Shown: in pieces, positions 1 through 64,000 of the stretch
Layout: each line of letters begins with the position of its first letter
Numbering within the stretch: position 1 is the stretch's first letter
From: Pirellulales bacterium
GTDB lineage: Bacteria; Planctomycetota; Planctomycetia; Pirellulales; Lacipirellulaceae
Reading direction: 5' to 3'
Assembly: GCA_019636345.1 (NCBI GenBank)
Contig: JAHBXQ010000002.1
Location: 558,001 to 622,000 of the forward strand
Length of the DNA: 64,000 bases
The notes under the pieces: model-generated
Database searches by the model: none
Told to the model about the DNA's origin: nothing
The model's input: the letters and a program-made list of their open reading frames with translations, nothing else
Made by a program: the position numbers and the translations under genes

Positions 1-2
1 AG

Positions 3-458
3 CTGATGCCCCCCGAGGCGGTCGCGGCGCCGCTGGCCGCTCGCACCCGCGGGAAGGTGATCGCCGCGATGGCCGAACTCGCCGCCGACACCGGGTTGCT
101 GTGGGACCCGCACAAAATGGCCGAGGCGATCACGGCGCGCGAGGAGATGATGTCGACCGCGCTCGACGTCGGCGTCGCTCTGCTCCACCCTCGTCGGCCC
201 CAGGCGTCGATCTTGGGCGGGCCGGTGGTCGCGCTGGGAATCGTCGCCGGGGGGATCCCCTTCGGAGGCGGGGGCGGGGGGCTCACCGACATCTTCTTTC
301 TCATTGCGGCGACCAACGACCAGGAACATTTGCGAATCCTCGCCCGCTTGAGCCGCATCATCAACGACGCCGCATGGCTGACCGAGTTGCGCGCGGCGCC
401 CGACGCCGCGGCTGTGCGAAAACTGGTGCTCCAGCGCGACGCTCACTTTGCGGGCTGA
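3..458 (+). CDS. PTS EIIA type-2 domain protein (5' end outside window)
   Basis: The visible 151 codons match the phosphotransferase EIIA domain of the fructose/nitrogen (PtsN) type. The motif DVGVALLHPR holds the His equivalent to the phosphorylated residue of the family (usually GVAIPHGR), and the tail EHLRILARLSRI is typical of the same fold. The reading frame is open to the window edge, so the ATG at 6 need not be the start and an N-terminal part may lie outside. No EIIB or EIIC partner is visible, so a regulatory rather than sugar-transport role is more likely; that is inference. The next gene begins 46 bases downstream on the same strand. Confidence 0.8.
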   Translation: MMPPEAVAAPLAARTRGKVIAAMAELAADTGLLWDPHKMAEAITAREEMMSTALDVGVALLHPRRPQASILGGPVVALGIVAGGIPFGGGGGGLTDIFFLIAATNDQEHLRILARLSRIINDAAWLTELRAAPDAAAVRKLVLQRDAHFAG

Positions 459-504
459 CGACCTCGACCTGACCCCGGCGACATGAACCCCGCGAACGTG
501 CGAC

Positions 505-1431
505 ATGGACGCTGACCCCTGCCTCTTGACGATCGATGCCGAGCCGGAGCCGTCCGACGGCGGCGGTCAAAGCGTTGCATGGGGCGTCGGGCCGTGGCAC
601 GCCCGGGAGTTCGGCGTGCTGACGACCGTGCTGGGAGATCAGGCGCCGAGCCCCGTGTTGGACACGCTCTCCGCGGCGATCGAGCGGATCGACGGCAATC
701 CGAATCCCCCGGAGGTCGTCCTGCTTGCCCAGCCGCGGCCCGGGTATTTTGCCGAACACGAGGCGGCCGCGTTGGTCCGCGCAGCGCCGCTCACTCGGGT
801 GGTCGTCGTTGCCGGGACGTGGTGCGAGGGGGAGTGGCGCACCGGCCGCCCGCTCGCCGGATTGCCGCGCTTGTATTGGTACGAGTTCGCCGCCTGGTGG
901 CGTCGAGCGCTTGCCGATCGCCACGGCGGGCGCCAGCCGGCGTGGGCCGATCCCCTGGTCGACCCGCGCTGGCCGGCGTGGCGCAGCCGGCTTGCCGGGG
1001 CCAACGGAACTCGCAACGGCGAGTACAAAACGGCGGCCAATCGGGTGGCGATCGACGTCGGCGACTACGAAAGCTTCATTGCCCTGCAATTGGCGCTCAA
1101 GCCCCACGGCTGGCGCTGCGTGTGGCAGCCGCGGCATCGGCCGGAGGTGTGGAACACGCACCGCACCGGGGGGGCGTCGGACGCGGCGCCCGTCGCGGGC
1201 ATCTGGGACGGGGGGCAACTCGACGACGTCGAGACCGCGGCCCTGACCGCATTTGCCGGCCGACTGGCCCCGCGCGCGGCCCCGGTTGTCGCCCTGCTCG
1301 ACTTCCCCCGAGCCGAGCACCACGCCGCCGTCCGCGCCGCGGGCGCCTGCGCCGTGCTCGGCAAGCCGTACTGCGTCGATGCCCTGGCCGAGGAACTGGC
1401 CCGCGCGGTCGGCCAGCGGAACCTGGCATAG
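505..1431 (+). CDS. Hypothetical protein with receiver-like C-terminus
   Basis: This 308-aa protein is not one I recognise. The N-terminal half (about 45-100) alternates strands and helices and contains PPEVVLLAQPRPGYF and TRVVVVAGTWCEGEW, which look like a pseudo-receiver fold. The last 60 residues end in VLGKPYCVDALAEELARAV; a Lys-Pro followed by an amphipathic helix is the usual end of response-regulator receiver domains. I do not see a clear phosphoacceptor Asp, so this could be a degenerate receiver pair. It follows the EIIA-like gene closely and may be co-transcribed with it. Confidence 0.6.
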   Translation: MDADPCLLTIDAEPEPSDGGGQSVAWGVGPWHAREFGVLTTVLGDQAPSPVLDTLSAAIERIDGNPNPPEVVLLAQPRPGYFAEHEAAALVRAAPLTRVVVVAGTWCEGEWRTGRPLAGLPRLYWYEFAAWWRRALADRHGGRQPAWADPLVDPRWPAWRSRLAGANGTRNGEYKTAANRVAIDVGDYESFIALQLALKPHGWRCVWQPRHRPEVWNTHRTGGASDAAPVAGIWDGGQLDDVETAALTAFAGRLAPRAAPVVALLDFPRAEHHAAVRAAGACAVLGKPYCVDALAEELARAVGQRNLA

Positions 1432-1508
1432 CTCGCCCGTTTCCGCTTGTCGGAACCGCGCGAGCCGCGAACGGCGCGAAGCGTCTTCGCAGGACCCGGG
1501 CGGCTTGC

Positions 1509-2255
1509 TCACCAGAGCTCCTCCAATTGCGTGCGTACGATCTCGCGACGCCAATGCGGTTCGTGGATCGCCCACGCCCGCACGTCGGCCACGCCGGGAG
1601 GCAGCTGCTCGGGCGCGCAGGCAACCGCAGCGGTGCGCTGGTGGGCCGTTCGCCACGCGGCCAGCTCTGCGTCGCTCAGCCGCGGGGCGCGGGGCAGCAC
1701 ATTGCTGCGGCGCCAGACCGGTCGACCCTGGTCGACGAGCGTGACGATCACCGGCGGCGGCATCTCCAGCATGCGCCGGGCGAGCAGTTCGTGGCTGGCG
1801 GTGGCGAAGGCGCTCTTGAGTTCCGTCAGGTCCCAGTCGCACGCGGCGCCGGCGTCGACCAGCCACTCTCGCGGCAGCAGCAGGCTGCCGGCCAAATGGT
1901 TGGCGATCGTTTCCCGCGCGCCGGTCGGGGCGTGGTGCGGGTCGAGCCCCAACGCTGCGAAGACGCGATGGGCGGCGTTCTCGCCAATCTCGTGGGCGAC
2001 GGCCCACTGGCGACGCTCCGGTCGCGGGTCGTCGGCAACGAGAATCGCCGGCCGCGGCGCGCCTCCGCCGCCGGCAAGTCGCACCAGCCGAGCCCGACTT
2101 GCCCCCCACCCGTCGCGGGCCACGGCCAGCCCCAGCCGGTCGGCCAGCGCGAACGCATCGACTGGCGGCGCCAACAGTCCTCCCTCGGCCAGCAGGTCGG
2201 CGGCAACCTCCTCGACCACGCCCTGCAACTGCTCAAGGGGAACTTCAATCGACAT
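1509..2255 (-). CDS. ImmA/IrrE-family (DUF955) metallopeptidase-like protein
   Basis: The 248-aa protein carries the DUF955 signature: QWAVAHEIGENAAH at about residues 83-96, followed by ETIANHLAGSLLLP, where the Glu (about 115) matches the third zinc ligand of ImmA/IrrE peptidases. In the family the first motif is HExxH; here it reads HEIGE (H88, E89, E92), so the second His is replaced by Glu. H96 four residues on might substitute. Family members cleave phage or stress repressors. No Xre-type repressor gene adjoins it, so the target is unknown. The gene converges on the plus-strand gene ending at 1431. Confidence 0.75.
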   Translation of the reverse strand: MSIEVPLEQLQGVVEEVAADLLAEGGLLAPPVDAFALADRLGLAVARDGWGASRARLVRLAGGGGAPRPAILVADDPRPERRQWAVAHEIGENAAHRVFAALGLDPHHAPTGARETIANHLAGSLLLPREWLVDAGAACDWDLTELKSAFATASHELLARRMLEMPPPVIVTLVDQGRPVWRRSNVLPRAPRLSDAELAAWRTAHQRTAAVACAPEQLPPGVADVRAWAIHEPHWRREIVRTQLEELW

Positions 2256-2553
2256 GCGACGGGCTCGCAGCGCAGGCGATGGTCGGGGTCAACGACGGCG
2301 TTCGGATTTTAGGATATAAACATATGTACACTAACCGATTGCCGTGCGAATGCAAGCTATTTCTCTCGCTCACGGTCGAATGCGACCAAGGGGCGATTGA
2401 TCAAGCCGGACCAGGTCGATGTCCAGGACGGTTCGCGGCGTCCTTTCACGGGCGTGGCGGAGAATCTATATTGAGCGATTGGCCCGACGCCGTGACGGCG
2501 GGCCGGTTTGCCGCGCTTTGCAGGTCGCGGCGGTCTCGCACTATTCGGCGGCT

Positions 2554-3762
2554 ATGGATCAACCGAAATCGAAGTCAACTTGGGACCAACTGGCCGAAGC
2601 CATCGGGGCCCAGCCGGCCGATGACGCGGCGGAGCGTCGTCGCCCGGCCATCGAGCATACAATCGTCTCGGAGACGCCGCGGCACGAGGCCCCGACCACC
2701 AAGCCGGGCGATTGGGACGCCCTGGCCGGCGAGCTCGGGGTCGAGGCTCGTGAAGCCCCGCCGGCCCCGCGCCGCGCCGCGCCCCCGCAAGCCGCCGTCG
2801 CTCCGCCGGCGCCCAAACCGGCGCCCCCTCGGCAGGAGCGGCCCGCTCCGCAGCCCCCGGTCCCGGCCGCGGTCGAGGAGGATGAGGAAGAGTACGATTC
2901 CTGGGAAGACGATCTCGTCGAGGTCGTCGAGGAGACGGACGAGAGCGACGATCCCGCCCGCACGGAGCCGGAGCTGAGCGGCGAGGCGGCGCGGAGCGCG
3001 TTCGACGCGCTGTTTGAAGCGGGCTCGTTCGCCACGCTCGGCAGCGCGTTTGAGATCGATGAGGCCGAAGAAGCCCGCCGCGGAGCGTTCGTTGACATCG
3101 ACGAGGACGCGTCGTCGGTGATTGACGAGGACGATTCTCAGATCGAGGCGGAGCGGTCGGCGGACGAAGAGAGCGACGAGTCGAGCGAGGACGATTCGGA
3201 AAAGGGCTCCGAGGACCGGCCCCGTCGTCGACGTCGCCGGCGTCGCGGGGGTCGTGGTCGCGGTCGGTCGGCGCGCGAGACCGAAACCGAACTCGACGAG
3301 CCGGACCTCGACGGCGACGAACAGGATGCGGCGACTGAGCCGGTCGACGGGGCCGCGGACGACGAGGATCGCGAAGAGGATTCGTCCGAAGAACCGCGTC
3401 CTCGGCGTCGTCGGCGCGGTCGGCGTCGCCGGCGCGGCGAGGGGGACGAGAGCGGCGGCGAGCGAGACGACAAACCGGGTCGCGCGAAGCGCGACCCGCT
3501 CGACGAGGACGACGAGGACGACGACGAACCGGCGCGCGAACGATCCTCGCGCAGCGATGCGGACGATGACGGCGACGAGGATGACGACCACGGCCCGACG
3601 CGCTCGACCTCGCACAAGAACATTCCGACTTGGTCCGACGCGATCGGCGTGATGGTCGAGACGAACATGGCGGCGCGGAAGGCCAATCCCGGACGCGGCG
3701 GCGGCGGAAGCGGCGCGCGCGGCGGCCGGCCCCGCGGCGGCCGGCGGCGACGGAAGTCGTAG
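2554..3762 (+). CDS. Charge-block low-complexity protein (RNase E-like tail composition)
   Basis: The chosen ATG at 2554 gives a 402-aa protein; the frame is open further upstream but that part is basic and unlike the rest. The N-terminus (MDQPKSKSTWDQLAEAIG) and a second similar block (PGDWDALAGELGVEA) resemble short repeated motifs. A Pro/Ala-rich stretch follows, then long acidic runs of Asp/Glu alternating with Arg-rich and Gly/Arg-rich patches. The end returns to an ordered-looking segment (IPTWSDAIGVMVETNMAARK) and closes with a Gly/Arg tail. Such composition is common in RNA-binding proteins and in disordered RNase E tails, but there is no catalytic domain. Function unknown; RNA binding is inference. 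Confidence 0.7.
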   Translation: MDQPKSKSTWDQLAEAIGAQPADDAAERRRPAIEHTIVSETPRHEAPTTKPGDWDALAGELGVEAREAPPAPRRAAPPQAAVAPPAPKPAPPRQERPAPQPPVPAAVEEDEEEYDSWEDDLVEVVEETDESDDPARTEPELSGEAARSAFDALFEAGSFATLGSAFEIDEAEEARRGAFVDIDEDASSVIDEDDSQIEAERSADEESDESSEDDSEKGSEDRPRRRRRRRRGGRGRGRSARETETELDEPDLDGDEQDAATEPVDGAADDEDREEDSSEEPRPRRRRRGRRRRRGEGDESGGERDDKPGRAKRDPLDEDDEDDDEPARERSSRSDADDDGDEDDDHGPTRSTSHKNIPTWSDAIGVMVETNMAARKANPGRGGGGSGARGGRPRGGRRRRKS

Positions 3763-3868
3763 TTTTCGCCCTGTGCAAGGGATCGCACGCGGCTTGCGGC
3801 GGCAGCCGCTCGCGTCGCACGCGGTTCGTGCGCGCTCGGTTCGTGTTGCACTCACTCGCAGGATCGTC

Positions 3869-5515
3869 ATGAGCGCATCGTTTTCGGTCGCAGGCCGTGT
3901 CGTCGACGTCGCGGGCCGGCGCGTGTTTCCCGCCCTGGTGTCCGTCGCCGAGGGGCGGATCGCGGCGGTCGAGCCGCTCGCCGAGGCGCCGGCCGACGCG
4001 GGCTTTCTGCTTCCCGGGTTCATCGACGCCCACGTCCACGTCGAGAGCTCGATGCTTGTGCCCACCGAGTTCGCCCGCGCCGCGGTCGTGCACGGCACGG
4101 TCGCCACGGTGAGCGACCCGCACGAGATCGGCAACGTGCTGGGAGTCGCGGGGGTCGAGTACATGCTCGCCAACGCGGCGCAGTGTCCGTTGAAGTTCAA
4201 CTTCGGCGCCCCGTCGTGCGTGCCGGCGACGACGTTCGAGACGGCCGGCGCCACGATCACCGTGGCCGAGGTCGAGCAGTTGCTGGACGACCCGCGGATT
4301 CGCTACCTGAGCGAGATGATGAACTTCCCCGGCGTGCTGCACGGGGACCCCGAGTGCCTGGCGAAGATCGCCGCGGCCCAGTCGCGCGGCAAGCCGGTCG
4401 ACGGCCACGCCCCCGGGCTGCGAGGCGCGGAGGCCGCCGCGTACGTCGCCGCGGGGATGACGACCGACCACGAGTGCTTCACCAAAGAGGAGGCGCTCGA
4501 CAAACTGGCCGCGGGGTGCAAGATCTCGATCCGCGAGGGTTCGGCTGCGCGCAATTTCGACGCGCTTTACGCGCTGCTGGGCGAGCACCCCGGGATGGTC
4601 ATGCTGTGCAGCGACGACAAGCATCCCGACGAGTTGCTCGCGGGTCACATCGACGCGCTGGTCCGCCGGGCCGTGGCCGGGGGGATCGACCCGTTCGACG
4701 CGCTGCAAGCGGCGTGCCTCGTGCCGATCGAGCACTACGGGCTCGACGTGGGGCGGTTGCAGGTCGGCGATCCGGCCGACTTCATTGAGGTCGACTCGCT
4801 GACCGAGTTCCGCGTGCGGCGCACCTGGATCGACGGGCGCCTCGTCGCGGAGAACGGTCGGACGCTCATCGAGCGGGTCGAGCCCCCCGTGGCGAACAAA
4901 TTCGTGCCGACGCACGTCCGGCCCGAGGATCTGCGCGTGCCGGCCCGGACGGGGCTGACGCTGCAGACGATCGAGGCGCTCGACGGGCAATTGATTACGA
5001 ATCGGCTGTCCGTCGAGCCGACGGTGGTCGAGGGGGAGGTCGTCAGCGACCCGCCGCGCGACGTGCTGAAAATGGTCGTCGTGAATCGCTACGCCAAGGC
5101 GCCGCCGGCCGTGGCGTTCGTGAAGAACTTCGGATTGCACGCCGGGGCGATGGCGTCCAGCGTGGCGCACGACTCGCATAACGTCATCGCCGTGGGCGCC
5201 ACGGACGACGACATTGCCGCGGCGATCAACGCCGTGATGGACGCGGGGGGCGGGCTCGCGGCGGTCGATCACCGCGGCGGGGACCGGTGGGTGCTGCCGT
5301 TGCCGGTGGCCGGATTGATGGCGACCGGCACGTGCGAGGAAGTCGGGCATGCGTACCAGGAACTTGACGCCGCCGTGAAGAGCTGGGGCTCGACGCTGCG
5401 GGCGCCGTACATGACGCTCAGCTTCATGGCGTTGCTGGTCATCCCCGCGCTCAAGCTGAGCGACAAAGGCCTGTTCGACGGGGCCAAGTTCGCGTTCACG
5501 CCGTTGTTGGAGTAG
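3869..5515 (+). CDS. ade: Adenine deaminase
   Basis: Adenine deaminase converts adenine to hypoxanthine and ammonia in purine salvage. The 548-aa product matches the family in length. It has the amidohydrolase metal motif in GFIDAHVHVESS (His about 55 and 57), the family-typical EHESSM-like context, SDPHEIGNV, a DGHAPGL motif with metal-ligand His, CSDDKHPDEL, and the C-terminal Ade domain with KNFGLHAGAMASSVAHDSHN. I chose ATG 3869 because the upstream in-frame extension is Arg-rich and the homologous region starts here. It follows the charge-block gene by 106 bases. Confidence 0.93.
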   Translation: MSASFSVAGRVVDVAGRRVFPALVSVAEGRIAAVEPLAEAPADAGFLLPGFIDAHVHVESSMLVPTEFARAAVVHGTVATVSDPHEIGNVLGVAGVEYMLANAAQCPLKFNFGAPSCVPATTFETAGATITVAEVEQLLDDPRIRYLSEMMNFPGVLHGDPECLAKIAAAQSRGKPVDGHAPGLRGAEAAAYVAAGMTTDHECFTKEEALDKLAAGCKISIREGSAARNFDALYALLGEHPGMVMLCSDDKHPDELLAGHIDALVRRAVAGGIDPFDALQAACLVPIEHYGLDVGRLQVGDPADFIEVDSLTEFRVRRTWIDGRLVAENGRTLIERVEPPVANKFVPTHVRPEDLRVPARTGLTLQTIEALDGQLITNRLSVEPTVVEGEVVSDPPRDVLKMVVVNRYAKAPPAVAFVKNFGLHAGAMASSVAHDSHNVIAVGATDDDIAAAINAVMDAGGGLAAVDHRGGDRWVLPLPVAGLMATGTCEEVGHAYQELDAAVKSWGSTLRAPYMTLSFMALLVIPALKLSDKGLFDGAKFAFTPLLE

Positions 5516-5942
5516 GGGGCGGAGCGTCGCCCCGTTTCGGCCGCGGTTCTCGCATTGCGTCGTCCTCTCAAACGGAAAAGAAAAAAAAAGTTGGGATCCC
5601 AACGCTCGAAGCAAGCGACCTCTCTGGAGCGTATTGCCGCGTAGGAAAGCGGAAGTGACGTCAGCAGCGGCGGCTCGTGGTCGACGGAGGCGTCGCGCCG
5701 CGTCTTGCGAGCGAAGCGTCGAACGGCTCGGCAAGCCCCCGGGAACCGCCGGCGCGCCGGGCGGCGAATTCAGCCTGCCAATCCGCCGACGGCTTCTATT
5801 CGCCGCGGCTGCGAACGACGCTTCTCCGTCGTCGAACACAGGGGATTATCTCGTAATGCGCGGCCAATTGCGACCATAAAAAATGGCCAGGGGACGGGGC
5901 GCGTCGCCAGCCAGTTTGCGCGTCTTGGGCCCGTGGTCCTGC
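5516..5942. other. Convergent intergenic region, no gene seen
   Basis: This stretch separates the plus-strand adenine deaminase from the minus-strand dehydrogenase. Directly after the deaminase stop is a GGGGCG/CGCCCC inverted pair (5516-5521 with 5528-5533), a weak terminator candidate with little T tract. A small plus-strand frame at 5634-5879 is Arg-rich and shows no family features; I do not call it. Confidence 0.5.
5576..5603 (-). terminator. Candidate intrinsic terminator of the minus strand
   Basis: On the minus strand the palindrome GTTGGGATCCCAAC (5590-5603) can form a 5-bp stem with a GATC loop and is followed by nine T, one C and four T. It lies about 340 bases downstream of the dehydrogenase stop. 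The stem is short, so this is tentative. Confidence 0.4.
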
Positions 5943-6686
5943 TCACCCTTCCTCCCCTTCGGCCTCGACGACATTGCGAGCAAAACCTTCGTAGGCTTGC
6001 CCCATTTGGCGGGCCATCGCGTCGGGGAAGGCATGGAACTCGCCCGCGGCCAAGGCGGCGACGATCGATTCGGCGACGACCGACGGGGGTTCGGCGATCT
6101 CTTCCAGGCCGGCGTCGCGCCCCATGTCGGTCTTGATCGGTCCAGGGTGGACGCTGACGACCAGGGTGTTTTGTTCGCCGAGTTGAGCGCGGAGCGATTG
6201 AGTCAGCGAGTACGCGGCGGCCTTCGACGCACAGTACGTGCTGAACGGGGGGAATGCCCGGAGCGAGGCGACGCTGTTGAGCTGCACGAAGGCCCCCCCG
6301 CCGTTGCCGGCCAGCACAGGGGCGAACGCCTGGGCGACGCGCAGCAGGCCGCAGACGTTGACGTCGAACTCGAACGCCAACGCGTCGAGGGCGCCGGGGG
6401 CGAGGGGCGTTTCGGATCGCAGGACGCCGGCGTTGTTGACCACGAGCGTGACATCGGTCGCGACGCGGGCCGCGGCGGCGATCGTCGCGGGAGCGGCCAG
6501 ATTAAGGGCCAGCGGAACGACCTGCGCGCCGTGGGCGGCGACCAGCGGCTCGGCCGAGGCGGGGTCGCGGACTGCGGCGTAGACCTTGGCGGCGCCGTGG
6601 GCGAGAAGCGATTCGACGATCGCCTTGCCGATGCCCCGGTTGGCGCCGGTGACCAGCGCGACTTGATTGCGGACGACGAAGCTCAT
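5943..6686 (-). CDS. Short-chain dehydrogenase/reductase
   Basis: A classical SDR of 247 aa. It shows the NAD(P) glycine motif TGANRGIG (about 13-20), the NNAG motif (84-87) and the catalytic triad Ser138, Tyr151 and Lys155 in the YCASK motif. The ATG at 6686 is chosen because AGGAGG sits just upstream of it; an earlier in-frame start would put this Shine-Dalgarno inside the gene. The Arg in the glycine motif and the acidic residue pattern do not settle NADH versus NADPH. Substrate unknown; no neighbour suggests one. Confidence 0.9.
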
Positions 6687-6909
6687 GACTCCTCCTGACA
6701 CTCGCGGCAACAAAGGTGCGCCTCCGCGAGGATTGTAGCAGAGAGGAGTCTCGTGATCTGGGGGAACGCCGCTGAGGCCAGGAGCGCCACGGAGCGGAGC
6801 GATCGTCCGGCATTCCGGCGCCCCGGCGCGCGTCGGGGACGGCCCGGCGAGGCCGGCTGCCCCCGCCCCGGCGCGATCGCCGAGCGGACGAACTGCGAGC
6901 CGCCGAGGG

Positions 6910-8019
6910 CTAACGTCGTCGCCGCAGCGGGAGCGCGGCTGCAGCGAGGACGAGCGCCAAGCCGAGCGTTGCGGGCTCGGGGACGGCGCCGATCGCGCCG
7001 GTCGATGGCGCCGCGGCGTTGTACTGGCGCTGCCAGATCAAGTAGTCGGCTCCTCCGACGGCGTGATCTCCGTCGGCGTCGCCCTGGGCGTTGGTCGTGC
7101 CGGTTCCGTAGTTGGTTTGCAGGATCGTCAGATCGGCCGGGCTGACGACGCCGTCCTGGTTGAAGTCGGCCTCGAGGAACCCGCCGCCGGTGACGTAGGG
7201 GGTGACCGAGTCGTAGGTCGTGCCGATGCGGATTTCGTCGAGCGCCATCTCGGCCCACAGATTGGGCGACGTCGTGTTGCCGGCGAACATCCGCAGGCCG
7301 TTGAAGGTGAAGTCCAGGATGTTCTCGAAGCGGGCGTCGGCGTCGACGGTCGACGGCTCGGCGTCCAGCAGCGGATTGACCCACAGCCAGACGTCGTCAA
7401 AGGCGCTTGAATCGCCGAAGTGGTCGATTCGCACGAGGAGGAACGATTGGGTGAGGACCGATTCGGTTGAATAGACCGCGTTGGCGACGGCGCCGCTGTG
7501 GAGGATCGACCAGTTGGTTTGCGCGTTGGCGGCCGTGGTCCCCTTGCCGACGGCAAGCCGCTCGCTCGAGCCGTTGCGGATCTGCAGGCTGGCGGCGCGA
7601 TTGACGTTGTCGCCTAACGAGGGATCGGTGGCGTGGGGCTCGAGCCGGACGCCGACGAAGCTCCACCACGTCGTTCCCTCGGAATAGGTGTCGGCCAGGG
7701 CGCGGACGACTTGGGCGTTGGTGCCGCTGGCGCCGCTGATCATGGCGCTGTTGCCGCTGGTGACGAGCTGCTTGCCGTTGGCGTCGGTGTAGCCGAGGCT
7801 GCCGGCTTGGACGGCGGCGGGGCCTCCGGTGAGGCCCCAGGAGGACCCGGCGGCAAATCCGGTCCCACCGGCGGCGCCGGCGAGGTTGCCGACCGTGTAG
7901 TCGAAGCCTTCGTAAACTTTCAGTTCCGCGCGGGCCGACGACGCCAGCGCGAGCGCGAGACAGACGCAGATCGACGTGATTGCACGGTTGGCGTGCGACG
8001 AGAGTCTGCTGATCATCAT
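6910..8019 (-). CDS. Secreted PEP-CTERM protein with dockerin-like segment
   Basis: The protein of about 369 aa starts at one of two adjacent ATGs (8019 or 8016) and has a signal peptide ending near ASSARA. The body ([23 protein letters not shown] onward) resembles the concanavalin-like, beta-sandwich secreted proteins of Planctomycetota. Near the C-terminus are two EF-hand-like calcium loops ([12 protein letters not shown] and [12 protein letters not shown]), the dockerin type I pattern. The protein ends in [24 protein letters not shown], a PEP-CTERM sorting signal: VPEP, a membrane helix and an Arg cluster. It is probably exported and processed by an exosortase, which is not in this window. 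Ligand or enzyme activity unknown. Confidence 0.85.
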
Positions 8020-8400
8020 GGGGGGCCTCCACGGACGAGATGTGACAAGCGAACGCGCACCGCGAAGCAGCGTGCGCAGGGGAAGAGCAACGACGAGAGG
8101 AGCGGCTGCAGTTGTATGAGTCGAAAAGTGCGGCACGTCGCAGACCGCTGGTCCTGCAACGCAGTTGGAGAATAAGCGCGAGTTGCGCACGTGGCAAGAA
8201 AGATTAGAGCGGAATCACTGCAGGCGGACTGATTTACGCAACGACAGGGCGCTGGATCGCAAACGGGACCGAACGACGGAAGCACTCGCGACCTGGGCGC
8301 AAACTTTCCGGCGCGGTTCGCAAGGCGGGCGGACGCGCATTGCACTCGAACCCTCGACAAGAGGCGGCGGCAGGCTTTGTGCTCAGGGCGACGTCGTTGT
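8020..8400. other. Intergenic region upstream of PEP-CTERM gene
   Basis: This gap lies between the pectate lyase stop and the start of the next minus-strand gene. It is less GC-rich at 8160-8230 and presumably holds that gene's promoter, but I see no convincing -35/-10 pair, terminator or small gene. Confidence 0.4.
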
Positions 8401-10581
8401 TCAGACCGACCAGCGGCGGCGTGCGATCGCGGCGATGCCGATCAACGTCATCAGCGCCAGCGTTTGCGGCTCGGGGACGTTGGCGGCGGCTGAGGGAGCG
8501 TCGCCGGCGCCGTAGTCGGCGATCCAGTCGGCGAGATCGCCGGCGCCGGGGTCCCGCTGCCAGTGGAGGAAGTCGCGGCCGTCGACGCGACCGTCGCCGT
8601 CGAAGTCGCCGGCCAGCTCGGGATCGAGAATTTGCAATTGCAGGAGCGGCGCATAGGTCCCGTCCGCGACGCTGCCGGCGCTCGTCGATTGCAGATTGGT
8701 CGCTTCTTTCGAGGCAAAGCGAGATTGGCCGGTGTTCTCGGTGACGCGTTCAAGGATCAGCGTCGCGAGGCCCCCCGCGCCGCCGACGTCGACGCCCGCA
8801 AGTTGGTTCAGGTAGTCGGCGAATTGGGCGCTGGCGAAGTTGATCGAGCCTCCTTCGGTGACGCCGGCCGTGGAGAACTCGCCCAGCAGCGTCACTTGGC
8901 TTTGTTGCAGGCCGCGGGTGCCGCTGTTGCCGTCGAACGCCAAGGCGGGGGCGGAGTCGAACTTGACCGTCGCTTCGTCCCACAGTTGGCCGGCGGCTTC
9001 GGGTTTGAGCCCCCAGACCCGCAGGTTGTGGCTCGCCATGTCGCGGAAGGCGGTGAGTTGGAGGTTGGCGCCGTGAATCGAATCGGCCTCGACGCCGGCG
9101 AGATCGAACCGCAGCAGAACGTACTCGTTGCGGTCGCCCGAGGCCCCGACGTAGCGCGCGTTCATCGAAGGGCCCAAACCGTTGCCGCCGCTGACGGCGG
9201 GGACGCCGTTTTCCGAGACCTCGGCGTCGGCGCCGCGACCGAACGCGGTGCTGATCGTCCAGGGCGAGGTCGACGGGGCTTCGACGTTCGGCAGGTCGGC
9301 GTCGACGAGCGAGTGGAGATACCGTTCGAGCCACGTGTAGCCGTTGCCCGAGTTCACGTTGTGGATGACGTCGTGAACGCCGAAGCCATGCTGGATTTTG
9401 AAGGCGTCGGGGATTCCGTCGCGACTCGTGTCGAGCGGGGCGACGCCGCCGACGATCGTCGGAGGGCCGCCGACGACCGACTCGTTGACGATGACGGCCC
9501 CGGCCGTGCCGAGCGATTGGACCTGGTTGACCACGCGCAGGTCGGCGCTGTCGCGATAGCGGTAGTTGCCCGCTTTGGCCAGCACGTAGTCGTAGGCTTC
9601 CAGGGGGGACGTCACGGTGACGGGGATCGTCGGCGAGTTCTGGGGCGAGGAGATGAACGTGGGGGCTTCGCCGGTCGAGTTCCCCTTGAAGTCGGAATCG
9701 ACCACCGCCCGGCCCCCCAGCACGCCGTCGCGGTCCGTGTCGAGCAGGTTGCCCGCGTGGTGGACCAGATCGGTGCTCGAGAACTGGGTGAGCGCGTTGC
9801 CGAGCGAGGAGTTGGGCCCCGCGATGAAGTAGTTGTTGACGAGATCTTGCTTCCAGGGGGCCGAGGAGTGGCCGCCGACGTAGCCGTTGCTGCCCCAGTT
9901 GTACACCACGTTGTTGACGTACTGCATGTCCGCCTTCCCCTTGGGATTGCGGCTGTGGTTGTCGACCCACAGATTGCGAGCGACGGTGATGTTGCGGGCC
10001 GCGTCGATCAGGCCGCCGAAGTTCTGCGGATCGATCGGCTCGCTGATCAGGCTGTTTTGGATGGTGATGTTGTTCGAGTTTTCGGTGAACCCGATGTTGT
10101 CCCACCGACCCCAGCTCACGCTGACGTGGTCGAGCATGATGTTGCTGCCGTTGCTCATCCCCAGCGCCTTGGTGCCGCTGGGGGAGTTGATTCCTTGGCG
10201 GAAGGTCATGTGCTGGACGATGATGTTGCTGCGGTTGCTCATCGACGCGCCGTGGCCGTAGACGGCAATGCCGCCGGGCGCCGTCTGACCGGCGACGGTG
10301 ATGTTGTTCGAAAAGACCAACTGCGAGGTGATGTTGATCGTTCCGCCGACCTCGAACACCACGGTGCGATTGGGCTGGCTGACGGCGTCGCGAAAGGACC
10401 CGGCTCCGGAGTTGTTGAGGTTGGTGACGATGTAGACGCTGCCGCCGCGCCCGCCGGTGGCGAGGGCGCCGAAGCCTTCGGCGCCAGGGAACGAGGGAAG
10501 CTGGGCGAAGGTCGCGGCCGGAGCGACGGCGAGCGCCAAGATTGCCAAGCGAACGGTGCGGGCGAGAAGCGACGAGGGCAT
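8401..10581 (-). CDS. Secreted pectate lyase-like protein with dockerin-like and PEP-CTERM tail
   Basis: The 726-aa protein begins with a signal peptide (ending near TFAQ) and the pectate-lyase opening FPGAEGFGALATGGRGG. A right-handed beta-helix follows to about residue 380, with Asn-rich ladders such as NITVAGQTAPGG and SNIMLDHVSVSWG, as in PL1-type pectate lyases. An EF-hand-like DTSRDGIPDAF lies near 390. Residues about 440-640 look like a DNRLRE/CBM96-type beta-sandwich. Then comes a dockerin-like DFDGDGRVDGRDF and a PEP-CTERM tail (VPEPQTLAL... ARRRW). It would cleave homogalacturonan by beta-elimination outside the cell. GGAAAG precedes the ATG at 10581. The PL assignment is by motif; the exact family is not settled. 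Confidence 0.88.
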   Translation of the reverse strand: MPSSLLARTVRLAILALAVAPAATFAQLPSFPGAEGFGALATGGRGGSVYIVTNLNNSGAGSFRDAVSQPNRTVVFEVGGTINITSQLVFSNNITVAGQTAPGGIAVYGHGASMSNRSNIIVQHMTFRQGINSPSGTKALGMSNGSNIMLDHVSVSWGRWDNIGFTENSNNITIQNSLISEPIDPQNFGGLIDAARNITVARNLWVDNHSRNPKGKADMQYVNNVVYNWGSNGYVGGHSSAPWKQDLVNNYFIAGPNSSLGNALTQFSSTDLVHHAGNLLDTDRDGVLGGRAVVDSDFKGNSTGEAPTFISSPQNSPTIPVTVTSPLEAYDYVLAKAGNYRYRDSADLRVVNQVQSLGTAGAVIVNESVVGGPPTIVGGVAPLDTSRDGIPDAFKIQHGFGVHDVIHNVNSGNGYTWLERYLHSLVDADLPNVEAPSTSPWTISTAFGRGADAEVSENGVPAVSGGNGLGPSMNARYVGASGDRNEYVLLRFDLAGVEADSIHGANLQLTAFRDMASHNLRVWGLKPEAAGQLWDEATVKFDSAPALAFDGNSGTRGLQQSQVTLLGEFSTAGVTEGGSINFASAQFADYLNQLAGVDVGGAGGLATLILERVTENTGQSRFASKEATNLQSTSAGSVADGTYAPLLQLQILDPELAGDFDGDGRVDGRDFLHWQRDPGAGDLADWIADYGAGDAPSAAANVPEPQTLALMTLIGIAAIARRRWSV

Positions 10582-11016
10582 CGAGCTTTCCTATCGGGCG
10601 GACGCGACGACGAAGCCCGCGCGAGCCGGCTGTCGCCCTGACGAGGGGGGGGCCGGCACGATGCGGGTTCGAAGCGCCGACCGTCGGTCGGCGCGAGCTG
10701 CCGCTGGTTGACTGTTCCTGAACCGAGACGCCCGCCGTTGCGACCATCGCGACGGGCGAGATGAACGAGCCGGTTTCCGAGGCGACAGCCTCGATCCGAC
10801 GAGGACGGTCGTTCTGTGCTGCCTCTGAAAGAAACAGAACGACCGCGGATCTCAAATTTCACCATCCCCAGACGTTGCGAGGGGGTCAAGTTGAAGGGGG
10901 CCGGAATGCGACTTAAGAGTGGTCGATTGCGGAGATGGCGTGGTTTTGGCGACGCCAGCGGCGGGCGATCCGCTCGGATCGGCCTCCGGGCCTCGGCCAG
11001 CACGTCGCGAGCGCGA
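10582..11016. promoter_or_regulatory. Upstream region of pectate lyase gene
   Basis: This 435-base gap lies between the pectate lyase start and the end of the Aas-like gene, both on the minus strand. Its main feature is the perfect inverted repeat listed separately at 10806-10845. I see no other gene in it. Confidence 0.45.
10806..10845. repeat. Perfect 12-bp inverted repeat, candidate operator or hairpin
   Basis: CGGTCGTTCTGT at 10806-10817 is the exact reverse complement of ACAGAACGACCG at 10834-10845, with a 16-base spacer. It lies about 225 bases upstream of the pectate lyase start. There is no T tract on either side, so a regulator binding site or RNA hairpin is more likely than a terminator. 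It could also end the Aas-like transcript. Confidence 0.6.
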
Positions 11017-14000
11017 TCAACTCATGCGGGCGCGGGCCGTATCCGCCAGCCCCTTGAGATCGAGTTTGCCCGTGCCCAAAAGCGGAATGGCTTCGACGAG
11101 GAGAAACGCCTGTTCATCGGGGATCCAGAGATTCGGCAGGCCGGCGGCTTGGAGATGTTGGCACGCCTGGCCGGGGGTCTTGTCGGTCGGCAGGTGCAAA
11201 ACGACTAGCCGCTCTCCCTTGCGTTCGTCGGGGACCGCGGTCACGGCGACGACGGTATCGTCTTGGTTATCGCCGCCGAAGAACTTTTGCAGTTCCTCCT
11301 CGATCCGCAGGTGGGGGACCATCTCGCCGCCGATTTTCGAGAAGCGACTCAAGCGGCCGGTGATTTCGATGAAGCCCAGTTTGTCGAGCTTGGCGATGTC
11401 GCCGGTGACGTACCAGCCGTCGCGGATGACCGCGGCGGTCTTCTCGGGCTCGCCGAGGTAGCCCTTCATGACGTTGGGGCCCTTGACGAGCAACATGCCG
11501 GGCGCGTCGACCGGCAACTCGGCGAACGTGTCGGGGTCGACAATCTTGGCGGCGACGCCGGGGACGCAGCGGCCCACCGTCCCCTCCTTGCAATCCTGCT
11601 CGCGCGAGTGGCTGCGGCTCGCCGGGACGTTCACGCTGACCAGCGGCGAGAGCTCGGTCGTGCCGTAGCCCTCGACGGGACGGACGCCGAACTTCTGCTC
11701 GAAGGCCTCGCAAAGGGCGATCGGCAGTTTCTCGGCGCCGGCGACGGCGATCTCCAGCTTGGCGAAGTCCTCCTTCTCGCACCGCTTGAGATAGTTGCGC
11801 AAGAAGGTGGGCGTGCCCAACAGGACCGTGGCGCCCCGCTCGCGGGCCAGATTGCCGACCTGTTTCGCTTCGAGCGGGCTGTAGTGATACGCGGCCCGCA
11901 CGTCGAGCCCCAGCACGGTCCACAGCGTGACGGTGAACCCCAGCGAGTGGAAGAACGGGACGATCCCCAGCAGGACGTCGTCGGGGCGGAGATGAACGGT
12001 TTGGTCGATCGCCTCGACGTTCGAGCCGATGTTGTGGTGAGTGAGCACGACTCCTTTGGGTTCGCCCGTGCTGCCGGAGGTGAAGATGACCGTCAGTTCG
12101 TCGTCGCCGTTCATGCGCGTGAGACCCAGCATGCGGTCGAGGACCGTCGCCGGGGCGGCGTAGGCGAGCGCGACGCCGGCGAGTTTGTCGCCGCGGGTCA
12201 CCTTGGGGGCGAAGTCCTCGAGCAACACGACCTCGGCGTCGATCCGCATGTCGAGCTTGTCCATCACCCGCCGGCTGGTCAGCACGTGCTTGATGCCCGC
12301 CTTGGCGATGCACGCGTTCATCACGTCGGCGCTGACGGTGTAGTTGAGATTGCAGGCCACGCGCCCGGCGAGGGTGAGGGCCGCATTGACGACCACCGCG
12401 CCGTTGGAGGGGGGGAGCAGGACGCCGACGTACTTCTCGTCGGCAGGGGTATTGCCGCGGAAGACCTCGCGGGCCAGCAGCCGGCGCAGAATGAGCGACC
12501 GCATCAGCAATTGCCCGCCGGTGAGCGCGGCGCCGGTGGAGTCGGCGATCTTCCAGCGGAAGAGGGCCCGCTTGCATTTGCGGATCATCACGCGGGGAAG
12601 GACCATGGCGTGCTGTCTCCGGCCGACGACCGCATCGGCGCCGAGCTGCTGCACGGCGCTGCGGACTTCGAGAATGTTACGGGGTTTGACCAGCGGCTTG
12701 CCGAACCAGATCGACACGGCTCGGCCCCAAGCGCGGGGCCATTTCCAGAAGAACTTGCCGCCGCGGAAGCTAAAGATACTGCCCCACAACTCGTCGAGGT
12801 AGACCGGTACGACCGGGGCGTCGACCCCCTTGAGGATTTCGAGCATCCCGGGGCGAAACGGCTGCAACTGGCCGCTGCGCGTGACGCCCCCTTCGGGGAA
12901 GATGCAGACCAACTCGCCGTCGCGGAGGGCCTGACGGGCAGTTTCGATGGCGCCGCGGGCCGCCTTCGGGGTCCGCAGGATGGGAATCACCCCCATGATT
13001 TGCGCCAGTCGCCGGGACCACCAGCGGTTCACTAAGCTGCCGGTCACGATCATTCGCAAGGGCCGCTGAACGACCGCCACGAGCAGCAGCCCGTCGAGCC
13101 ACGACACGTGATTGGGAACCAACAGGGCCGGCCCTTCCTCGGGCAGGTTCACGCGACCGAACTGGCGGATCTTGTACGCGGTGTGCGTCACCAGCCAGGC
13201 GAGAAACCGAATCGTCGCCTGGGGGATCAGCACCACGATGTACACGAACACCGGCACGGTCAGGATGCCGCACAGCAGGAAGATCTGCCGGGCCGACAAC
13301 AGCGGATGCCCGAGCAGTTCGTCGTAGACCTTTTCCACGACATGATGCGACTCGGGGTGCGAGCGCATCATCGCGGCGACGTCGATCGGCTCGCCGGCGG
13401 TCTTGGCGGCGCGCATGGCGTCCCACAGCTCGCCGGCCAATTGTTTCTCGGCGGGGGTCGTCAGCACCGATTGGACGTGCTCGAGTTCGGCCTCGGCGGT
13501 CGGCAGCCGCAGCATCCAAAACGCCCCCGAGGCGAGCACGATGCCGCTGAACGTGAGGAAGTTGCTGGCGGCGAGGATCGAGCCCCGGCGGTCCTGGGGG
13601 CTGTAGTGCTGCATGTACGCGGCGAGCGGCACGTCGAACAACCCGCCGCTAAACCCCAACAGAAACAGCAGCGCCGCGGCGGCGACGTAGCTGAGGGTCC
13701 ACTCGCCGCTCGGGTCGAAGAGCTCTCCTTCGATCGTGAAGAGCAGATAGGTGACGATCGCCAGCCCGCCGGCGCCCAGGGGGAGCATCCCCAGTTCGAC
13801 CTTGCCCTTGGACCAGAAGCCGGCCAACACGCTGCCGACCCCGACGCCGACCACCAAGCAGACCAACAGCCCCGACATTTGCGATTGCTTGGTGGCGAGC
13901 CCCTCGACGGCGAACTGATCGATGTTGAGGTTCGCCAAGCCGCCGAGCGTCCAGAAAAACGCGATCCCCAGCGCCACGCGCAGCATGGCCGGGGTGTGGG

Positions 14001-14718
14001 CGAGGGTTTGCAGATCGCGCCACGTTTGCCGAGCCGCATCCCAGGGGAAGGTGCGCGTCGGGTCGGCCGCAGGGAGCGGTCGGATGGCCAGGCTCGTGAG
14101 CCAACCGACGGCGGCCACCCCCAGCAGCACGACGGCCGACAACCACCACCGCTCCTGCCCGTGATGACCTGTGACGTCGGCCAGCACGCTGCCGACGACG
14201 GCGCCGATGCTGGTGGCGACGACCGTGGTGAGTCCCAGAATGCCGTTGGCGGCGGAGATGCGGCTGTCGTCGAGGATCTCGGGGATGCTGCCGAGCTTGG
14301 CCGGCCCGAACAGGGCGCTCTGGGCGCCCATCAGCGCCAAAACGACAAGCATCGCCCAGACTTGCCCCAGCAGGATCGACGCGATCGCCAGCAGCATGAT
14401 CGCCGCTTCGGCCGCCTTGCAGACGACGATCACTTGCCGCTTGCTGAAGCGATCGGCCAAGTAACCGCTGATCGAGGCGAGCAGCAGGTACGGGGCGACG
14501 AACGCCACGGTTCCCTTTGTCAGGATCGCGGCGACGCTGGCGGAATTCTCGGCATACTGCTTGCCGATGCCGATGATCAGCCACCGCAAAATATTGTCGT
14601 TGGTCGCCCCCAGCAGTTGGGTGACGAGCAACGCCAGGAAGCTCGGAGAGAGGAGCGAATGGTCCCGATCGACGGCGGCAAAGTGCTTGCTGCCCTTGGC
14701 AAGTTGGCCGGCCGTCAT
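11017..14718 (-). CDS. aas: Aas-type fusion: MFS transporter + 1-acyl-glycerophosphate acyltransferase + acyl-ACP/CoA synthetase
   Basis: The 1233-aa protein joins three domains. Residues about 25-500 form an MFS/LplT-like transporter with about 12 membrane helices (QLLGATNDNILRW near the start). Residues about 515-690 are a PlsC acyltransferase with NHVSWLD (536-542, the catalytic H-x4-D) and FPEGGVTRSG (607-616). Residues about 700-1233 are an AMP-binding ligase with TSGSTGEPKGV (880-890), a YGTTELSP motif and a C-terminal GKLDLKGL containing the catalytic Lys. The set matches LplT-Aas of enterobacteria, which flips lysophospholipid inward and re-acylates it. Here all parts sit on one chain. 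It is transcribed away from dnaK. Confidence 0.92.
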   Translation of the reverse strand: MTAGQLAKGSKHFAAVDRDHSLLSPSFLALLVTQLLGATNDNILRWLIIGIGKQYAENSASVAAILTKGTVAFVAPYLLLASISGYLADRFSKRQVIVVCKAAEAAIMLLAIASILLGQVWAMLVVLALMGAQSALFGPAKLGSIPEILDDSRISAANGILGLTTVVATSIGAVVGSVLADVTGHHGQERWWLSAVVLLGVAAVGWLTSLAIRPLPAADPTRTFPWDAARQTWRDLQTLAHTPAMLRVALGIAFFWTLGGLANLNIDQFAVEGLATKQSQMSGLLVCLVVGVGVGSVLAGFWSKGKVELGMLPLGAGGLAIVTYLLFTIEGELFDPSGEWTLSYVAAAALLFLLGFSGGLFDVPLAAYMQHYSPQDRRGSILAASNFLTFSGIVLASGAFWMLRLPTAEAELEHVQSVLTTPAEKQLAGELWDAMRAAKTAGEPIDVAAMMRSHPESHHVVEKVYDELLGHPLLSARQIFLLCGILTVPVFVYIVVLIPQATIRFLAWLVTHTAYKIRQFGRVNLPEEGPALLVPNHVSWLDGLLLVAVVQRPLRMIVTGSLVNRWWSRRLAQIMGVIPILRTPKAARGAIETARQALRDGELVCIFPEGGVTRSGQLQPFRPGMLEILKGVDAPVVPVYLDELWGSIFSFRGGKFFWKWPRAWGRAVSIWFGKPLVKPRNILEVRSAVQQLGADAVVGRRQHAMVLPRVMIRKCKRALFRWKIADSTGAALTGGQLLMRSLILRRLLAREVFRGNTPADEKYVGVLLPPSNGAVVVNAALTLAGRVACNLNYTVSADVMNACIAKAGIKHVLTSRRVMDKLDMRIDAEVVLLEDFAPKVTRGDKLAGVALAYAAPATVLDRMLGLTRMNGDDELTVIFTSGSTGEPKGVVLTHHNIGSNVEAIDQTVHLRPDDVLLGIVPFFHSLGFTVTLWTVLGLDVRAAYHYSPLEAKQVGNLARERGATVLLGTPTFLRNYLKRCEKEDFAKLEIAVAGAEKLPIALCEAFEQKFGVRPVEGYGTTELSPLVSVNVPASRSHSREQDCKEGTVGRCVPGVAAKIVDPDTFAELPVDAPGMLLVKGPNVMKGYLGEPEKTAAVIRDGWYVTGDIAKLDKLGFIEITGRLSRFSKIGGEMVPHLRIEEELQKFFGGDNQDDTVVAVTAVPDERKGERLVVLHLPTDKTPGQACQHLQAAGLPNLWIPDEQAFLLVEAIPLLGTGKLDLKGLADTARARMS

Positions 14719-15167
14719 GCGATGTGGTTGCGGGCGGGGGCGAGAGAAGGCGGGGACGGCGAGCGACGTCTTACTTTAGATCGCCGCGGCGCGAGGGGGG
14801 AGGGAGCTACCGGGGAAGGGGGAATGTCGAAGTGGAAAGCCAGGGGCTGTCATTTTGGCAGGATGTGGAGATCGGGGGGGCTGGCTGGCAGAGGGGGAAT
14901 CCTGCCACTGTGACAGCAGCCGGGGGGGACTGCCAGGAGGCGAGGTGGACACAGTTTCTTGTAAGTCTTTTCATAATAGATGGTTGCGTTTGATTCGCCA
15001 AGCCGTGTGGCGGTCGGCACATCCTTTGCAAAAAGGGGCTTCCAGCGGTCGTAGCCGTCGCCGGCTTGCGCATGCGCTCCGGCGGCGTTCGCGAATACAG
15101 CGTTGCATGACGAGGACCAACACGCGTCGCCCCGCGCCGCCAAGACGGGGCAGAAGGAGAACACACA
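14719..15167. promoter_or_regulatory. Divergent aas/dnaK promoter region
   Basis: This 449-base region serves both aas (minus) and dnaK (plus). I looked for a CIRCE element (TTAGCACTC-N9-GAGTGCTAA) and found none. There are repeated TGGCAG-type words: 14856-14862, 14886-14891, and inverted copies at 14902-14907 and 14930-14936. CTGGCAG (14885-14891) and CTGCCAG (14930-14936) are exact inverted partners. An AT-richer patch (about 14955-14985, CATAAT) could carry a -10. AGAAGGAGA precedes the dnaK ATG. Confidence 0.45.
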
Positions 15168-17072
15168 ATGGCTGCAGGCGAAAAAATCATCGGCATCGAC
15201 CTCGGGACCACCAACTCGGTGGTCGCCGTCATGGACGGCAAAGAGGCCAAAGTCATCCCCAATCCTGAAGGGAATCGGCTGACCCCCAGCGTCGTCGCGT
15301 TCACCGACAAGGGCGAGACCCTGGTCGGCGAGCCCGCGCGTCGGCAGGCCGTCACCAATCCGCGCAAGACGGTCTACTCGATCAAGCGGTTCATGGGTCG
15401 GCGGCACAGCGAAGTCGCGACCGAGGAGAAAATGGTCCCCTACAAGGTGACCGGCGCTGCGGACGACTACGTCAAGGTCGACGTCGACGGCAACGAGTTC
15501 ACCCCGCCGGAGATCTCGGCCAAGACGCTCCGCAAGCTCAAGGAATCGGCCGAGGCGTATCTGGGTCACAAGGTCAACAAGGCGGTGATCACCGTCCCGG
15601 CGTACTTCAACGACGCCCAGCGGCAGGCGACCAAGGACGCCGGCCAGATCGCGGGGCTCGAAGTCGCGCGGATCATCAACGAACCGACCGCCGCGTCGCT
15701 TGCCTACGGGCTCGACAAAAAGACCCAGGAGAAGATCTGCGTTTTCGACCTGGGGGGCGGCACGTTCGACGTGTCGATTCTCGAGGTGGCCGACGGCGTG
15801 TTCCGCGTGGTGAGCACCAACGGCGACACCCACCTGGGGGGCGACGACTTTGACGAGGCGCTGATCAACTACGTCGCCGAGGAGTTCAAGAAGGAGCAGG
15901 GGATCGACCTGCGCACCGACCAAATGGCTCTGCAACGTCTGCAGGAGGCGTGCGAGAAGGCGAAGAAGGAGCTCAGCTCGGCTCAATCGACCGACCTGAA
16001 CCTGCCGTTCATCACGGCCGACGCCACGGGGCCGAAGCATCTGCAGATGAACATCACGCGGGCCAAGTTCGAGCAGCTCGTCGACGGGCTCGTTGAACGA
16101 TGCCGCGGGCCGGTGCTGCAGGCGCTCAAGGACGCCAAGTTCTCGACCAGCGAGATCGACGAGGTCGTACTTGTGGGCGGGTCGACGCGGATCCCCAAGG
16201 TGCATGACTTGGTGAAGGAAGTGTTCGGCAAAGAGCCCCACAAGGGGGTCAACCCCGACGAGGTCGTGGCGGTCGGCGCCGCGATTCAGGGGGGCGTGCT
16301 GTCGGGCGAGGTGCAGGACATTCTGCTGCTGGACGTCACGCCGCTTTCCTTGGGCATTGAAACCCTCGGCGGCGTGATGACCAAGCTCGTCGAGAAAAAC
16401 ACCACGATCCCCACCGAGCGAAAGCAGGTCTTCAGCACGGCCGACGACAACCAGACGGCGGTCACGGTGCGGGTGTTCCAGGGCGAGCGCGAGATGTGCG
16501 CCGACAACCGGCTGCTGGGGCAATTCAATCTGGAAGGGATTCCGCCCGCGCCGCGGGGCGTGCCGCAGATCGAGGTCAAGTTCGACATCGACGCCAACGG
16601 CATCCTCAGCGTCGCGGCCAAGGATCTCGGCACGGGCAAGGAGCAGACGGTCCGAATCGAGCAGTCGAGCGGCCTGAGCGACGATGAGATCAAGAAGATG
16701 CAGTCCGACGCCGCGGCCCACGCCGAGGAGGACAAAAAGAAGCGCACCCTCGTCGAGGCCCGTAACCGCGCGGACTCGATGTGCTACGAGATTGAAAAGC
16801 TCGTCAAGCAGCAGGGAGACAAGCTCCAGGATTCCGACAAGAGCGCGCTCGAGGCGGCGGTCGCCAAGGTCCGCGAAGCGGCCAAGGGGGACGACGCCGA
16901 TCGCATCAAGAGCGCGGTGAGCGAACTGGAGGCCGCGAGCCACGCGATGAGCGAAGCGCTCTACAAGAACGCCGCCGGCGCTCCTGGCGCGGACGCTTCA
17001 GCGCCCAGCGACTCGGGCGAAACTCCCGCCGACGACGACGCGATCGACGCGGAGTTCGAGGTGAAGAGTTAA
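15168..17072 (+). CDS. dnaK: Chaperone protein DnaK (Hsp70)
   Basis: This 634-aa protein is a complete Hsp70. The nucleotide-binding domain (1-about 385) opens with [17 protein letters not shown] and has the second phosphate motif [13 protein letters not shown] and the adenosine motif [13 protein letters not shown]. The linker [12 protein letters not shown]-like segment reads [19 protein letters not shown]. The substrate-binding domain follows, then a helical lid, and the protein ends in [12 protein letters not shown], a DnaK-type tail. It folds client proteins with DnaJ and GrpE; neither is in this window. A strong Shine-Dalgarno AGAAGGAG lies upstream. It probably leads a heat-shock operon with the two following genes. 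Confidence 0.98.
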
Positions 17073-17085
17073 TTGGAAAGATACG

Positions 17086-17826
17086 ATGGCAACTGAAAAT
17101 ATTACAGAATCAACTGCTGCTACAGCGCAGATAAAATTCGAAGCTGCTTCGAAGATTTTCGACGAGCGTATCGCATCAGATTCGGTAATGTGCCGAATTC
17201 ATTCGGTATTCGTTGGCGACGACCCGGTGAAGCACAACTGCCTAGGGTGTAATCTCGAAGACCTTTCAGAACAGATATCAAGGTTTTTAAAGTCGATGCA
17301 GAATGAAGATGTAGGCTACAAGCCACATCACCCCGTATCTCTATATCTGTTTCTATTGAATACGCTTTGGGAAAGAATAACCGACATTTTTGACATCGTA
17401 AGTGTTCCGGATGAATATCGCGCTCGGCATTTCGAGCCACTACGACGTGTGCGGCGATGGGCTAACTTTTTCAAGCATCCAAAAGAGTTTGCATGGATTG
17501 TTCATCATCCAGAATATGTATTCGAAGGTTCATCCGGGCTGACAGCACTGAAGGTGGTTCGGCCAGGCGTGCTGTTGATAGACGATCAATTTGTTAAGAG
17601 TTTCTATTCTTGCGAACGAAAAAAAGGGCTTCGAAAAGCGCTTGAGCATGGAAAGGACAATACAGCAGTAGTTCTCCCAGACATCGAAAACCTCACAACC
17701 GAGGTGTGCGACTGCATTGATAAATGTGTGAGTACAATCGTCGATAACCCAATCTACTTAGAGATGCTCGACGATAAATGTACTATCGCAAACTACTACG
17801 ACAGAGAATGTGCGCAGTATGAGTAG
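17086..17826 (+). CDS. AT-rich hypothetical protein inserted between dnaK and clpB (possible HEPN-like)
   Basis: I do not recognise this 246-aa protein. It starts 13 bases after the dnaK stop with GGAAAG upstream and ends 27 bases before clpB. Its base and codon use are clearly more AT-rich than both flanks (for example 17101-17160 is 40% GC), which points to recent acquisition. It looks soluble, helical and rich in aromatic residues, with one CxxC (C52, C55). The segment RRWANFFKHPKEF holds R124-x6-H131, which fits the RX4-6H pattern of HEPN ribonucleases, but the pattern is short and this is speculative. A defence, toxin-like or stress-linked role would be inference from foreign composition and heat-shock context. 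Confidence 0.75.
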   Translation: MATENITESTAATAQIKFEAASKIFDERIASDSVMCRIHSVFVGDDPVKHNCLGCNLEDLSEQISRFLKSMQNEDVGYKPHHPVSLYLFLLNTLWERITDIFDIVSVPDEYRARHFEPLRRVRRWANFFKHPKEFAWIVHHPEYVFEGSSGLTALKVVRPGVLLIDDQFVKSFYSCERKKGLRKALEHGKDNTAVVLPDIENLTTEVCDCIDKCVSTIVDNPIYLEMLDDKCTIANYYDRECAQYE

Positions 17827-17853
17827 TCCGCTGCAACATTACGCAAGGCTAAC

Positions 17854-20502
17854 ATGCCCTTCCGCTTCGACAAACTGACGACCAAGGCCCAAGAGGCCCT
17901 GCAGCGCGCCCAGGAGACTGCGGCCAGCGCTCAGGCTCCGCAGATCGAGCCGCTCCACTTGCTCGCGGCGCTGGCCGGCGAGGGGGAGGGGGTGATGCGG
18001 CCCCTGCTCGATCACGCGGGGGTGAACACCGCGCAGCTTGCGGCGATGATCGAGGCGGAACTGAAGCGGCTTCCCAAGACCTCCGGGGGCGCCCCGCCGC
18101 AGGTCTCCTCCGACCTGCAGAAAGTCCTCGAAGCGGCCGCGGCGACTGCGGCGGAGATGCAGGACGAGTTCGTTTCGACCGAACACCTGCTGCTGGGGCT
18201 CGCCAAGACGAAGTCCAAGGCGGCCGACACGCTGCGTCTCAATGCGCTCGCCGAGCAGGACATACTCAAGGCCTTGCGCGACATCCGCGGATCGGCCCGG
18301 GTGACCGATCAGGACCCCGAGGGGAAGTATCAGGCACTGAAGAAGTACGGCATCGATCTTGTCGAGCGAGCCAAGGCGGGCAAGCTCGACCCCGTGATCG
18401 GCCGCGATCAGGAAATCCGCCGCGTCGTGCAGGTGCTCAGCCGGCGCACGAAAAACAACCCGGTGCTCATCGGCGAGCCCGGCGTCGGCAAGACGGCGAT
18501 CGCCGAGGGGCTTGCGCTGCGGATTGTGGCGAGCGACGTTCCCGAATCGCTCAAGAACAAGCGGGTCGTTGCGCTCGACTTGGGGGCCCTCATCGCCGGG
18601 ACGAAGTACCGCGGCGAGTTCGAGGAGCGGCTCAAGGCGGTGCTGCGCGAGGTGCAGGACGCCCAGGGGGGCGTGATCCTGTTCATCGACGAGTTGCACA
18701 CGGTTGTCGGAGCCGGCGCGGCCGAGGGGGGGAACGACGCGGCCAACCTGCTCAAGCCTGCGCTGGCCCGCGGCGAGTTGCGGTGCATCGGCGCCACGAC
18801 GCTTGACGAGTATCGCAAGTACATCGAGAAGGACGCTGCGCTCGAGCGGCGGTTCCAGCCCGTGTTCGTCGGCGAGCCGAGCGTGGAGGACACCATCGCG
18901 ATTCTGCGCGGGCTCAAGCCGCGATACGAGGCCCACCATCGTGGCGTGAAGATCAAGGACTCGGCCCTGGTGGCGGCGGCCGAGTTGTCGCACCGTTACA
19001 TCGCCGACCGGTTTCTTCCCGACAAGGCGATCGACCTGATGGACGAGGCCACCAGCCGGCTGGCCATGGAACTGGAGAGCGTGCCCGAGGAGATCGATCA
19101 GGTTCAGCGACGGCTCGTGCAGTTGGAGCTCGCGGCCCGGCAGTTGGCCGAGGAGACCGAGGAACACGCGGCGCTGCGGCTGGAAGAGATCGAGGCCGAG
19201 ATGGCCGAGCTGCGCCGCAAGCTGGCCGATCTGCGCGAGCAGTGGGAAAGCGAGAAACTGGGCGTGGGGGACGTGGCCCAGGTGCGCGAGAAGCTGCAGA
19301 AAGGGGAGCACGAGTACCAACAGCTCGCGGCGGCGATCAAGGAGCGCCAATCGCGCGGCGATCTTGTCGGCGAGGATTTGTATCAATCGCTGTACGAGTT
19401 GGACGTGACGCGCAAGAAGCTGGCCGCGCAACTTGAGGACATGGAAGCTCGCCAAGCCGCGGCCGGGGACGGCAGCGGCTCGCAACGGCCGAGGCTGCTT
19501 ACGCAAGAAGTGGGCCCCGATGAGATCGCCGAGGTGGTCAGCGCGTGGACCGGCATTCCCGTAAGTCGGATGATGGAGGCCGAGAAGGCGAAGCTGTTGG
19601 TGCTCGAAGAGCGGCTCCATCAGCGGGTCGTCGGCCAGGACGAGGCGGTCGTCGCGGTCGCCAACGCGGTGCGCCGCAGCCGCAGCGGGCTGCAGGACCC
19701 CAATCGGCCGATCGGCAGCTTTCTGTTCTGCGGCCCGACCGGGGTGGGCAAGACCGAACTGTGCAAGGCCCTGGCCGAGGTGCTGTTCGACGACGAGAAC
19801 GCGATGGTGCGGATCGACATGAGCGAGTTCATGGAGAAGCACTCCGTGAGTCGGCTCATCGGCGCCCCGCCAGGGTACGTCGGCTACGAAGAAGGGGGCA
19901 AACTGACCGAAGCGGTTCGCCGCCGGCCGTACAGCGTCGTGCTCTTGGACGAGATGGAAAAGGCCCACCGCGACGTGTTCAACATCTTGCTGCAGGTGCT
20001 CGACGACGGTCGACTGACCGACAACCACGGACATACGGTCGACTTCACCAACACGATCGTCGTGATGACCTCGAACGTGGGGAGTCAACTCATCCAGCAG
20101 ATCGCCGAGGAGGGGGGCACGGAGGACGACATGGAGTCGGCGCTCAAAGAGGCGCTGAAGGCCCGATTCTTGCCCGAGTTCCTCAATCGGATCGACGAGA
20201 CGATCGTGTTCCGCCCGCTCGCGCGCGATCAGGTGCGGCGGATCGTCGATTTGCAGGTGGCGCGGCTCGAAGAGCTGCTCGCCAAACGCGGCCTGAACCT
20301 CGTCGTCACCGAGACGGCCCGCAATCGGATCGCGGCCTTGGGCTACGACCCGACGTTCGGCGCCCGGCCGGTCAAGCGGGTCATCCAGCAGTCGGTGCAA
20401 AATCCGCTGGCGACCGAGCTGCTCAAGGGGGAGTACCCCGAAGGGGCGACCGTCGAGATCGACAGCGACGGCGACGAGTTCACGTTTCGCCGCGTCGCGT
20501 AA
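17854..20502 (+). CDS. clpB: ATP-dependent disaggregase ClpB (Hsp104)
   Basis: The 882-aa protein has the full ClpB plan: an N-terminal Clp repeat domain (1-about 150), NBD1 with Walker [14 protein letters not shown] near 208, a long coiled-coil middle domain (about 410-530), NBD2 with [12 protein letters not shown] near 630 and a C-terminal AAA lid. The presence of the M-domain separates it from ClpA and ClpC. It extracts polypeptides from aggregates together with DnaK, consistent with its place behind dnaK. The length is slightly above the common 857-870 aa. The ATG at 17854 gives the expected start [16 protein letters not shown]. Confidence 0.97.
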
Positions 20503-20553
20503 GGCAAGAGTTGGCGAAGCGTCGGCGGGCCGAAGGCGCAAGCTTCGGTTCGC

Positions 20554-20976
20554 TTACTTCGGCAACACTTTTTCCATGGTGAGAACGTTGCCGCGGTCGT
20601 TGTATTCCATGCGGGTCATGAAGGCCCGCATGAGGGCGAGGCCGCGGCCGCCGGGGACTTCCAGCCGGTCGTCCGCGCAGCAGTCGGGGACTTGTTCGGG
20701 GCAGAATCCGGGTCCTTCGTCCCGCACCTGGACCCAGAACGAGCGATCGCTGCAGCGGCAGTCGACGAACACCTGCTTGTTCGGATCGTGCTTGTTGCCG
20801 TGGCGGACGGCGTTGCTGATCGATTCCTCGAGCGCCATCCGGATGGCGAACAGGTGTTCCGGGACCCAGTCGCGGCGCTCGAGCTCGTCGATGATCTCGT
20901 CGATGAGCTGGTGATACGCCTCGAGATTGCTGGGCAGCGTGACGTGTCGCGTGAATTCGCCGTTGCGAGAAGGCAT
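20554..20976 (-). CDS. RsbW/SpoIIAB-like anti-sigma serine kinase (HATPase)
   Basis: The 140-aa GHKL-type ATPase has the N box EESISNAVRHGN, the G1 box DEGPGF and the G2 box GGRGLALMRAF, with the compact length of anti-sigma kinases. In partner switching such a kinase binds either a sigma factor or a STAS antagonist, and inactivates the antagonist by phosphorylation. A STAS protein is encoded directly upstream on the same strand (gap about 146 bases), supporting a pair. The regulated sigma factor or effector is not visible here. In Planctomycetota these kinases often regulate other outputs as well. Confidence 0.88.
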   Translation of the reverse strand: MPSRNGEFTRHVTLPSNLEAYHQLIDEIIDELERRDWVPEHLFAIRMALEESISNAVRHGNKHDPNKQVFVDCRCSDRSFWVQVRDEGPGFCPEQVPDCCADDRLEVPGGRGLALMRAFMTRMEYNDRGNVLTMEKVLPK

Positions 20977-21122
20977 CGCGTTCGCACCGAGTTGAAGAGA
21001 GCGAGCCGGCGGGCGTCGGCGGATGCGGTACGGCGATCCGCGGGACTCCCCTGGTGCGCTCTCTGTGAGCTCTGTGTTGAATTATAGTCGCGCGAACGTC
21101 CCTTCGCGGAGGCTCCGCTCGA

Positions 21123-21473
21123 TTACAGCACGGCCAGGGCGTCGGCCTCGGTGTCTTTGATCTGAAACAGCTTGTTCAGATTGGTGATGGCGAACACCTG
21201 ATAAATCTCGGGCGAGATGTTGGTGAGGATGATGCTCGCCCCCTCGCGCTTGGCCTTCTTCTCGAAGGTGATCAGCTTGCCCAGGGCGGCGCTGGAGAGG
21301 AACTCGACGTTGCCGAAGTTCAGCACGATCTTGTGGCGGTGGTCTTTGTCCACCAGATCGAACAGTTCCTGTCCAAGCTCCTGAATCGCTTCAGGATCGA
21401 TGATCTTCTGATCGCGAAAACGAACCACGCTGACGGCGGCCGATTCGTTGACGTCGATGCGACGATTAGCCAT
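21123..21473 (-). CDS. STAS-domain anti-sigma factor antagonist (SpoIIAA/RsbV-like)
   Basis: The 116-aa protein is a single STAS domain. The conserved loop reads NVEFLSSAALGKL; Ser60 or Ser61 matches the serine phosphorylated by RsbW-type kinases. The C-terminus (NLNKLFQIKDTEADAL) is the usual last helix. It is upstream of and probably co-transcribed with the HATPase kinase gene, and is expected to be its substrate and binding partner. The spacing leaves room for a second promoter for the kinase gene. Confidence 0.9.
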   Translation of the reverse strand: MANRRIDVNESAAVSVVRFRDQKIIDPEAIQELGQELFDLVDKDHRHKIVLNFGNVEFLSSAALGKLITFEKKAKREGASIILTNISPEIYQVFAITNLNKLFQIKDTEADALAVL

Positions 21474-21686
21474 GGGGAGTTGCCGAAAGGACTGGGGAGC
21501 AAGGGGCGATGCGATCGGTCGGGACGAGCCCGCGCCCCGGGAAAGACCGGGCCAACAACCGCCCGCAAGCGGTCTTGTCCGATAATATCGGCCGCGGCTG
21601 CGATGTCAACCTGACCCGAGCGGCGGGCGCGGCGGAGTTCAACTGAGGGCGCGCGTCGCTCGACCCCAGTCACGCGGAGAACGCGA

Positions 21687-22199
21687 CTATTCGGCGATCG
21701 CCTGCGGCGTCGGGGGCGGGGCTGCGGCCTTGAAGACGGCTCGTTGGATCAGCAGGTAGTTTCGTCCCGAGAACTCGGTCACTTCGCCGTTGACGCTCCA
21801 GTAGACGCTCTCGGGCTCCTCGACCGACTTGAGCAGCTTGACGACGCGCTCGAGGTTGAGATTCGGCAGTCCGCCGAACTCCATGCCGTCCTCGGCGATG
21901 AACGAGGCCGTGTCGCCGTTGCGGCGAAAGACGCCGATGACGTTCTGGATGACCGAGCCTTCGCGGATCCGCCGGTTCGCGGTTGCGTTGCGTTTGGCGT
22001 CGTCGGCGCCGTCGCCGTAACGGGCTGCGGGGGCCGGCTGTTGGGCGGCGCTGCGATCCGCGGTTCGCCCGGCCAGGGCAAGGAGCCCGATCAGGGCCAG
22101 ACCGTACACGCCGGCGCTGGCCGCGGCAAACCTCGCCGTCGTGTGCGGAATGCGCTGACGCCGGCGGGCAAGGCTCGGAGATTCGAGAAGTCGGATCAT
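21687..22199 (-). CDS. Hypothetical protein with one N-terminal membrane helix
   Basis: This 170-aa protein is not one I can name. A basic start (MIRLLESPSLARRRQR) precedes a single hydrophobic helix (about 27-45, AAASAGVYGLALIGLLALAG). The remainder appears to be outside the membrane: an Ala/Pro/Gln linker and a compact domain with NVIGVFRRNGDTASFIAEDG and VYWSVNGEVTEFSGRNYLLIQRAVFK. The domain's beta-rich tail suggests an OB or beta-barrel fold, but that is a guess. It heads a run of small membrane proteins on the minus strand. Confidence 0.65.
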   Translation of the reverse strand: MIRLLESPSLARRRQRIPHTTARFAAASAGVYGLALIGLLALAGRTADRSAAQQPAPAARYGDGADDAKRNATANRRIREGSVIQNVIGVFRRNGDTASFIAEDGMEFGGLPNLNLERVVKLLKSVEEPESVYWSVNGEVTEFSGRNYLLIQRAVFKAAAPPPTPQAIAE

Positions 22200-22266
22200 C
22201 GACGGTTCGCACCCAAGGCGAGGGAGGACGAAACATGGCGGTCGACGCGCGCCGAGCGCGGCCGGT

Positions 22267-22554
22267 TCAGCCTCCCGGTTTGCGCATCGCCAGACTGTGG
22301 AGAATGAACACGGCGCCGACGGACATCAAACACCACCCGAGCCACTCGGGCGGATGAATCACCTTGCGCGGCGCGGCGCCCATGTCGGCGCTGAGGGCGA
22401 GAATCGTGGAGTCGCCCCCGCCGCCGCCGGTCCGCTCGGCGAGGAACCGCGTCGCCTCGGGGGTCAGCACGTAATGATTCACGGCCCGGAACTGGGCGCC
22501 CAGCAGGACGACGACCATTCCGATGAAGAAGTACTGATTGCGATTGAGCTCCAT
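22267..22554 (-). CDS. Small two-helix membrane protein
   Basis: The ATG at 22554 (MELNRNQYFFIG) gives 95 aa. There is a membrane helix near the N-terminus (YFFIGMVVVLLGAQF) and a second near the C-terminus (WLGWCLMSVGAVFILHSLAM), with a Gly-rich external loop between them. The upstream in-frame extension is Pro/Ser-rich and is left out. No family recognised; it resembles small uncharacterised membrane proteins frequent in Planctomycetota. Confidence 0.6.
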   Translation of the reverse strand: MELNRNQYFFIGMVVVLLGAQFRAVNHYVLTPEATRFLAERTGGGGGDSTILALSADMGAAPRKVIHPPEWLGWCLMSVGAVFILHSLAMRKPGG

Positions 22555-22890
22555 GACTGCAATCCTTGTCGCAAGAACGAGAGGGCTGCGCGGGGTCGTC
22601 GCCGGCGCCGCGGGGGAGGGGGGAGGCGCTGCGCTCGACTGCCGCATCGGGAGCTATCGGTCCGGCTGCGAACGGCGATTCAATCTCGCCGACCGACGTG
22701 CGTTCGCACGGGTTTTCGCTGCGGCGCCGCGCAAGCCGGTCGAAACGGACGCCGCGAATGCACTGCGCGGGCCGCGAGGTTCGCCCCGATTGTGCCGATC
22801 GCAACGGGGAGCGAGCCGGGGCGCTGACTTGGTTCGTCTCAGGACTCGCGCCTTGGAGCGAGTCCGGGCGACAATCCCGCTACGCCGTAA
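22555..22890. other. Intergenic region, nothing recognised
   Basis: This 336-base gap lies between two small minus-strand membrane-protein genes. The frames across it are Arg/Ala-rich and look spurious. I see no clear hairpin or promoter. Confidence 0.4.
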
Positions 22891-23193
22891 TCACCGTTTG
22901 GGCGGGGCGGGGGGGAGGAGTTTGTCGAGGCCGTTCTGCACGGCGTCGCCCATGAGGGCGTCGATCAGGGCGTCGTTGTTCGATCGGAGCACGGCTTCGG
23001 CGACGGCGGGACGCTGCAACCAGTCGGCCGGGCCGAACGAACGAGCGTCGACATAGGCGTCGGCCAACGTGGCCGAACGTTTCGCGACGAGATGAAACCC
23101 CTGCTGCGAGCGGATGAGATGAAAATGCATGGCGCCCCACAACAGAACGATCCCGACGACGACGCCGATGAGGAAGGTCGAGATGCGTCGCAT
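22891..23193 (-). CDS. Small membrane-anchored hypothetical protein
   Basis: The ATG at 23193 gives a 100-aa protein with one N-terminal helix (RRISTFLIGVVVGIVLLWGAMHF) and a soluble domain with an Ala-rich helix pair (VAEAVLRSNNDALIDALMGDAVQNGLDKLL), ending in a Pro-rich basic tail. The pattern suggests a single-pass protein facing the periplasm-like space. No family recognised. The longer in-frame version upstream is Pro/Arg-rich and unlikely. Confidence 0.6.
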   Translation of the reverse strand: MRRISTFLIGVVVGIVLLWGAMHFHLIRSQQGFHLVAKRSATLADAYVDARSFGPADWLQRPAVAEAVLRSNNDALIDALMGDAVQNGLDKLLPPAPPKR

Positions 23194-23343
23194 GGAAGGC
23201 TCGGGGGGAGATCGGGTGCGCGGATGATGCGCCGGGATGCGAGAGCTGCGCCCGCGGGAGCTATCGCTGCCAGGCGACGGCGAAAGCCGACAGCCCAAAG
23301 CGGCTTCGCTCCGAAACAACGAACGTGCCGCCAGTGTAGCGCT

Positions 23344-23976
23344 CTAGACGACTTGCGAGCAAGGCGCGGCGGCGCCGGCTGCGGCGACAAGCGCGAGCGA
23401 CTCGGCGCCGAACCGGCGTTGCAGGCGTCGCAGCAAGGGCTGCGCAAGTCGCGCCAACCAGTAAGCGGGGCGCGAGAAGGCGTGGATTTCGTACCACACG
23501 CGGTCGTCGGCGTCGCAGACGATCGAGAATCGTTCTTCCCCCGCGGCGATGTGCCCGGGAAGCGTGCCGTAGGCGATCTCCAACCGCCGTGAGCGACCGG
23601 GAAACGCCGGGCCGGGCTCGACCACGTCGACCACGCGGCACGCGTTCAGCCACCACAACCCCGCGAACCGAGCCAACGTGACCACGACGTCCCCTTCCGC
23701 GGCGGGCAAGGAGTCGACGACCGGAGCGATCCACGCCGTAGGGAACTGCCGCCAGCGATGCACGAGGTCGCACGCGGCATGAAAGGTTGCTTCGCCCGTT
23801 CCCACCAGCGTGCGTTGGAAATCGACCGTGAAGCCCGCCGGGGGCGATTTGCCGGCGACCGTCGCGGGGTAGGTGAGATTCAGCGTGCGTTGGCGCTCGG
23901 CAAATTCGCGAATTGCCCGAGCCGTGGGGCGGCGAAGGGAAATCGCGGGGCCAGATTGGAAATGACGGAAACTCAT
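23344..23976 (-). CDS. DUF1990 family protein
   Basis: The 210-aa product from ATG 23976 (MSFRHFQSG) matches DUF1990, a small family with a START-like fold found in bacteria and plants. Typical features are the early LTYPATVAGKSPPAGF segment, the middle WIAPV, and the late IAYGTLPGHIAAGEERFSIVCD and VWYEIHAFSRPA, which closely follow the family's GEE(R)F and SRP patterns. The biochemical role of DUF1990 is not known to me. The gene is transcribed divergently from the exporter operon. Confidence 0.85.
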   Translation of the reverse strand: MSFRHFQSGPAISLRRPTARAIREFAERQRTLNLTYPATVAGKSPPAGFTVDFQRTLVGTGEATFHAACDLVHRWRQFPTAWIAPVVDSLPAAEGDVVVTLARFAGLWWLNACRVVDVVEPGPAFPGRSRRLEIAYGTLPGHIAAGEERFSIVCDADDRVWYEIHAFSRPAYWLARLAQPLLRRLQRRFGAESLALVAAAGAAAPCSQVV

Positions 23977-24407
23977 CAGCGGGTCGTCCCGACCTTGCAT
24001 TTCCTCGAAAACGAGCAACAACCCTACGTCGGCGGAGCAGATTGGGCGAGAACCAGGCGTGGCGTCAACTCGCCGGCACAGTGGCCCTAACTGCTGAGCC
24101 TGACTGGATTTAACGGCTTGCTCGTCGCTAGGCATTTCCAAGGCTCAGCCTGTCGACGAGCGTCAAAGGGCCGGTTCGCGGCCCGGGGCGTCACGACCGC
24201 ACTTCTTGCTGAAATAGCTACAGCCGCGCCGGCCGTTTCGGCGCAAGTTCAAGAGCGGAGCCGACTTACTTGACATGGCCAGGGGAACGAGCCAATTCTG
24301 GGTGAATAGGACGCCGGACCCTCCGGAGGCGCTTGCCGCGACTTACACTTCTCAGAAGCCGATTTCCCGCACAAACTTTCGCGGCATGCCGCCGCGACCT
24401 TGCCGCC
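23977..24407. promoter_or_regulatory. Divergent region between DUF1990 gene and exporter operon
   Basis: This 431-base gap must carry promoters for both sides. It holds an 8-bp inverted repeat, GCTCGTCG (24120-24127) with CGACGAGC (24154-24161), which could form a stem-loop or bind a regulator. No small gene is convincing. Confidence 0.4.
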
Positions 24408-25676
24408 ATGAGTTCGACCAGCCCAAGCCATCGCCGGCGTCGCGTCGCATCGGCGGCGTTGTTGGCGTTTGCGACGCTCGCCGCGGGCTGTCGCCGCGAG
24501 GCGCCGCCCGGCGCCAATCCTTCCTCCGCAACGAGCGGTCCCCGACGCATCGTCGCCTTGGGCCGGCTGCAGCCGGCCGGCGGGGTCGTCGAGATCCGCT
24601 CGCTGCCGACCGAGATCGTCGATCGCTTCGGCAACGGGATGCGCGATCCCGACGCGGAACCGGCCCCTGGCTATGGCGTCGTTGAAGGGCTGAAGGTGCA
24701 ATCGGGGTGCGTGCTTGCGTGGCTCAAGTCGTACGACTTGCGGCAAACGCATTTCGAGGCGATCGAGAAGAAGTTCACGATCGGCCAAGAACGGCGCGTC
24801 CATGAACTCGCACTGGCCGAGGCTCAGGTCGATCAGGCCGAAGTCGGCGTCGCACAGGCCGAGGCCAAGTTGAAGGAAGTGGCCTCGCAGCAAGTCAAGG
24901 TCGACGCGCTTGCGCTGGTGGCCGAGTCGGCCGCGGCGGACGTCGCCAAGCTGGCCGAACTGCGGGCTGCGGACCCGGAGTTAGTGACGGAACTTCAATA
25001 CCAACGGCAAGCAAGCCAAGCCCAGATTGCGAAAGCGGAATACGCGGCCGCGGCGGCCATGTTGCCCCACGCCGTCGAGGCCGCTCGCAAGGCGGTGGAC
25101 GCGGCGGCGACGAATCGCAAGCTCGCGGAAGCAAACTTGGAATTGATTCGCAAGGTCGACGCCAATGAGGCGACGAGATTGGAACTCAAGGGGGCCGATC
25201 AGTCTCGCGACCAGTCGCTGCTGCGGGCCCCGGAGCCCGCCGACGGTCCTGTCGACTATACGGTGCTTGAGGTGAGCGTCGAACCGGGCGAAGCCGCGAC
25301 CCAACTGCCGGTGCTGCAACTGGCCGACCTAAGCGAGATGGCTTGCATCGCCGAGGTGTACGAAGCGGACGCCAAGCATGTCCGCGACGGGCAAGCGGCG
25401 ACGATCCAAAGTGCGGCGTTCGCGGCGCCGTTCGACGTCGCGGGGGGGGGCCTGAAGGGGGTCGTCGAGCGGGTCGGGAATCTGGTGGCCAGTCCCGGGC
25501 TGACCAATCGCAATCCGCTGGCTCCCAGCGATCGGTCCGTGATTCAGGTTCGCATCAAGATCAACGATCCTCGTCCTGGCGCCGTCGCGCAGGCGGCGCG
25601 GCTGGTGGGGATGCAAGCGACGGTGGAATTCACGCCGGTCGCCGACGAAGCGGCGCCGCCGAAAGCGGGCGACTAG
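24408..25676 (+). CDS. DevB/HlyD-like periplasmic adaptor lipoprotein of an ABC exporter
   Basis: From ATG 24408 the 422-aa protein has a lipoprotein signal with lipobox LAAGC (Cys about 28). It follows the membrane-fusion plan: a beta strand part, a long alpha-helical hairpin rich in Ala/Glu/Lys (about 130-260, e.g. QVDQAEVGVAQAEAKLKEV), then a lipoyl/beta-barrel return (APEPADGPVDYTVLEVSVEPGE) and a C-terminal barrel. DevB-type adaptors link a DevCA ABC exporter to the outer envelope; in cyanobacteria the substrate is a glycolipid. Here it is followed by two permease genes and an ATPase gene. Substrate unknown. Confidence 0.85.
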   Translation: MSSTSPSHRRRRVASAALLAFATLAAGCRREAPPGANPSSATSGPRRIVALGRLQPAGGVVEIRSLPTEIVDRFGNGMRDPDAEPAPGYGVVEGLKVQSGCVLAWLKSYDLRQTHFEAIEKKFTIGQERRVHELALAEAQVDQAEVGVAQAEAKLKEVASQQVKVDALALVAESAAADVAKLAELRAADPELVTELQYQRQASQAQIAKAEYAAAAAMLPHAVEAARKAVDAAATNRKLAEANLELIRKVDANEATRLELKGADQSRDQSLLRAPEPADGPVDYTVLEVSVEPGEAATQLPVLQLADLSEMACIAEVYEADAKHVRDGQAATIQSAAFAAPFDVAGGGLKGVVERVGNLVASPGLTNRNPLAPSDRSVIQVRIKINDPRPGAVAQAARLVGMQATVEFTPVADEAAPPKAGD

Positions 25677-25764
25677 TCGCTCGCACCGGTGCGGCGGCCG
25701 GTCCTTCGCAAACCCTCGCCCCGTACGTTCGACAGCGCTTGCGGAACACCGGCCATGCGTCCCC

Positions 25765-26991
25765 ATGAACACGCCCCTTGCTTGGAAGAACCTGCTGCAT
25801 AACAAGGTGCGGACCGCGGTCGCGCTGGCCGGGGTCGCGTTCGCCGTCATCCTGATCTTCATGCAGTTGGGATTCAAAGGGGCGGTTCGCAAGACGGCGA
25901 CGCAGATTTACGACGCGCTGGACTTCGATCTTATGCTCCGCTCGCCGGAGTATCTCCACCTGACCGACCCAGGGACGTTCCCGGCCGAGCGGATCTATCA
26001 GGCCGAGTCGTTTCCCGGGGTGACGCAGGTGCGCCCGCTGTACCTGGGCCTCAGCGAGTGGCAGCGTCCGCAGCGCAGCGACTTGCCGCCGGAGAATTGG
26101 GACGGCCAGTGGCGAGGCATTATCTGTCTGGGCGCCGATCCGAATGATCCGCCGTTCACGAGCGAGGCCTTGCGCACCACGGCTCGCGGGCTGACCGATC
26201 CGCGTTTCGTGGCGATCGACTCGAAGAGCAAGGCCGACTTCGGCCCTGTCGACGGCCGACGGTTCGGCGCCAAGGATCTGGGAGTCGAGACGGTGCTGGG
26301 GGGCGGGCGCGTGCGGATTATCGACGTGTTCGAGTTGGGGACGGGTTTGGCGTGCAACGGGGCGTGCATGGTCAGCCCCGCGGGGTACGCGACGGCGTGC
26401 CCGTGGCAGTCGCTCGATCAAATCAACCTTGGCTTGGCGAAGCTCGCGCCGGGGATCGAACCCGAAGCAATGCAGCGCGAGCTGCAGCGACTGGTGGGGC
26501 CGACCGACACCGACCCCGAGCGACCGCAAACCTCGGCCACGCCGGCCGACGTCGAGGTGCTGACCCGGGACGAGGTGATTCGTCGCGAGGAGTACCGCTG
26601 GGTCGAGCAAACGCCGCTGGGAAAGATCTTCACCTTTGGCGTGTGGGTGGCCATGTTCGTCGGGGTGGCGATCGTGTACCAAGTCCTCTCGACCGATATT
26701 GCCAACATGATGGGGGAGTACGCCACGCTCAAGGCGATGGGATACTCGAACCGCTACCTGACGCGCGTGGTGCTCGAGCAGTCGGTGTTGTTGGCGCTGA
26801 TCGGCTATGTGCCGTCGTTGGTCGCCAGTTGGGTGTTGTACAAGATCGTCGGCGCGACGTCGGGCATGCCGATGTCGCTCACCCCGGGCATCGCGGGCTT
26901 GGTGCTTGTGCTGGCGGTGGTCATGTGCGTGCTGTCCGGAATGGCGGCGTTGAGAAAACTGTATCAGGCCGATCCTGCGGACCTGTTCTGA
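25765..26991 (+). CDS. DevC-like ABC exporter permease (FtsX/MacB type), first copy
   Basis: The 408-aa permease has one N-terminal membrane helix (AVALAGVAFAVILIFMQLGF), a large extracytoplasmic domain (about 40-285) and three C-terminal helices (starting GVWVAMFVGVAIVYQVLSTDIANMM, then LLALIGYVPSLVASWVLY and GLVLVLAVVMCVLSG). The YATLKAMGYSN motif is a hallmark of FtsX-like permeases. The end LYQADPADLF is shared with the second copy. It starts 88 bases after the DevB-like gene. Such proteins convert ATP hydrolysis to mechanical work on the adaptor. Confidence 0.9.
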   Translation: MNTPLAWKNLLHNKVRTAVALAGVAFAVILIFMQLGFKGAVRKTATQIYDALDFDLMLRSPEYLHLTDPGTFPAERIYQAESFPGVTQVRPLYLGLSEWQRPQRSDLPPENWDGQWRGIICLGADPNDPPFTSEALRTTARGLTDPRFVAIDSKSKADFGPVDGRRFGAKDLGVETVLGGGRVRIIDVFELGTGLACNGACMVSPAGYATACPWQSLDQINLGLAKLAPGIEPEAMQRELQRLVGPTDTDPERPQTSATPADVEVLTRDEVIRREEYRWVEQTPLGKIFTFGVWVAMFVGVAIVYQVLSTDIANMMGEYATLKAMGYSNRYLTRVVLEQSVLLALIGYVPSLVASWVLYKIVGATSGMPMSLTPGIAGLVLVLAVVMCVLSGMAALRKLYQADPADLF

Positions 26992-27026
26992 ACGGTCGTT
27001 GCTGTCACGATGGAATCACAACTGGA

Positions 27027-27163
27027 CAGGATCACAGGATTGGCACGATTGAGAGGATGACGATTGGGGGGGCTGACGATCAGATTCACTCCTTACTAGC
27101 CGAGCTCCGCCCACGTTCCGAGAAAACGCAAGTCCGCATCAAGCATTCATCCTGCCGATCCTG
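27027..27163. repeat. Degenerate CAGGAT repeat cluster with inverted partner
   Basis: Between the two permease genes the word CAGGAT recurs at short intervals (27027-27040, then relaxed copies to about 27062), and an inverted partner ATCCTGCCGATCCTG lies at 27149-27163. The two arms can pair over about 110 bases of loop. Similar CAGGAT/ATCCTG arrays are scattered in intergenic DNA of several bacterial phyla; function unknown to me. Confidence 0.45.
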
Positions 27164-27200
27164 AAACCCCTGTTCTCCAGTCCTCCCCAAACCCAGCATC

Positions 27201-28397
27201 ATGCGATTGTCCCCCCGCAAAACGCCGCTCGCGTGGAAGAATCTCACGCACGATTGGCGCCGGCTGGCCGTGGCGCTGGCGGGGATTGCGTTCGCCGTGT
27301 TGTTGATGTTCACCCAAGTCGGGTTTCAGAACGCGCTGTTCGACAGCCAGGTGAAGATCATCGACGATCTGCAGGGGGACGTCTTCCTGGTGAGCCGGGC
27401 CAAGTACACGCTGGCCGCCGAGAAGCGGTTTCCGCTGACGTTGGTGAAGCGAGCCGCATCGGTCACAGGGGTCGCCGGGGCGTATCCGCTTTACTCCGAG
27501 CTGACGTTGTCGCGGCTGAAGAATCTGTCCCCCAACCGGCGGAGCAAGGGGTTCCCGATCCGTTCGATCGGGTTCCACCTGGAAGACCCCGTATTTCGCA
27601 CGCCGAGCATCAAGCGGCAGCTCGACAAGCTCCACCTGCCGGGGTCGGCGCTTATCGACGTCTACAGCCGGAAGGCGAACTTTGACTTCCCGGTGAGCGA
27701 CGACGCGGCGCTCGAGGCCGCCCCCGCGGAACTGGCCCGCAAGCAGATTCGGCTGGTCGGCTCGTTCGAGTTGGGGACCGACTTCGCTCACGACGGCAAT
27801 TTGGTGATGAGCGCCCGGAGCTTCGCCGACTTTTTCCCCGAGCGAGTGCAGTTCGGCGATCCGTTGAGCGTCGTCGACCTGGGGATCGTCCACGTCGAGT
27901 CGGGCGCCGACGTCGTCCAAGTGCGGGATCGATTGGACGCGATCATCGACGATCGCGTTTACGTGCTCACGCGCGATCAGTTTCGCAAGCAGGAAGTGAC
28001 CTTCTGGGACACGAGCACGCCGATCGGCACGGTGTTTTTCGCCGGCAAGGTGATCGGGTTCATCGTCGGGATGGTCATCTGCTATCAGGTGATTTACTCC
28101 GACATCGCCGATCACATGCCGGAGTTCGCCACGCTCAAGGCGATGGGCTACTCGACCGGGTACTTCGTCCGGCTCATCGTCGCCGAGGCGGTTCTGCTGG
28201 CCTTGGTGGGGTTTGTCCCCGGGGCGCTAGTGAGCTACGGCTTGTACCACGTGCTGGCCGGAGCGACGGGCTTGCTGATGAAGATGACCGTCGTCTCGGC
28301 GCTCACGGTCCTTGGGCTGACTTTGGCCATGTGCATCGGTTCGGGTCTGTTGGCGGTACGCAAACTGTTGTCGGCCGACCCGGCGTCGTTGTTTTAG
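27201..28397 (+). CDS. DevC-like ABC exporter permease, second copy
   Basis: The 398-aa protein has the same plan as the preceding permease: an N-terminal helix (VALAGIAFAVLLMFTQVGF), a large external domain and three C-terminal helices (GKVIGFIVGMVICYQVIYSDIADHM onward), with FATLKAMGYSTGY and the ending LLSADPASLF. The external domain differs clearly from the first copy, so the two probably form a heterodimer rather than being a simple duplication. The 209-base gap before it contains a repeat cluster. Confidence 0.9.
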   Translation: MRLSPRKTPLAWKNLTHDWRRLAVALAGIAFAVLLMFTQVGFQNALFDSQVKIIDDLQGDVFLVSRAKYTLAAEKRFPLTLVKRAASVTGVAGAYPLYSELTLSRLKNLSPNRRSKGFPIRSIGFHLEDPVFRTPSIKRQLDKLHLPGSALIDVYSRKANFDFPVSDDAALEAAPAELARKQIRLVGSFELGTDFAHDGNLVMSARSFADFFPERVQFGDPLSVVDLGIVHVESGADVVQVRDRLDAIIDDRVYVLTRDQFRKQEVTFWDTSTPIGTVFFAGKVIGFIVGMVICYQVIYSDIADHMPEFATLKAMGYSTGYFVRLIVAEAVLLALVGFVPGALVSYGLYHVLAGATGLLMKMTVVSALTVLGLTLAMCIGSGLLAVRKLLSADPASLF

Positions 28398-28458
28398 GAC
28401 TTGCAGGCGGGGCGCTTGTCGCCCGTCACCTATCACCAGTCACCAATTGCCACCTCCC

Positions 28459-29604
28459 ATGTCCGCCACCATCTCCTTTCCTGCGACCAGCGGCGTCTAC
28501 ACCGGCGGGGCGCAGTTGCCCAAGACCGTCAAGGTCGCGGGGGTCAACCATTACTTCGGCGAGGGCGAACTGCGCAGCCAGGCGCTGTTCGAGAACAATC
28601 TCGACGTCCGCCGGGGCGAGATCGTGATCATGACCGGGCCCTCGGGCTCGGGGAAAACGACTCTGCTCACCCTCATCGGCACCTTGCGGACGGTGCAGGA
28701 AGGGAGCCTCAAGGTTCTCGGGAACGAGCTCCACGGCGCCAGTCGCGAGCAGATCAACCGGCTGCGGCAGGAGTTGGGGTTCATCTTCCAGGCACACAAC
28801 CTGTTCGGCTCGCTCACGGCCCATCAGAACGTGAACATGGCGTGCGAGTTGGTCGGCATGGAGCGGCGCGAGTCGGACCGGCGGATTCGCGCGCTGTTGG
28901 AACGGCTCGGCCTCGGCGAGCGGATCGACTACAAGCCGGACCAACTCTCCGGCGGGCAGAAGCAGCGGGTCGCGGTCGCGCGCGGATTGGTGCACACCCC
29001 CAAGATCGTGCTGGCCGACGAGCCGACCGCCGCGCTCGACGAGAAGTCGGGCCGCGAGGTGGTGACGCTGTTTCAGGAGATGGCCAACGACCACGGCAGC
29101 ACGATCATCATGGTCACGCACGACAGCCGCATCCTCGACGTCGCCGACCGCATCGTGAAGATGGAGGGAGGGCGGATCAAGGCCGACTCGGCGGTGCAGG
29201 AGACCTCGGTCATCTGCGAATTCCTCCGGCAGTTCCCGCTGTTTTCCAGTCTCACGCCGACGACCCTCACCGAGGTCGCCGACAAGATGCGGGTCGAGAC
29301 CGCCGAGCAGGGGGACGTCGTCATTCGCCAGCACGACCCGGGCGAACTGTTCTATTTGATCCGCTCGGGAAGCGTCGACGTGCTGGTCGACGACGGCAAG
29401 CAGACTCGGACCGTCGCGGTCCTCAAGGAAGGGCAGTACTTCGGCGAAGCGGCTCTCATCCGCGACGAACCGCGCAACGCGACGATCGTCGCTCGCGAGC
29501 CGTCGGTGTTCTACACGCTGGGCAAGGCTGACTTTACGAAGACGTTGGAACGGGCGGCGAGCTTCAAAGAAGAGATTCAACAGGCGCTGTTCAGCCGAAC
29601 TTGA
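28459..29604 (+). CDS. DevA-like ABC ATPase fused to a cyclic-nucleotide-binding domain
   Basis: The 381-aa protein from ATG 28459 has an ABC ATPase of the MacB/DevA group: Walker A GPSGSGKTT (60-68), Q-loop near QAHNLF, signature LSGGQKQR (163-170), Walker B VLADEP (184-189) and H-loop His about 221. Residues about 257-375 add a cNMP-binding domain with the phosphate-binding cassette FGEAALIRDEPRNATI (Glu330, Arg339), which keeps the residues used to bind cAMP or cGMP. It closes the exporter operon. Direct control of export by a cyclic nucleotide is inference from the fusion. Confidence 0.9.
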   Translation: MSATISFPATSGVYTGGAQLPKTVKVAGVNHYFGEGELRSQALFENNLDVRRGEIVIMTGPSGSGKTTLLTLIGTLRTVQEGSLKVLGNELHGASREQINRLRQELGFIFQAHNLFGSLTAHQNVNMACELVGMERRESDRRIRALLERLGLGERIDYKPDQLSGGQKQRVAVARGLVHTPKIVLADEPTAALDEKSGREVVTLFQEMANDHGSTIIMVTHDSRILDVADRIVKMEGGRIKADSAVQETSVICEFLRQFPLFSSLTPTTLTEVADKMRVETAEQGDVVIRQHDPGELFYLIRSGSVDVLVDDGKQTRTVAVLKEGQYFGEAALIRDEPRNATIVAREPSVFYTLGKADFTKTLERAASFKEEIQQALFSRT

Positions 29605-29693
29605 CGGCGGATTCCAAGCAGCGACATGCTCACGACATCCGCGGCCCGGCGGGGCTGTTTCTGCGCGGCGCTTGCCGCCGCAGGGCGTTGTCG

Positions 29694-31130
29694 CTAATTG
29701 TCGTCTTCGTCGCGCGGGCGGGTCGTTTCGGCCAGACGCCACGCCAGGAGCCCGACGAGGCGGAAGTAGGCGAGCGAGGCGCCGACCGCCAGCGGCGGGG
29801 CGAGCAGCAGTGCAGCCGACGGGGCGGCCTGAATGAGCGCGGCGGCGCCGATCCAGATCGCGGCCGCTTGGACGTAAAATGCCAGCCATGCTCCGGCGCG
29901 AAGCACCAGAGTTCCGCACAGCCGCGGCGAAACGATCGCCAGCGGCGAGCCTTGCTCCAGGGCCGAGAGCAGCGCGACCGGCAGGCACGCGAGCCACACG
30001 GCCGCCGCGACGGCATAGCGAGCTTCGAAGTCCAGCGGAACGAACTTCCAGGCGAGCCAAGCGGGGATGGCGCTCATCACCCCCGAGGCGAACACGACCC
30101 CTGCGTCTCCCAGCCAATCGTAGAAATTCGCTCCTGGCGGGCTGTGAAGTCGATCGTGGCCGTCGGAGCTCTCGGCGATGATCGCCAACCACAAGGCCGA
30201 GGAGGCCAGGAACCACAGGGTGCCGAGCATGATCGCCGCGGCGAAGAAGCAGAGAGCCATGATGGCGCCCATCCCCCCCGCCATGGCCATCGACGCTTGC
30301 GAGGCGAGCCACGAGATCGCTACGAGCAGCGCCGACAGCGTCACCCAGCGGGTCAGGATCCCCTCAGTCCGCAGCATGCGAAAGGCCCGCCAGAGGTGAG
30401 GCGGCGGGGCCGGCTCGCGGGGGTCGGCGTAGCCGGGAATGTGCCCCGGTCTGTTGCCGTGCTTGGCCCGCGCTGCATCGTGCCGTTCGGCTTCGACCAG
30501 GGCGACAATCCGGGGGACGGGACGCGGCGTCGGGGCCGACGCCTCGTCGAGTTCGTACTCGTCCCCGTCGGCGACCGCTTGGAGAGCTTGAGGAGGCCGT
30601 GCGGCGGGGGCCTTCACAAGAGTCAGGGTCCCGCAATCGGGGCACGCGATCTCCGAGCCGACCTGTCGCGGATCGGCTTGCATCAGCGTGCCGCAGAGTC
30701 GGCAGGGGACGGAGAGAACGGGCCGTTGTCGCGCGGCGATCTCGGCGGGGAGGGGCGCCTCGTCGGGGCCCCACAGTTCGTACTGCTCGCCCAGCATCGC
30801 CGCGGGAATCGTGGGCGCCGGCGGCGACGGGGGAGGGGGGACCCGCTGCACGCGACCGCAGTCGGGGCAGGCGACCTTGCGGCCCACGATCGACGCGCTG
30901 ACGGTCATTCGCGTGTCGCACAGCGAACAGTTGAAGCTGACGTGCTTCGGCGCCGGGGGCTTCGGCGGGGGGACGGGGGGCGCGAGGCCCGTGCCGACGA
31001 CGCTGATGGGGAACACCTCGCCGCACCGGGGGCACTTGCCGTTCCGGCCGGCCATTTCGGCGCGCACCGCCACCCGCTGCCCGCACTTAGGGCACGAGAG
31101 GGCGACGACAGTCGGATCGGGCACAGGCAT
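29694..31130 (-). CDS. Membrane protein with three zinc-ribbon-like modules
   Basis: The 478-aa protein has three repeated CxxC...CxxCG modules in its first 170 residues: CPKCGQRV...CPRCGEVF, CSLCDTRM...CPDCGRV and CRLCGTLM...CPDCGTL, about 60 residues apart. A charged linker follows, then about six hydrophobic helices (about 245-470). The layout is common in Planctomycetota membrane proteins without known function. It converges on the exporter operon and so is not part of it. Zinc binding is inferred from the Cys pairs; ligand or partner unknown. Confidence 0.75.
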   Translation of the reverse strand: MPVPDPTVVALSCPKCGQRVAVRAEMAGRNGKCPRCGEVFPISVVGTGLAPPVPPPKPPAPKHVSFNCSLCDTRMTVSASIVGRKVACPDCGRVQRVPPPPSPPAPTIPAAMLGEQYELWGPDEAPLPAEIAARQRPVLSVPCRLCGTLMQADPRQVGSEIACPDCGTLTLVKAPAARPPQALQAVADGDEYELDEASAPTPRPVPRIVALVEAERHDAARAKHGNRPGHIPGYADPREPAPPPHLWRAFRMLRTEGILTRWVTLSALLVAISWLASQASMAMAGGMGAIMALCFFAAAIMLGTLWFLASSALWLAIIAESSDGHDRLHSPPGANFYDWLGDAGVVFASGVMSAIPAWLAWKFVPLDFEARYAVAAAVWLACLPVALLSALEQGSPLAIVSPRLCGTLVLRAGAWLAFYVQAAAIWIGAAALIQAAPSAALLLAPPLAVGASLAYFRLVGLLAWRLAETTRPRDEDDN

Positions 31131-31367
31131 GTCGGACAGGCGGGTGGCCTCGGAAGAAAGGATGCACGCGTCAGTTCAAATTGTCTCACGACTTGCCGGA
31201 TTCGGCAGACCGGGAGGCAAGGAGCCGCTCAAGAGCGCCTGGCGACTGGATTCTCGCCCCGCGGCAGGTCAAACTTCAAGCACCCGGGGCGCCTTGTCGA
31301 TTGGAGACGTTCCGAGCGACTGCAGCTCGCTGCGAGCGTGCCTGAACGAGACGAAGGTTGTTGATTC

Positions 31368-32057
31368 ATGGGATTGCTCCGTCGACTGGGAAACGCCGCT
31401 CGCGAGCAGGGGGTGCGGGGGATCGTCGCCAAAGCGGCGGCGCGGCCGGCCGACTTCTGGTTTGATTGGCGGTGGGGAGTCGAGACTCTGGCGGTCGAGA
31501 CGCTCGACGGTCACGCCATCGCCGACGGGGATCGGCGACTCGGGGGCTTCTACGAAGGGAGCCGGACTCTCGCCGTGGGGGCCCTGTTGACCGATCTGCG
31601 GCGAACTCCCTCGGGCCAGGGCGCCCTGGTCGACGTCGGCTGCGGCAAAGGAAAGGTGCTGATGCTCGCGGCGCTGGCCGGCTTTTCGACCGTCCGGGGC
31701 GTCGAGTTCAGCCGCGACCTGTGTGACGCGGCGCGAGAAAATTGGCGTCGATTTGCGGTCCGGTCGCGGTCGGCCGCGACGTGCGAAGTGATCGAGGCCG
31801 ATGCTGCGGCGATGGCGTATCACGGCGACGAGTCGCTGTTTTTCTTCTTCAACCCGTTCGTCGACAGCGTGCTGCGAGGGGCGCTGGTGCGAATTCGCGA
31901 ATCGCTCGCTGAGCGGCCCCGCGATGCGCGGCTCGTGTTCGCGTGCATGAACGAACCTTTTCGCCGGGTGCTCGCCGAGGAACTCGATCTCGCGTTGGAA
32001 CGCGAACCGACTCGTTGGGGCGTGCGGTTCAGCGTGTATCGACCGCGGCCGTCGTGA
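31368..32057 (+). CDS. Class I SAM-dependent methyltransferase-like protein
   Basis: The 229-aa protein contains a Rossmann methyltransferase core: motif I VDVGCGKGKVLMLA (about 88-101), the acidic strand end in VRGVEFSRDLC, an IEADAAAM motif for adenine contact and LFFFFNPFVDSVL where motif IV lies. The N-terminus (LRRLGNAAREQGVRGIV) is like that of several small bacterial class I methyltransferases. Substrate not indicated by sequence or neighbours. The next gene, holB-like, starts 163 bases downstream on the same strand. Confidence 0.8.
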   Translation: MGLLRRLGNAAREQGVRGIVAKAAARPADFWFDWRWGVETLAVETLDGHAIADGDRRLGGFYEGSRTLAVGALLTDLRRTPSGQGALVDVGCGKGKVLMLAALAGFSTVRGVEFSRDLCDAARENWRRFAVRSRSAATCEVIEADAAAMAYHGDESLFFFFNPFVDSVLRGALVRIRESLAERPRDARLVFACMNEPFRRVLAEELDLALEREPTRWGVRFSVYRPRPS

Positions 32058-32220
32058 CGCCGGTTGGCGATTTGCGTGCGGCTGCGCTCCGATCCGAGCC
32101 CCCGTCGCTGGAAATGCAAACGGACTCCGGGCCGCTGCTGCGAGCGCGTCGACGGCCTCCGGCCGGAATGTTAGGCTGACGCGTTCAACGGCAGTCGAAC
32201 CAATCGCAAGGGAGCTCGGC

Positions 32221-33219
32221 GTGTGGCGTGGCGTTCGAGGACATGACGAAGCGGTCGAATCGTTCCGCCAGGCGCTCGCTTGCGGGAGGCTGGCGTCGAC
32301 GTATCTGTTCGTCGGCCCCGACGGGGTCGGCAAGCGAACCTTCGCCCGTCGCTTGGCCGAGTGTCTGCTCTGCACGATGACTTCCGAAGTCGAACTGACC
32401 GCGTGCGGGGAATGCGACTCGTGCCGACTGTTCGCCGCGGGCAATCATCCCGATCTCGACGAGGTGACTCGCCCCGAAGGAAAGCGAACGTTGCCGATCG
32501 AGCTGTTCGTCGGCGATCGCGACCATCGCAATCAGACGGGGTTGTGCCACAACATTTCGCTGCGTCCGCTGTTGGGACGGCGACGGGCGGCGATCATCGA
32601 CGACGCCGACTGGCTGGGGATCGAAAGCGCCAACAGCCTGCTCAAGACGCTCGAAGAACCGCCGCCGGGGGCGATCATCATCCTGGTGGGGACGAGCCGC
32701 AGTCGCCAGTTGCCGACGATCCTGTCGCGGTCGCAGATCGTGCGATTTGCGCCGCTGGAGCGGGGCGATCTGGCGAGCATCCTGGTCGAGCAGGGATTGG
32801 CCGCTGATGCCGATGAGGCGCAGCGTCTGGCGGAACTCGCGGGGGGAAGCGTCGCCGCAGCCCGCGAGTTGGCCAGCCCCGAATTAGCGTCGATGCGCGA
32901 CCGGTTCGTCGCTTCCTGGCGACGCGACCAGATCGACCTGCCGCGGCTCTGCAACGAACTGGGGGAGTTCGTCAACGCCGCGGGAAAAGAGGCCGAGGCG
33001 AAGCGCGCCCGGCTGCGGCAATTGCTGACGCTGGTCGCCGAGTCGTGGCGCGTCGAGTTGCGGGAGAAGCTTGCCGACGGCACGGAGGTCGAGTTCCTGC
33101 TGGCGGCGCTTGACCGAACCATGACGGCCGAGGAGCAACTCGACCGCAACGCGAATCAGGCGACGCTGCTGGAGTGCTGGGCGAGCGATCTGGCGGCGGT
33201 GCGATCGAGTCGCGCCTGA
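32221..33219 (+). CDS. holB: DNA polymerase III delta' subunit (clamp-loader)
   Basis: A 332-aa clamp-loader ATPase-fold protein starting with GTG at 32221. It opens with WRGVRGHDEAVESFRQAL and the P-loop-like GPDGVGKRTFARRLAE, carries a four-Cys zinc module (CLLC...CGECDSC) and has LKTLEEPPPGAIIILVG followed by LPTILSRSQIVRF. The SRC motif reads SRS here. Delta' opens and loads the sliding clamp with delta and gamma/tau. The C-terminal domain is helical. Its length matches delta' better than gamma/tau. The GTG start is the only one that keeps the conserved N-terminus. Confidence 0.88.
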   Translation: MWRGVRGHDEAVESFRQALACGRLASTYLFVGPDGVGKRTFARRLAECLLCTMTSEVELTACGECDSCRLFAAGNHPDLDEVTRPEGKRTLPIELFVGDRDHRNQTGLCHNISLRPLLGRRRAAIIDDADWLGIESANSLLKTLEEPPPGAIIILVGTSRSRQLPTILSRSQIVRFAPLERGDLASILVEQGLAADADEAQRLAELAGGSVAAARELASPELASMRDRFVASWRRDQIDLPRLCNELGEFVNAAGKEAEAKRARLRQLLTLVAESWRVELREKLADGTEVEFLLAALDRTMTAEEQLDRNANQATLLECWASDLAAVRSSRA

Positions 33220-33530
33220 CGGCGCCAGCGGCGCCGGCTTACGCGGCGCCGAACCGTCCCGCGGTCCCTCGCGTAGGAATGGCCGTGGAGCCGGCGACGA
33301 GATGCGCCGGCCTTTCTGGCAGGACGCCCGTCCGTCGCTTTTCGTACGTCCGCACGAGCCCTTGTTCCCCCGGGCGGGAACGTGCCGCGGCGCCGCCGTC
33401 ATAACCCCGATCCCCCGCAGTTCGCTCAATTGCGGCAGAATCGGCTCGCCGGTGGGAATTGCCGCAACGCCTTTAGCGGTCGTGGGGGCCGACGGTCGCG
33501 AAAATCCCCAGGTTTCGTCGCCGCAATTTT

Positions 33531-33559
33531 TTGACGGCGTGCGGCGAGTGACCTATATT
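33531..33559 (+). promoter_or_regulatory. Sigma-70-type promoter of the S41 protease gene
   Basis: TTGACG (33531-33536) and TATATT (33554-33559) are separated by 17 bases, close to the housekeeping consensus and the clearest promoter in the window. It would give an untranslated leader of about 135 bases before the ATG at 33704. The rest of the 33220-33703 gap shows GGCGCC palindromes near 33223-33250 and no gene. Confidence 0.7.
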
Positions 33560-33703
33560 TTCGCGGGCCGCAAGCCTAGACCCGCTTCTGGTCCGCCCTG
33601 GCCGAGCGAGCGAACCCATCCTGAAGTTCGCTCGCTCGGCGTCAGCGGCGCTCGCCGTGGATGTGCAGCGACGACCTCTCCCCTCGACGGTACGGATTCC
33701 CCC

Positions 33704-35377
33704 ATGCAGTTTCGGGTCTTCGCCCACTCTTGCCGGTCTCTGGTCCTGTGCGCCGCGGCCGGTCTTGCCGCGCCGGTTTCAGCCCAAACGACGCTGACGA
33801 TCGCGGGCGATGCGCCGACCGTGACGACCGCGGCGTCGGTCGCGCTCGAGCGAGGCGCCCAGTTGGAACAGCAGCGCCGCTGGGGCGACGCGCTGACCCA
33901 TTACGAGCAGGCTTTGCGGGAGTTTCCCGAGGATCGCCAACTCGCGCAGCGACTCGATCAGGCCAAGCTGCACTACAGCCTTGAGCGGCGGTACAACGAC
34001 CGCAGCTTCCTCGACTCGGTGCGATCGCTGTCGGTTCAGCAGTCGCTCGCACTCTACGGCGAACTGCTCCGCAAAATCAACACGCATTACGTGACCGCTC
34101 CCCCTTGGACCGAGCTGGGAGTCCGTGGGGCGGTCGGGTTGGAGACGGCCCTGTCGGACGCCGCCTTCCAGGCCGCGCACCGCGTGCAGACGTCCCCCGA
34201 GAAGATCGCCCAGTTGCGGCAGGGGATCTATCAGTCGTTGAGCCGGCGGCAGCTCTTGGGGCCGGACGACTTGGTGGCCCTGGCCGCCGACGCGGCGAAG
34301 ATCGCCGAGCAGCTGGTTGGCGCCCCGCAATCGGCCGCCATTTTGGAGTTCGTCGCCGCCGCGGCGGGGGGGCTCGACGATTACTCGGGCTATCTCACGG
34401 CCGATCAACTGCGGGACGTTTACTCGCAAATTGAAGGGAATTTCGTCGGGCTGGGGGTCGAGCTCAAGGCCGCCAACGAGGCCCTGCTGATCGTCCACGT
34501 CATCCCGGGCAGTCCTGCCGAGCGGGCCGGCATTCGCGACAACGACCTGATCGTCGCCGTGGACGGCCGCAGCACTGCGGAGCTCTCGACCGAAGAGGCC
34601 GCCTCGCTGCTGACCGGTCCCGAGGGGAGCTACGTACGAGTCGGCGTGCAATCCCCCGGACAGGCCGCTCGACAGATCACGATTCGCCGCGAACATGTCG
34701 ACGTTCCCGCGCTGGAGAACGTCCACATGCTCTCCGCCGCCGAGGGACCGGTGCAGGCGGGGTTCGGGGTCGCTTACGTGAAGATTCCCGCATTCCAGAA
34801 GTCGACGGCCCGCGAGTTGGAGGCCGCGCTGTGGGACCTGCATCGCCAGGGGATGCGGTCGCTGGTGCTTGACCTGCGGGGCAACCCGGGCGGGTTGCTG
34901 ACCGCGGCGGTCGAGGTGGCCGACAAGTTCATCACCCAGGGCAACATCGTGGCTACCCGCGGTCGCAGCCCGCAGGAAGACTTTAATTACCAGGCCCACT
35001 ACGGCGGGACGTGGCGGGTGCCGCTGGTGGTGCTGATCGACGGCGACAGCGCGTCGGCCAGCGAGATCTTCGCCGGGGCGATCAAGGACAGCGGCCGGGG
35101 GGTCGTCGTCGGCCAGCGGTCGTACGGCAAGGGCTCGGTCCAGGGGATTTTCCCGCTGGGATACGCTGGGGCCGGCATCCGGCTGACGACCGCCCTGTTT
35201 TACTCGCCTAGCGGCCAGAAGATCAGCAAGGCCGGGGTGACTCCCGACGTCGAGGTGCGGGTCGTCGCCAAGCCCGACTTGACCGCCGGCCATGCCGCGC
35301 CGCTGGGAGATGAAGTTCTTCGCCGCGGGATCGAAGCCGTACAGAACGCGGCTCGGCAGCGGGTGGCGACGCGGTGA
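33704..35377 (+). CDS. Secreted S41 family C-terminal processing peptidase with PDZ domain
   Basis: The 557-aa protein starts at ATG 33704 with a signal peptide ending at VSAQ. A helical, TPR-like segment (about 45-100) is followed by a long helical region, a PDZ domain (about 245-335, with the GLGVEL and SPAERAGIRDNDLIVAVDG motifs) and an S41 protease domain. The catalytic Ser lies in GDSASASEIFAGA and the Lys in SYGKGSVQGIF, matching the Ser-Lys dyad of Ctp/Prc proteases. It should cleave unfolded or tagged proteins outside the cytoplasm. A strong promoter lies upstream. Confidence 0.92.
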   Translation: MQFRVFAHSCRSLVLCAAAGLAAPVSAQTTLTIAGDAPTVTTAASVALERGAQLEQQRRWGDALTHYEQALREFPEDRQLAQRLDQAKLHYSLERRYNDRSFLDSVRSLSVQQSLALYGELLRKINTHYVTAPPWTELGVRGAVGLETALSDAAFQAAHRVQTSPEKIAQLRQGIYQSLSRRQLLGPDDLVALAADAAKIAEQLVGAPQSAAILEFVAAAAGGLDDYSGYLTADQLRDVYSQIEGNFVGLGVELKAANEALLIVHVIPGSPAERAGIRDNDLIVAVDGRSTAELSTEEAASLLTGPEGSYVRVGVQSPGQAARQITIRREHVDVPALENVHMLSAAEGPVQAGFGVAYVKIPAFQKSTARELEAALWDLHRQGMRSLVLDLRGNPGGLLTAAVEVADKFITQGNIVATRGRSPQEDFNYQAHYGGTWRVPLVVLIDGDSASASEIFAGAIKDSGRGVVVGQRSYGKGSVQGIFPLGYAGAGIRLTTALFYSPSGQKISKAGVTPDVEVRVVAKPDLTAGHAAPLGDEVLRRGIEAVQNAARQRVATR

Positions 35378-35545
35378 CCGCGCGTCTGGGGGCGGGCAAA
35401 AGCGGCGATTTGCGGTCTCCCCGTTGACGGAAGGGTCGCAGACGCCGATACTTACGCTTCATCTGGCGACCGCCAACGCACGGCGTTATCCCCCTCTGCG
35501 GTCGCGATTCTCTGCCTGACGACGGGTTTGCGGGGCGGTCTAGCT

Positions 35546-36136
35546 ATGGCTTACGACGACGACGATTTGTTCGGCGAAGACTTCGATTTTGTCGACGAGG
35601 ACGAAATCGACGCGTCCGACTCGGACGAGGATTCGGAACTCGACGAAGAGAAGCCGAAGAAGAAGACTGCGAAGCGCTCGCCGCGGAGCAAGTCCGCCGC
35701 GAAGCCGGCCAAGAAGGCCCCCGCGACCCGGTCTCGCAAAAAAGTCCCGGCGAAGCCCGTGAAGGCCGCGCCGGTCGAGGACGAGGAGCCCGAACCTCCG
35801 CTGTTCGACGCCGACGAAATCGAAGACGTTGACGAGACCGAGGAAGTCAAGCCGGCCGGGGCCCTGGTCGATGCGGCCGACGACCCGCTGGCGGCGGACG
35901 ACGATTCCTCGCCGCTCGAAGCGGACGTTCCCAGCGAGGCGGCCGACCATCTCGTGCATATTTATCAGCACGGCGTCTTGAGTCGCACCATTCCGCGCAA
36001 GTTCACAGATGAAGACGCTGTGAACTTCGCCGTCGAGTATTCCCGCACGGGCAAGTCGTATGGTCGGCGCGCCGTGGCGATGCCGCAGGACGAGACCCCG
36101 GCGCAGATGTTCGACAACGCAGCCAAGGGGGGCTGA
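35546..36136 (+). CDS. Acidic/basic low-complexity protein with compact C-terminal domain
   Basis: From ATG 35546 (MAYDDDDLFGED) the product is 196 aa. The N-terminal third is strongly acidic, followed by a Lys/Ala/Pro-rich basic stretch (about 38-78), another acidic stretch, and then a folded-looking domain of about 60 residues (HLVHIYQHGVLSRTIPRKF, then DAVNFAVEYSRTGKSYGRRAV). The last part looks conserved and is the only region likely to have a specific fold. Nucleic-acid binding through the basic part is a guess. No family recognised. Confidence 0.65.
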   Translation: MAYDDDDLFGEDFDFVDEDEIDASDSDEDSELDEEKPKKKTAKRSPRSKSAAKPAKKAPATRSRKKVPAKPVKAAPVEDEEPEPPLFDADEIEDVDETEEVKPAGALVDAADDPLAADDDSSPLEADVPSEAADHLVHIYQHGVLSRTIPRKFTDEDAVNFAVEYSRTGKSYGRRAVAMPQDETPAQMFDNAAKGG

Positions 36137-36476
36137 ATCGCTCTGCGCTCACGCTCGGCCGTCGCATGCACGGTGGCGGGCGCTCCGGTTACGCGGTCGT
36201 TGCGACCGGCATGCCCGGGGCGATCGGCGCCAACGGCGCAGCACGATCAAACCGCCCCCCTTTTCAACCAGCGTCCCGGCAAAATGCGTGCGGGTGCGCC
36301 GCGGACCGTGTTACGATAATACGGACCCTTCGACGTTCCTCCGCGATCCGCCGAGTTCGAGGCCGCCGAGTTCGAGGCCGCCCGGCCTTGGACGGCGACG
36401 TCGCGTTGCGGAGAAGGTGCAACGTCGGCGCCGCTTGGGGTTCCGAGCCTAGTTTTACGACGACGATGAGGGCGTT
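36137..36476. other. Intergenic region with a 15-bp tandem repeat
   Basis: The gap upstream of the TPR gene holds a direct duplication of CCGCCGAGTTCGAGG (36348-36362 and 36363-36377) with a further partial unit. GATAAT near 36315 may be a -10 but lacks a good -35. No gene seen. Confidence 0.5.
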
Positions 36477-38009
36477 ATGAGACTTGCAGTGGGACGATTC
36501 GCATTGGTGCTGTCGGCGGTCGCGGTCGGCTGGGGATTTGCCGAGCCGGTTCGCGCCCAGGAGCTCTTCCGCAACCCGGAAGCCGAGACGGCGTACAAGC
36601 AGGCCGTCGAACTCCTCGATGCCGAGAAGTACGTCGAGGCGCTCAACGAAGTGAACAAAGCGCTGCAGATCGACCCGACTTACGACGTCGCCTACGTCGT
36701 CAAAGGGGACGCTTTGAGGGGGATCAAGGAGCATGGCGCCGCGGCGCTGGCCTACACCAAGGCGATCGAACTCGACGCCAACTCGGCCGCCGCTTACAAC
36801 GGCCGCGGCGAGGCCTACCTCGAACTCGAACCGGTCCAGGTCGAGCTTGCGCTGAACGATTTCCGCAATGCGCTCGACCTGAACCGCGACGATCCCAAGA
36901 TTCTTGCCAACCTTGGGCACATCTCGGTGGTTTACATGCAGGACCCGGTCTCCGGGATCCGGCTGCTCAACGAGGCGATCGCCCGCGACGAGTCGAACGC
37001 CCGCTCGTTCCGCGATCGGGGGCTCGCCCAGGCGATGCTCAAGGAGTTCACGAAGGCCGAGGAGGATCTCAAGAAAGCGACCGAGGTCGATCCCGAGGAT
37101 CATGACAACTTCATGACCCTGGCGAACATTTATCAATTCCAGGAAGACTACAAGAGCGCCGTCGGGGCGCTGACCGACGCGATCCGGGCCTACGAGCCCG
37201 AGAAGCTGACCGACCCCAAGACGTACATCGGCGCTTACCTGCTGCGGGCCGATGCGTGGTTGGCGATCGGCAAGGAAGAGGAGGACAAGGCCGCCCGCAA
37301 GGAGGCGTTCGAGAAGGCCGTCGCCGACGCCGACGCGGTGCTCGACGAGTACGAGGATCGCTTTCCGGAGTCGGGATACGCGCTGTTTCGTCGGGGGATC
37401 GCTCAGCGGCATTTGGGCCAGTACGAGCGTTCCATCGACACGCTGACGCAGGCCATTCAGATCGTCCGGCCCGGGCAAGATGCGCCCTACTTGGCCGAGG
37501 CGTACCTGCGACGGGGGATCAACTGGTTCTACATCGGCGACGTCGATTTGGCTCGGGGCGACTTTGAGCAAGCCGCCAGCACGGGCGACGGTTATCGCGA
37601 CCCGCGGGTGTACCTGTGGATCGGCTACACGTACTTCAAGAGCGACGACCTGCGGACCGCCATCGATTACTACGCCGAGGCAATCGCCAAAGATCCCGAA
37701 TTTACGCTGGCCCACGTCAACCGCGGGTTGGCCTACATGAAGCTCGGCGAGTATCGCAAGGCGCTCGGGAGCTTCAACAACGCGATTCGTTCGGAGCCGA
37801 GCGTGGGCGAACATTACTACCGCTCGGGCCAAGCGAACATGGCGATGGAGAAGTACCAGCAAGCCGCCGACATGTTCAGCCTCGCCGTGCTCAAAGACGA
37901 AAAGAACCCCAAGTACCGCAAAGCCGCGGCCGAGGCCTTGCGCTTGGCCGGCAAGGAATCGCTGGGCGACCGCTGGCAGCGCGAGGCCGAGCAACTGCCG
38001 ACCGAGTGA
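36477..38009 (+). CDS. Secreted tetratricopeptide-repeat protein
   Basis: The 510-aa protein has a signal peptide ending in EPVRAQ and then almost nothing but TPR units, about ten to twelve. Examples are AYKQAVELLDAEKYVEALNEVNKALQ-type repeats from residue 35, and EFTLAHVNRGLAYMKLGEYRKALGSF near 415. The ALAYTKAIELD and DLRTAIDYYAEAIAKDP cores are canonical. TPR arrays serve as protein-protein scaffolds; no enzymatic domain is present. It probably acts in the periplasm-like space. It lies alone between its upstream repeat region and the tRNA-Ser gene. Confidence 0.9.
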   Translation: MRLAVGRFALVLSAVAVGWGFAEPVRAQELFRNPEAETAYKQAVELLDAEKYVEALNEVNKALQIDPTYDVAYVVKGDALRGIKEHGAAALAYTKAIELDANSAAAYNGRGEAYLELEPVQVELALNDFRNALDLNRDDPKILANLGHISVVYMQDPVSGIRLLNEAIARDESNARSFRDRGLAQAMLKEFTKAEEDLKKATEVDPEDHDNFMTLANIYQFQEDYKSAVGALTDAIRAYEPEKLTDPKTYIGAYLLRADAWLAIGKEEEDKAARKEAFEKAVADADAVLDEYEDRFPESGYALFRRGIAQRHLGQYERSIDTLTQAIQIVRPGQDAPYLAEAYLRRGINWFYIGDVDLARGDFEQAASTGDGYRDPRVYLWIGYTYFKSDDLRTAIDYYAEAIAKDPEFTLAHVNRGLAYMKLGEYRKALGSFNNAIRSEPSVGEHYYRSGQANMAMEKYQQAADMFSLAVLKDEKNPKYRKAAAEALRLAGKESLGDRWQREAEQLPTE

Positions 38010-38080
38010 CGCACTCCGCCCCGGCCGCGCCACGACCGCTTGCCGGTCGGCAGGTCGGCAGGCGCCGGGGATCGCAGACC

Positions 38081-38108
38081 TTGCAACGCCGGCCGTTTTG
38101 CGTAGAAT
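38081..38108 (+). promoter_or_regulatory. Promoter of tRNA-Ser
   Basis: TTGCAA (38081-38086) and TAGAAT (38103-38108) stand 16 bases apart and 36 bases ahead of the mature tRNA, a good match for a housekeeping promoter. Confidence 0.6.
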
Positions 38109-38144
38109 TCCTGGCTCGGCCGGCAAACCGCGGGCCGACGCCCG

Positions 38145-38233
38145 GGAGAGGTGGCAGAGTGGTCGAATGCGCCGGTTTGCTAAATCGGTGAACCCTTTAC
38201 GGGGTTCCGCAGGTTCGAATCCTGTCCTCTCCG
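38145..38233 (+). tRNA. tRNA-Ser (anticodon GCT)
   Basis: The 89-base sequence folds as a class II tRNA. The acceptor GGAGAGG pairs with CCTCTCC followed by a G discriminator, as expected for Ser. The anticodon stem CCGGT/ATCGG encloses the loop TTGCTAA with anticodon GCT, reading AGC and AGU. A long variable arm (AACCC...GGGTT type) and the T arm with GGTTCGAATCC follow. The CCA end is not encoded. Confidence 0.95.
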
Positions 38234-38245
38234 CTTGAATGCTTC

Positions 38246-38290
38246 AGCAGCCGCAGTTCGCTTCCCGATAGCGAACTGCGGCTGCTTTTT
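38246..38290 (+). terminator. Intrinsic terminator after tRNA-Ser
   Basis: A perfect 16-bp stem (38246-38261 with 38271-38286), a 9-base loop and a run of T to 38290 lie 13 bases behind the tRNA. This is a strong Rho-independent terminator. Confidence 0.92.
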
Positions 38291-38872
38291 CTTGCGGCCG
38301 ATCCCTTCGATCCCAGAGTCTCCCGCGTTCGCCCGTTAGCGGGCCAGGATTCGCAATGCCTCCGCGTTGCGAATTCATGCCGGATCGCATGCGACGTCTC
38401 GACTCTTGCCGAAGGCCGTCGACGGTCATCGGCTTCGGCATCCGCGACTCCGTAGCGACTCCCGTCAGGGCGGAGCGAGCGCTTTGCCGACGGCGACTTT
38501 GCGTTCTTGCGGCCTCTCGCCAGGCGCCGTCGTTCGCTTTGCAGACGGAGCCGAACCGACGGCGAAAGTCGAGCGACGAACTCCGCGATCCCCTGATAGA
38601 AAATAGCTAGTCGTCGACCGACTCGATCGGATGAACAAGTCGCATGATTCCGCCGCGCCGCGCTCGTCGGTATTGTCTGGGACATGCAGAGCCGTTACCA
38701 TGCAAGGGCTTAAGCACATCGTAGGCGACGTCGTTGATCAATGCTCCTTCGATCTCGTCGCGGTCATGTGCTCTTGCTAAATTCGTCGACCCCGCCGCGC
38801 ATCGCCGATCGGCATCGCTAGCTCCGCGGGATCGCTTGTTGATCTTTGTTGCTCCCCAGGCGAGATACTTCG
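38291..38872. other. Intergenic region, no gene supported
   Basis: This 582-base stretch separates the tRNA terminator from the next gene. Frames on both strands exist but are Arg/Ser-rich and show no family features. The minus-strand frame running through here reads backward across the terminator and the tRNA, so it is not a gene. Confidence 0.55.
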
Positions 38873-39664
38873 ATGACAGCGTCCCGCGAGTCGGCTCAAG
38901 CGAAAGAACTATGCACCCCCGCGGAGCTGAGCCTCGTGCGGGCCAGTCTCGACGCGGCGACGAAGTCCAAGTCGGCGGGCGAGATCACCAAGTTGGCGAC
39001 GCGGGCGAGAAGTCTGGCTGACAAGTGGAACGGCCTTGCCGTCAAGCAGCGCCGCGCCGCGCAGCAGGCCAAGGGCGCGCGCGAGGTCGAGGTCGCCAAG
39101 CGGAGCGAGGCGAAGGCGGCGTTGTTTACCGCGGCCCGAGCGCGATTGGAACGCCTCGCCGCCGCGGCCGCGACCTCCGGCGCCCCGACTCGTTCCGCCG
39201 CGACCAAACCGAGCAAGCGGAAGCGGGCGGCGGGACACCGTGCCGTTCGCGCGGCGGTAAGGGCCAAGTTGGACGAGGTCCGCGACGAGTTGAGTCCCTC
39301 GGCGGCGAACGCTTCGCCCGCGCCGGCAAAGAAGGCGAAGAAGAAAACAGCGAAGAAGAAGGGCGCCGCGCCGAAGTCAGGCCCTGCGGCAGCCAAGAAG
39401 ACGAAAAAGAAGGTCGCGAAGAAGGGGACCAAGTCTACGGCCGCCAAGAAGAAGGCGACCAAGAAGTCGGTGACCTCGACCCCCGCCCCGAAGAAGGCCG
39501 TCGGCCTTACGAGCGCGAAGGTTGCCAAGACGCCGAAGCTCCGCAAGGCCGAGTCCGCGGTCAAACAGGCTCGCATCCAGGTGAGCGGCAAGTCCACCCG
39601 GGTGCGAGGCCACGTTTCGGCTCGCGGGAAGCGGGCGCAGGGCCGCCGCGACGGGCGGGGTTGA
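38873..39664 (+). CDS. Lysine-rich histone-H1-like protein
   Basis: From ATG 38873 the protein has 263 aa. The N-terminal half (about 1-110) is helical and Ala/Arg-rich (ELSLVRASLDAATKSKSAGEITKLATRARSL-type helices). The second half is a low-complexity Lys/Ala tail with AKKAKKKTAKKKGA- and AAKKKATKK-type repeats, as in histone H1-like proteins of bacteria such as Hc1 or BphH1. A nucleoid- or RNA-binding role is likely from composition but not proven. It converges with the GH2 gene, 11 bases away. Confidence 0.7.
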   Translation: MTASRESAQAKELCTPAELSLVRASLDAATKSKSAGEITKLATRARSLADKWNGLAVKQRRAAQQAKGAREVEVAKRSEAKAALFTAARARLERLAAAAATSGAPTRSAATKPSKRKRAAGHRAVRAAVRAKLDEVRDELSPSAANASPAPAKKAKKKTAKKKGAAPKSGPAAAKKTKKKVAKKGTKSTAAKKKATKKSVTSTPAPKKAVGLTSAKVAKTPKLRKAESAVKQARIQVSGKSTRVRGHVSARGKRAQGRRDGRG

Positions 39665-39675
39665 TTTAGCTCCGC

Positions 39676-42573
39676 TCACTCGCCGACTGTGATCCGCGAT
39701 GTCGCCGGCATCATGCCGGTCGCCTCGGCCGTCAGTTCCGCCGCGCCTGGGCCTTCGTCGCGCGAGCGGACGACGACCATCGCCTTGCCGTGGAAGAGCG
39801 AGATTGCATCCCCCTGAAACGGCTCGAGCGACAGCGGGTCGCCGTTGCCGAGGCCGACGACTTCGGCGGGGCCGCTCAGCGAGACGCGGACCTTGTCGCC
39901 GGCCAGCGGGCAAGTAACGCCGTGCTCGTCCAACGCCTCGACGAGCACGAAGCTCAGGTCGTCTCCGTCGGCCTTGATCCGATCGCGATCGGGCGAAAGC
40001 CGAAGGCTCGCCGGCGGGCCGGGCGTTCGCATCGTTGCGACGCCGATTTGCTCCTCGCCGCGGTACGCGACAGCCTTCAGTTCGCCCGGCTCGTAGAGGA
40101 CGTCGTCCCACCGCAAGCGATACTGACGCGTGACGTCGTAGTAGGGGCTGTCGACCTGGGCGGGATAGACGCGCACGTCGACGATCTCTGGAGCAGCGTC
40201 GTTGCGCGTCTCGGTGAAGTCGACCCGCAGGTAACGCCCTGCCGCCGCAAGATGGTGGACCCCCTCGCGCGGCGCACCCCACATCGGGGCGTCGCTTGGC
40301 GCCTTGGCGCTAACGGTCTCCCAGGTCGTGGCGTCGTCGGAGACTTGCAGACGGTAGCCGTAATTTTTCGTTTCGCCGCGGAATCGCAAGTGGACCGAGC
40401 CGATCTGCTGCGCGACGCCGAAGTCTAGCTGCAGCCAAGCGGTTGCGGTTCCGCGCTCAGTACGCCACGCCGTGCCGTCGCGATCGTCGATGGCGAGCGC
40501 AGCCAGCTCGGTTGCTGCGCTTGCGCTGATCGCGACGGTCTGCGCTTGGGTCAGGCTCATCGGCCGGGGAGCGATTTCCCCCTTTGTTCGCCGACCGAGC
40601 GATCGGCCGTTGAGGAACAACTCGGCGGAGTCGCCGCTCGTGTAGACGAACACCGGCACCGGCTGGCCGACCCGGTCGGGCCAGTTCCAATGGGGGAGAA
40701 TGTGGACCGTCTCGACATCGCGGCGCCAGTGGCTGCGATAAAGCCAATATCTGTCCTTGGGAATGCCGCACAAGTCGACGATGCCGAAGTAGGAGCTCTT
40801 GGCGTCCTGCTCGAACGGGGTCGGCTCGCCGATGTAGTCGAACCCGGTCCAGACGAACTCGCCGGCGACGAACGGGTCGGCTTCCATCAGCCGGAATTCG
40901 ACGTCGGCCAGATCGGACCAGGGAGCCGCGTTGAGGTCGTAGGAGTCGACCTGCTTGCGGGCGGAGTACTCGGTCTTGAGCCCCGGCAGCGGCAACTCGT
41001 AGAACCCGCGGGTGCTGAGCGCCGAAGCGGACTCGCTGTAGATGATTGGCAGGTGAGGCGAGCGCTGGCGGAACGCGGCGTACCGCCGGGCGTAGTTCCA
41101 GCCGGTGAGATCGAGCTTGTCGAACATCCCCTGGGCGACCTGTTGGGGGATGTGGCACCCCAGCCCGACGGGGCGCGTTGCATCGAACGACCGGGCGAGG
41201 TCGGCGATCATGGCGACCCGTTCGGGCGTCACCCCCTCGCGATCGCCGGGAATCTCGTTGCCGATCGACCACACGACGACCGACGGGTGATTGCGATCGC
41301 GCTTCATCATCGCCCCGAGGTGCCGCTCGGCGTGCTCGCGGTGCGACGGTTTGCCGTCGACCCGATCGGCGGTGCCGTTCCATTTGTCGAACGCCTCGTC
41401 CCAAACGACGATCCCCATCCGATCGCACAGGTCGAGCACCTCGGCGGCGGGGGGATTGTGGCTAGTGCGCAGGGCGTTGACGCCGATCTCTTGCATGATT
41501 TCCAGTTGCCGCTCGGCGGCCCGGACGTGGAAGGCCGCGCCGAGGGGCCCCAGATCGTGGTGCAGATTCACCCCTTGGAGCTGCACGCGGCGGCCGTTCA
41601 TGTGGAAGCCGTCGTCCGCTGTGAACTCGAACGTACGGATGCCGAAGGGGACCGCGACCTGGTCGACGAGCTCCCCGGCGTGCAGCACCGCGACTTCGAG
41701 CGTGTACAGCTCGGGATGGTCGACGTCCCACCGCCGCACCGGGGCGACGGACAACGAAACCGTCGCCTCCGAGGCGCCGGGGGCGAACTCTTGGGCGAGC
41801 GCCTGCTTGGCGACCTGCTTGCCGTCCGGGGCGAGCACTGTGACGACGAGCTCGACCTGCGCGGCGGTCGCCTCGCAGTTGGCTAGGGCGACCACCGCTT
41901 GCACCTCGGCCCGATCGTCGGCGACTTGGGGCGTCGTCACGAAAACGCCGTGATAGTCGACGTGCACCGGGGAGCGGAGTTCAAGCGTCGCTTTGCGATA
42001 GATCCCGGCGCCGGGGTACCAACGGGTTTGATGTTTGGTCGTGTCGACGCGCACCGCGACCACATTGTCGCCATGCAAATCCACAAAGGGCGTCGCGTCG
42101 ATCCGGAAGGGCGTGTAGCCGTAATCCCATTCGCCAGCCAGATGGCCGTTGACGTAGACCTGCGGGAACGCCATCACCCCGTCGAAGTCGAGATAGACGC
42201 GCGTCCCGGCGGGTTCGTCGAGCTTGACGTGCCGGCGGTACCAGCCGACGCCGCGCCAAGGCAACTTGCCGGCGTAGCCGTTCTCAGCGGGATCGAACGG
42301 CCCGGCGACGGCCCAGTCGTGGGGGACGCGCGCTTTTTGCCACGCGGCGTCGTCAAACTCGGCGGCTTCAGCGCCGGCAGGGTCGCCTAGGCAAAACCGC
42401 CAGCCCTGCGTCAGCGCAACTGACCGGCGACCGGCCGGGCGGGTTGCAGGGGAGTTCTCCGCCACGGCGAGCGGACTTGGCACGGCGATCACGGCCGCCA
42501 GGATCGCTGCAGCGGAGAGCGTCGCGCGGGTCGGCAGGGGAAGGAGTCGCGACGCAAGGGGCGAGCCAATCAT
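39676..42573 (-). CDS. Glycoside hydrolase family 2 protein, probable beta-galactosidase
   Basis: The 965-aa secreted enzyme (signal ending near AVAE) has a sugar-binding jelly roll (about 50-200), an Ig-like domain (205-310) and a TIM barrel (about 312-600). The acid/base is Glu440 in WSIGNE and the nucleophile Glu514 in IYSES. Behind the barrel, LFLNGRSLG marks a DUF4982-type domain interrupted by an F5/8 discoidin-like module (about 690-810), with a last Ig-like domain at the C-terminus. Beta-galactosidase is favoured by the operon with a GH53 galactanase; GH2 also includes mannosidases and glucuronidases. It is the last gene of the operon, 3 bases after the GH53 stop. Confidence 0.9.
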   Translation of the reverse strand: MIGSPLASRLLPLPTRATLSAAAILAAVIAVPSPLAVAENSPATRPAGRRSVALTQGWRFCLGDPAGAEAAEFDDAAWQKARVPHDWAVAGPFDPAENGYAGKLPWRGVGWYRRHVKLDEPAGTRVYLDFDGVMAFPQVYVNGHLAGEWDYGYTPFRIDATPFVDLHGDNVVAVRVDTTKHQTRWYPGAGIYRKATLELRSPVHVDYHGVFVTTPQVADDRAEVQAVVALANCEATAAQVELVVTVLAPDGKQVAKQALAQEFAPGASEATVSLSVAPVRRWDVDHPELYTLEVAVLHAGELVDQVAVPFGIRTFEFTADDGFHMNGRRVQLQGVNLHHDLGPLGAAFHVRAAERQLEIMQEIGVNALRTSHNPPAAEVLDLCDRMGIVVWDEAFDKWNGTADRVDGKPSHREHAERHLGAMMKRDRNHPSVVVWSIGNEIPGDREGVTPERVAMIADLARSFDATRPVGLGCHIPQQVAQGMFDKLDLTGWNYARRYAAFRQRSPHLPIIYSESASALSTRGFYELPLPGLKTEYSARKQVDSYDLNAAPWSDLADVEFRLMEADPFVAGEFVWTGFDYIGEPTPFEQDAKSSYFGIVDLCGIPKDRYWLYRSHWRRDVETVHILPHWNWPDRVGQPVPVFVYTSGDSAELFLNGRSLGRRTKGEIAPRPMSLTQAQTVAISASAATELAALAIDDRDGTAWRTERGTATAWLQLDFGVAQQIGSVHLRFRGETKNYGYRLQVSDDATTWETVSAKAPSDAPMWGAPREGVHHLAAAGRYLRVDFTETRNDAAPEIVDVRVYPAQVDSPYYDVTRQYRLRWDDVLYEPGELKAVAYRGEEQIGVATMRTPGPPASLRLSPDRDRIKADGDDLSFVLVEALDEHGVTCPLAGDKVRVSLSGPAEVVGLGNGDPLSLEPFQGDAISLFHGKAMVVVRSRDEGPGAAELTAEATGMMPATSRITVGE

Positions 42574-42576
42574 TCT

Positions 42577-43986
42577 TCACCGTGAGGGGGAGCGGCGCCA
42601 ACGCCAGGCGATCAACGCAAGCGATGCGGCGACGGCCAAGGCGCTGGGTTCGGGAATCGTCGTTGCAGGGGCTTGGAAAAACTCGGTCAGGGCTCGTTGC
42701 CAGACGAGGAGATCGGCCCCGTCGACGCGCCCGTTTCCGTCCGCGTCGGCGTCGAGTCCTTGCCCAGCGAGGCCGTACATCGAGGACCAGATCGCCAAAT
42801 CGTCGCCGTCGACGACCCCGTTGAAAGTGAAGTCGCCGGGTAGCGGGGGATTCACGGCTCGGAACACGTCGATCGCCGGCAACAGATTGCCGCCGGCGTC
42901 GAACAGCCCATAGCGTCCCCCTTCGTAAACGCTCAGTCCGCTGACGGGAACGGCCTCAGGATACCACCAAAACACCCCGCGGCCCAAGTCGCCGGGGACG
43001 TTTTGCATGAGGTCCACCAGACTCTGCAAATAGGCCTGCTGGCCGGCGGGGGTGACGGGGAACTCGTACTCTTGCGGCTCGAACTGGGCGCCCCGCGACG
43101 GGAACCCGGCCTCGACGATCACCACGGGTTTGCCATACGTCGCCGCGGTGTTGTTGACGTTTTGCTCGACCTGGGCGATCGTCCCGTGCCAGCGCGGATA
43201 GTAGCTGTACCCGATCATGTCGAAGTCGACGTTTCGTGCGACGAGCCGGTTGAAGTACGACGAGGTCGTGCCCCATGCGTCGCCCCGATCGTGATGGAGC
43301 ATGATCAGCGGTTCCTGCTCCGGGCCGGCCCCGGCCTTTGCGCCGGCGATGCCCGCTTTGAGGAGGTCGGCCAGCCGATCGAACCCGGCGTTGTGCGAAC
43401 CGCCGCTCCAGGGGTAGCCGTCGTTCCACAAGAGCCCATTGGAGATTTCGTTGCCAATCTGCACCATTTCGGGAGCGGCGCCGGCGGCGACGAACGCGGC
43501 CATCGAGTCGCGGGTGTAGTCGTGGACCTGCTGCTCGAGCGCGGCGCCGGTGAGATTCGTCCAGGCGGCCGGCTTGGTCTGTCGCCCGGGATCAGCCCAC
43601 GTGTCGGAGTAGTGGAAGTCGAGCAGCAGCTTGGCGCCGGAGGCTTTGACTCGCTGGGCGAGGTTGATCGTGTAGGCCAAGTCGTTCGTGACGACCCCTT
43701 GGCCGTTCGGGTTGACGAACAGCCTCAGCCGGAACCAGTTGACCCCGTGCTCGCGGAACATCGGCACGAGGTCGCCCGGGCGCCCCGCGTCGCGGTAGAC
43801 CGCGCCGCGACTCTCAAGTACAGGAAGAGCCGAAATATCGGCGCCGGTCATGAACTCCGCCGCGGCCGGCGCGACGCCGAGCAGCAAGCTTGCCGCCGCA
43901 CAGACTGGCGCACTTGCCCGACAGAATCGCTTGGCCCGTCGTCCGCCGCGGGGCGACGAGGGGAAGAAGAGTCTTCGCCTGTTCAC
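42577..43986 (-). CDS. GH53 endo-beta-1,4-galactanase with dockerin-like and PEP-CTERM tail
   Basis: From GTG 43986 the protein is 469 aa, with a signal ending in APAAAE. It opens GADISALPVLESRG and carries the GH53 core with FRLRLFVNP, LLLDFHYSDTWADP, acid/base Glu180 in MVQIGNEISNG and nucleophile Glu292 in VIVEAGFP. Two dockerin-like loops (FNGVVDGDDLAIW, DADGNGRVDGADLLVW) and a PEP-CTERM tail (IPEPSALAVAASLALIAWRWRR) follow. It cleaves beta-1,4-galactan, the side chain of pectic rhamnogalacturonan. The GTG is chosen because GAGAGGGA lies just upstream and the previous stop ends 2 bases before it. Confidence 0.92.
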   Translation of the reverse strand: MNRRRLFFPSSPRGGRRAKRFCRASAPVCAAASLLLGVAPAAAEFMTGADISALPVLESRGAVYRDAGRPGDLVPMFREHGVNWFRLRLFVNPNGQGVVTNDLAYTINLAQRVKASGAKLLLDFHYSDTWADPGRQTKPAAWTNLTGAALEQQVHDYTRDSMAAFVAAGAAPEMVQIGNEISNGLLWNDGYPWSGGSHNAGFDRLADLLKAGIAGAKAGAGPEQEPLIMLHHDRGDAWGTTSSYFNRLVARNVDFDMIGYSYYPRWHGTIAQVEQNVNNTAATYGKPVVIVEAGFPSRGAQFEPQEYEFPVTPAGQQAYLQSLVDLMQNVPGDLGRGVFWWYPEAVPVSGLSVYEGGRYGLFDAGGNLLPAIDVFRAVNPPLPGDFTFNGVVDGDDLAIWSSMYGLAGQGLDADADGNGRVDGADLLVWQRALTEFFQAPATTIPEPSALAVAASLALIAWRWRRSPSR

Positions 43987-43988
43987 GA

Positions 43989-45782
43989 TCAGTCCCTCTC
44001 GGCGCCCTTGTCCGCCGAATGCAATTCGAGCGGAATTTGGTACTTCTCGGACAGATACGCGACAGTCGCCGCCAGTCGTTCGTCGGACGCCGCGTCGTTG
44101 AAGATCATCAACTCGGCGAGATCGCCGTGGAAAAACAGCTCCTTCCACGCATGGCGGCCGATGATCTTACGCGAGGTGAGCGCCTGAGGGGCGAAGGCGC
44201 GCGACTCGCCGACGCGCCGGCCGTTGATCCACAGGTCGGCCTTGCCGCGGCGATAGTCGTAACGGTAGGCGATGATCGCAGGGCGTTCGGGGCCCAGCGG
44301 GTCGGCGTCGACGCGCCCGGTCTCGACGACGGCGCTTCCGATGAACCCGGCGAACACCTGGGCGTTAATCCGCGAGGGGCGAAAGTCGGCTTCCAACAGC
44401 GGTTCGCCGATCTGCAGGATGCCGGGGGAGAGGGTGTTGCTCGCCTCGCGGCTAGGGGGGCCATCGTAGTTAATGATCTGCCCCCCCCACTGGCGACCTG
44501 GTGCGAACGCCCCAGGGGAGAATTGACACGCCAGGACCACGGTCTGGTCGTCGGTCGTTTCCAGCGGCGTCGTCACCAAATGACTGGCCGCGCCGTCGAA
44601 CCGTATCGCGGGCAGGCCGTTCATCGCCTGCGGTTCCAACCGTGGTCGGGCGGCGGGTTCGGACTGCGTTGCGTCCTCGGCCGTGCGGTTGTCGGACAAT
44701 AGCAGATCTTGCCATGCGAGGACCCGCCCCTCGCGATCGGTCGACACCCCCGCGTCGGCCGCCAGCCACAGGGCCAGCCCGGAGCCGTCGAAGGGGTCGG
44801 CGCCCTTCCGCTGCGGCCTACGCAAGGCCATCAGCGGCGAGTATTCCTCCGCATTGAGCAAGATATCGACCGCCGCTCCCCCCTTGTCGACTTTGACCGC
44901 GCCATTTTCGTGGATGTGGACCGACTTCGAGCGGTCTGCTTCCGCGCGCTGCGAGGGACTGTAGAGGACCTCCCCTTCGAAGACGTGCAATTCGGCGTCT
45001 CCGTCCTCGTCGACGGAAATTCCGAATGCGGTGCCGAGATCGACGAAGTCGACTTCGGGCGAGAGGATGGCGAACGAGAAGGCGCGCCGCGGGACGTTGG
45101 CCGCCAGCTTGCCTCGGCGCAGCACCCCGACCATTTTGTCGCGGATCGTGAAGCTGCAGGGTCCCTGCAGCATGACCTCGGCGCCGCACTCAAAGGTGAT
45201 CTTGGCGAGCCCGCGATCGAGTTCAACGACGGCGCCGTCGACGAGTTGCTCGCCATGCCGGTAGCGGACGGCGCCGGGCGTCCAGACCGCGTCGGACAAT
45301 TGGGTCACGGTCGCCGCGACCGAGGTCCGAGCCGGCGCGTCGAGTTCGGCCAGGGGGGCGTCCGGCGCACGAGCGGGCCAGGCGAGGATCGCCAGCGCCG
45401 CGGCCGCCAAGGCCAGCGGGACCAAGGCGAGCAGGCCCCGCGACATCGCTCGATTTGGCGCGAGGGGGGCGTCGCAGGAGTCGATCGGGACATCGTCGCC
45501 TGCCTCGAACCGCGAACCGCCGGCTTCGGTCCGCGGCCGCACCGGCCCCGGCATCCCCCCGGCGTACTGGCTCATAATCGAATGAAGCTGCTCTTCGGCG
45601 ACCAGCTCCAGGATTTGGCGATGCACGAGCGACCGCTCCGCCATCCGCGCGGCGACGGCCTCGTCCTCGGCGACGAGCCGTTCCAGCAGTCGCACGTCCT
45701 CGACGCTGGCGACGCCGTCGAGATACCGATCGACGAGCGGATCGAGATCCTGAGGCAATCGCAACGGGTCGGCGTCGGTCAT
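43989..45782 (-). CDS. FecR-domain membrane protein with LamG-like C-terminus
   Basis: The 597-aa protein starts with a cytoplasmic segment (1-110) that resembles anti-sigma domains (LVDRYLDGVASVEDVRLLERLVAEDEAVAARMAE), then one membrane helix (about 115-135), a FecR domain (about 155-275, with VDFVDLGTAFGISVDEDGDAELHVFEGEV) and a LamG/concanavalin-like domain (about 325-585). In Planctomycetota such proteins stand beside ECF sigma factors and are thought to act as their anti-sigma or signal transducers. It starts 3 bases after the sigma factor stop and ends 2 bases before the galactanase start. A sugar-binding role for LamG is inference. Confidence 0.88.
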   Translation of the reverse strand: MTDADPLRLPQDLDPLVDRYLDGVASVEDVRLLERLVAEDEAVAARMAERSLVHRQILELVAEEQLHSIMSQYAGGMPGPVRPRTEAGGSRFEAGDDVPIDSCDAPLAPNRAMSRGLLALVPLALAAAALAILAWPARAPDAPLAELDAPARTSVAATVTQLSDAVWTPGAVRYRHGEQLVDGAVVELDRGLAKITFECGAEVMLQGPCSFTIRDKMVGVLRRGKLAANVPRRAFSFAILSPEVDFVDLGTAFGISVDEDGDAELHVFEGEVLYSPSQRAEADRSKSVHIHENGAVKVDKGGAAVDILLNAEEYSPLMALRRPQRKGADPFDGSGLALWLAADAGVSTDREGRVLAWQDLLLSDNRTAEDATQSEPAARPRLEPQAMNGLPAIRFDGAASHLVTTPLETTDDQTVVLACQFSPGAFAPGRQWGGQIINYDGPPSREASNTLSPGILQIGEPLLEADFRPSRINAQVFAGFIGSAVVETGRVDADPLGPERPAIIAYRYDYRRGKADLWINGRRVGESRAFAPQALTSRKIIGRHAWKELFFHGDLAELMIFNDAASDERLAATVAYLSEKYQIPLELHSADKGAERD

Positions 45783-45785
45783 GGG

Positions 45786-46343
45786 TCAGGCTCTCCCTTG
45801 AGCCAAAGTACGTCGAATGCAATCCAGCAGTTCGGTTCGGACGCGGTGGAGCATCACCGATACGGCCGAGGCCGACATGCCAAAGCGGACGGCGACGTCG
45901 GCCACGCGGCAGTTTTCGCCGTAGCGCATCTGCAGCACGTCGCGGCGGCGTCCCTGGATCTTGGCCATGCAGTTATGCAGGGCGTCGCGGCGCTCTTCGG
46001 CGGCCGGTTCCAGGCGTTCGAGCGCCGCTTCAAGCTGCTCGAGCGCGGGTTCGTTCAGCACCAGCCGATCGCGCGTGCGGGTTCGGTAGTACTTGAGGAT
46101 GCGGTGTCGCGCGATGCCCATCGCCCACGACGCGAACGATCGTCTTCGATCGAACTCGTGGAACTTCTCGGCGCACACCTGGGCGACCTCCTGGACGATG
46201 TCCTCGACGTGGTGCCGATCGACGACATTGGCGCTGACATAGGCCGAGATCACGGCCTGGGCGCCGACCCACGCGCCCGCCAGCTCGCGCATGCGAGCGA
46301 CGTCGCCGGGGTCTGTTCGGTTCTCATCGTGCGAGTCGGTCAT
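45786..46343 (-). CDS. ECF-type RNA polymerase sigma factor
   Basis: From ATG 46343 the protein is about 185 aa. Region 2 includes DRHHVEDIVQEVAQVCAEKFHEFDRRRSFASWAMGIARHRILKYYR; region 4 ends in a helix-turn-helix (VADVAVRFGMSASAVSVMLHRVRTELLDCI). The spacing and the RRSFASWAMGIARH motif match the Planctomycetota/Rhodopirellula ECF group. An in-frame GTG 18 bases upstream is a possible alternative start. It heads a four-gene operon whose other members are a FecR/LamG protein, a GH53 galactanase and a GH2 enzyme. Confidence 0.93.
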   Translation of the reverse strand: MTDSHDENRTDPGDVARMRELAGAWVGAQAVISAYVSANVVDRHHVEDIVQEVAQVCAEKFHEFDRRRSFASWAMGIARHRILKYYRTRTRDRLVLNEPALEQLEAALERLEPAAEERRDALHNCMAKIQGRRRDVLQMRYGENCRVADVAVRFGMSASAVSVMLHRVRTELLDCIRRTLAQGRA

Positions 46344-46796
46344 TGGTCCGCCGCCTGTCACTGGGAGGAGCGTGCGCGACGAAGGCGCAGAATCTCCCGT
46401 AGTACTTCCCCCCTCGGTCGCGGTTGATTATCCAAGATCCAGGCGAATTTTCTGAGATTTTCGCCGGCGTTCGGCGGGAAGGGACGGGGGCGCCCGCGTG
46501 TCGCGATCCTGAGTGCACCGCCGACGTTCCGTTGCGGACGGGGGCCTCGGACCAAGGGCCGGAGCCTGGCCCGGGGCGCCGCCGTAAGCTTCCGGATCGG
46601 CAAGATATCCCGATTTTTTAAGCTAAGAGTCTGGAGTCGACGGGGAATCATTTCGTGGAGGCAACGCCCTGCCTGCCTGCGCGATCCGTAAGGGAAACGG
46701 GCGTACTTGTCACGGCGGGCCCAAACTGCCGTAGCCGACGTTGAGTCGGCCGGTTTGGGCGAACATTCTCATCGACGGCTTGGGAGCTTGCGACTC
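46344..46796. promoter_or_regulatory. Divergent promoter region between sigma operon and PEP-CTERM cluster
   Basis: This 453-base gap must hold promoters for both transcripts. It is AT-richer at 46435-46465 and 46605-46625. The notable element is the composite hairpin listed at 46719-46760. No gene seen. Confidence 0.5.
46719..46760 (+). promoter_or_regulatory. Composite stem-loop in leader of first PEP-CTERM paralogue
   Basis: GCCCAAAC (46719-46726) pairs exactly with GTTTGGGC (46753-46760), enclosing a second perfect stem GCCGAC/GTCGGC (46734-46739 with 46745-46750). It ends 36 bases before the ATG at 46797, so it would lie in the 5' leader if the transcript starts upstream. A related GTCGGC/GCCGAC stem (47558-47563 with 47572-47577) precedes the second paralogue. 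Confidence 0.5.
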
Positions 46797-47528
46797 ATGA
46801 GATGCACCAAATTGGCGGGTTTGGCCCTGGCAGCGACTCTGCTGACGGCCCCGGTCGCGCGGGCCGGCGAGTTCACGGTCTCGTATCTGGACGGCGGCAG
46901 TTGGAGTTCCGTCTACGCCCAGGGATTCTCTCCCTCGCTAGGCGACACGCCCAGCCAATCCCTCGGAGCCGGCGACGCTGTGTCGCTCCGCAAGTTCGAG
47001 TTCTTCAAGTCGGGCAACGCCGATGCGGCCGCTGACTTTCAGTTGGCGATCCTCAGCAACATCTTCGCCGATCTGACGGGACTTTCAACGGGCCACGGCG
47101 CCTTCGTCGGTTTGTCGACGAACACGATCGCCAGCACCGCGGGGATCGCGACGGGGGATCCGATCGTTTTTGACTTCGCCGACTTGCCGCTCGCCTACGG
47201 CGGCAACTATGCGGCGGTGCTGGTGACCGAAAGCGCGGGAGCGTTGACGCCCGTGCTGGTCTCGGCCCTGACGACCAACTACGTCGAGACCCCGCCGGGG
47301 TCGGGCAGCTATCACCCGGCGACCAACTACGGGGCCGAGGATCAGTTTCAATACGCCACCAGCAACTTCATTGCGACGAATCAATTCGGCTCGTTCTTCA
47401 ACACGTTTTCGTTCGCCGGTGACGCCAATTTTCGGGCGACGCTGTTTGCGGTGCCGGAGCCCGAGACGCTGGCCGGGGCGGCCGTTGCGGCGACGATCGC
47501 CGCGCTGTTTCGTCGCCGGCTTCTCTGA
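46797..47528 (+). CDS. Secreted PEP-CTERM protein, paralogue 1
   Basis: The 243-aa protein has a signal ending in APVARA, a beta-rich body and a PEP-CTERM tail (VPEPETLAGAAVAATIAALFRRRLL). It is clearly paralogous to the next gene: shared segments include YAQGFSP, FKSGN(A/V)D(A/S)AA and [11 protein letters not shown]. There is no dockerin in this copy. Domain family not recognised. It starts the plus-strand cluster opposite the sigma operon. Confidence 0.82.
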   Translation: MRCTKLAGLALAATLLTAPVARAGEFTVSYLDGGSWSSVYAQGFSPSLGDTPSQSLGAGDAVSLRKFEFFKSGNADAAADFQLAILSNIFADLTGLSTGHGAFVGLSTNTIASTAGIATGDPIVFDFADLPLAYGGNYAAVLVTESAGALTPVLVSALTTNYVETPPGSGSYHPATNYGAEDQFQYATSNFIATNQFGSFFNTFSFAGDANFRATLFAVPEPETLAGAAVAATIAALFRRRLL

Positions 47529-47600
47529 TTCACGTGATTCTTCCACGGAACGTTTCAGTCGGCGGATCGCTGCCGACCGCCTGATAGGGAGTCGTCGGTC

Positions 47601-48560
47601 ATGATGAGAATTCTCCGTGCCGCGCAAGCGGCGACGATCGGGGCGGTGCTGCTCGTCGCCGGCGAAGCCACGCGCGGCCAAACGCCGTTCACCTCGTCGT
47701 TCACCACGGGTTCCAATTGGAACACGATTTACGCCCAGGGGTTCTCGCCGATGGAGAACGCCAGTCCCGACCCGGGGCTGAGTCCGACCGATCTTGTGGC
47801 GCTCGACGCGTTTCAGTTCTACAAGTCGGGCAACGTCGACTCGGCGGCGAATATCCAGCTCGCGATCGTCAGCAACTACTTTCTCAATCTCGACGAGTTG
47901 ACGACGCTTTCGACGGAACTCGTCGGTTTGTCGACGAACACGATCGCGTCGACCGCTTCGATCGCCATGGGAGACCCCATTGCCTTTCAGTTCAGCAGCA
48001 TTGAGTTGACGTTCGGCGACGACTACGCGGCGATCTTCGTGACTCGCAGCGGCGACTCGCTGATCCCGGTGCAAGTGTCGGCGATGATCGCCGACTATGC
48101 GGAGACGTCCCCCGGCTCGGGCGTCTGGGCGCCGACGGCCGATTACGGCGATCCCGAGATTGATTACTTCAAATCGGTCAGCAATTTCCTCAGTTCCAAT
48201 GAGTTCGGGACTTACCTCGTCACGTTCAACCCGCCGTATGCGGACGCCGTGTTTGTCGCATCGTTCAACCAGCCTGGCGCACCGCTCGCCGGCGACTACG
48301 ACGACAACGGAACGGTCGACGGCGGCGATCTGACTGTCTGGAACGGGCAGTACGGGCAGACCGGGGCATCGTTGGCGGCGGACGGCAACGGCGACGAGAT
48401 CGTCGACGGAGCCGACTACCTGCTGTGGCAGCGGCACTTCGGGCAGGGCGGGCCCGCGGTCGTTGCGGCCGCCGCGGTTCCCGAGCCGGCGTCGTTCGCG
48501 CTCGCCGTCTTGCTGGGCGGGGGACTGGCGGCGATCGCACGGACGAGCTCTCTCGGGTGA
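47601..48560 (+). CDS. Secreted PEP-CTERM protein with dockerin-like segment, paralogue 2
   Basis: The 319-aa protein shares its body with the preceding gene ([38 protein letters not shown]) and adds two EF-hand-like loops ([30 protein letters not shown]) before its tail. The tail begins [20 protein letters not shown] but ends in ARTSSLG with few basic residues, weaker than a usual PEP-CTERM. The gap to paralogue 1 is 72 bases. Function unknown; location next to galactanases suggests an extracellular binding or scaffold role. Confidence 0.82.
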
Positions 48561-48589
48561 AGTCCCGTCGGGCGAAGAAAGGATTGAGC

Positions 48590-49597
48590 ATGTCTGTGAG
48601 GAACGATCGCACCGCGCTGCGCCGACATGGTTTCACCCTCGTGGAGCTTCTGGTAGTGATCGCCATCATCGGCGTGCTGGTGGCCTTGCTGTTGCCGGCG
48701 ATCCAAGCGGCGCGCGAAGCGAGCCGACGTACCCAGTGTCTCAATCAAATCCGTCAAATTGCGATGGCGGCCTTGAACTACGAGTCGGCGCGGCGACAGT
48801 TCCCCCCCTCGGTCGACAAGGGGTCGTACAGCTATCTCGCGACGACCCTCCCTTACTACGAGGGGCAGGCGATGTACGCCGCGATCGACTTCACGCGGCG
48901 CCCCAGCGACGCGACGCTGCCGTTCGAGACCCCGTTCTTGCGGTGCCCTAGCCAGGAGGCGGTCGAGCCGACCGTCGTCTTCAACGGCACGAGCGAGACG
49001 ACCGAGGAAACCTCCAAGCGGGGGCACTACTACGCCGTGAACGGAGCGAAGGTCGAGGACCGCTGCCCCGGCACGGAACCGTTTCAGCTCACCTCGTGCG
49101 GGCCGCTTGCGAAGATGACGAGGTGCGAAGACGCCGCCGACGCCCGCGGCGGACACGCCACCAACGGCGTGATGTACCCGCTCAGCACGACCAAGCACGG
49201 CGAGATCACCGACGGCACGAGCAACACGTTTCTGGTCGGCGAGTGCTCGTGGAATTTCGGCGGCGTCGCGGCCCCCTGGTACACGGGCGCCGGGTTCTGG
49301 GCCGGCAACTTCGACAACGCCGAGCGACTGCAATGGCTCGCCTCGCGAGTGGGGGACGGGTTCTGGATTTACAACTCCGCCCAGATTCGCTGGGGATTGC
49401 AGGAGCGATCGAACGTGCTGAACGTCACCGCCAAGAAGGCGTGTCACAGCGATCTCAGCTTCGGCAGTTCGCACGCCGCGGGGTGCCACTTCGCGATGGC
49501 CGACGGTTCGGCCCGCAACGTCGCCGCGTCAGTCGACCTCGTCGTGCTGCAGTACTTTGCCTGCCGCAACGACGGACTGACGGCGACCATGGATTGA
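48590..49597 (+). CDS. DUF1559 protein with type IV pilin-like N-terminus
   Basis: From ATG 48590 the 335-aa protein starts with the prepilin signal [31 protein letters not shown], cut by a prepilin peptidase after Gly, with Glu at position 5 of the mature form. The body is DUF1559 (SBP_bac_10-like), a family greatly expanded in Planctomycetota. It has the usual end with [25 protein letters not shown] sits upstream. It may form pseudopili or display extracellular domains; role unproven. It lies between the PEP-CTERM paralogues and the second GH53 gene. Confidence 0.93.
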
Positions 49598-49632
49598 TCG
49601 GATTGATCGCTCAGGCCCGGAACGAGAACCCT

Positions 49633-50796
49633 ATGCCCGCGCCGCAATCGCTTCTGCCGTTACGAGCCTCGGTGCAGAAGCAAGGCGTGCGACAGCAGCG
49701 GGTCGCGCGCCGGACAGCCAAGGGGCGGCTCGTCGCGGGCCTGGTGCTGGCTCTCGATTTTTCTCGACTGGCCGCGGCCGAAACGGCCTCCGAGCGGCTT
49801 GGGTACGCCGTCGGCGCCGACGTGTCGTTCCTCTTCAGCGCCGAGCAGACGGGACGCCAGTTCAAGGACGACGGGGTCGTCAAGCCGGGATTGCAGATCC
49901 TGAAGGACCACGGCTACGACTGGGTTCGACTGCGGTTGTTCCACACGCCGACCCGGTTGCCAAACGATTTGGAGTACACGCTCGCCGCGGCCAAGCAGGC
50001 CAAGGCGCTGGGTTTTCGCTTCCTGCTCGACTTCCACTACTCCGACACGTGGGCCGATCCGGCGAAGCAGTTCATACCCATTGCGTGGCGCGAGTTGGAC
50101 CATGACGGCTTGGTCGAGGCGGTTCGCGCCTACACTTGCGACGTGATCGCCGCCTTTCGTGAAGCGGGGGCAGCACCCGACATGGTGCAGATCGGCAACG
50201 AGGTGATCGCCGGAATGCTGTGGCCCGCTGGCCGGCTTCCGCAACGGTGGCCCGAGTTCGCCGAGTTGACAAGGGCCGGCGTGCGGGGAGTTCGCGACGG
50301 CAGCGGTTCCGACCAGCCGCCGCTGGTGATGATCCACATCGATCGCGGCGGCGATCTGCCGGCGACCAAGTCGTTTTTCGACAACTGCCGCCGACATGGG
50401 ATCGAATTCGACGTCATCGGGCAGTCGTACTATCCGTGGTGGCACGGGTCGTTGGACGACCTGCGAGCGAACCTCGACTTCATGGCTGCTAGATACGAGA
50501 AAGATATCGTGATCGTCGAGGCCGCCTACAACTGGCGCCCTGCGGAGTACCGCGATCGGCCGGCGCCGTATCCGGAAACGCCCGAAGGGCAGCGGGCGTT
50601 TCTGGCGGCGCTGGACGAGACGGTTCGGGCGACCCCCCACGGCCGCGGCAAGGGGGTGTTCTGGTGGGAGCCGGCCGTGGCGGGAGGTCACATCGCCGGC
50701 CGCGGCATGTTCGACGACCAGGGGAATGCGCTGCCGGCGGTCAAAGTATTTGATCGCCGAGTCGAAGCTTCGGCGACCTCCTCCGTCGCGGAATGA
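49633..50796 (+). CDS. GH53 endo-beta-1,4-galactanase, second copy
   Basis: From ATG 49633 the protein is 387 aa, with an N-terminal signal/anchor (GRLVAGLVLALDFSRLAAAE). The GH53 core includes GADVSFL, RLRLFHTP, LLDFHYSDTWADP, acid/base Glu190 in MVQIGNEVIAG and nucleophile Glu296 in IVIVEAAYN. Unlike the first GH53 it has no dockerin or PEP-CTERM tail, so the two enzymes probably act in different places. It closes the plus-strand cluster, 35 bases after the DUF1559 gene, and converges with GH28. Confidence 0.92.
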   Translation: MPAPQSLLPLRASVQKQGVRQQRVARRTAKGRLVAGLVLALDFSRLAAAETASERLGYAVGADVSFLFSAEQTGRQFKDDGVVKPGLQILKDHGYDWVRLRLFHTPTRLPNDLEYTLAAAKQAKALGFRFLLDFHYSDTWADPAKQFIPIAWRELDHDGLVEAVRAYTCDVIAAFREAGAAPDMVQIGNEVIAGMLWPAGRLPQRWPEFAELTRAGVRGVRDGSGSDQPPLVMIHIDRGGDLPATKSFFDNCRRHGIEFDVIGQSYYPWWHGSLDDLRANLDFMAARYEKDIVIVEAAYNWRPAEYRDRPAPYPETPEGQRAFLAALDETVRATPHGRGKGVFWWEPAVAGGHIAGRGMFDDQGNALPAVKVFDRRVEASATSSVAE

Positions 50797-50860
50797 ACCA
50801 CGGGCTTCGCATGCCATGCCGCAGCCGCCGAGGTTGCGGGCGATCGCCCCTGTCGCGCGC

Positions 50861-52279
50861 TCACTCCGGTTGGGAGTAGTTGAGCAGGTGCAACGAAACG
50901 ACGTCTTCGAGGATGCTCGGCTTCGCCGCCCCGGCGAAGCGGCAGTTGGCGATCGTCACCCCCGTGATCGGGCTTTCCGGCGTCCCCATAAGATACAGGG
51001 GGCGCTTCGATTTTTCCGCCGTGACGTTCTCGATGTGGATGTTGCTGACGACCGGGGGATGATTGCCGGTCTCGCGGAAGTAGCGCAGATCGATATGCAC
51101 GACCGCGTCGGCGACTTGCCCCACCCGCACGTTGCGGACGTACATGTTCTGCAGGTACCCGCCCCGAGCCAAGTTCGACTTGAGCCGGATCGCGCGGTCC
51201 AATTGAGGGCTGTCCATCTCGCAGTTCTCGACCCACACGTTGCGGATGCCGCCGCTCATTTCGCTCCCCAGCGTGACCCCGCCGTGGCCGTCCTTCATGC
51301 GACAGTTGCGGACGCAGATGTTCTCGCTGGGGACGTTGATCCGTCGGCCGTCGGCGTTGCGGCCGCTCTTGATCGCGATGCAGTCGTCCCCCGTGTCGAA
51401 CAGGCATCCTTCGATGAGCACGTTCCGACACGACTCAGGATTGCACCCGTCGTTGTTCGGGCCGTGACTGACGACCGTGACGTTGCGCACGGTCACGTTC
51501 TCGCACAGCACGGGATTCATCACCCACATCGGCGAGCGGAGGATCGTGATCCCTTCGATCAGTACGTTGCGGCAGCGATAGGGCTGAACGAAGTTGACGC
51601 GCAGTTTCCCGTCGGCGCCGAAGACGCGCTCCTCCGGCGGCTTGCCGGCGTCGGACATGGCGTTGAGTCGCGCCACGTCGTCGTTGCCGGAACCTTTCCA
51701 CTTCCACCAGTTCTTGTCGGAAGCTCGGCCGTCGATGGCGCCCTCCCCGGTCAGGGCGACGTCGTGCTCGTCGTAGGCGTAGATCGGCGGCGAGAAGTTG
51801 CGGACCTCGACCCCCTCGAAGCGGGTGAGCACGACCGGCAGAAAGTCGTTCGGATCGTTGCTGAACAGCAGCACCGCGTCCTTCTGCAAGTGGAGGTCGA
51901 CCTTGCTCCGCAGTCGCAACGGACCTTTGACGAACCACCGGCCTGCGGGGACGACCACGCGGCCTCCCCCTGCGGCATGGCAGGCTTCGATAGCGGCTTG
52001 AATCGCGTCACGGCTGTCGGGGCCGGTGACATCGTCCTGGGCAGGGCTCGTCGTCGGTTGGGCGCCGTGCTCGGCGATCGCGAAATCGCGTTGGGGAATC
52101 TCGGGCTCGGCGATCGACGCCAACACCGCGTCCAACTTGGCCCAGGCCTCGCCGGGGTCGTCGGCCGTTGCCGGCGAAACCGACCCCGCGAGCATCGCCC
52201 AGACCAAACCGGCGGCGACGGTTCCGGCTTTTAGGGAACGAACGCCTAAGACAAATGCAGCGGACAGGATGGCAACCAC
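50861..52279 (-). CDS. GH28 polygalacturonase-like protein
   Basis: The product of up to 472 aa starts at GTG 52279 and has a signal ending in VSPATA. It folds as a right-handed beta-helix with the GH28 catalytic set: NNDGCN (D277; the family has NTD), GDDC (D298 and D299), GHGG (H332) and RLK (R365-K367). It hydrolyses alpha-1,4-galacturonosyl or related bonds in pectin; endo, exo or rhamno-specificity cannot be told from this. It shares a divergent promoter region with the XylR-type regulator. Confidence 0.92.
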   Translation of the reverse strand: MVAILSAAFVLGVRSLKAGTVAAGLVWAMLAGSVSPATADDPGEAWAKLDAVLASIAEPEIPQRDFAIAEHGAQPTTSPAQDDVTGPDSRDAIQAAIEACHAAGGGRVVVPAGRWFVKGPLRLRSKVDLHLQKDAVLLFSNDPNDFLPVVLTRFEGVEVRNFSPPIYAYDEHDVALTGEGAIDGRASDKNWWKWKGSGNDDVARLNAMSDAGKPPEERVFGADGKLRVNFVQPYRCRNVLIEGITILRSPMWVMNPVLCENVTVRNVTVVSHGPNNDGCNPESCRNVLIEGCLFDTGDDCIAIKSGRNADGRRINVPSENICVRNCRMKDGHGGVTLGSEMSGGIRNVWVENCEMDSPQLDRAIRLKSNLARGGYLQNMYVRNVRVGQVADAVVHIDLRYFRETGNHPPVVSNIHIENVTAEKSKRPLYLMGTPESPITGVTIANCRFAGAAKPSILEDVVSLHLLNYSQPE

Positions 52280-52563
52280 GGGACGACCTCTCCAGCAAGA
52301 CGTGCGGCGGCGACGGAAAAGCTAAAAATCGGCCGTGATAAGTGCGATTTGGCGTCGCAATGCGACTCCAAGCGGCGGCAAACTGCAAAAAACCCGCACA
52401 GATTTTTGCGTTTTTGTCCCCTGTTGCATGACATAATTGCTCAGAAAGCGTTTGCGGGCCAGTAGGCTTTGTTGCAATAATTTCCGCAAAATACGCAAGG
52501 CCCGCGGCGAACTATTACTGCCGACGGCGAGACCAGTCAAACCCGCGATTCCCCTGCCGCCTT
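52280..52563. promoter_or_regulatory. Divergent regulatory region, GH28 / XylR-type regulator
   Basis: This AT-richer 284-base region holds several TTTGCG half-sites in both orientations: within TTTTTGCG at 52403-52410, TTTGCG at 52451-52456, its inverted partner CGCAAA at 52485-52490 and CGCAA at 52494-52498. GCAAAAA (52385-52391) pairs with TTTTTGC (52403-52409). TTGC-N10-GCAA spans 52472-52489. These are candidate operator sites for the adjacent AraC/XylR regulator. Confidence 0.5.
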
Positions 52564-53742
52564 TTGCACGATCGGGACCCGAACGTGGCACGAATTCGTG
52601 AAATCGCCTTGGCATTTCCCCGTGGCGCCCACCAGGAGGTGTTCATCGAGGGCGTGCTCAAGTACGCGGTCGAGAACGACTGCAACTGGTCGTACATTAC
52701 GGCCCCCGAGTCGTTGTCGTTGTCGGTGCTCGATCTCGTCGGTTGGCCCGGTGACGGGATCCTCGCCGCGCTCAATACGGAGGAAGAAGCACGATGCGCC
52801 GCGAACATGGCGATTCCGGTCGTCAACATTTCCAGCGCCCTTGCCGAATCGCCGGTGCCGCGCTCGATCGTCGACAACCCGGCGATTGGCGCCATCGCGG
52901 CCGAGCATTTGATTTCGAAGGGTTTTCGCGCCTTCGCGTTCTACGGTCTGTCGGACGTACAGTACTCGCGTGAGCGGCTTGCCGGGTTCGTCCAGCGACT
53001 TGAAGCGGAAGACCTGACTTGCGTCGAGTTCCTGTCCCCTCCCACGTTCGGTCTGGGGGGGAACAAATGGCTGCAGCAGCACCGGGCGCTCGCCGTATGG
53101 CTCGCCCAATTGGCGACTCCCTGCGGGTTGTTCGCCGTGTCGGACTACCGCGCCCGAATGGCGTTGGATGCTTGCCGCCAGATCGGGAGCGAGGTTCCCG
53201 AGAAGGTCGCCTTGATCGGCGTCGACAACGAGCAGATCATCTGCGAGCATGCCCGTCCCCGACTCACGAGCGTCGCTCGCAACGACCGGCTCGAAGGATA
53301 CCGCGCAGCGGCGATGCTCGATCGTCTGATGCGGGGCGAGTCGCAGTTGCTCGACGAAACCCCGATCCCGCCGCTGGAAGTCGTCCAGCGCGACTCGACT
53401 GCGACGTTCGCGGTCGAAGACCCGCGGTTGCGCGACGCGTTGGCGTACATTCACGAGCGGCTTGGCACGCCGATCACGATCGACGACGTGTTGAAGCACG
53501 CCCGCGTCTCACGACGGTGGTTGGAGTACGCGTTCCGCGGGGTGCTGCACGAAACGCCTTACCAGTACCTGCGACGACAACGCCTGTCGCTCGCCAAGCG
53601 GCTGCTTGCCGAACAGTCAGGCGTGAAGATGCAACGCATTGCGCAGCTCTCCGGGTTCTCGTCCGGCAAGCATCTGGCGATCGCGTTCCAAAAAGCGTAC
53701 GGCGTGAGCCCGCGAGATTTTCGCCGCAACGCGCGTTCGTGA
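52564..53742 (+). CDS. XylR-type AraC family transcriptional regulator
   Basis: The product of up to 392 aa joins a LacI/periplasmic-binding-like sensor domain (about 10-275, with NPAIGAIAAEHLISKGFRAFAFYG and LIGVDNEQIICEHARPRLTSV) to a C-terminal AraC helix-turn-helix pair (about 290-390, with RRWLEYAFRGVLHETPYQYLRRQRL and GFSSGKHLAIAFQKAYGVSPRDFRR). This is the architecture of E. coli XylR. In Planctomycetota such regulators accompany sugar and sugar-acid genes. The frame opens with TTG at 52564; a GTG at 52585 (VARIREIALAFP) is an equally likely start. It probably controls GH28 and tagaturonate epimerase. Confidence 0.92.
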   Translation: MHDRDPNVARIREIALAFPRGAHQEVFIEGVLKYAVENDCNWSYITAPESLSLSVLDLVGWPGDGILAALNTEEEARCAANMAIPVVNISSALAESPVPRSIVDNPAIGAIAAEHLISKGFRAFAFYGLSDVQYSRERLAGFVQRLEAEDLTCVEFLSPPTFGLGGNKWLQQHRALAVWLAQLATPCGLFAVSDYRARMALDACRQIGSEVPEKVALIGVDNEQIICEHARPRLTSVARNDRLEGYRAAAMLDRLMRGESQLLDETPIPPLEVVQRDSTATFAVEDPRLRDALAYIHERLGTPITIDDVLKHARVSRRWLEYAFRGVLHETPYQYLRRQRLSLAKRLLAEQSGVKMQRIAQLSGFSSGKHLAIAFQKAYGVSPRDFRRNARS

Positions 53743-53814
53743 CGTTCAGGTCCGAGCTTGCGGACGAGCCGTTTCTGTTCGGGGCCAGCGCGACGAACTG
53801 AACCACAGCTGAAT

Positions 53815-55110
53815 TCAGGACCACTGCAGCGCCCGCAGGTGGCGCTGGAAGTGGTCGCGGAGCAGCTCGGTGTACGTATCGAGATGCGTTGCCAGGAGAT
53901 CGGAGAGCATCGGGCCCAGCCGCGGATCAGTCAGGACCGAGCCGAACGTGCAGTGCAGGATTTGCCGCCCCGGCTCGGTGAAGCCCTTGCCGTGGGGGGT
54001 GACGCTCCACTGGTCGAGATAGATCCGCTCGAGCACCGCCACGTCGAGGACTTCGTCCGGGCTGGGCGCATCCTCGACGCGAGCCGAGACGTGGTACGTG
54101 GCTTTGTCGCGGTCGTAGTGCATGCGGGAGAAATCGATGATCTCGCGGAAGAATCGCTCGTCCTGGCGGGCTGCGACGCGGATCGCTTCCAGGTAGCTGG
54201 TGCCGGCGGTCTTCACGTGGAATCGCCCGCGGGTGATCTGCGCCAACTGGCTGTACATCGACAGCTTGTCGCTGCCGGAGTGGAGCGACAGCTTGTACGG
54301 GCCCAATTCCGCGGCGATTTCGGCGTGCAGGCGGAGCTGTTGCTCCAGTTCGGCGACGTCGCCCCGGTAGTCGATCCCCTTCTCGAATTCGCCGACGAAC
54401 CGCGGGGCGAGGCTCACGATCCGCACCCCGGCTTGTTGGAGCTGATCGGCGATGATGAAGTGCTCGGCGGGAGTCGTCGGCTCGGCCGTTTCATCGACCG
54501 ACAGCTCGATTTCGAACGGTTGACGGAGACGCTTGGCCTCGGTCTCGACGGCCCGCGACAAATCGATCGCGCGCTGGATCGCCCGGCCGTACTTGACGGC
54601 GGCCCGCATGAGGGTCGTTTCGTCGAGCGTGATCGTCCCGGCGACCATGCGGATGACTCGTCCCGAGTAATCCGCAAACCACGGAGCCGAATCGCGCACC
54701 TCGGCGAACTTGGCCGCGAGCGTGGCGGCGTCGTAGCCGTCGGCTTGCTGATCGACCTCATCGGACGGGTCGAGGGTGAAGAAGACGAACCCCGCGGCCG
54801 CAGTGCTGCGAATGTCTTCGAGCGTCTTGAGATGATCCGCGTCGGCCGACCAAGGGTCGTCGAAATTCGCGTCTCTCAGCACCGCAGCCGCCGCCCGCAT
54901 CACCTCCTCGGGAGAACGCTGGGTGCGCGTCATCTCGCGGATCGATTGCTGGGCGAAGATTCCGCGGATGGGGCCTCCCGCCTCGCGCAAGGCGGCCAAA
55001 TGCCCGGGGGTGGCGACCCCCAAGCGATCGCCGAACCCGAAGCTGGGCGCCAGTCCCAACGCGGACGGGGTCGCGCGGCGTACGGCCGCCTCGCTGCTCA
55101 CTGGCGTCAT
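53815..55110 (-). CDS. uxaE: Tagaturonate epimerase
   Basis: From ATG 55110 the 431-aa product matches the UxaE family, which interconverts D-tagaturonate and D-fructuronate in galacturonate catabolism. Seen here are FGFGDRLGVATPGHLAALREAG near the start, TLDETTLMRAAVKYGRAI, FEIELSVDET, and KLSLHSGSDKLSMY and FHVKTAGTSYLEA in the barrel. The neighbouring GH28 would supply galacturonate. Uronate isomerase and later enzymes are not in this window. It converges with the regulator gene. Confidence 0.88.
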   Translation of the reverse strand: MTPVSSEAAVRRATPSALGLAPSFGFGDRLGVATPGHLAALREAGGPIRGIFAQQSIREMTRTQRSPEEVMRAAAAVLRDANFDDPWSADADHLKTLEDIRSTAAAGFVFFTLDPSDEVDQQADGYDAATLAAKFAEVRDSAPWFADYSGRVIRMVAGTITLDETTLMRAAVKYGRAIQRAIDLSRAVETEAKRLRQPFEIELSVDETAEPTTPAEHFIIADQLQQAGVRIVSLAPRFVGEFEKGIDYRGDVAELEQQLRLHAEIAAELGPYKLSLHSGSDKLSMYSQLAQITRGRFHVKTAGTSYLEAIRVAARQDERFFREIIDFSRMHYDRDKATYHVSARVEDAPSPDEVLDVAVLERIYLDQWSVTPHGKGFTEPGRQILHCTFGSVLTDPRLGPMLSDLLATHLDTYTELLRDHFQRHLRALQWS

Positions 55111-55987
55111 AAGTGACTCCTTAGAACTGCCGTGTCCCAAACTCGACCGAGCGGGCGTCAGATGGCAGTTTGATACTGGCTATTATTGCGACCGACCCGG
55201 TCGCGATCAGGCTGGAATTGCGACAAGGAGGTCCAAAAATCCGGAATGCCAACGCCCGGAGAAGGACCGGCGAAACCGCGGGCTCCCGAGTGGGCGGCCC
55301 CGTACTTCAGATTCCTTAATTCCAGATTAACCGAGGAAGCGATTGCAGCCACATGGTCGCTATTGCAAACACAGGAGAAAAAAACGCATCGCACGATGCA
55401 GGCAGGAATTGGCTCCTTGTAGCCGACCGGTCGTTTTTGGCGAAGCGTGCCGTTTTCTGGGCCGATTTGAGGGGTTTGCACGAGCTTCCCCGCGGCAAAC
55501 AAAGGAGAACCGGCAATGACCGGCAATCCTGGGCTGGATTCCATTCTCACCACTGGAGGTCAAGATGCGATGAACCAAGAGCCAAGACGCGGCCTCGACT
55601 TCGCCTTGCCCAACTCCGGCAGTGTGCTATCCTTTGTGCAACTTCAAGGTGTGAGACCTTCCGGCATTGCCGGTCGTGGTCATTCCCATTCGATGCAGCC
55701 GGCTCCGCGGGAGTCGGCCGACTGTCTTCGGTCCGCCCGCTCGCGGGATTTGCCTGGCCGCCGGCGTCTGCCCTCGAGCGCGATTGATTCTCTTGCCCCT
55801 TGCGGCCTCCGCCGCACCGCCGCTGCGCGTGCGGCGTACGACCGGTCCTGTGACGTTCACGGACCTGGAGGCCGGCAGTATGGCAAACGCCCCCTATTTC
55901 CTGGGGGCCGTCGTGCAGCAACGAACGGGCGAACCCGCCGGGTTTGCGTTCGCGCTGGCCGGCGATCATTTTTCAGAAAGACACTCT
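55111..55987 (+). promoter_or_regulatory. Long structured leader/intergenic region of RNA helicase
   Basis: This 877-base gap sits between uxaE and the helicase. It contains GCGACCG-ACC-CGGTCGC (55188-55204); an exact 10-bp inverted pair ACCGGCAATG (55509-55518) / CATTGCCGGT (55665-55674); the small hairpins AAGGT-GTGAG-ACCTT (55646-55660) and CCGGC-ATT-GCCGG (55661-55673); and an ATG at 55516 behind AAAGGAGAA. These can form alternative structures. The frame from 55516 overruns the helicase start and looks non-conserved, so I do not call it a gene. Confidence 0.45.
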
Positions 55988-57433
55988 GTGACGACACCCT
56001 TCTCCACCCTCGGCTTGGCCGAACCGTTCCTCCGGGCGACCGCCGAACTCGGTTATGAGGTCGCGACGCCAATTCAGGCCAAGGCGATTCCGGTCGTGCT
56101 GGCGGGCCGCGACCTGATCGGTTGCGCCCAGACCGGCACCGGCAAGACGGCGGCGTTCACGCTGCCGATGCTCGATCGGCTGACTCAGAATCGGCCTGCG
56201 CGCAGCGACGCGTCCCAAGACCAGCCGCGCGGCCCGAAAGGGAGCCAGCCCAAACCGCGCCGTTTGCGGGCGCTGGTGCTGTCGCCCACGCGCGAACTGG
56301 CGGCCCAAATTTCCGAAAGCCTGAAACGTTACGGACAATACACCCCCCTGCGGCACGCGGTCGTCTACGGCGGCGTTTCGCAGCACCCGCAGGTCAAGAC
56401 CTTGCGGCACGGCGTCGACGCCCTCGTCGCGACGCCGGGCCGGCTGATCGATCTCATGCAGCAAGGGTTTATCGATCTCAAGGGGATCGAAATCCTGGTC
56501 TTTGACGAGGCCGACCAGATGCTCGACATGGGCTTCCTGCCGGCCCTCAAGCGAATCGTCGCCGCCGTGCCCGCCGATCGGCAGACGCTGATGTTCTCGG
56601 CGACGATGCCTGCGGCGATTCGCGAGTTGGCTCAACAGTGGCTTCGTTCTCCTGCGTCGGTCGAAGCGGCCCGCGTCGGCGCCCCGGCCGAGCGGATCGC
56701 CCAGTCGGTATTCATGGTCGACAAGCAGCGCAAGGGAGACCTCCTGACGGCTCTGCTCAAATCGACGCCCCGCGGGCGCACGTTGGTCTTCAGCCGCACG
56801 AAGCACGGCGCCGACAAGCTCGTCAAACGGCTGAATCGCGACGGCGTGCGAGCCGCGGCGATCCATGGCAACAAGAGCCAAGGCGCCCGCACGCGAACAC
56901 TCGATCAGTTCAAGGGGAACAATCCCCCGGTGTTGGTGGCGACCGACTTGGCGGCTCGCGGGCTCGACATCAACGAGATTTCGCACGTCTACAACTTCGA
57001 CCTGCCCGAGGTCGCCGACACCTACGTCCACCGCATTGGGCGCACCGCCCGCGCCGGGGCCGAGGGGATTGCCGTCTCGTTCTGCTCGGGGGACGAGCGG
57101 GGCTTGCTCCGCGAGATCGAGCGGTTGATCAAGGCGAAGATCACGGTTGAGCAGAACGTGGCCGGTTTCGAACCGCTGACGCCGGCGCCGGCGGAGATCG
57201 CCGATCCTTCCGGCGGTTCGCTTGGCCGGCGCGGTCCGGCCCGCCGTCCCGCCCGGCAGGGAGGCGCCTCGCGCGGCGGCGATCGGCCGGCCCACGGGGC
57301 CCGCGCCAAAACGACAGGTCGGCCGCGTCGCAGCAAGTCGACGACGACGTCCGCCGCTGCTCACGCTCCGGCCAAGCCTGCCGACGGGGGCGCCTCGGGA
57401 CGCCCGCGTCGCCGTCGCCGCCGCGAACTGTAA
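55988..57433 (+). CDS. DEAD-box RNA helicase
   Basis: From GTG 55988 the product is 481 aa and starts FSTLGLAEPFLRATAELGYEVATPIQAKAIP, the normal Q-motif region. It has motif I AQTGTGKT, Ia PTRELAAQI, Ib TPGRL, II DEAD (in LVFDEADQMLDMGFLP), III SAT, a helicase C domain with ATDLAARGLDI and HRIGRTARAG, and a basic Gly/Arg/Pro-rich tail as in RhlE-type helicases. The GTG start with AGAAAG upstream is preferred over the ATG at 55880, whose extra residues do not look like the family. It unwinds RNA duplexes in ribosome assembly or mRNA decay. Confidence 0.94.
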   Translation: MTTPFSTLGLAEPFLRATAELGYEVATPIQAKAIPVVLAGRDLIGCAQTGTGKTAAFTLPMLDRLTQNRPARSDASQDQPRGPKGSQPKPRRLRALVLSPTRELAAQISESLKRYGQYTPLRHAVVYGGVSQHPQVKTLRHGVDALVATPGRLIDLMQQGFIDLKGIEILVFDEADQMLDMGFLPALKRIVAAVPADRQTLMFSATMPAAIRELAQQWLRSPASVEAARVGAPAERIAQSVFMVDKQRKGDLLTALLKSTPRGRTLVFSRTKHGADKLVKRLNRDGVRAAAIHGNKSQGARTRTLDQFKGNNPPVLVATDLAARGLDINEISHVYNFDLPEVADTYVHRIGRTARAGAEGIAVSFCSGDERGLLREIERLIKAKITVEQNVAGFEPLTPAPAEIADPSGGSLGRRGPARRPARQGGASRGGDRPAHGARAKTTGRPRRSKSTTTSAAAHAPAKPADGGASGRPRRRRRREL

Positions 57434-57522
57434 GCGAAGTCAAGGACCGGCCCGTCGGCGGGCAGAATTGCTCGCCGACGGCGGCTGCCTTGGGCAGCGC
57501 ATCGCGAAGATTCGTGCGCGGT

Positions 57523-58884
57523 TTATTCCGGCAGATCGTCCCCTGCGGGCTCCGGCAGCCAGAACGAGAGAATCGTGCCGCAAGCGCAGGCGAACAGGGC
57601 GACGAAGCACGCGGCCATGGCCAGCGGGTTCTCGTATCCGAACTGCTGTTTGAGCCAGGGGGCGAGCGTGGTGGTCGCCAACGCGGCGGAGGTTCCCAGA
57701 ACGCGCCCGCCGATGTTGGCGGCGAAGCTCTCGCCCGTGCCGCGCAGGTGAATCGGAAACGCCCGCGGCAGATAGTTGCCCCAGAAGCTGAACTGCCCCA
57801 CCGTCAGCAAACCGGCGACGAAGATTCCCCACTTGAGCATCTGCAGATCGTTCTGCGCCGGGTAGAGATACAAGAGCGGCACGACCGCCAGCGCCGGCAC
57901 GAGGAACACGCGCAGGAGCTTGACGCGGCTGACGATCCGCACGGCAAGGATCGCCAGCAGGAATCGCCCGGTCAGACCGCCGAGTTCCTGGAACAGGTTC
58001 ACATTGTTGGCGACCTCTTGCTCGTAGACTTTTTGTCTGGGGACCGGCATGTCGGCGACCGCGGCCTTCACCTCGGGCAGTCCCGGGACAATTCGCGGCG
58101 TGTGCTGCAGGGCCCCGAACGCGATGCCGTAACTGCAGGCGAACATCAACGTCGTGACGATCGTGGTTCGTTTGAGTTGCGGCGAGAACAACTCCCTCAC
58201 GCTGGGGCGTCGCAAGGTCCCCGCCGCCTTCTTCGCCGCCCACACCGGCGACTCCGGCAAGAACGGGCGGATGACGATCAACGGCAAAGCGGGAATGACC
58301 CCCGAGATGAGCGTGTATCGCCACGCCTCGTGATTGCCGTAGATCGCCGGGAGCATGTCGCCGTACTTGAGCGCCAGCAAGTTGGCCACCGTCACGAGCA
58401 TTCCGCCGACCGACGAGAACGCCTGGGTGTAGCCGAGCACCCGTTCGCGCGTCTTCGGCTCGGGGAACAACTCGGCGAGCCAAGCGACCGCCGCGACGAA
58501 CTCGACGCAGACGCCGATGAAGGTCGTCGTCCGCAAAGCGAGCAGCCACCAGAGGTTCGTCGCAAACCCCGCGGCCAGGGCGCTGAACGCGTACAGCAGG
58601 ATGCTGTAGGTGAGGACCCGACGTCGGCCCCATAAATCGGTCAAGTAGCCGCCGAATAGGCCGCATACCCCGCCGATCATCGCCGGGACGAAGAAGAGCC
58701 TGCCCACCCAGCTCTCGAACTCCGGCGTTCCCGGCGCCACTCCGGCCAGATCCAACAGCGCCGGACGAACGATCAGCGGCAGCATCAACAGTTCGTAAAT
58801 GTCGAACGCAAATCCGATTGCCGCGATAAGACAGATGGCCCAGCGGACGGTTCCGACGGGACTCGTGGGAGAGGGCTGTGGCAT
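57523..58884 (-). CDS. Major facilitator superfamily transporter
   Basis: The 453-aa protein has about 12 membrane helices. GGYLTDLWGRRRVL (loop 2-3 signature) and an expanded central loop (about 225-310) are typical of the sugar/sugar-acid porter group. LPRAFPIHLRGTGESFAANIGGR in the second half resembles the conserved motif of sialate/carboxylate MFS porters. It stands 151 bases downstream of the LacI-type gene on the same strand and is likely in its operon. The substrate is probably a sugar or sugar acid from the adjacent locus; that is inference. Confidence 0.88.
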   Translation of the reverse strand: MPQPSPTSPVGTVRWAICLIAAIGFAFDIYELLMLPLIVRPALLDLAGVAPGTPEFESWVGRLFFVPAMIGGVCGLFGGYLTDLWGRRRVLTYSILLYAFSALAAGFATNLWWLLALRTTTFIGVCVEFVAAVAWLAELFPEPKTRERVLGYTQAFSSVGGMLVTVANLLALKYGDMLPAIYGNHEAWRYTLISGVIPALPLIVIRPFLPESPVWAAKKAAGTLRRPSVRELFSPQLKRTTIVTTLMFACSYGIAFGALQHTPRIVPGLPEVKAAVADMPVPRQKVYEQEVANNVNLFQELGGLTGRFLLAILAVRIVSRVKLLRVFLVPALAVVPLLYLYPAQNDLQMLKWGIFVAGLLTVGQFSFWGNYLPRAFPIHLRGTGESFAANIGGRVLGTSAALATTTLAPWLKQQFGYENPLAMAACFVALFACACGTILSFWLPEPAGDDLPE

Positions 58885-59035
58885 GGCTCAGTCCAAGAGA
58901 GCAGGAGCGACGACCGGACACCGATCAGGCTCGCCGAGTGTACTCGGCGAGGGTCGAACAGGACACCCGAGGCCGCGCCAGGTCCGCCCAAGCGTAGCGC
59001 AAGAAACACTTCCGGAGCGGAGGGGCGCACCCGCG

Positions 59036-60100
59036 TTACGGCGCATGGCACGGGCTGCACGAGGCCCGTACGATCAGGTCGCCCGCGACGCGGATCGTCG
59101 TCGGGGGGCTGTCGCCGTAGTCGCCGTCGAGGCGGTCGAGAATTAACTGTGCCGCGCGACGGCCGATCTCTTTCGGCCGCTGCCGCATGGTGGTGAGCGG
59201 GGGGTGCATTGCCGCCGCAAAATCGAGATCGGCGAACCCGATCACAGAGAGGTCGGACGGAATCTTCAGTCCCATTCGCTCGGCTGCCTCATAGACGTAG
59301 ACAGCCTCGTGGTCGGTGACGCAGAAGACGGCCGTCGGCCGAGGATCGAGCGAGAGGATCTCGGCGGCAACTTCCAGGCCATTGGTTCCCCACTGATTGA
59401 GTCGCCAGATCGAGACGTCGAGCCCGGCGATTTCGTGAACTGCGGCCTCGAACGAGGCCCGGCGCCGCACCGCCCAGGCTTGCCAAGCCGTCTCGCGGGC
59501 CGAGAGGCACGCGATCCGCCGATGGCCCAGCGAAAGCAGGTGCTCGGCGACGGTGCGGGCGCACCGCTGTTCGTCCGTTTCAATGGAGTCGGCGATCCGA
59601 TCTTCTGAGAACTCGTGGTCGATCACCACGCACGGAACGCGACGCTCGATGAACTCGCGAAAATGTTCGTAGTACGCCACCGCGAACGACGGCCACAGGA
59701 TCAGCCCGTCCACCCGGCGATCGAGCAGTCGGCTGATCTGCCGTAGGCCTTGTTCCTCCTCCTTCTCGAAGTGCGGAAACTCCTGGCAGTCGCCGACCCA
59801 GACGGTGATCGGCAAGTAGTCGGCCGATTCCAGGCAGAGGTGGATCCCGGCGAGGACGTCGACCCAGAACGAATCGAACGGCGGAATCATGACGCCGACC
59901 GTTTTGGTGCGGCCGGTTTGGATGCCGTTGACGAGCAGATTGCGGCGCCAACCGAGTTTGCGGGCCGCCTCGAGGACCCGTTGACAGGTCTCCTCGCCGA
60001 ACCGTTCCTGCTCGCCGCGGAGGATACGTGAGGCAGCGCTGAGCGAGACGTTAGCGGCCTCGGCGACGTCCTTCAACCGGGGTGCGGAGGTGCCGGACAT
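59036..60100 (-). CDS. LacI-family transcriptional regulator
   Basis: The 354-aa protein has an N-terminal LacI helix-turn-helix (LKDVAEAANVSLSAASRILRG, hinge RRNLLVNGIQTGRTKTVGVMIP) and a periplasmic-binding-like sugar domain (about 65-345; LSLGHRRIACLS, FCVTDHEAVYVYEAAERMGLKIPSDLSVIGFADLDFA, MRQRPKEIGRRAAQLIL). It is transcribed divergently from GH130 and upstream of the MFS gene, so local control of both sides is likely. Two candidate operators lie in the intergenic gap. The effector sugar is not shown by sequence. Confidence 0.95.
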   Translation of the reverse strand: MSGTSAPRLKDVAEAANVSLSAASRILRGEQERFGEETCQRVLEAARKLGWRRNLLVNGIQTGRTKTVGVMIPPFDSFWVDVLAGIHLCLESADYLPITVWVGDCQEFPHFEKEEEQGLRQISRLLDRRVDGLILWPSFAVAYYEHFREFIERRVPCVVIDHEFSEDRIADSIETDEQRCARTVAEHLLSLGHRRIACLSARETAWQAWAVRRRASFEAAVHEIAGLDVSIWRLNQWGTNGLEVAAEILSLDPRPTAVFCVTDHEAVYVYEAAERMGLKIPSDLSVIGFADLDFAAAMHPPLTTMRQRPKEIGRRAAQLILDRLDGDYGDSPPTTIRVAGDLIVRASCSPCHAP

Positions 60101-60132
60101 AGTTCGTGGCAGCCTCGAGCGGGAGTGGAAGG

Positions 60133-60144
60133 TGAACTAGTTGA
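60133..60144. promoter_or_regulatory. Candidate LacI-type operator 1
   Basis: TGAACTAGTTGA is a near-perfect palindrome about 33 bases upstream of the lacI-type start. It agrees with the second site at 10 of 12 positions (shared T-AACTA-TTGA frame). Confidence 0.55.
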
Positions 60145-60244
60145 ATCTCGAGCACGTCGGCGAAGCGGTAATCTTGGAGCATATTCGGCGATTCGCCGGA
60201 CGGACTCAATGCGTCGCAGGGGCAAATCGCGAAAGAATACCTGC

Positions 60245-60256
60245 TCAACTACTTGA
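60245..60256. promoter_or_regulatory. Candidate LacI-type operator 2
   Basis: TCAACTACTTGA has TCAA/TTGA arms around a CTAC centre, about 182 bases upstream of the GH130 start, and matches operator 1 with two differences. Confidence 0.55.
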
Positions 60257-60437
60257 ACATGCCCGCGACCCGATCTAAGCTAAACCTTCGGTTCGCAATC
60301 CCGCAACGAGGCGGGCTGCGACCGGCTCCTCGCCTGTTCGGGCGGCGACTGGACAAGCCCCGTCCGACTGCTTCCGACCGCAGGACCGCCCGGGGACGCC
60401 CGGCATCGACTCTCCGATTTACCTGCAAACGGATTCC

Positions 60438-61499
60438 ATGGCAGACACGACTTCATCGCTTGAAGCGGACGCCGCCGCTCTGACAGGGCAGGCCGGCTCA
60501 AACGGACGCACGTCCCAGGTTGGAACCGGGGCGATTCCCTGGCAACAGCGTCCCGCCGGATCCCGTGAACTCGTTTGGCGTCACTCCGGAAATCCGGTCA
60601 TCGGGCGGCATCACATGCCGGGGGCTCAGGGCATCTACAACAGCGCGGTCGTCCCGTATGGCGACGGTTTTGCGGGCGTGTTTCGGGTTGAACTGCGGAC
60701 TCGGTATCCGCAACTGCACGCCGGGTGGAGCGACGACGGGCTCGATTGGCACATCGAGCCGGCGCCGATCTCGTTTCACGGCGCCAAGGACGCCCCCGAC
60801 GGGGCCGAGTACGCCTACGATCCGCGGGTTTGCAAGATCGATGACGCGTACTACGTCACTTGGTGCGGCGGGCACAACGGCCCGACGATCAGCGTCGCCA
60901 AGACCCAGGACTTCCAATCCTTCGAGCGGTTGGAAAACGCGTTTCTGCCGTTCAATCGCAACGGCGTGTTGTTCCCGCGCAAGATCGGGGGCAAGTACTT
61001 GATGTTGAGCCGGCCCAGCGACGACGGACACACGCCCTTCGGCGACGTCTATCTGAGCCAGAGCCCCGACATGTGCCACTGGGGCATGCATCGGCTCGTG
61101 ATGCGCAAAGGGGGGGATCGCACGGGACAGTGGTGGCAGCGGACCAAGGTCGGAGCCGGGCCGATCCCGATCGAGACCGCCGACGGCTGGCTGATGATCT
61201 ACCACGGCGTGATGGACACCTGCAACGGCTTCGTCTACAGCATGGGGGCCGCCTTGCTCGATTTGGAAGAGCCGTGGAAGGTGCTCGCCCGCACGAATCA
61301 GCACGTCATGACCCCCGAGGCCGATTACGAAGTTTTCGGACACGTGCCGAACGTCGTGTTCCCGTGCGCGGCGTTGGTCGACAAGGCGAACGATCGGCTG
61401 GCAATTTATTACGGCGCCGCCGACACGTTCTCGTGCATCGCGTATGCTCATCTCAGCGAGCTCGTCGCGTTTACGAAAGAGCACTCCGCGGTCTTCTAG
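60438..61499 (+). CDS. GH130 family glycoside phosphorylase (beta-mannoside type)
   Basis: The 353-aa protein is a GH130 five-bladed propeller. The catalytic Asp128 lies in EYAYDPRV; other family motifs are NSAVVPYGDGFAGVFRVE, HNGPTISVAKTQDFQ, NGVLFPRKIGGKYLML and GAGPIPIETADGWLMIYHG. GH130 enzymes split beta-mannosides with phosphate to give mannose 1-phosphate, or in some members hydrolyse beta-1,2-mannosides. There is no signal peptide; it should act in the cytoplasm on imported oligosaccharides. The first 30 residues look disordered and the start might be shorter. It precedes the symporter gene. Confidence 0.9.
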   Translation: MADTTSSLEADAAALTGQAGSNGRTSQVGTGAIPWQQRPAGSRELVWRHSGNPVIGRHHMPGAQGIYNSAVVPYGDGFAGVFRVELRTRYPQLHAGWSDDGLDWHIEPAPISFHGAKDAPDGAEYAYDPRVCKIDDAYYVTWCGGHNGPTISVAKTQDFQSFERLENAFLPFNRNGVLFPRKIGGKYLMLSRPSDDGHTPFGDVYLSQSPDMCHWGMHRLVMRKGGDRTGQWWQRTKVGAGPIPIETADGWLMIYHGVMDTCNGFVYSMGAALLDLEEPWKVLARTNQHVMTPEADYEVFGHVPNVVFPCAALVDKANDRLAIYYGAADTFSCIAYAHLSELVAFTKEHSAVF

Positions 61500-61830
61500 C
61501 GCGCGTGCGATCTCGCTTGCCGGACGATTTGCGCGGATGTCATTCGTCTCTCGTGCTGTGAACGAAATAGGTCGAATTCCGAAGCACGAGCAACCGAACA
61601 GATTCGCACTCTGAAGATCAAGACGATCCGACGGAGTCGCCCGGTTGTTTGGAGCTTGAGGATTTCGAGGTTCGGGCATGCTTGGGAATTTGGAATGCGT
61701 GCTTCGCCTTTTCGCCTGGACCTCTTAGCATCCCGACGACCGCGCAGCGACTGGTCGGGGGGCGAGTTCGCCCGGCTCAAATTCAGCCCCCGTTCCCCTT
61801 CGTCGCGCCCTGGGCAGGGGCGCCCGGTCG
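61500..61830. other. Intergenic region between GH130 and symporter
   Basis: The 331-base gap shows no operator copy matching the upstream pair, no strong hairpin and no small gene. It may hold a separate promoter for the symporter. Confidence 0.4.
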
Positions 61831-63747
61831 ATGTCTGACTTGCACCTCAGCCGACTCGACGTGGCGATCATCGGCCTCTATTTGGCCGCGACGGTCGGCA
61901 TCGGTTTTTGGATTTCGAAACGGGCCTCGAAGAATATTCAGAACTACTTCCTCGGCGGCAACTCGATTCCCTGGTACGCGCTGGGCTTGTCGAACGCCTC
62001 GGGTATGTTCGACATCAGCGGCACCATGTGGATGGTGTACCTGCTGTTCGTCTACGGATTGAAGAGCGTTTGGATCCCCTGGTTGTGGCCCGTATTCAAC
62101 CAGGTGTTCATGATGGCGTTTCTGTCGATTTGGTTGCGCCGGTCAGGGGTGATGACTGGGGCCGAGTGGATTCGGTTTCGCTTCGGCGACGGCCCCGGGG
62201 CGCAACTTGCCCATATGGCGGTCGTGTTGTTTGCCCTGGTCAACGTGGTCGGATTCCTGGCGTACGGGTTCATCGGCGTCGGCAAGAGCGCGGCCAACTT
62301 CTTGCCTTGGGAACTTTCGATCGATCCGGCGACGAACGCGAATTACTACGGGCTTGCAATCACGTTGTTGACGACGGCGTACGTCGTGAAGGGAGGGATG
62401 TTCAGCGTCGTGTTCACCGAGATCCTGCAGTTTGCGATCATGACGATCGCGTGCATTTGGGTCGGCGTGATTGCGATGCAGCAGGTCGCCCCGGAGACGT
62501 TGGCGGCGGCGACGCCGGCAGGGTGGGGCGACTTGCGGTTTGGCGCCCGGCTCGATCTCGACTGGTCGAAGCTGCTTCCGGCCGCAGATGCAAAGATCGC
62601 CTCCGACGGTTGGCAGCTGTTCGGCTGGTTCGTCGGGCTGATGCTCATCAAGGGAACGCTGCAAAGCATCGCCGGCCCGGCCCCGAATTACGACATGCAA
62701 CGAGTCCTGTCGGCCCGTTCGCCGCGCGAGGCGGCCTATATGAGCGGCATCGTCAACGTCGTGCTGCTCGTGCCCCGGTACATGCTCGTAGCCGGGCTGA
62801 CCGTGCTCGCGCTGGCGTTCTTTGCCGACGAGTTGCGGGCTAAGGGAGACGCCGTCGACTTCGAGACCGTCTTGCCGTTGGCGATGCGCGAGTTCATGCC
62901 AAGCGGACTGCTTGGGCTGTTGGTCGCTGCGCTGTTGGCGGCGTTTATGTCGACCTACGCGGCCACCGTGAACGCGGCGCCGGCTTATGTGGTCAACGAC
63001 ATCTACAAGCGGTACGTGCGGCCGGACGGAACCGATCGTGAGTATGTGGCGATGAGCTATGCCGTGTCGATCGTCGTGGTGCTGATCGGCACGGCGATCG
63101 GGCTGTACGTCACCTCGCTCAGCGCGATCGTCCAATGGATCGTCACCGCACTGTACGGGGGCTACACGGCGGCGAACCTGCTGAAGTGGGTCTGGTGGAG
63201 GTTCAACAGCTACGGCTATTTCTGGGGGATGGCCGCGGGGATGGCGGCCGCGGGGATCGTGCCGAACGTCGCAGAGCGACTCGCCACGGCGGAGATCATC
63301 GGGCGCCACGCCGAGATCTACTGCTTTCCGCTTATCTTCGCCATTTCACTTGCCGGGTGCGTCGGCGGTTCGCTCGCAACGAGGCCGGACGATCTCGACG
63401 TGCTCAAGCGGTTTTACCTCAAAGTCCGTCCCTGGGGCTTCTGGGGGCCGATCCATGAATTGGTCGCCGACGACCGGCCGGGGGTGCAGCCGAACCGCGA
63501 CTTCGGCCGCGACATGCTCAACTCGGCGGTCGGCATCGCGTGGCAGACGGCGCTCACTGCGACCGGCGTCTTCATTGTCGTGCAAGATTGGCGAGGGCTC
63601 GCGTGGTCGTTGGCGACCGTCGCCTTGACCAGCTTGTTTCTGAAGATTTCCTGGTTGGACCGCATCGAGGACTATCCGCCCGACCTTGCGGCGATCGCCG
63701 GCGTCGAGACGCCCGTCGCCGCTCGGCAAGCGGCAGCAACGGGGTGA
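61831..63747 (+). CDS. Sodium:solute symporter (SSS family)
   Basis: The 638-aa protein has about 13-14 membrane helices and the SSS signature: RASKNIQNYFLGGNSIPWYALGLSNASG near the N-terminus, GVMTGAEWIRFRFG, and NAAPAYVVNDIYKRYV in the middle. SSS members carry sugars, sugar acids or other solutes with sodium. The neighbours GH130 and a GH5-like enzyme suggest manno-oligosaccharide or mannose uptake; this is inference. A long C-terminal part (about 520-638) adds one or two helices and a soluble tail. The next gene begins 5 bases after its stop. Confidence 0.93.
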   Translation: MSDLHLSRLDVAIIGLYLAATVGIGFWISKRASKNIQNYFLGGNSIPWYALGLSNASGMFDISGTMWMVYLLFVYGLKSVWIPWLWPVFNQVFMMAFLSIWLRRSGVMTGAEWIRFRFGDGPGAQLAHMAVVLFALVNVVGFLAYGFIGVGKSAANFLPWELSIDPATNANYYGLAITLLTTAYVVKGGMFSVVFTEILQFAIMTIACIWVGVIAMQQVAPETLAAATPAGWGDLRFGARLDLDWSKLLPAADAKIASDGWQLFGWFVGLMLIKGTLQSIAGPAPNYDMQRVLSARSPREAAYMSGIVNVVLLVPRYMLVAGLTVLALAFFADELRAKGDAVDFETVLPLAMREFMPSGLLGLLVAALLAAFMSTYAATVNAAPAYVVNDIYKRYVRPDGTDREYVAMSYAVSIVVVLIGTAIGLYVTSLSAIVQWIVTALYGGYTAANLLKWVWWRFNSYGYFWGMAAGMAAAGIVPNVAERLATAEIIGRHAEIYCFPLIFAISLAGCVGGSLATRPDDLDVLKRFYLKVRPWGFWGPIHELVADDRPGVQPNRDFGRDMLNSAVGIAWQTALTATGVFIVVQDWRGLAWSLATVALTSLFLKISWLDRIEDYPPDLAAIAGVETPVAARQAAATG

Positions 63748-63752
63748 GAGCC

Positions 63753-64000
63753 ATGGCTTGCGCGAGGCGAGGCGGCGACGGGCGGGGTCGGGGCGGTGCG
63801 AGGGGCATTGCCCGCATGGTTGCGGCCATGGCGACGATTGCGGTCGGGGCGATCTCGGCCTGCTTCGCGGTCCCGCGAGCGCAAGCGGCGGAGGGGCCGG
63901 AGTTCGAGCATTTCGTCACGGTCTGCGACGGCCGGTTCTTCGACGGCGAAAGACGACTGCGGTTCGTCTCCTGGAACATCCCCAACCTGATCGCGATCGA
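63753..64000 (+). CDS. Start of a secreted GH5-like enzyme (3' end outside window)
   Basis: From ATG 63753 about 82 codons are visible. A basic start and hydrophobic stretch (MVAAMATIAVGAISACFAVPRAQA) make a signal peptide. The mature protein starts with FEHFVTVCDGRFFDGERRLRFVSWNIPNL, which matches the opening of GH5-like mannanases and related clan A enzymes (the FxxxxxxFYDGxxxFRFxSWNIPNL pattern). The rest, including both catalytic Glu, lies outside. It follows the symporter by 5 bases and is probably co-transcribed. Confidence 0.75.
   Translation, partial: MACARRGGDGRGRGGARGIARMVAAMATIAVGAISACFAVPRAQAAEGPEFEHFVTVCDGRFFDGERRLRFVSWNIPNLIAI

Follow-up and report, generated by a model that had tools for sequence, protein, structure and literature searches.

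We describe a two-armed gene cluster of a Pirellulales bacterium that is probably (we put the chance at about 0.6) a self-contained galactan-utilization unit under its own trans-membrane sigma switch. The cluster lies in a 64,000-nucleotide stretch of contig JAHBXQ010000002.1 (positions 558,001 to 622,000), which we call the window and to whose first letter all coordinates refer. One arm encodes an ECF sigma factor, a membrane sensor and two glycosidases. An earlier note on this DNA had proposed this arm as the whole unit, but the unit is larger than that, since the divergent arm at 46797-50796 is part of it, contributing another galactanase and sharing a promoter element. The features of the locus are as follows.

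39676-42573, minus strand: GH2 beta-galactosidase, GalB-like, with an F5/8C domain (Pfam and NCBIfam)
42577-43986, minus strand: GH53a endo-beta-1,4-galactanase (PF07745, 8e-88; GTG start)
43989-45782, minus strand: membrane sensor, FecR/LamG protein (AlphaFold model, fold matches)
45786-46343, minus strand: ECF sigma factor, TIGR02989, the Rhodopirellula/Verrucomicrobium family (136.1 bits against a curated cut-off of 124.55)
46406-46432, minus strand: bipartite element of the sigma arm, GATAAT-N15-GGGGAA, which departs from the pattern at one position (rank 7 in a held-out scan)
46622-46647, plus strand: bipartite element of the divergent arm, GCTAAG-N14-GGGGAA (rank 1 in a held-out scan)
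46797-47528, plus strand: predicted PEP-CTERM-type exported protein (16.5 bits, under the PEP-CTERM cut-off of 20.7)
47601-48560, plus strand: second protein, related to the preceding product (47% identity)
48590-49597, plus strand: DUF1559/SBP_bac_10 pseudopilin-like protein with an H-X9-DG end (PF07596, 2e-37; N_methyl)
49672-50796, plus strand: GH53b galactanase without a PEP-CTERM tail, start approximate (PF07745, 4e-89)
50861-52279, minus strand: GH28 (pectin) enzyme adjoining the locus (PF00295, 5e-30)

The genes of the sigma arm all lie on the minus strand, from 46343 to 39676, and follow each other in the order sigma, sensor, GH53a and GH2 with gaps of 3, 2 and 3 bases. This agrees with the 2 to 3 bases given in the earlier note, as does the GTG start of the galactanase, found at 43986, and from such spacing the four genes would be co-transcribed, or "transcriptionally fused" in the note's words. 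The span under which that note was filed, 42577-46343, takes in the first three genes and leaves the GH2 gene outside. The sigma factor clears the TIGR02989 cut-off, has regions 2 and 4 detectable by Pfam, and starts at an ATG at 46343, with an in-frame GTG at 46361 as a possible alternative. Direct reading of the GH53a translation finds a dockerin-like repeat and a PEP-CTERM-type tail in the C-terminal region; its assignment to GH53 rests on PF07745 together with E180 and E292, which are invariant in 10 of 10 GH53 rows and which we take to be the catalytic glutamates. The GH2 protein has TIM-barrel, N, C5 and F5/8C domains and is nearest to the NCBIfam model for GalB, falling outside that family at 831.9 bits under the model's cut-off of 900. 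Between 39300 and 51000, terminator-like sites were in no excess (9 against a shuffle mean of 8.9) and no sigma-70 type promoters were found; an Rfam scan of the window returned one tRNA only.

In the divergent arm, the 47601-48560 product aligns with residues 1-205 of the protein before it and gave no match in Pfam or NCBIfam. The first protein carries a PEP-CTERM motif that scores under the cut-off, in a genome encoding two exosortases that score over theirs. The DUF1559 protein exceeds the TIGR04294 cut-off (24.4 bits against 19); its frame is open from 48425, and the ATG at 48590, directly ahead of the prepilin motif, is the start candidate used here. The PF07745 score of GH53b was obtained on the frame open from 49096.

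Comparison with other genomes of the order bears out the proposed combination of sigma factor, membrane sensor and galactanase as a conserved unit. Together with the divergent arm it is kept in 5 of the 15 GH53-bearing Pirellulales genomes, and seven genes (sigma, sensor, GH53a, the two PEP-CTERM-type genes, DUF1559 and GH53b) stand in the same order in all five loci, which span four genera and two families; the host genome and Botrimarina belong to the same family, Lacipirellulaceae. Sigma orthologs in the other four loci are 54 to 61% identical, GH53b is 62 to 68% identical to its own orthologs, and the first PEP-CTERM-type protein has orthologs in four of four, whereas the GH28 enzyme has no tblastn match in the 15 to 22 kb around each of them. 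The exact four-gene order that the earlier note had proposed to seek elsewhere occurs only here, the GH2 gene being replaced or moved: the fourth slot holds non-orthologous beta-galactosidases, with a different one in three of the other loci: a GH2 of GalB type here, a GH2 of LacZ type in Botrimarina and, in the genome G059, a GH35 that has a 76% relative in G075, while in G028 a GH2 ortholog (57%) sits in the other arm. Judged by sequence, these are different genes predicted to do the same job. Nor is the tight spacing downstream of the sensor kept, the distance from FecR to GH53 being about 33 to 300 bp elsewhere by our home-made gene calls. Since this caller misses genes in low-GC loci, the key genes were confirmed by tblastn. 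Absence of the order from related genomes had been named as evidence against the proposal, and 10 of the 15 GH53 genomes do lack it in the stretch examined, one of them on a contig of just 3.4 kb, but the GH53 genes there lie outside this locus type. A search of 392 genomes of the phylum at E 1e-60, with three candidates per genome scored among the matches listed, recovered a close relative of the sensor in the sensor's own genome alone; since the other four locus genomes gave no match, the draw probably omitted them and the result says little.

What the switch might sense depends on the membrane protein. In its AlphaFold model (40-sequence run, mean pLDDT 82.6; a 5-sequence run with pLDDT 57.9 was set aside), N-terminal helices at about 13-74 are followed by one likely transmembrane helix at about 121-134, of low confidence, a FecR-type beta domain at about 155-306 and a concanavalin/LamG-fold domain at about 330-585. 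As Pfam assignments, the FecR and LamG domains named in the earlier note both fall short (FecR 17.1 against a gathering score of 24, which the paralogs L080 and L082 exceed; Laminin_G_3 26.1 against 27.6), but the two folds are recovered from the model. The modeled FecR-type part matches PDB 4m0n (BDI_1681, a putative anti-sigma protein; rmsd 2.4 over 138 columns), and this fold, the single transmembrane helix and the adjoining ECF sigma gene together mark the protein as probably FecR-type. The modeled outer domain matches domain 4 of AbnA (Z 20.1, rmsd 2.7, 198 residues), in an entry whose incomplete title names an arabino-ligand, and is by this prediction a concanavalin-type jelly roll, that is, a lectin-type fold. 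The fold names no ligand, because it also occurs in toxins, sialidases and pilins, and sequence searches of the sensor against known structures gave weak matches only.

Relatives of the sensor adjoin sulfatase, GH43, GH2 or DUF1559 genes, and those linked to GH53 form one clade with 100/100 support. The sensor lineage tracks the adjoining enzyme, with 10 label changes on the tree against 22.6 in shuffles. Two sulfatase-linked sensors, whose outer domains remain well conserved, share 39% overall identity with the sensor described here, versus 49 to 52% for the sensors of G028 and G007. Sigma and sensor distances correlate (r 0.58 to 0.70, 0 of 999 permutations), as joint inheritance would also produce. 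Proximity of TIGR02989 sigma genes to DUF1559 genes is far more frequent than expected by chance, and most of these sigma genes have a DUF1559 gene beside them; in counts over 39 relatives, which depend on the home-made caller and a simple PEP-CTERM pattern, DUF1559 is the first gene downstream of 11 of the 39 sensors (L079 among them), and in 29 of 34 related cassettes, counting those of the four other galactan loci, at least one of the first four divergent genes is of PEP-CTERM type. The galactan locus appears to be one of many sensor cassettes in which much the same kind of switch is combined with enzymes and surface proteins that differ from case to case.

This steadiness of the surface-protein genes, greater than that of any enzyme, is also what would be expected if the switch were real and its ligand something other than galactan, the outer domain sensing a product of the locus (the PEP-CTERM protein or the pseudopilin) or the state of the envelope, with the enzymes as passengers of a surface-protein cassette. 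The sensors followed directly by DUF1559 would fit such a ligand, as would the response of some DUF1559 genes of R. baltica to salt, cold and heat noted in a passage of PMC2754498. We nevertheless consider it unlikely: sensor clades follow enzyme class, the sensor domain varies among the genome's own eight cassettes, and the beta-galactosidases were swapped while the unit persisted.

Evidence that the arms are controlled together comes from a bipartite element common to both divergent promoters, GHTAAG-N14/15-GGGKAA, whose sites were first aligned by eye and tested only afterwards. An unsupervised search found a dyad in 7 of 10 arms at two mismatches or fewer, whereas 30 shuffles never gave more than 5; with G059 left out, a 2-mismatch dyad in 5 of 8 arms was equaled in 1 of 60 shuffles. 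In held-out scans one of the true sites ranked first in five of five loci, the sigma-arm site reaching only ranks 7, 10 and 7 in three loci. Matrices built from sigma arms only placed the held-out divergent-arm site first in four of five loci and second in the fifth, whereas divergent-arm matrices ranked the sigma-arm site fifth in G000 and missed it in G059 and G075. The exact pattern has 13 matches in the five whole genomes, 6 of them at galactan loci (the site at 46622-46647 is one), and a single match in 131 other loci (1.89 Mb). We claim no further targets, since the 7 exact matches beyond the five loci compare with 54 for a reversed-pattern control. A promoter element common to all cassettes was likewise sought, but neither words nor dyads in 45 regions upstream of sigma genes, the five galactan ones included, stood out clearly from shuffles, leaving a single shared sigma specificity unsupported.

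The presence of the element in both arms suggests one regulator for both. Because the element, whose register is provisional, is unlike a textbook ECF promoter, the reader could be one of the window's one-component regulators, a LacI protein (59036-60100) or a XylR/AraC-type protein (52564-53742), both with sugar-type ligand domains, the sigma factor acting elsewhere. This is distinctly improbable, as neither gene has a tblastn match in the 15 to 22 kb around the other four element-bearing loci and, of the regulators in the window, the sigma factor alone is found in all five. Least probable of all is a frozen neighborhood of a common planctomycetal ECF/FecR pair with no functional tie to galactan, for although sigma genes of this family abound (three genomes have 8, 26 and 11 over the TIGR02989 cut-off) and the ten GH53-bearing genomes lacking the pair in the stretch examined would fit, a seven-gene block was kept over two families with its beta-galactosidase exchanged and its promoter element in common.

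If the locus is a galactan switch, the FecR-type protein would sit in the inner membrane, where its cytoplasmic helices would hold the ECF sigma factor or else activate it in the manner of E. coli FecR, while its periplasmic concanavalin-fold domain would read galactan oligosaccharides reaching the periplasm. Ligand binding would then lead the sigma factor to transcribe its own operon, comprising sigma, sensor, surface-anchored GH53 and beta-galactosidase, as well as the divergent operon of two PEP-CTERM-type surface proteins, the DUF1559 pseudopilin-like protein and the second GH53, both presumably read from the common bipartite element. More tentatively, and with the odds against it, the cassettes could constitute a modular alternative to Sus in planctomycetes, in which a constant TIGR02989 sigma/FecR base carries an exchangeable periplasmic lectin-type sensor and an exchangeable enzyme slot (sulfatase, GH43, GH2 or GH53), and the PEP-CTERM proteins and dedicated DUF1559 protein of the divergent arm together replace SusC/D in the capture and uptake of large glycans. 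The independence from SusCD proposed in the earlier note is supported by a search for SusD: SusD_RagB was found in none of the five locus genomes, with a positive Bacteroides control, so that, judged by SusD, the locus is not of the Sus type.

Many anti-sigma proteins of Bacteroidota glycan loci are FecR-type, and RsgI, the partner of sigma-I, carries an extracellular carbohydrate-binding domain. Passages of PMC10766802 describe Bacteroidota loci in which an ECF sigma factor and a membrane anti-sigma protein control enzymes and, frequently, SusC/D-type transporters, and Clostridium thermocellum, in which at least six sigma-I/RsgI pairs serve distinct polysaccharide regulons. The present locus, judged from its genes, resembles the former in joining an ECF sigma factor and a membrane anti-sigma-type protein to glycan enzymes, but differs in the absence of SusD from the five genomes and in a sensor with its own lectin-fold domain; it differs from sigma-I/RsgI in its TIGR02989 ECF sigma factor, the FecR-type domain of its sensor and its PEP-CTERM and DUF1559 partners. 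In the E. coli FecI-FecR system, sigma activity requires the FecR N-terminus, as a passage of PMC7406223 states; the sensor shares the FecR-type domain but has the additional concanavalin-fold domain, and no outer-membrane receptor gene was recognized beside it among the genes scanned. Clusters of CAZymes with auxiliary genes, which this locus resembles, have been predicted in Planctomycetota; as of 2024 the authors of PMC11131199 knew of none that had been functionally characterized, and the word "sigma" does not appear in their main text. The locus protein with its prepilin motif also fits the SBP_bac_10/DUF1559 expansion in Planctomycetes, exemplified by Tuwongella immobilis with 91 proteins carrying both domains; the section of PMC8567305 on that expansion draws no link to sigma/FecR cassettes. 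We found no published description of this cassette in the literature searched, although Jogler 2012 and Wiegand 2020 may contain one.

Many ECF sigma and DUF1559 genes of planctomycetes have no clear purpose, and PMC5520146 reports that these bacteria take up labeled polysaccharide into the compartment between their membranes. Should the proposed mechanism hold, every sigma/sensor pair would identify a regulon of its own, and the enzyme next to the sensor would then point to the likely substrate of many clusters, to be tested one at a time. The galactan locus is well suited as a starting point, with its enzymes, sensor, element and five natural versions available, among them one from the named strain Botrimarina colliarenosi Pla108.

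Direct reading of the sequence bears out the earlier note's claim of a four-gene run on the minus strand of the window (G000:C2:558001-622000, in a genome of 5.18 Mb), with gaps of 3, 2 and 3 bases. Profile search places the sigma factor in the ECF family TIGR02989. Read by eye, GH53a carries a dockerin-like repeat and ends in a PEP-CTERM-type tail. The GH2 is a GalB-like beta-galactosidase scoring under the cut-off of the GalB model. On the opposite strand, upstream of the sigma gene, are a PEP-CTERM-type protein, a related second one, a DUF1559/H-X9-DG pseudopilin-like protein, and a second GH53, followed by a pectin-type neighbourhood:

46343-39676, minus strand: sigma arm (ECF sigma, FecR/LamG-type membrane sensor, GH53a, GH2)
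46797-50796, plus strand: divergent arm (PEP 1, PEP 2, DUF1559 protein, GH53b)
50861-64000: GH28, XylR/AraC-type regulator, UxaE tagaturonate epimerase, LacI regulator, GH130, sodium:solute symporter

The last stretch suggests that a wider rhamnogalacturonan/galacturonate region surrounds the galactan unit.

Of the 396 Pirellulales genomes examined, 15 have GH53, and five of these share the same divergent seven-gene order (sigma, sensor, GH53a / PEP 1, PEP 2, DUF1559, GH53b). Three carriers, G000 (the genome of the window), G007 (Botrimarina colliarenosi Pla108) and G028, belong to the Lacipirellulaceae, and two, G059 and G075, to another family. The other 10 genomes have no sigma or sensor of this type in the 3.4 to 20 kb compared, the 3.4-kb stretch of G216 being too short to judge. 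At all five loci the PEP-type tail is present on GH53a and absent from GH53b (by eye), and all 10 aligned GH53 rows share two invariant glutamates. The four-gene order did not hold up as a conserved feature, as a GalB-like GH2 after GH53a is unique to this window among the five loci. In G028 the GH2 ortholog is placed after GH53b, in G007 the fourth slot holds a LacZ-type GH2, and in G059 it holds a GH35, of which G075 has a 76% relative. Since every occupant is by name from a beta-galactosidase family, the slot seems to have kept its function through an exchange of genes, and no single gene argues as well for galactan as the substrate as this exchange does. Nor are the very short gaps kept, with ~33, 86, 177, and 302 bases between FecR and GH53a in the other four loci (rough gene caller).

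The upstream regions of both arms contain GHTAAG-N14/15-GGGKAA, or a near match, at all five loci; in G059 and G075 the sigma-arm spacing is 18. An unsupervised dyad search allowing up to 2 mismatches finds a pair in 7 of 10 arms (best of 30 shuffles, 5); allowing up to 3, it finds one in all 10 (shuffles, up to 8). Repeated without G059, a close relative of G075, it gives 5 of 8 arms at up to 2 mismatches, which 1 of 60 shuffles also reached, and all 8 at up to 3 (shuffle maximum, 7). When one locus was left out per round (G059 and G075 jointly) and 13-22 kb scanned on both strands, a true site came out on top in 5/5 loci, and in G028 and G007 the two sites took the first two places; in G000, G059, and G075 the sigma-arm site fell to ranks 7, 10, and 7. 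Cross-arm matrices scored spacings 14 and 15 only. Built from sigma arms, such a matrix ranks the held-out divergent site first in four loci and second in one; built from divergent arms, it places the sigma-arm site first in G028, second in G007, and fifth in G000, and misses it at these spacings in G059 and G075. The exact pattern has 13 matches in the five whole genomes, 6 of them at galactan loci, against 54 for a reversed-pattern control, and 1 match in 131 other loci (1.89 Mb, some overlapping). Among the larger loci compared, the sole exact match outside the five is at position 18885, + strand, of L121, from a Verrucomicrobiales MAG.

As the arms are mutually non-homologous yet have this element in common, the sequences suggest that a single regulator serves both. 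No match to the window's LacI and XylR/AraC genes turned up in the stretches compared around the other four loci, which makes the sigma factor the likeliest reader. In a provisional register, GGGGAAC resembles the GGAAC of ECF -35 elements. At the five loci, 6-8 bases past GGGKAA, the sigma arms carry another G-rich stretch (TAGGG or similar). The window also has a GC-rich inverted repeat, GCCCAAAC...GTTTGGGC (46719-46760), which follows the divergent element and precedes the PEP-CTERM gene, likely within that gene's 5' leader.

The sensor had been named FecR/LamG, and since both Pfam scores (FecR and Laminin_G_3) are under cut-off, these names required proof; the profiles do not provide it, but the predicted folds match. 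An AlphaFold model built on an alignment of 40 relatives (mean pLDDT, 82.6) shows helices at the N-terminus, then a low-confidence stretch leading into a helix at 121-134, a beta domain (~155-306), and a jelly-roll (~330-585). The beta domain matches BDI_1681, a putative anti-sigma factor (4m0n; rmsd 2.4 over 138 columns, Foldseek), and the jelly-roll matches domain 4 of arabinanase AbnA (5hon; Z 20.1, rmsd 2.7 over 198 residues, VIA-align). The top VIA-align match of the jelly-roll is a phage tailspike (Z 20.8), and toxin lectin domains and other concanavalin-type domains match too; the predicted fold is one common to many carbohydrate-binding domains and names no ligand. Among the seven other sensors of the same genome the outer domain varies, with Laminin_G_3 over cut-off in three, DUF4114 at cut-off in one, and none or below cut-off in three.

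The most likely anchor of the sensor is the inner membrane, and the outer part would then meet only material that has passed the outer membrane. Planctomycetes have been observed to take up labelled polysaccharide into the space between the membranes (PMC5520146). Probably, basal surface GH53a would cut galactan, whose fragments would enter and be bound by the jelly-roll; the sigma factor would then be released or activated, and both arms would rise. The sign of sensor control is not readable from sequence, since in E. coli sigma activity depends on the FecR N-terminus (PMC7406223). The DUF1559 and PEP-CTERM proteins have putative roles in capture, display, or transport. Bacteroidota and Clostridium are known to control glycan enzymes by ECF/anti-sigma pairs (PMC10766802); the galactan locus differs in being without SusD and having PEP-CTERM and pseudopilin partners, a combination for which we found no earlier description in the literature searched, where coverage of planctomycete papers is incomplete.

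DUF1559 genes also lie near related sigma genes elsewhere. The genome of the window has 65 DUF1559 matches over cut-off, and two other genomes, G003 and G034, have 84 and 111 matches. In the genome of the window, a DUF1559 gene lies within 5 kb of 6 of 8 TIGR02989 sigma genes over cut-off and within 10 kb of all 8, against 0.95 and 1.73 of 8 expected from random points on 7 of 15 contigs; for other ECF matches the counts are 1/13 and 3/13. Among the matches listed (69/84 and 81/111), the 5-kb counts are 20 of 26 in G003 and 9 of 11 in G034, versus random means of 2.63 and 1.21, and for sigma genes below cut-off 1/6 and 0/3.

Past 39 other full-length sensor relatives, the first same-strand gene is DUF1559 in 11, a sulfatase in 8, GH53 in 4, GH43 in 2, and GH2 in 1, and is other, uncalled, or unscanned in 13. 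Of the 34 relatives whose upstream sequence extends 5 kb or more, 29 have a PEP-CTERM-type gene (simple pattern) within the first four divergent genes. In a maximum-likelihood tree, one side of a branch (100/100) consists of the five GH53-linked sensors, the window's included, with two sulfatase-linked sensors adjoining (98/96). Taken together, the labels require 10 changes on the tree versus 22.6 when shuffled (none of 200 as low), a clustering that close copies among the sensors favour. The sensors of loci L072 and L073 are nearest the galactan ones and have a well-conserved outer domain, yet lie beside sulfatases; set against the galactan sensors, they make a natural pair bearing on the residues that set the ligand.
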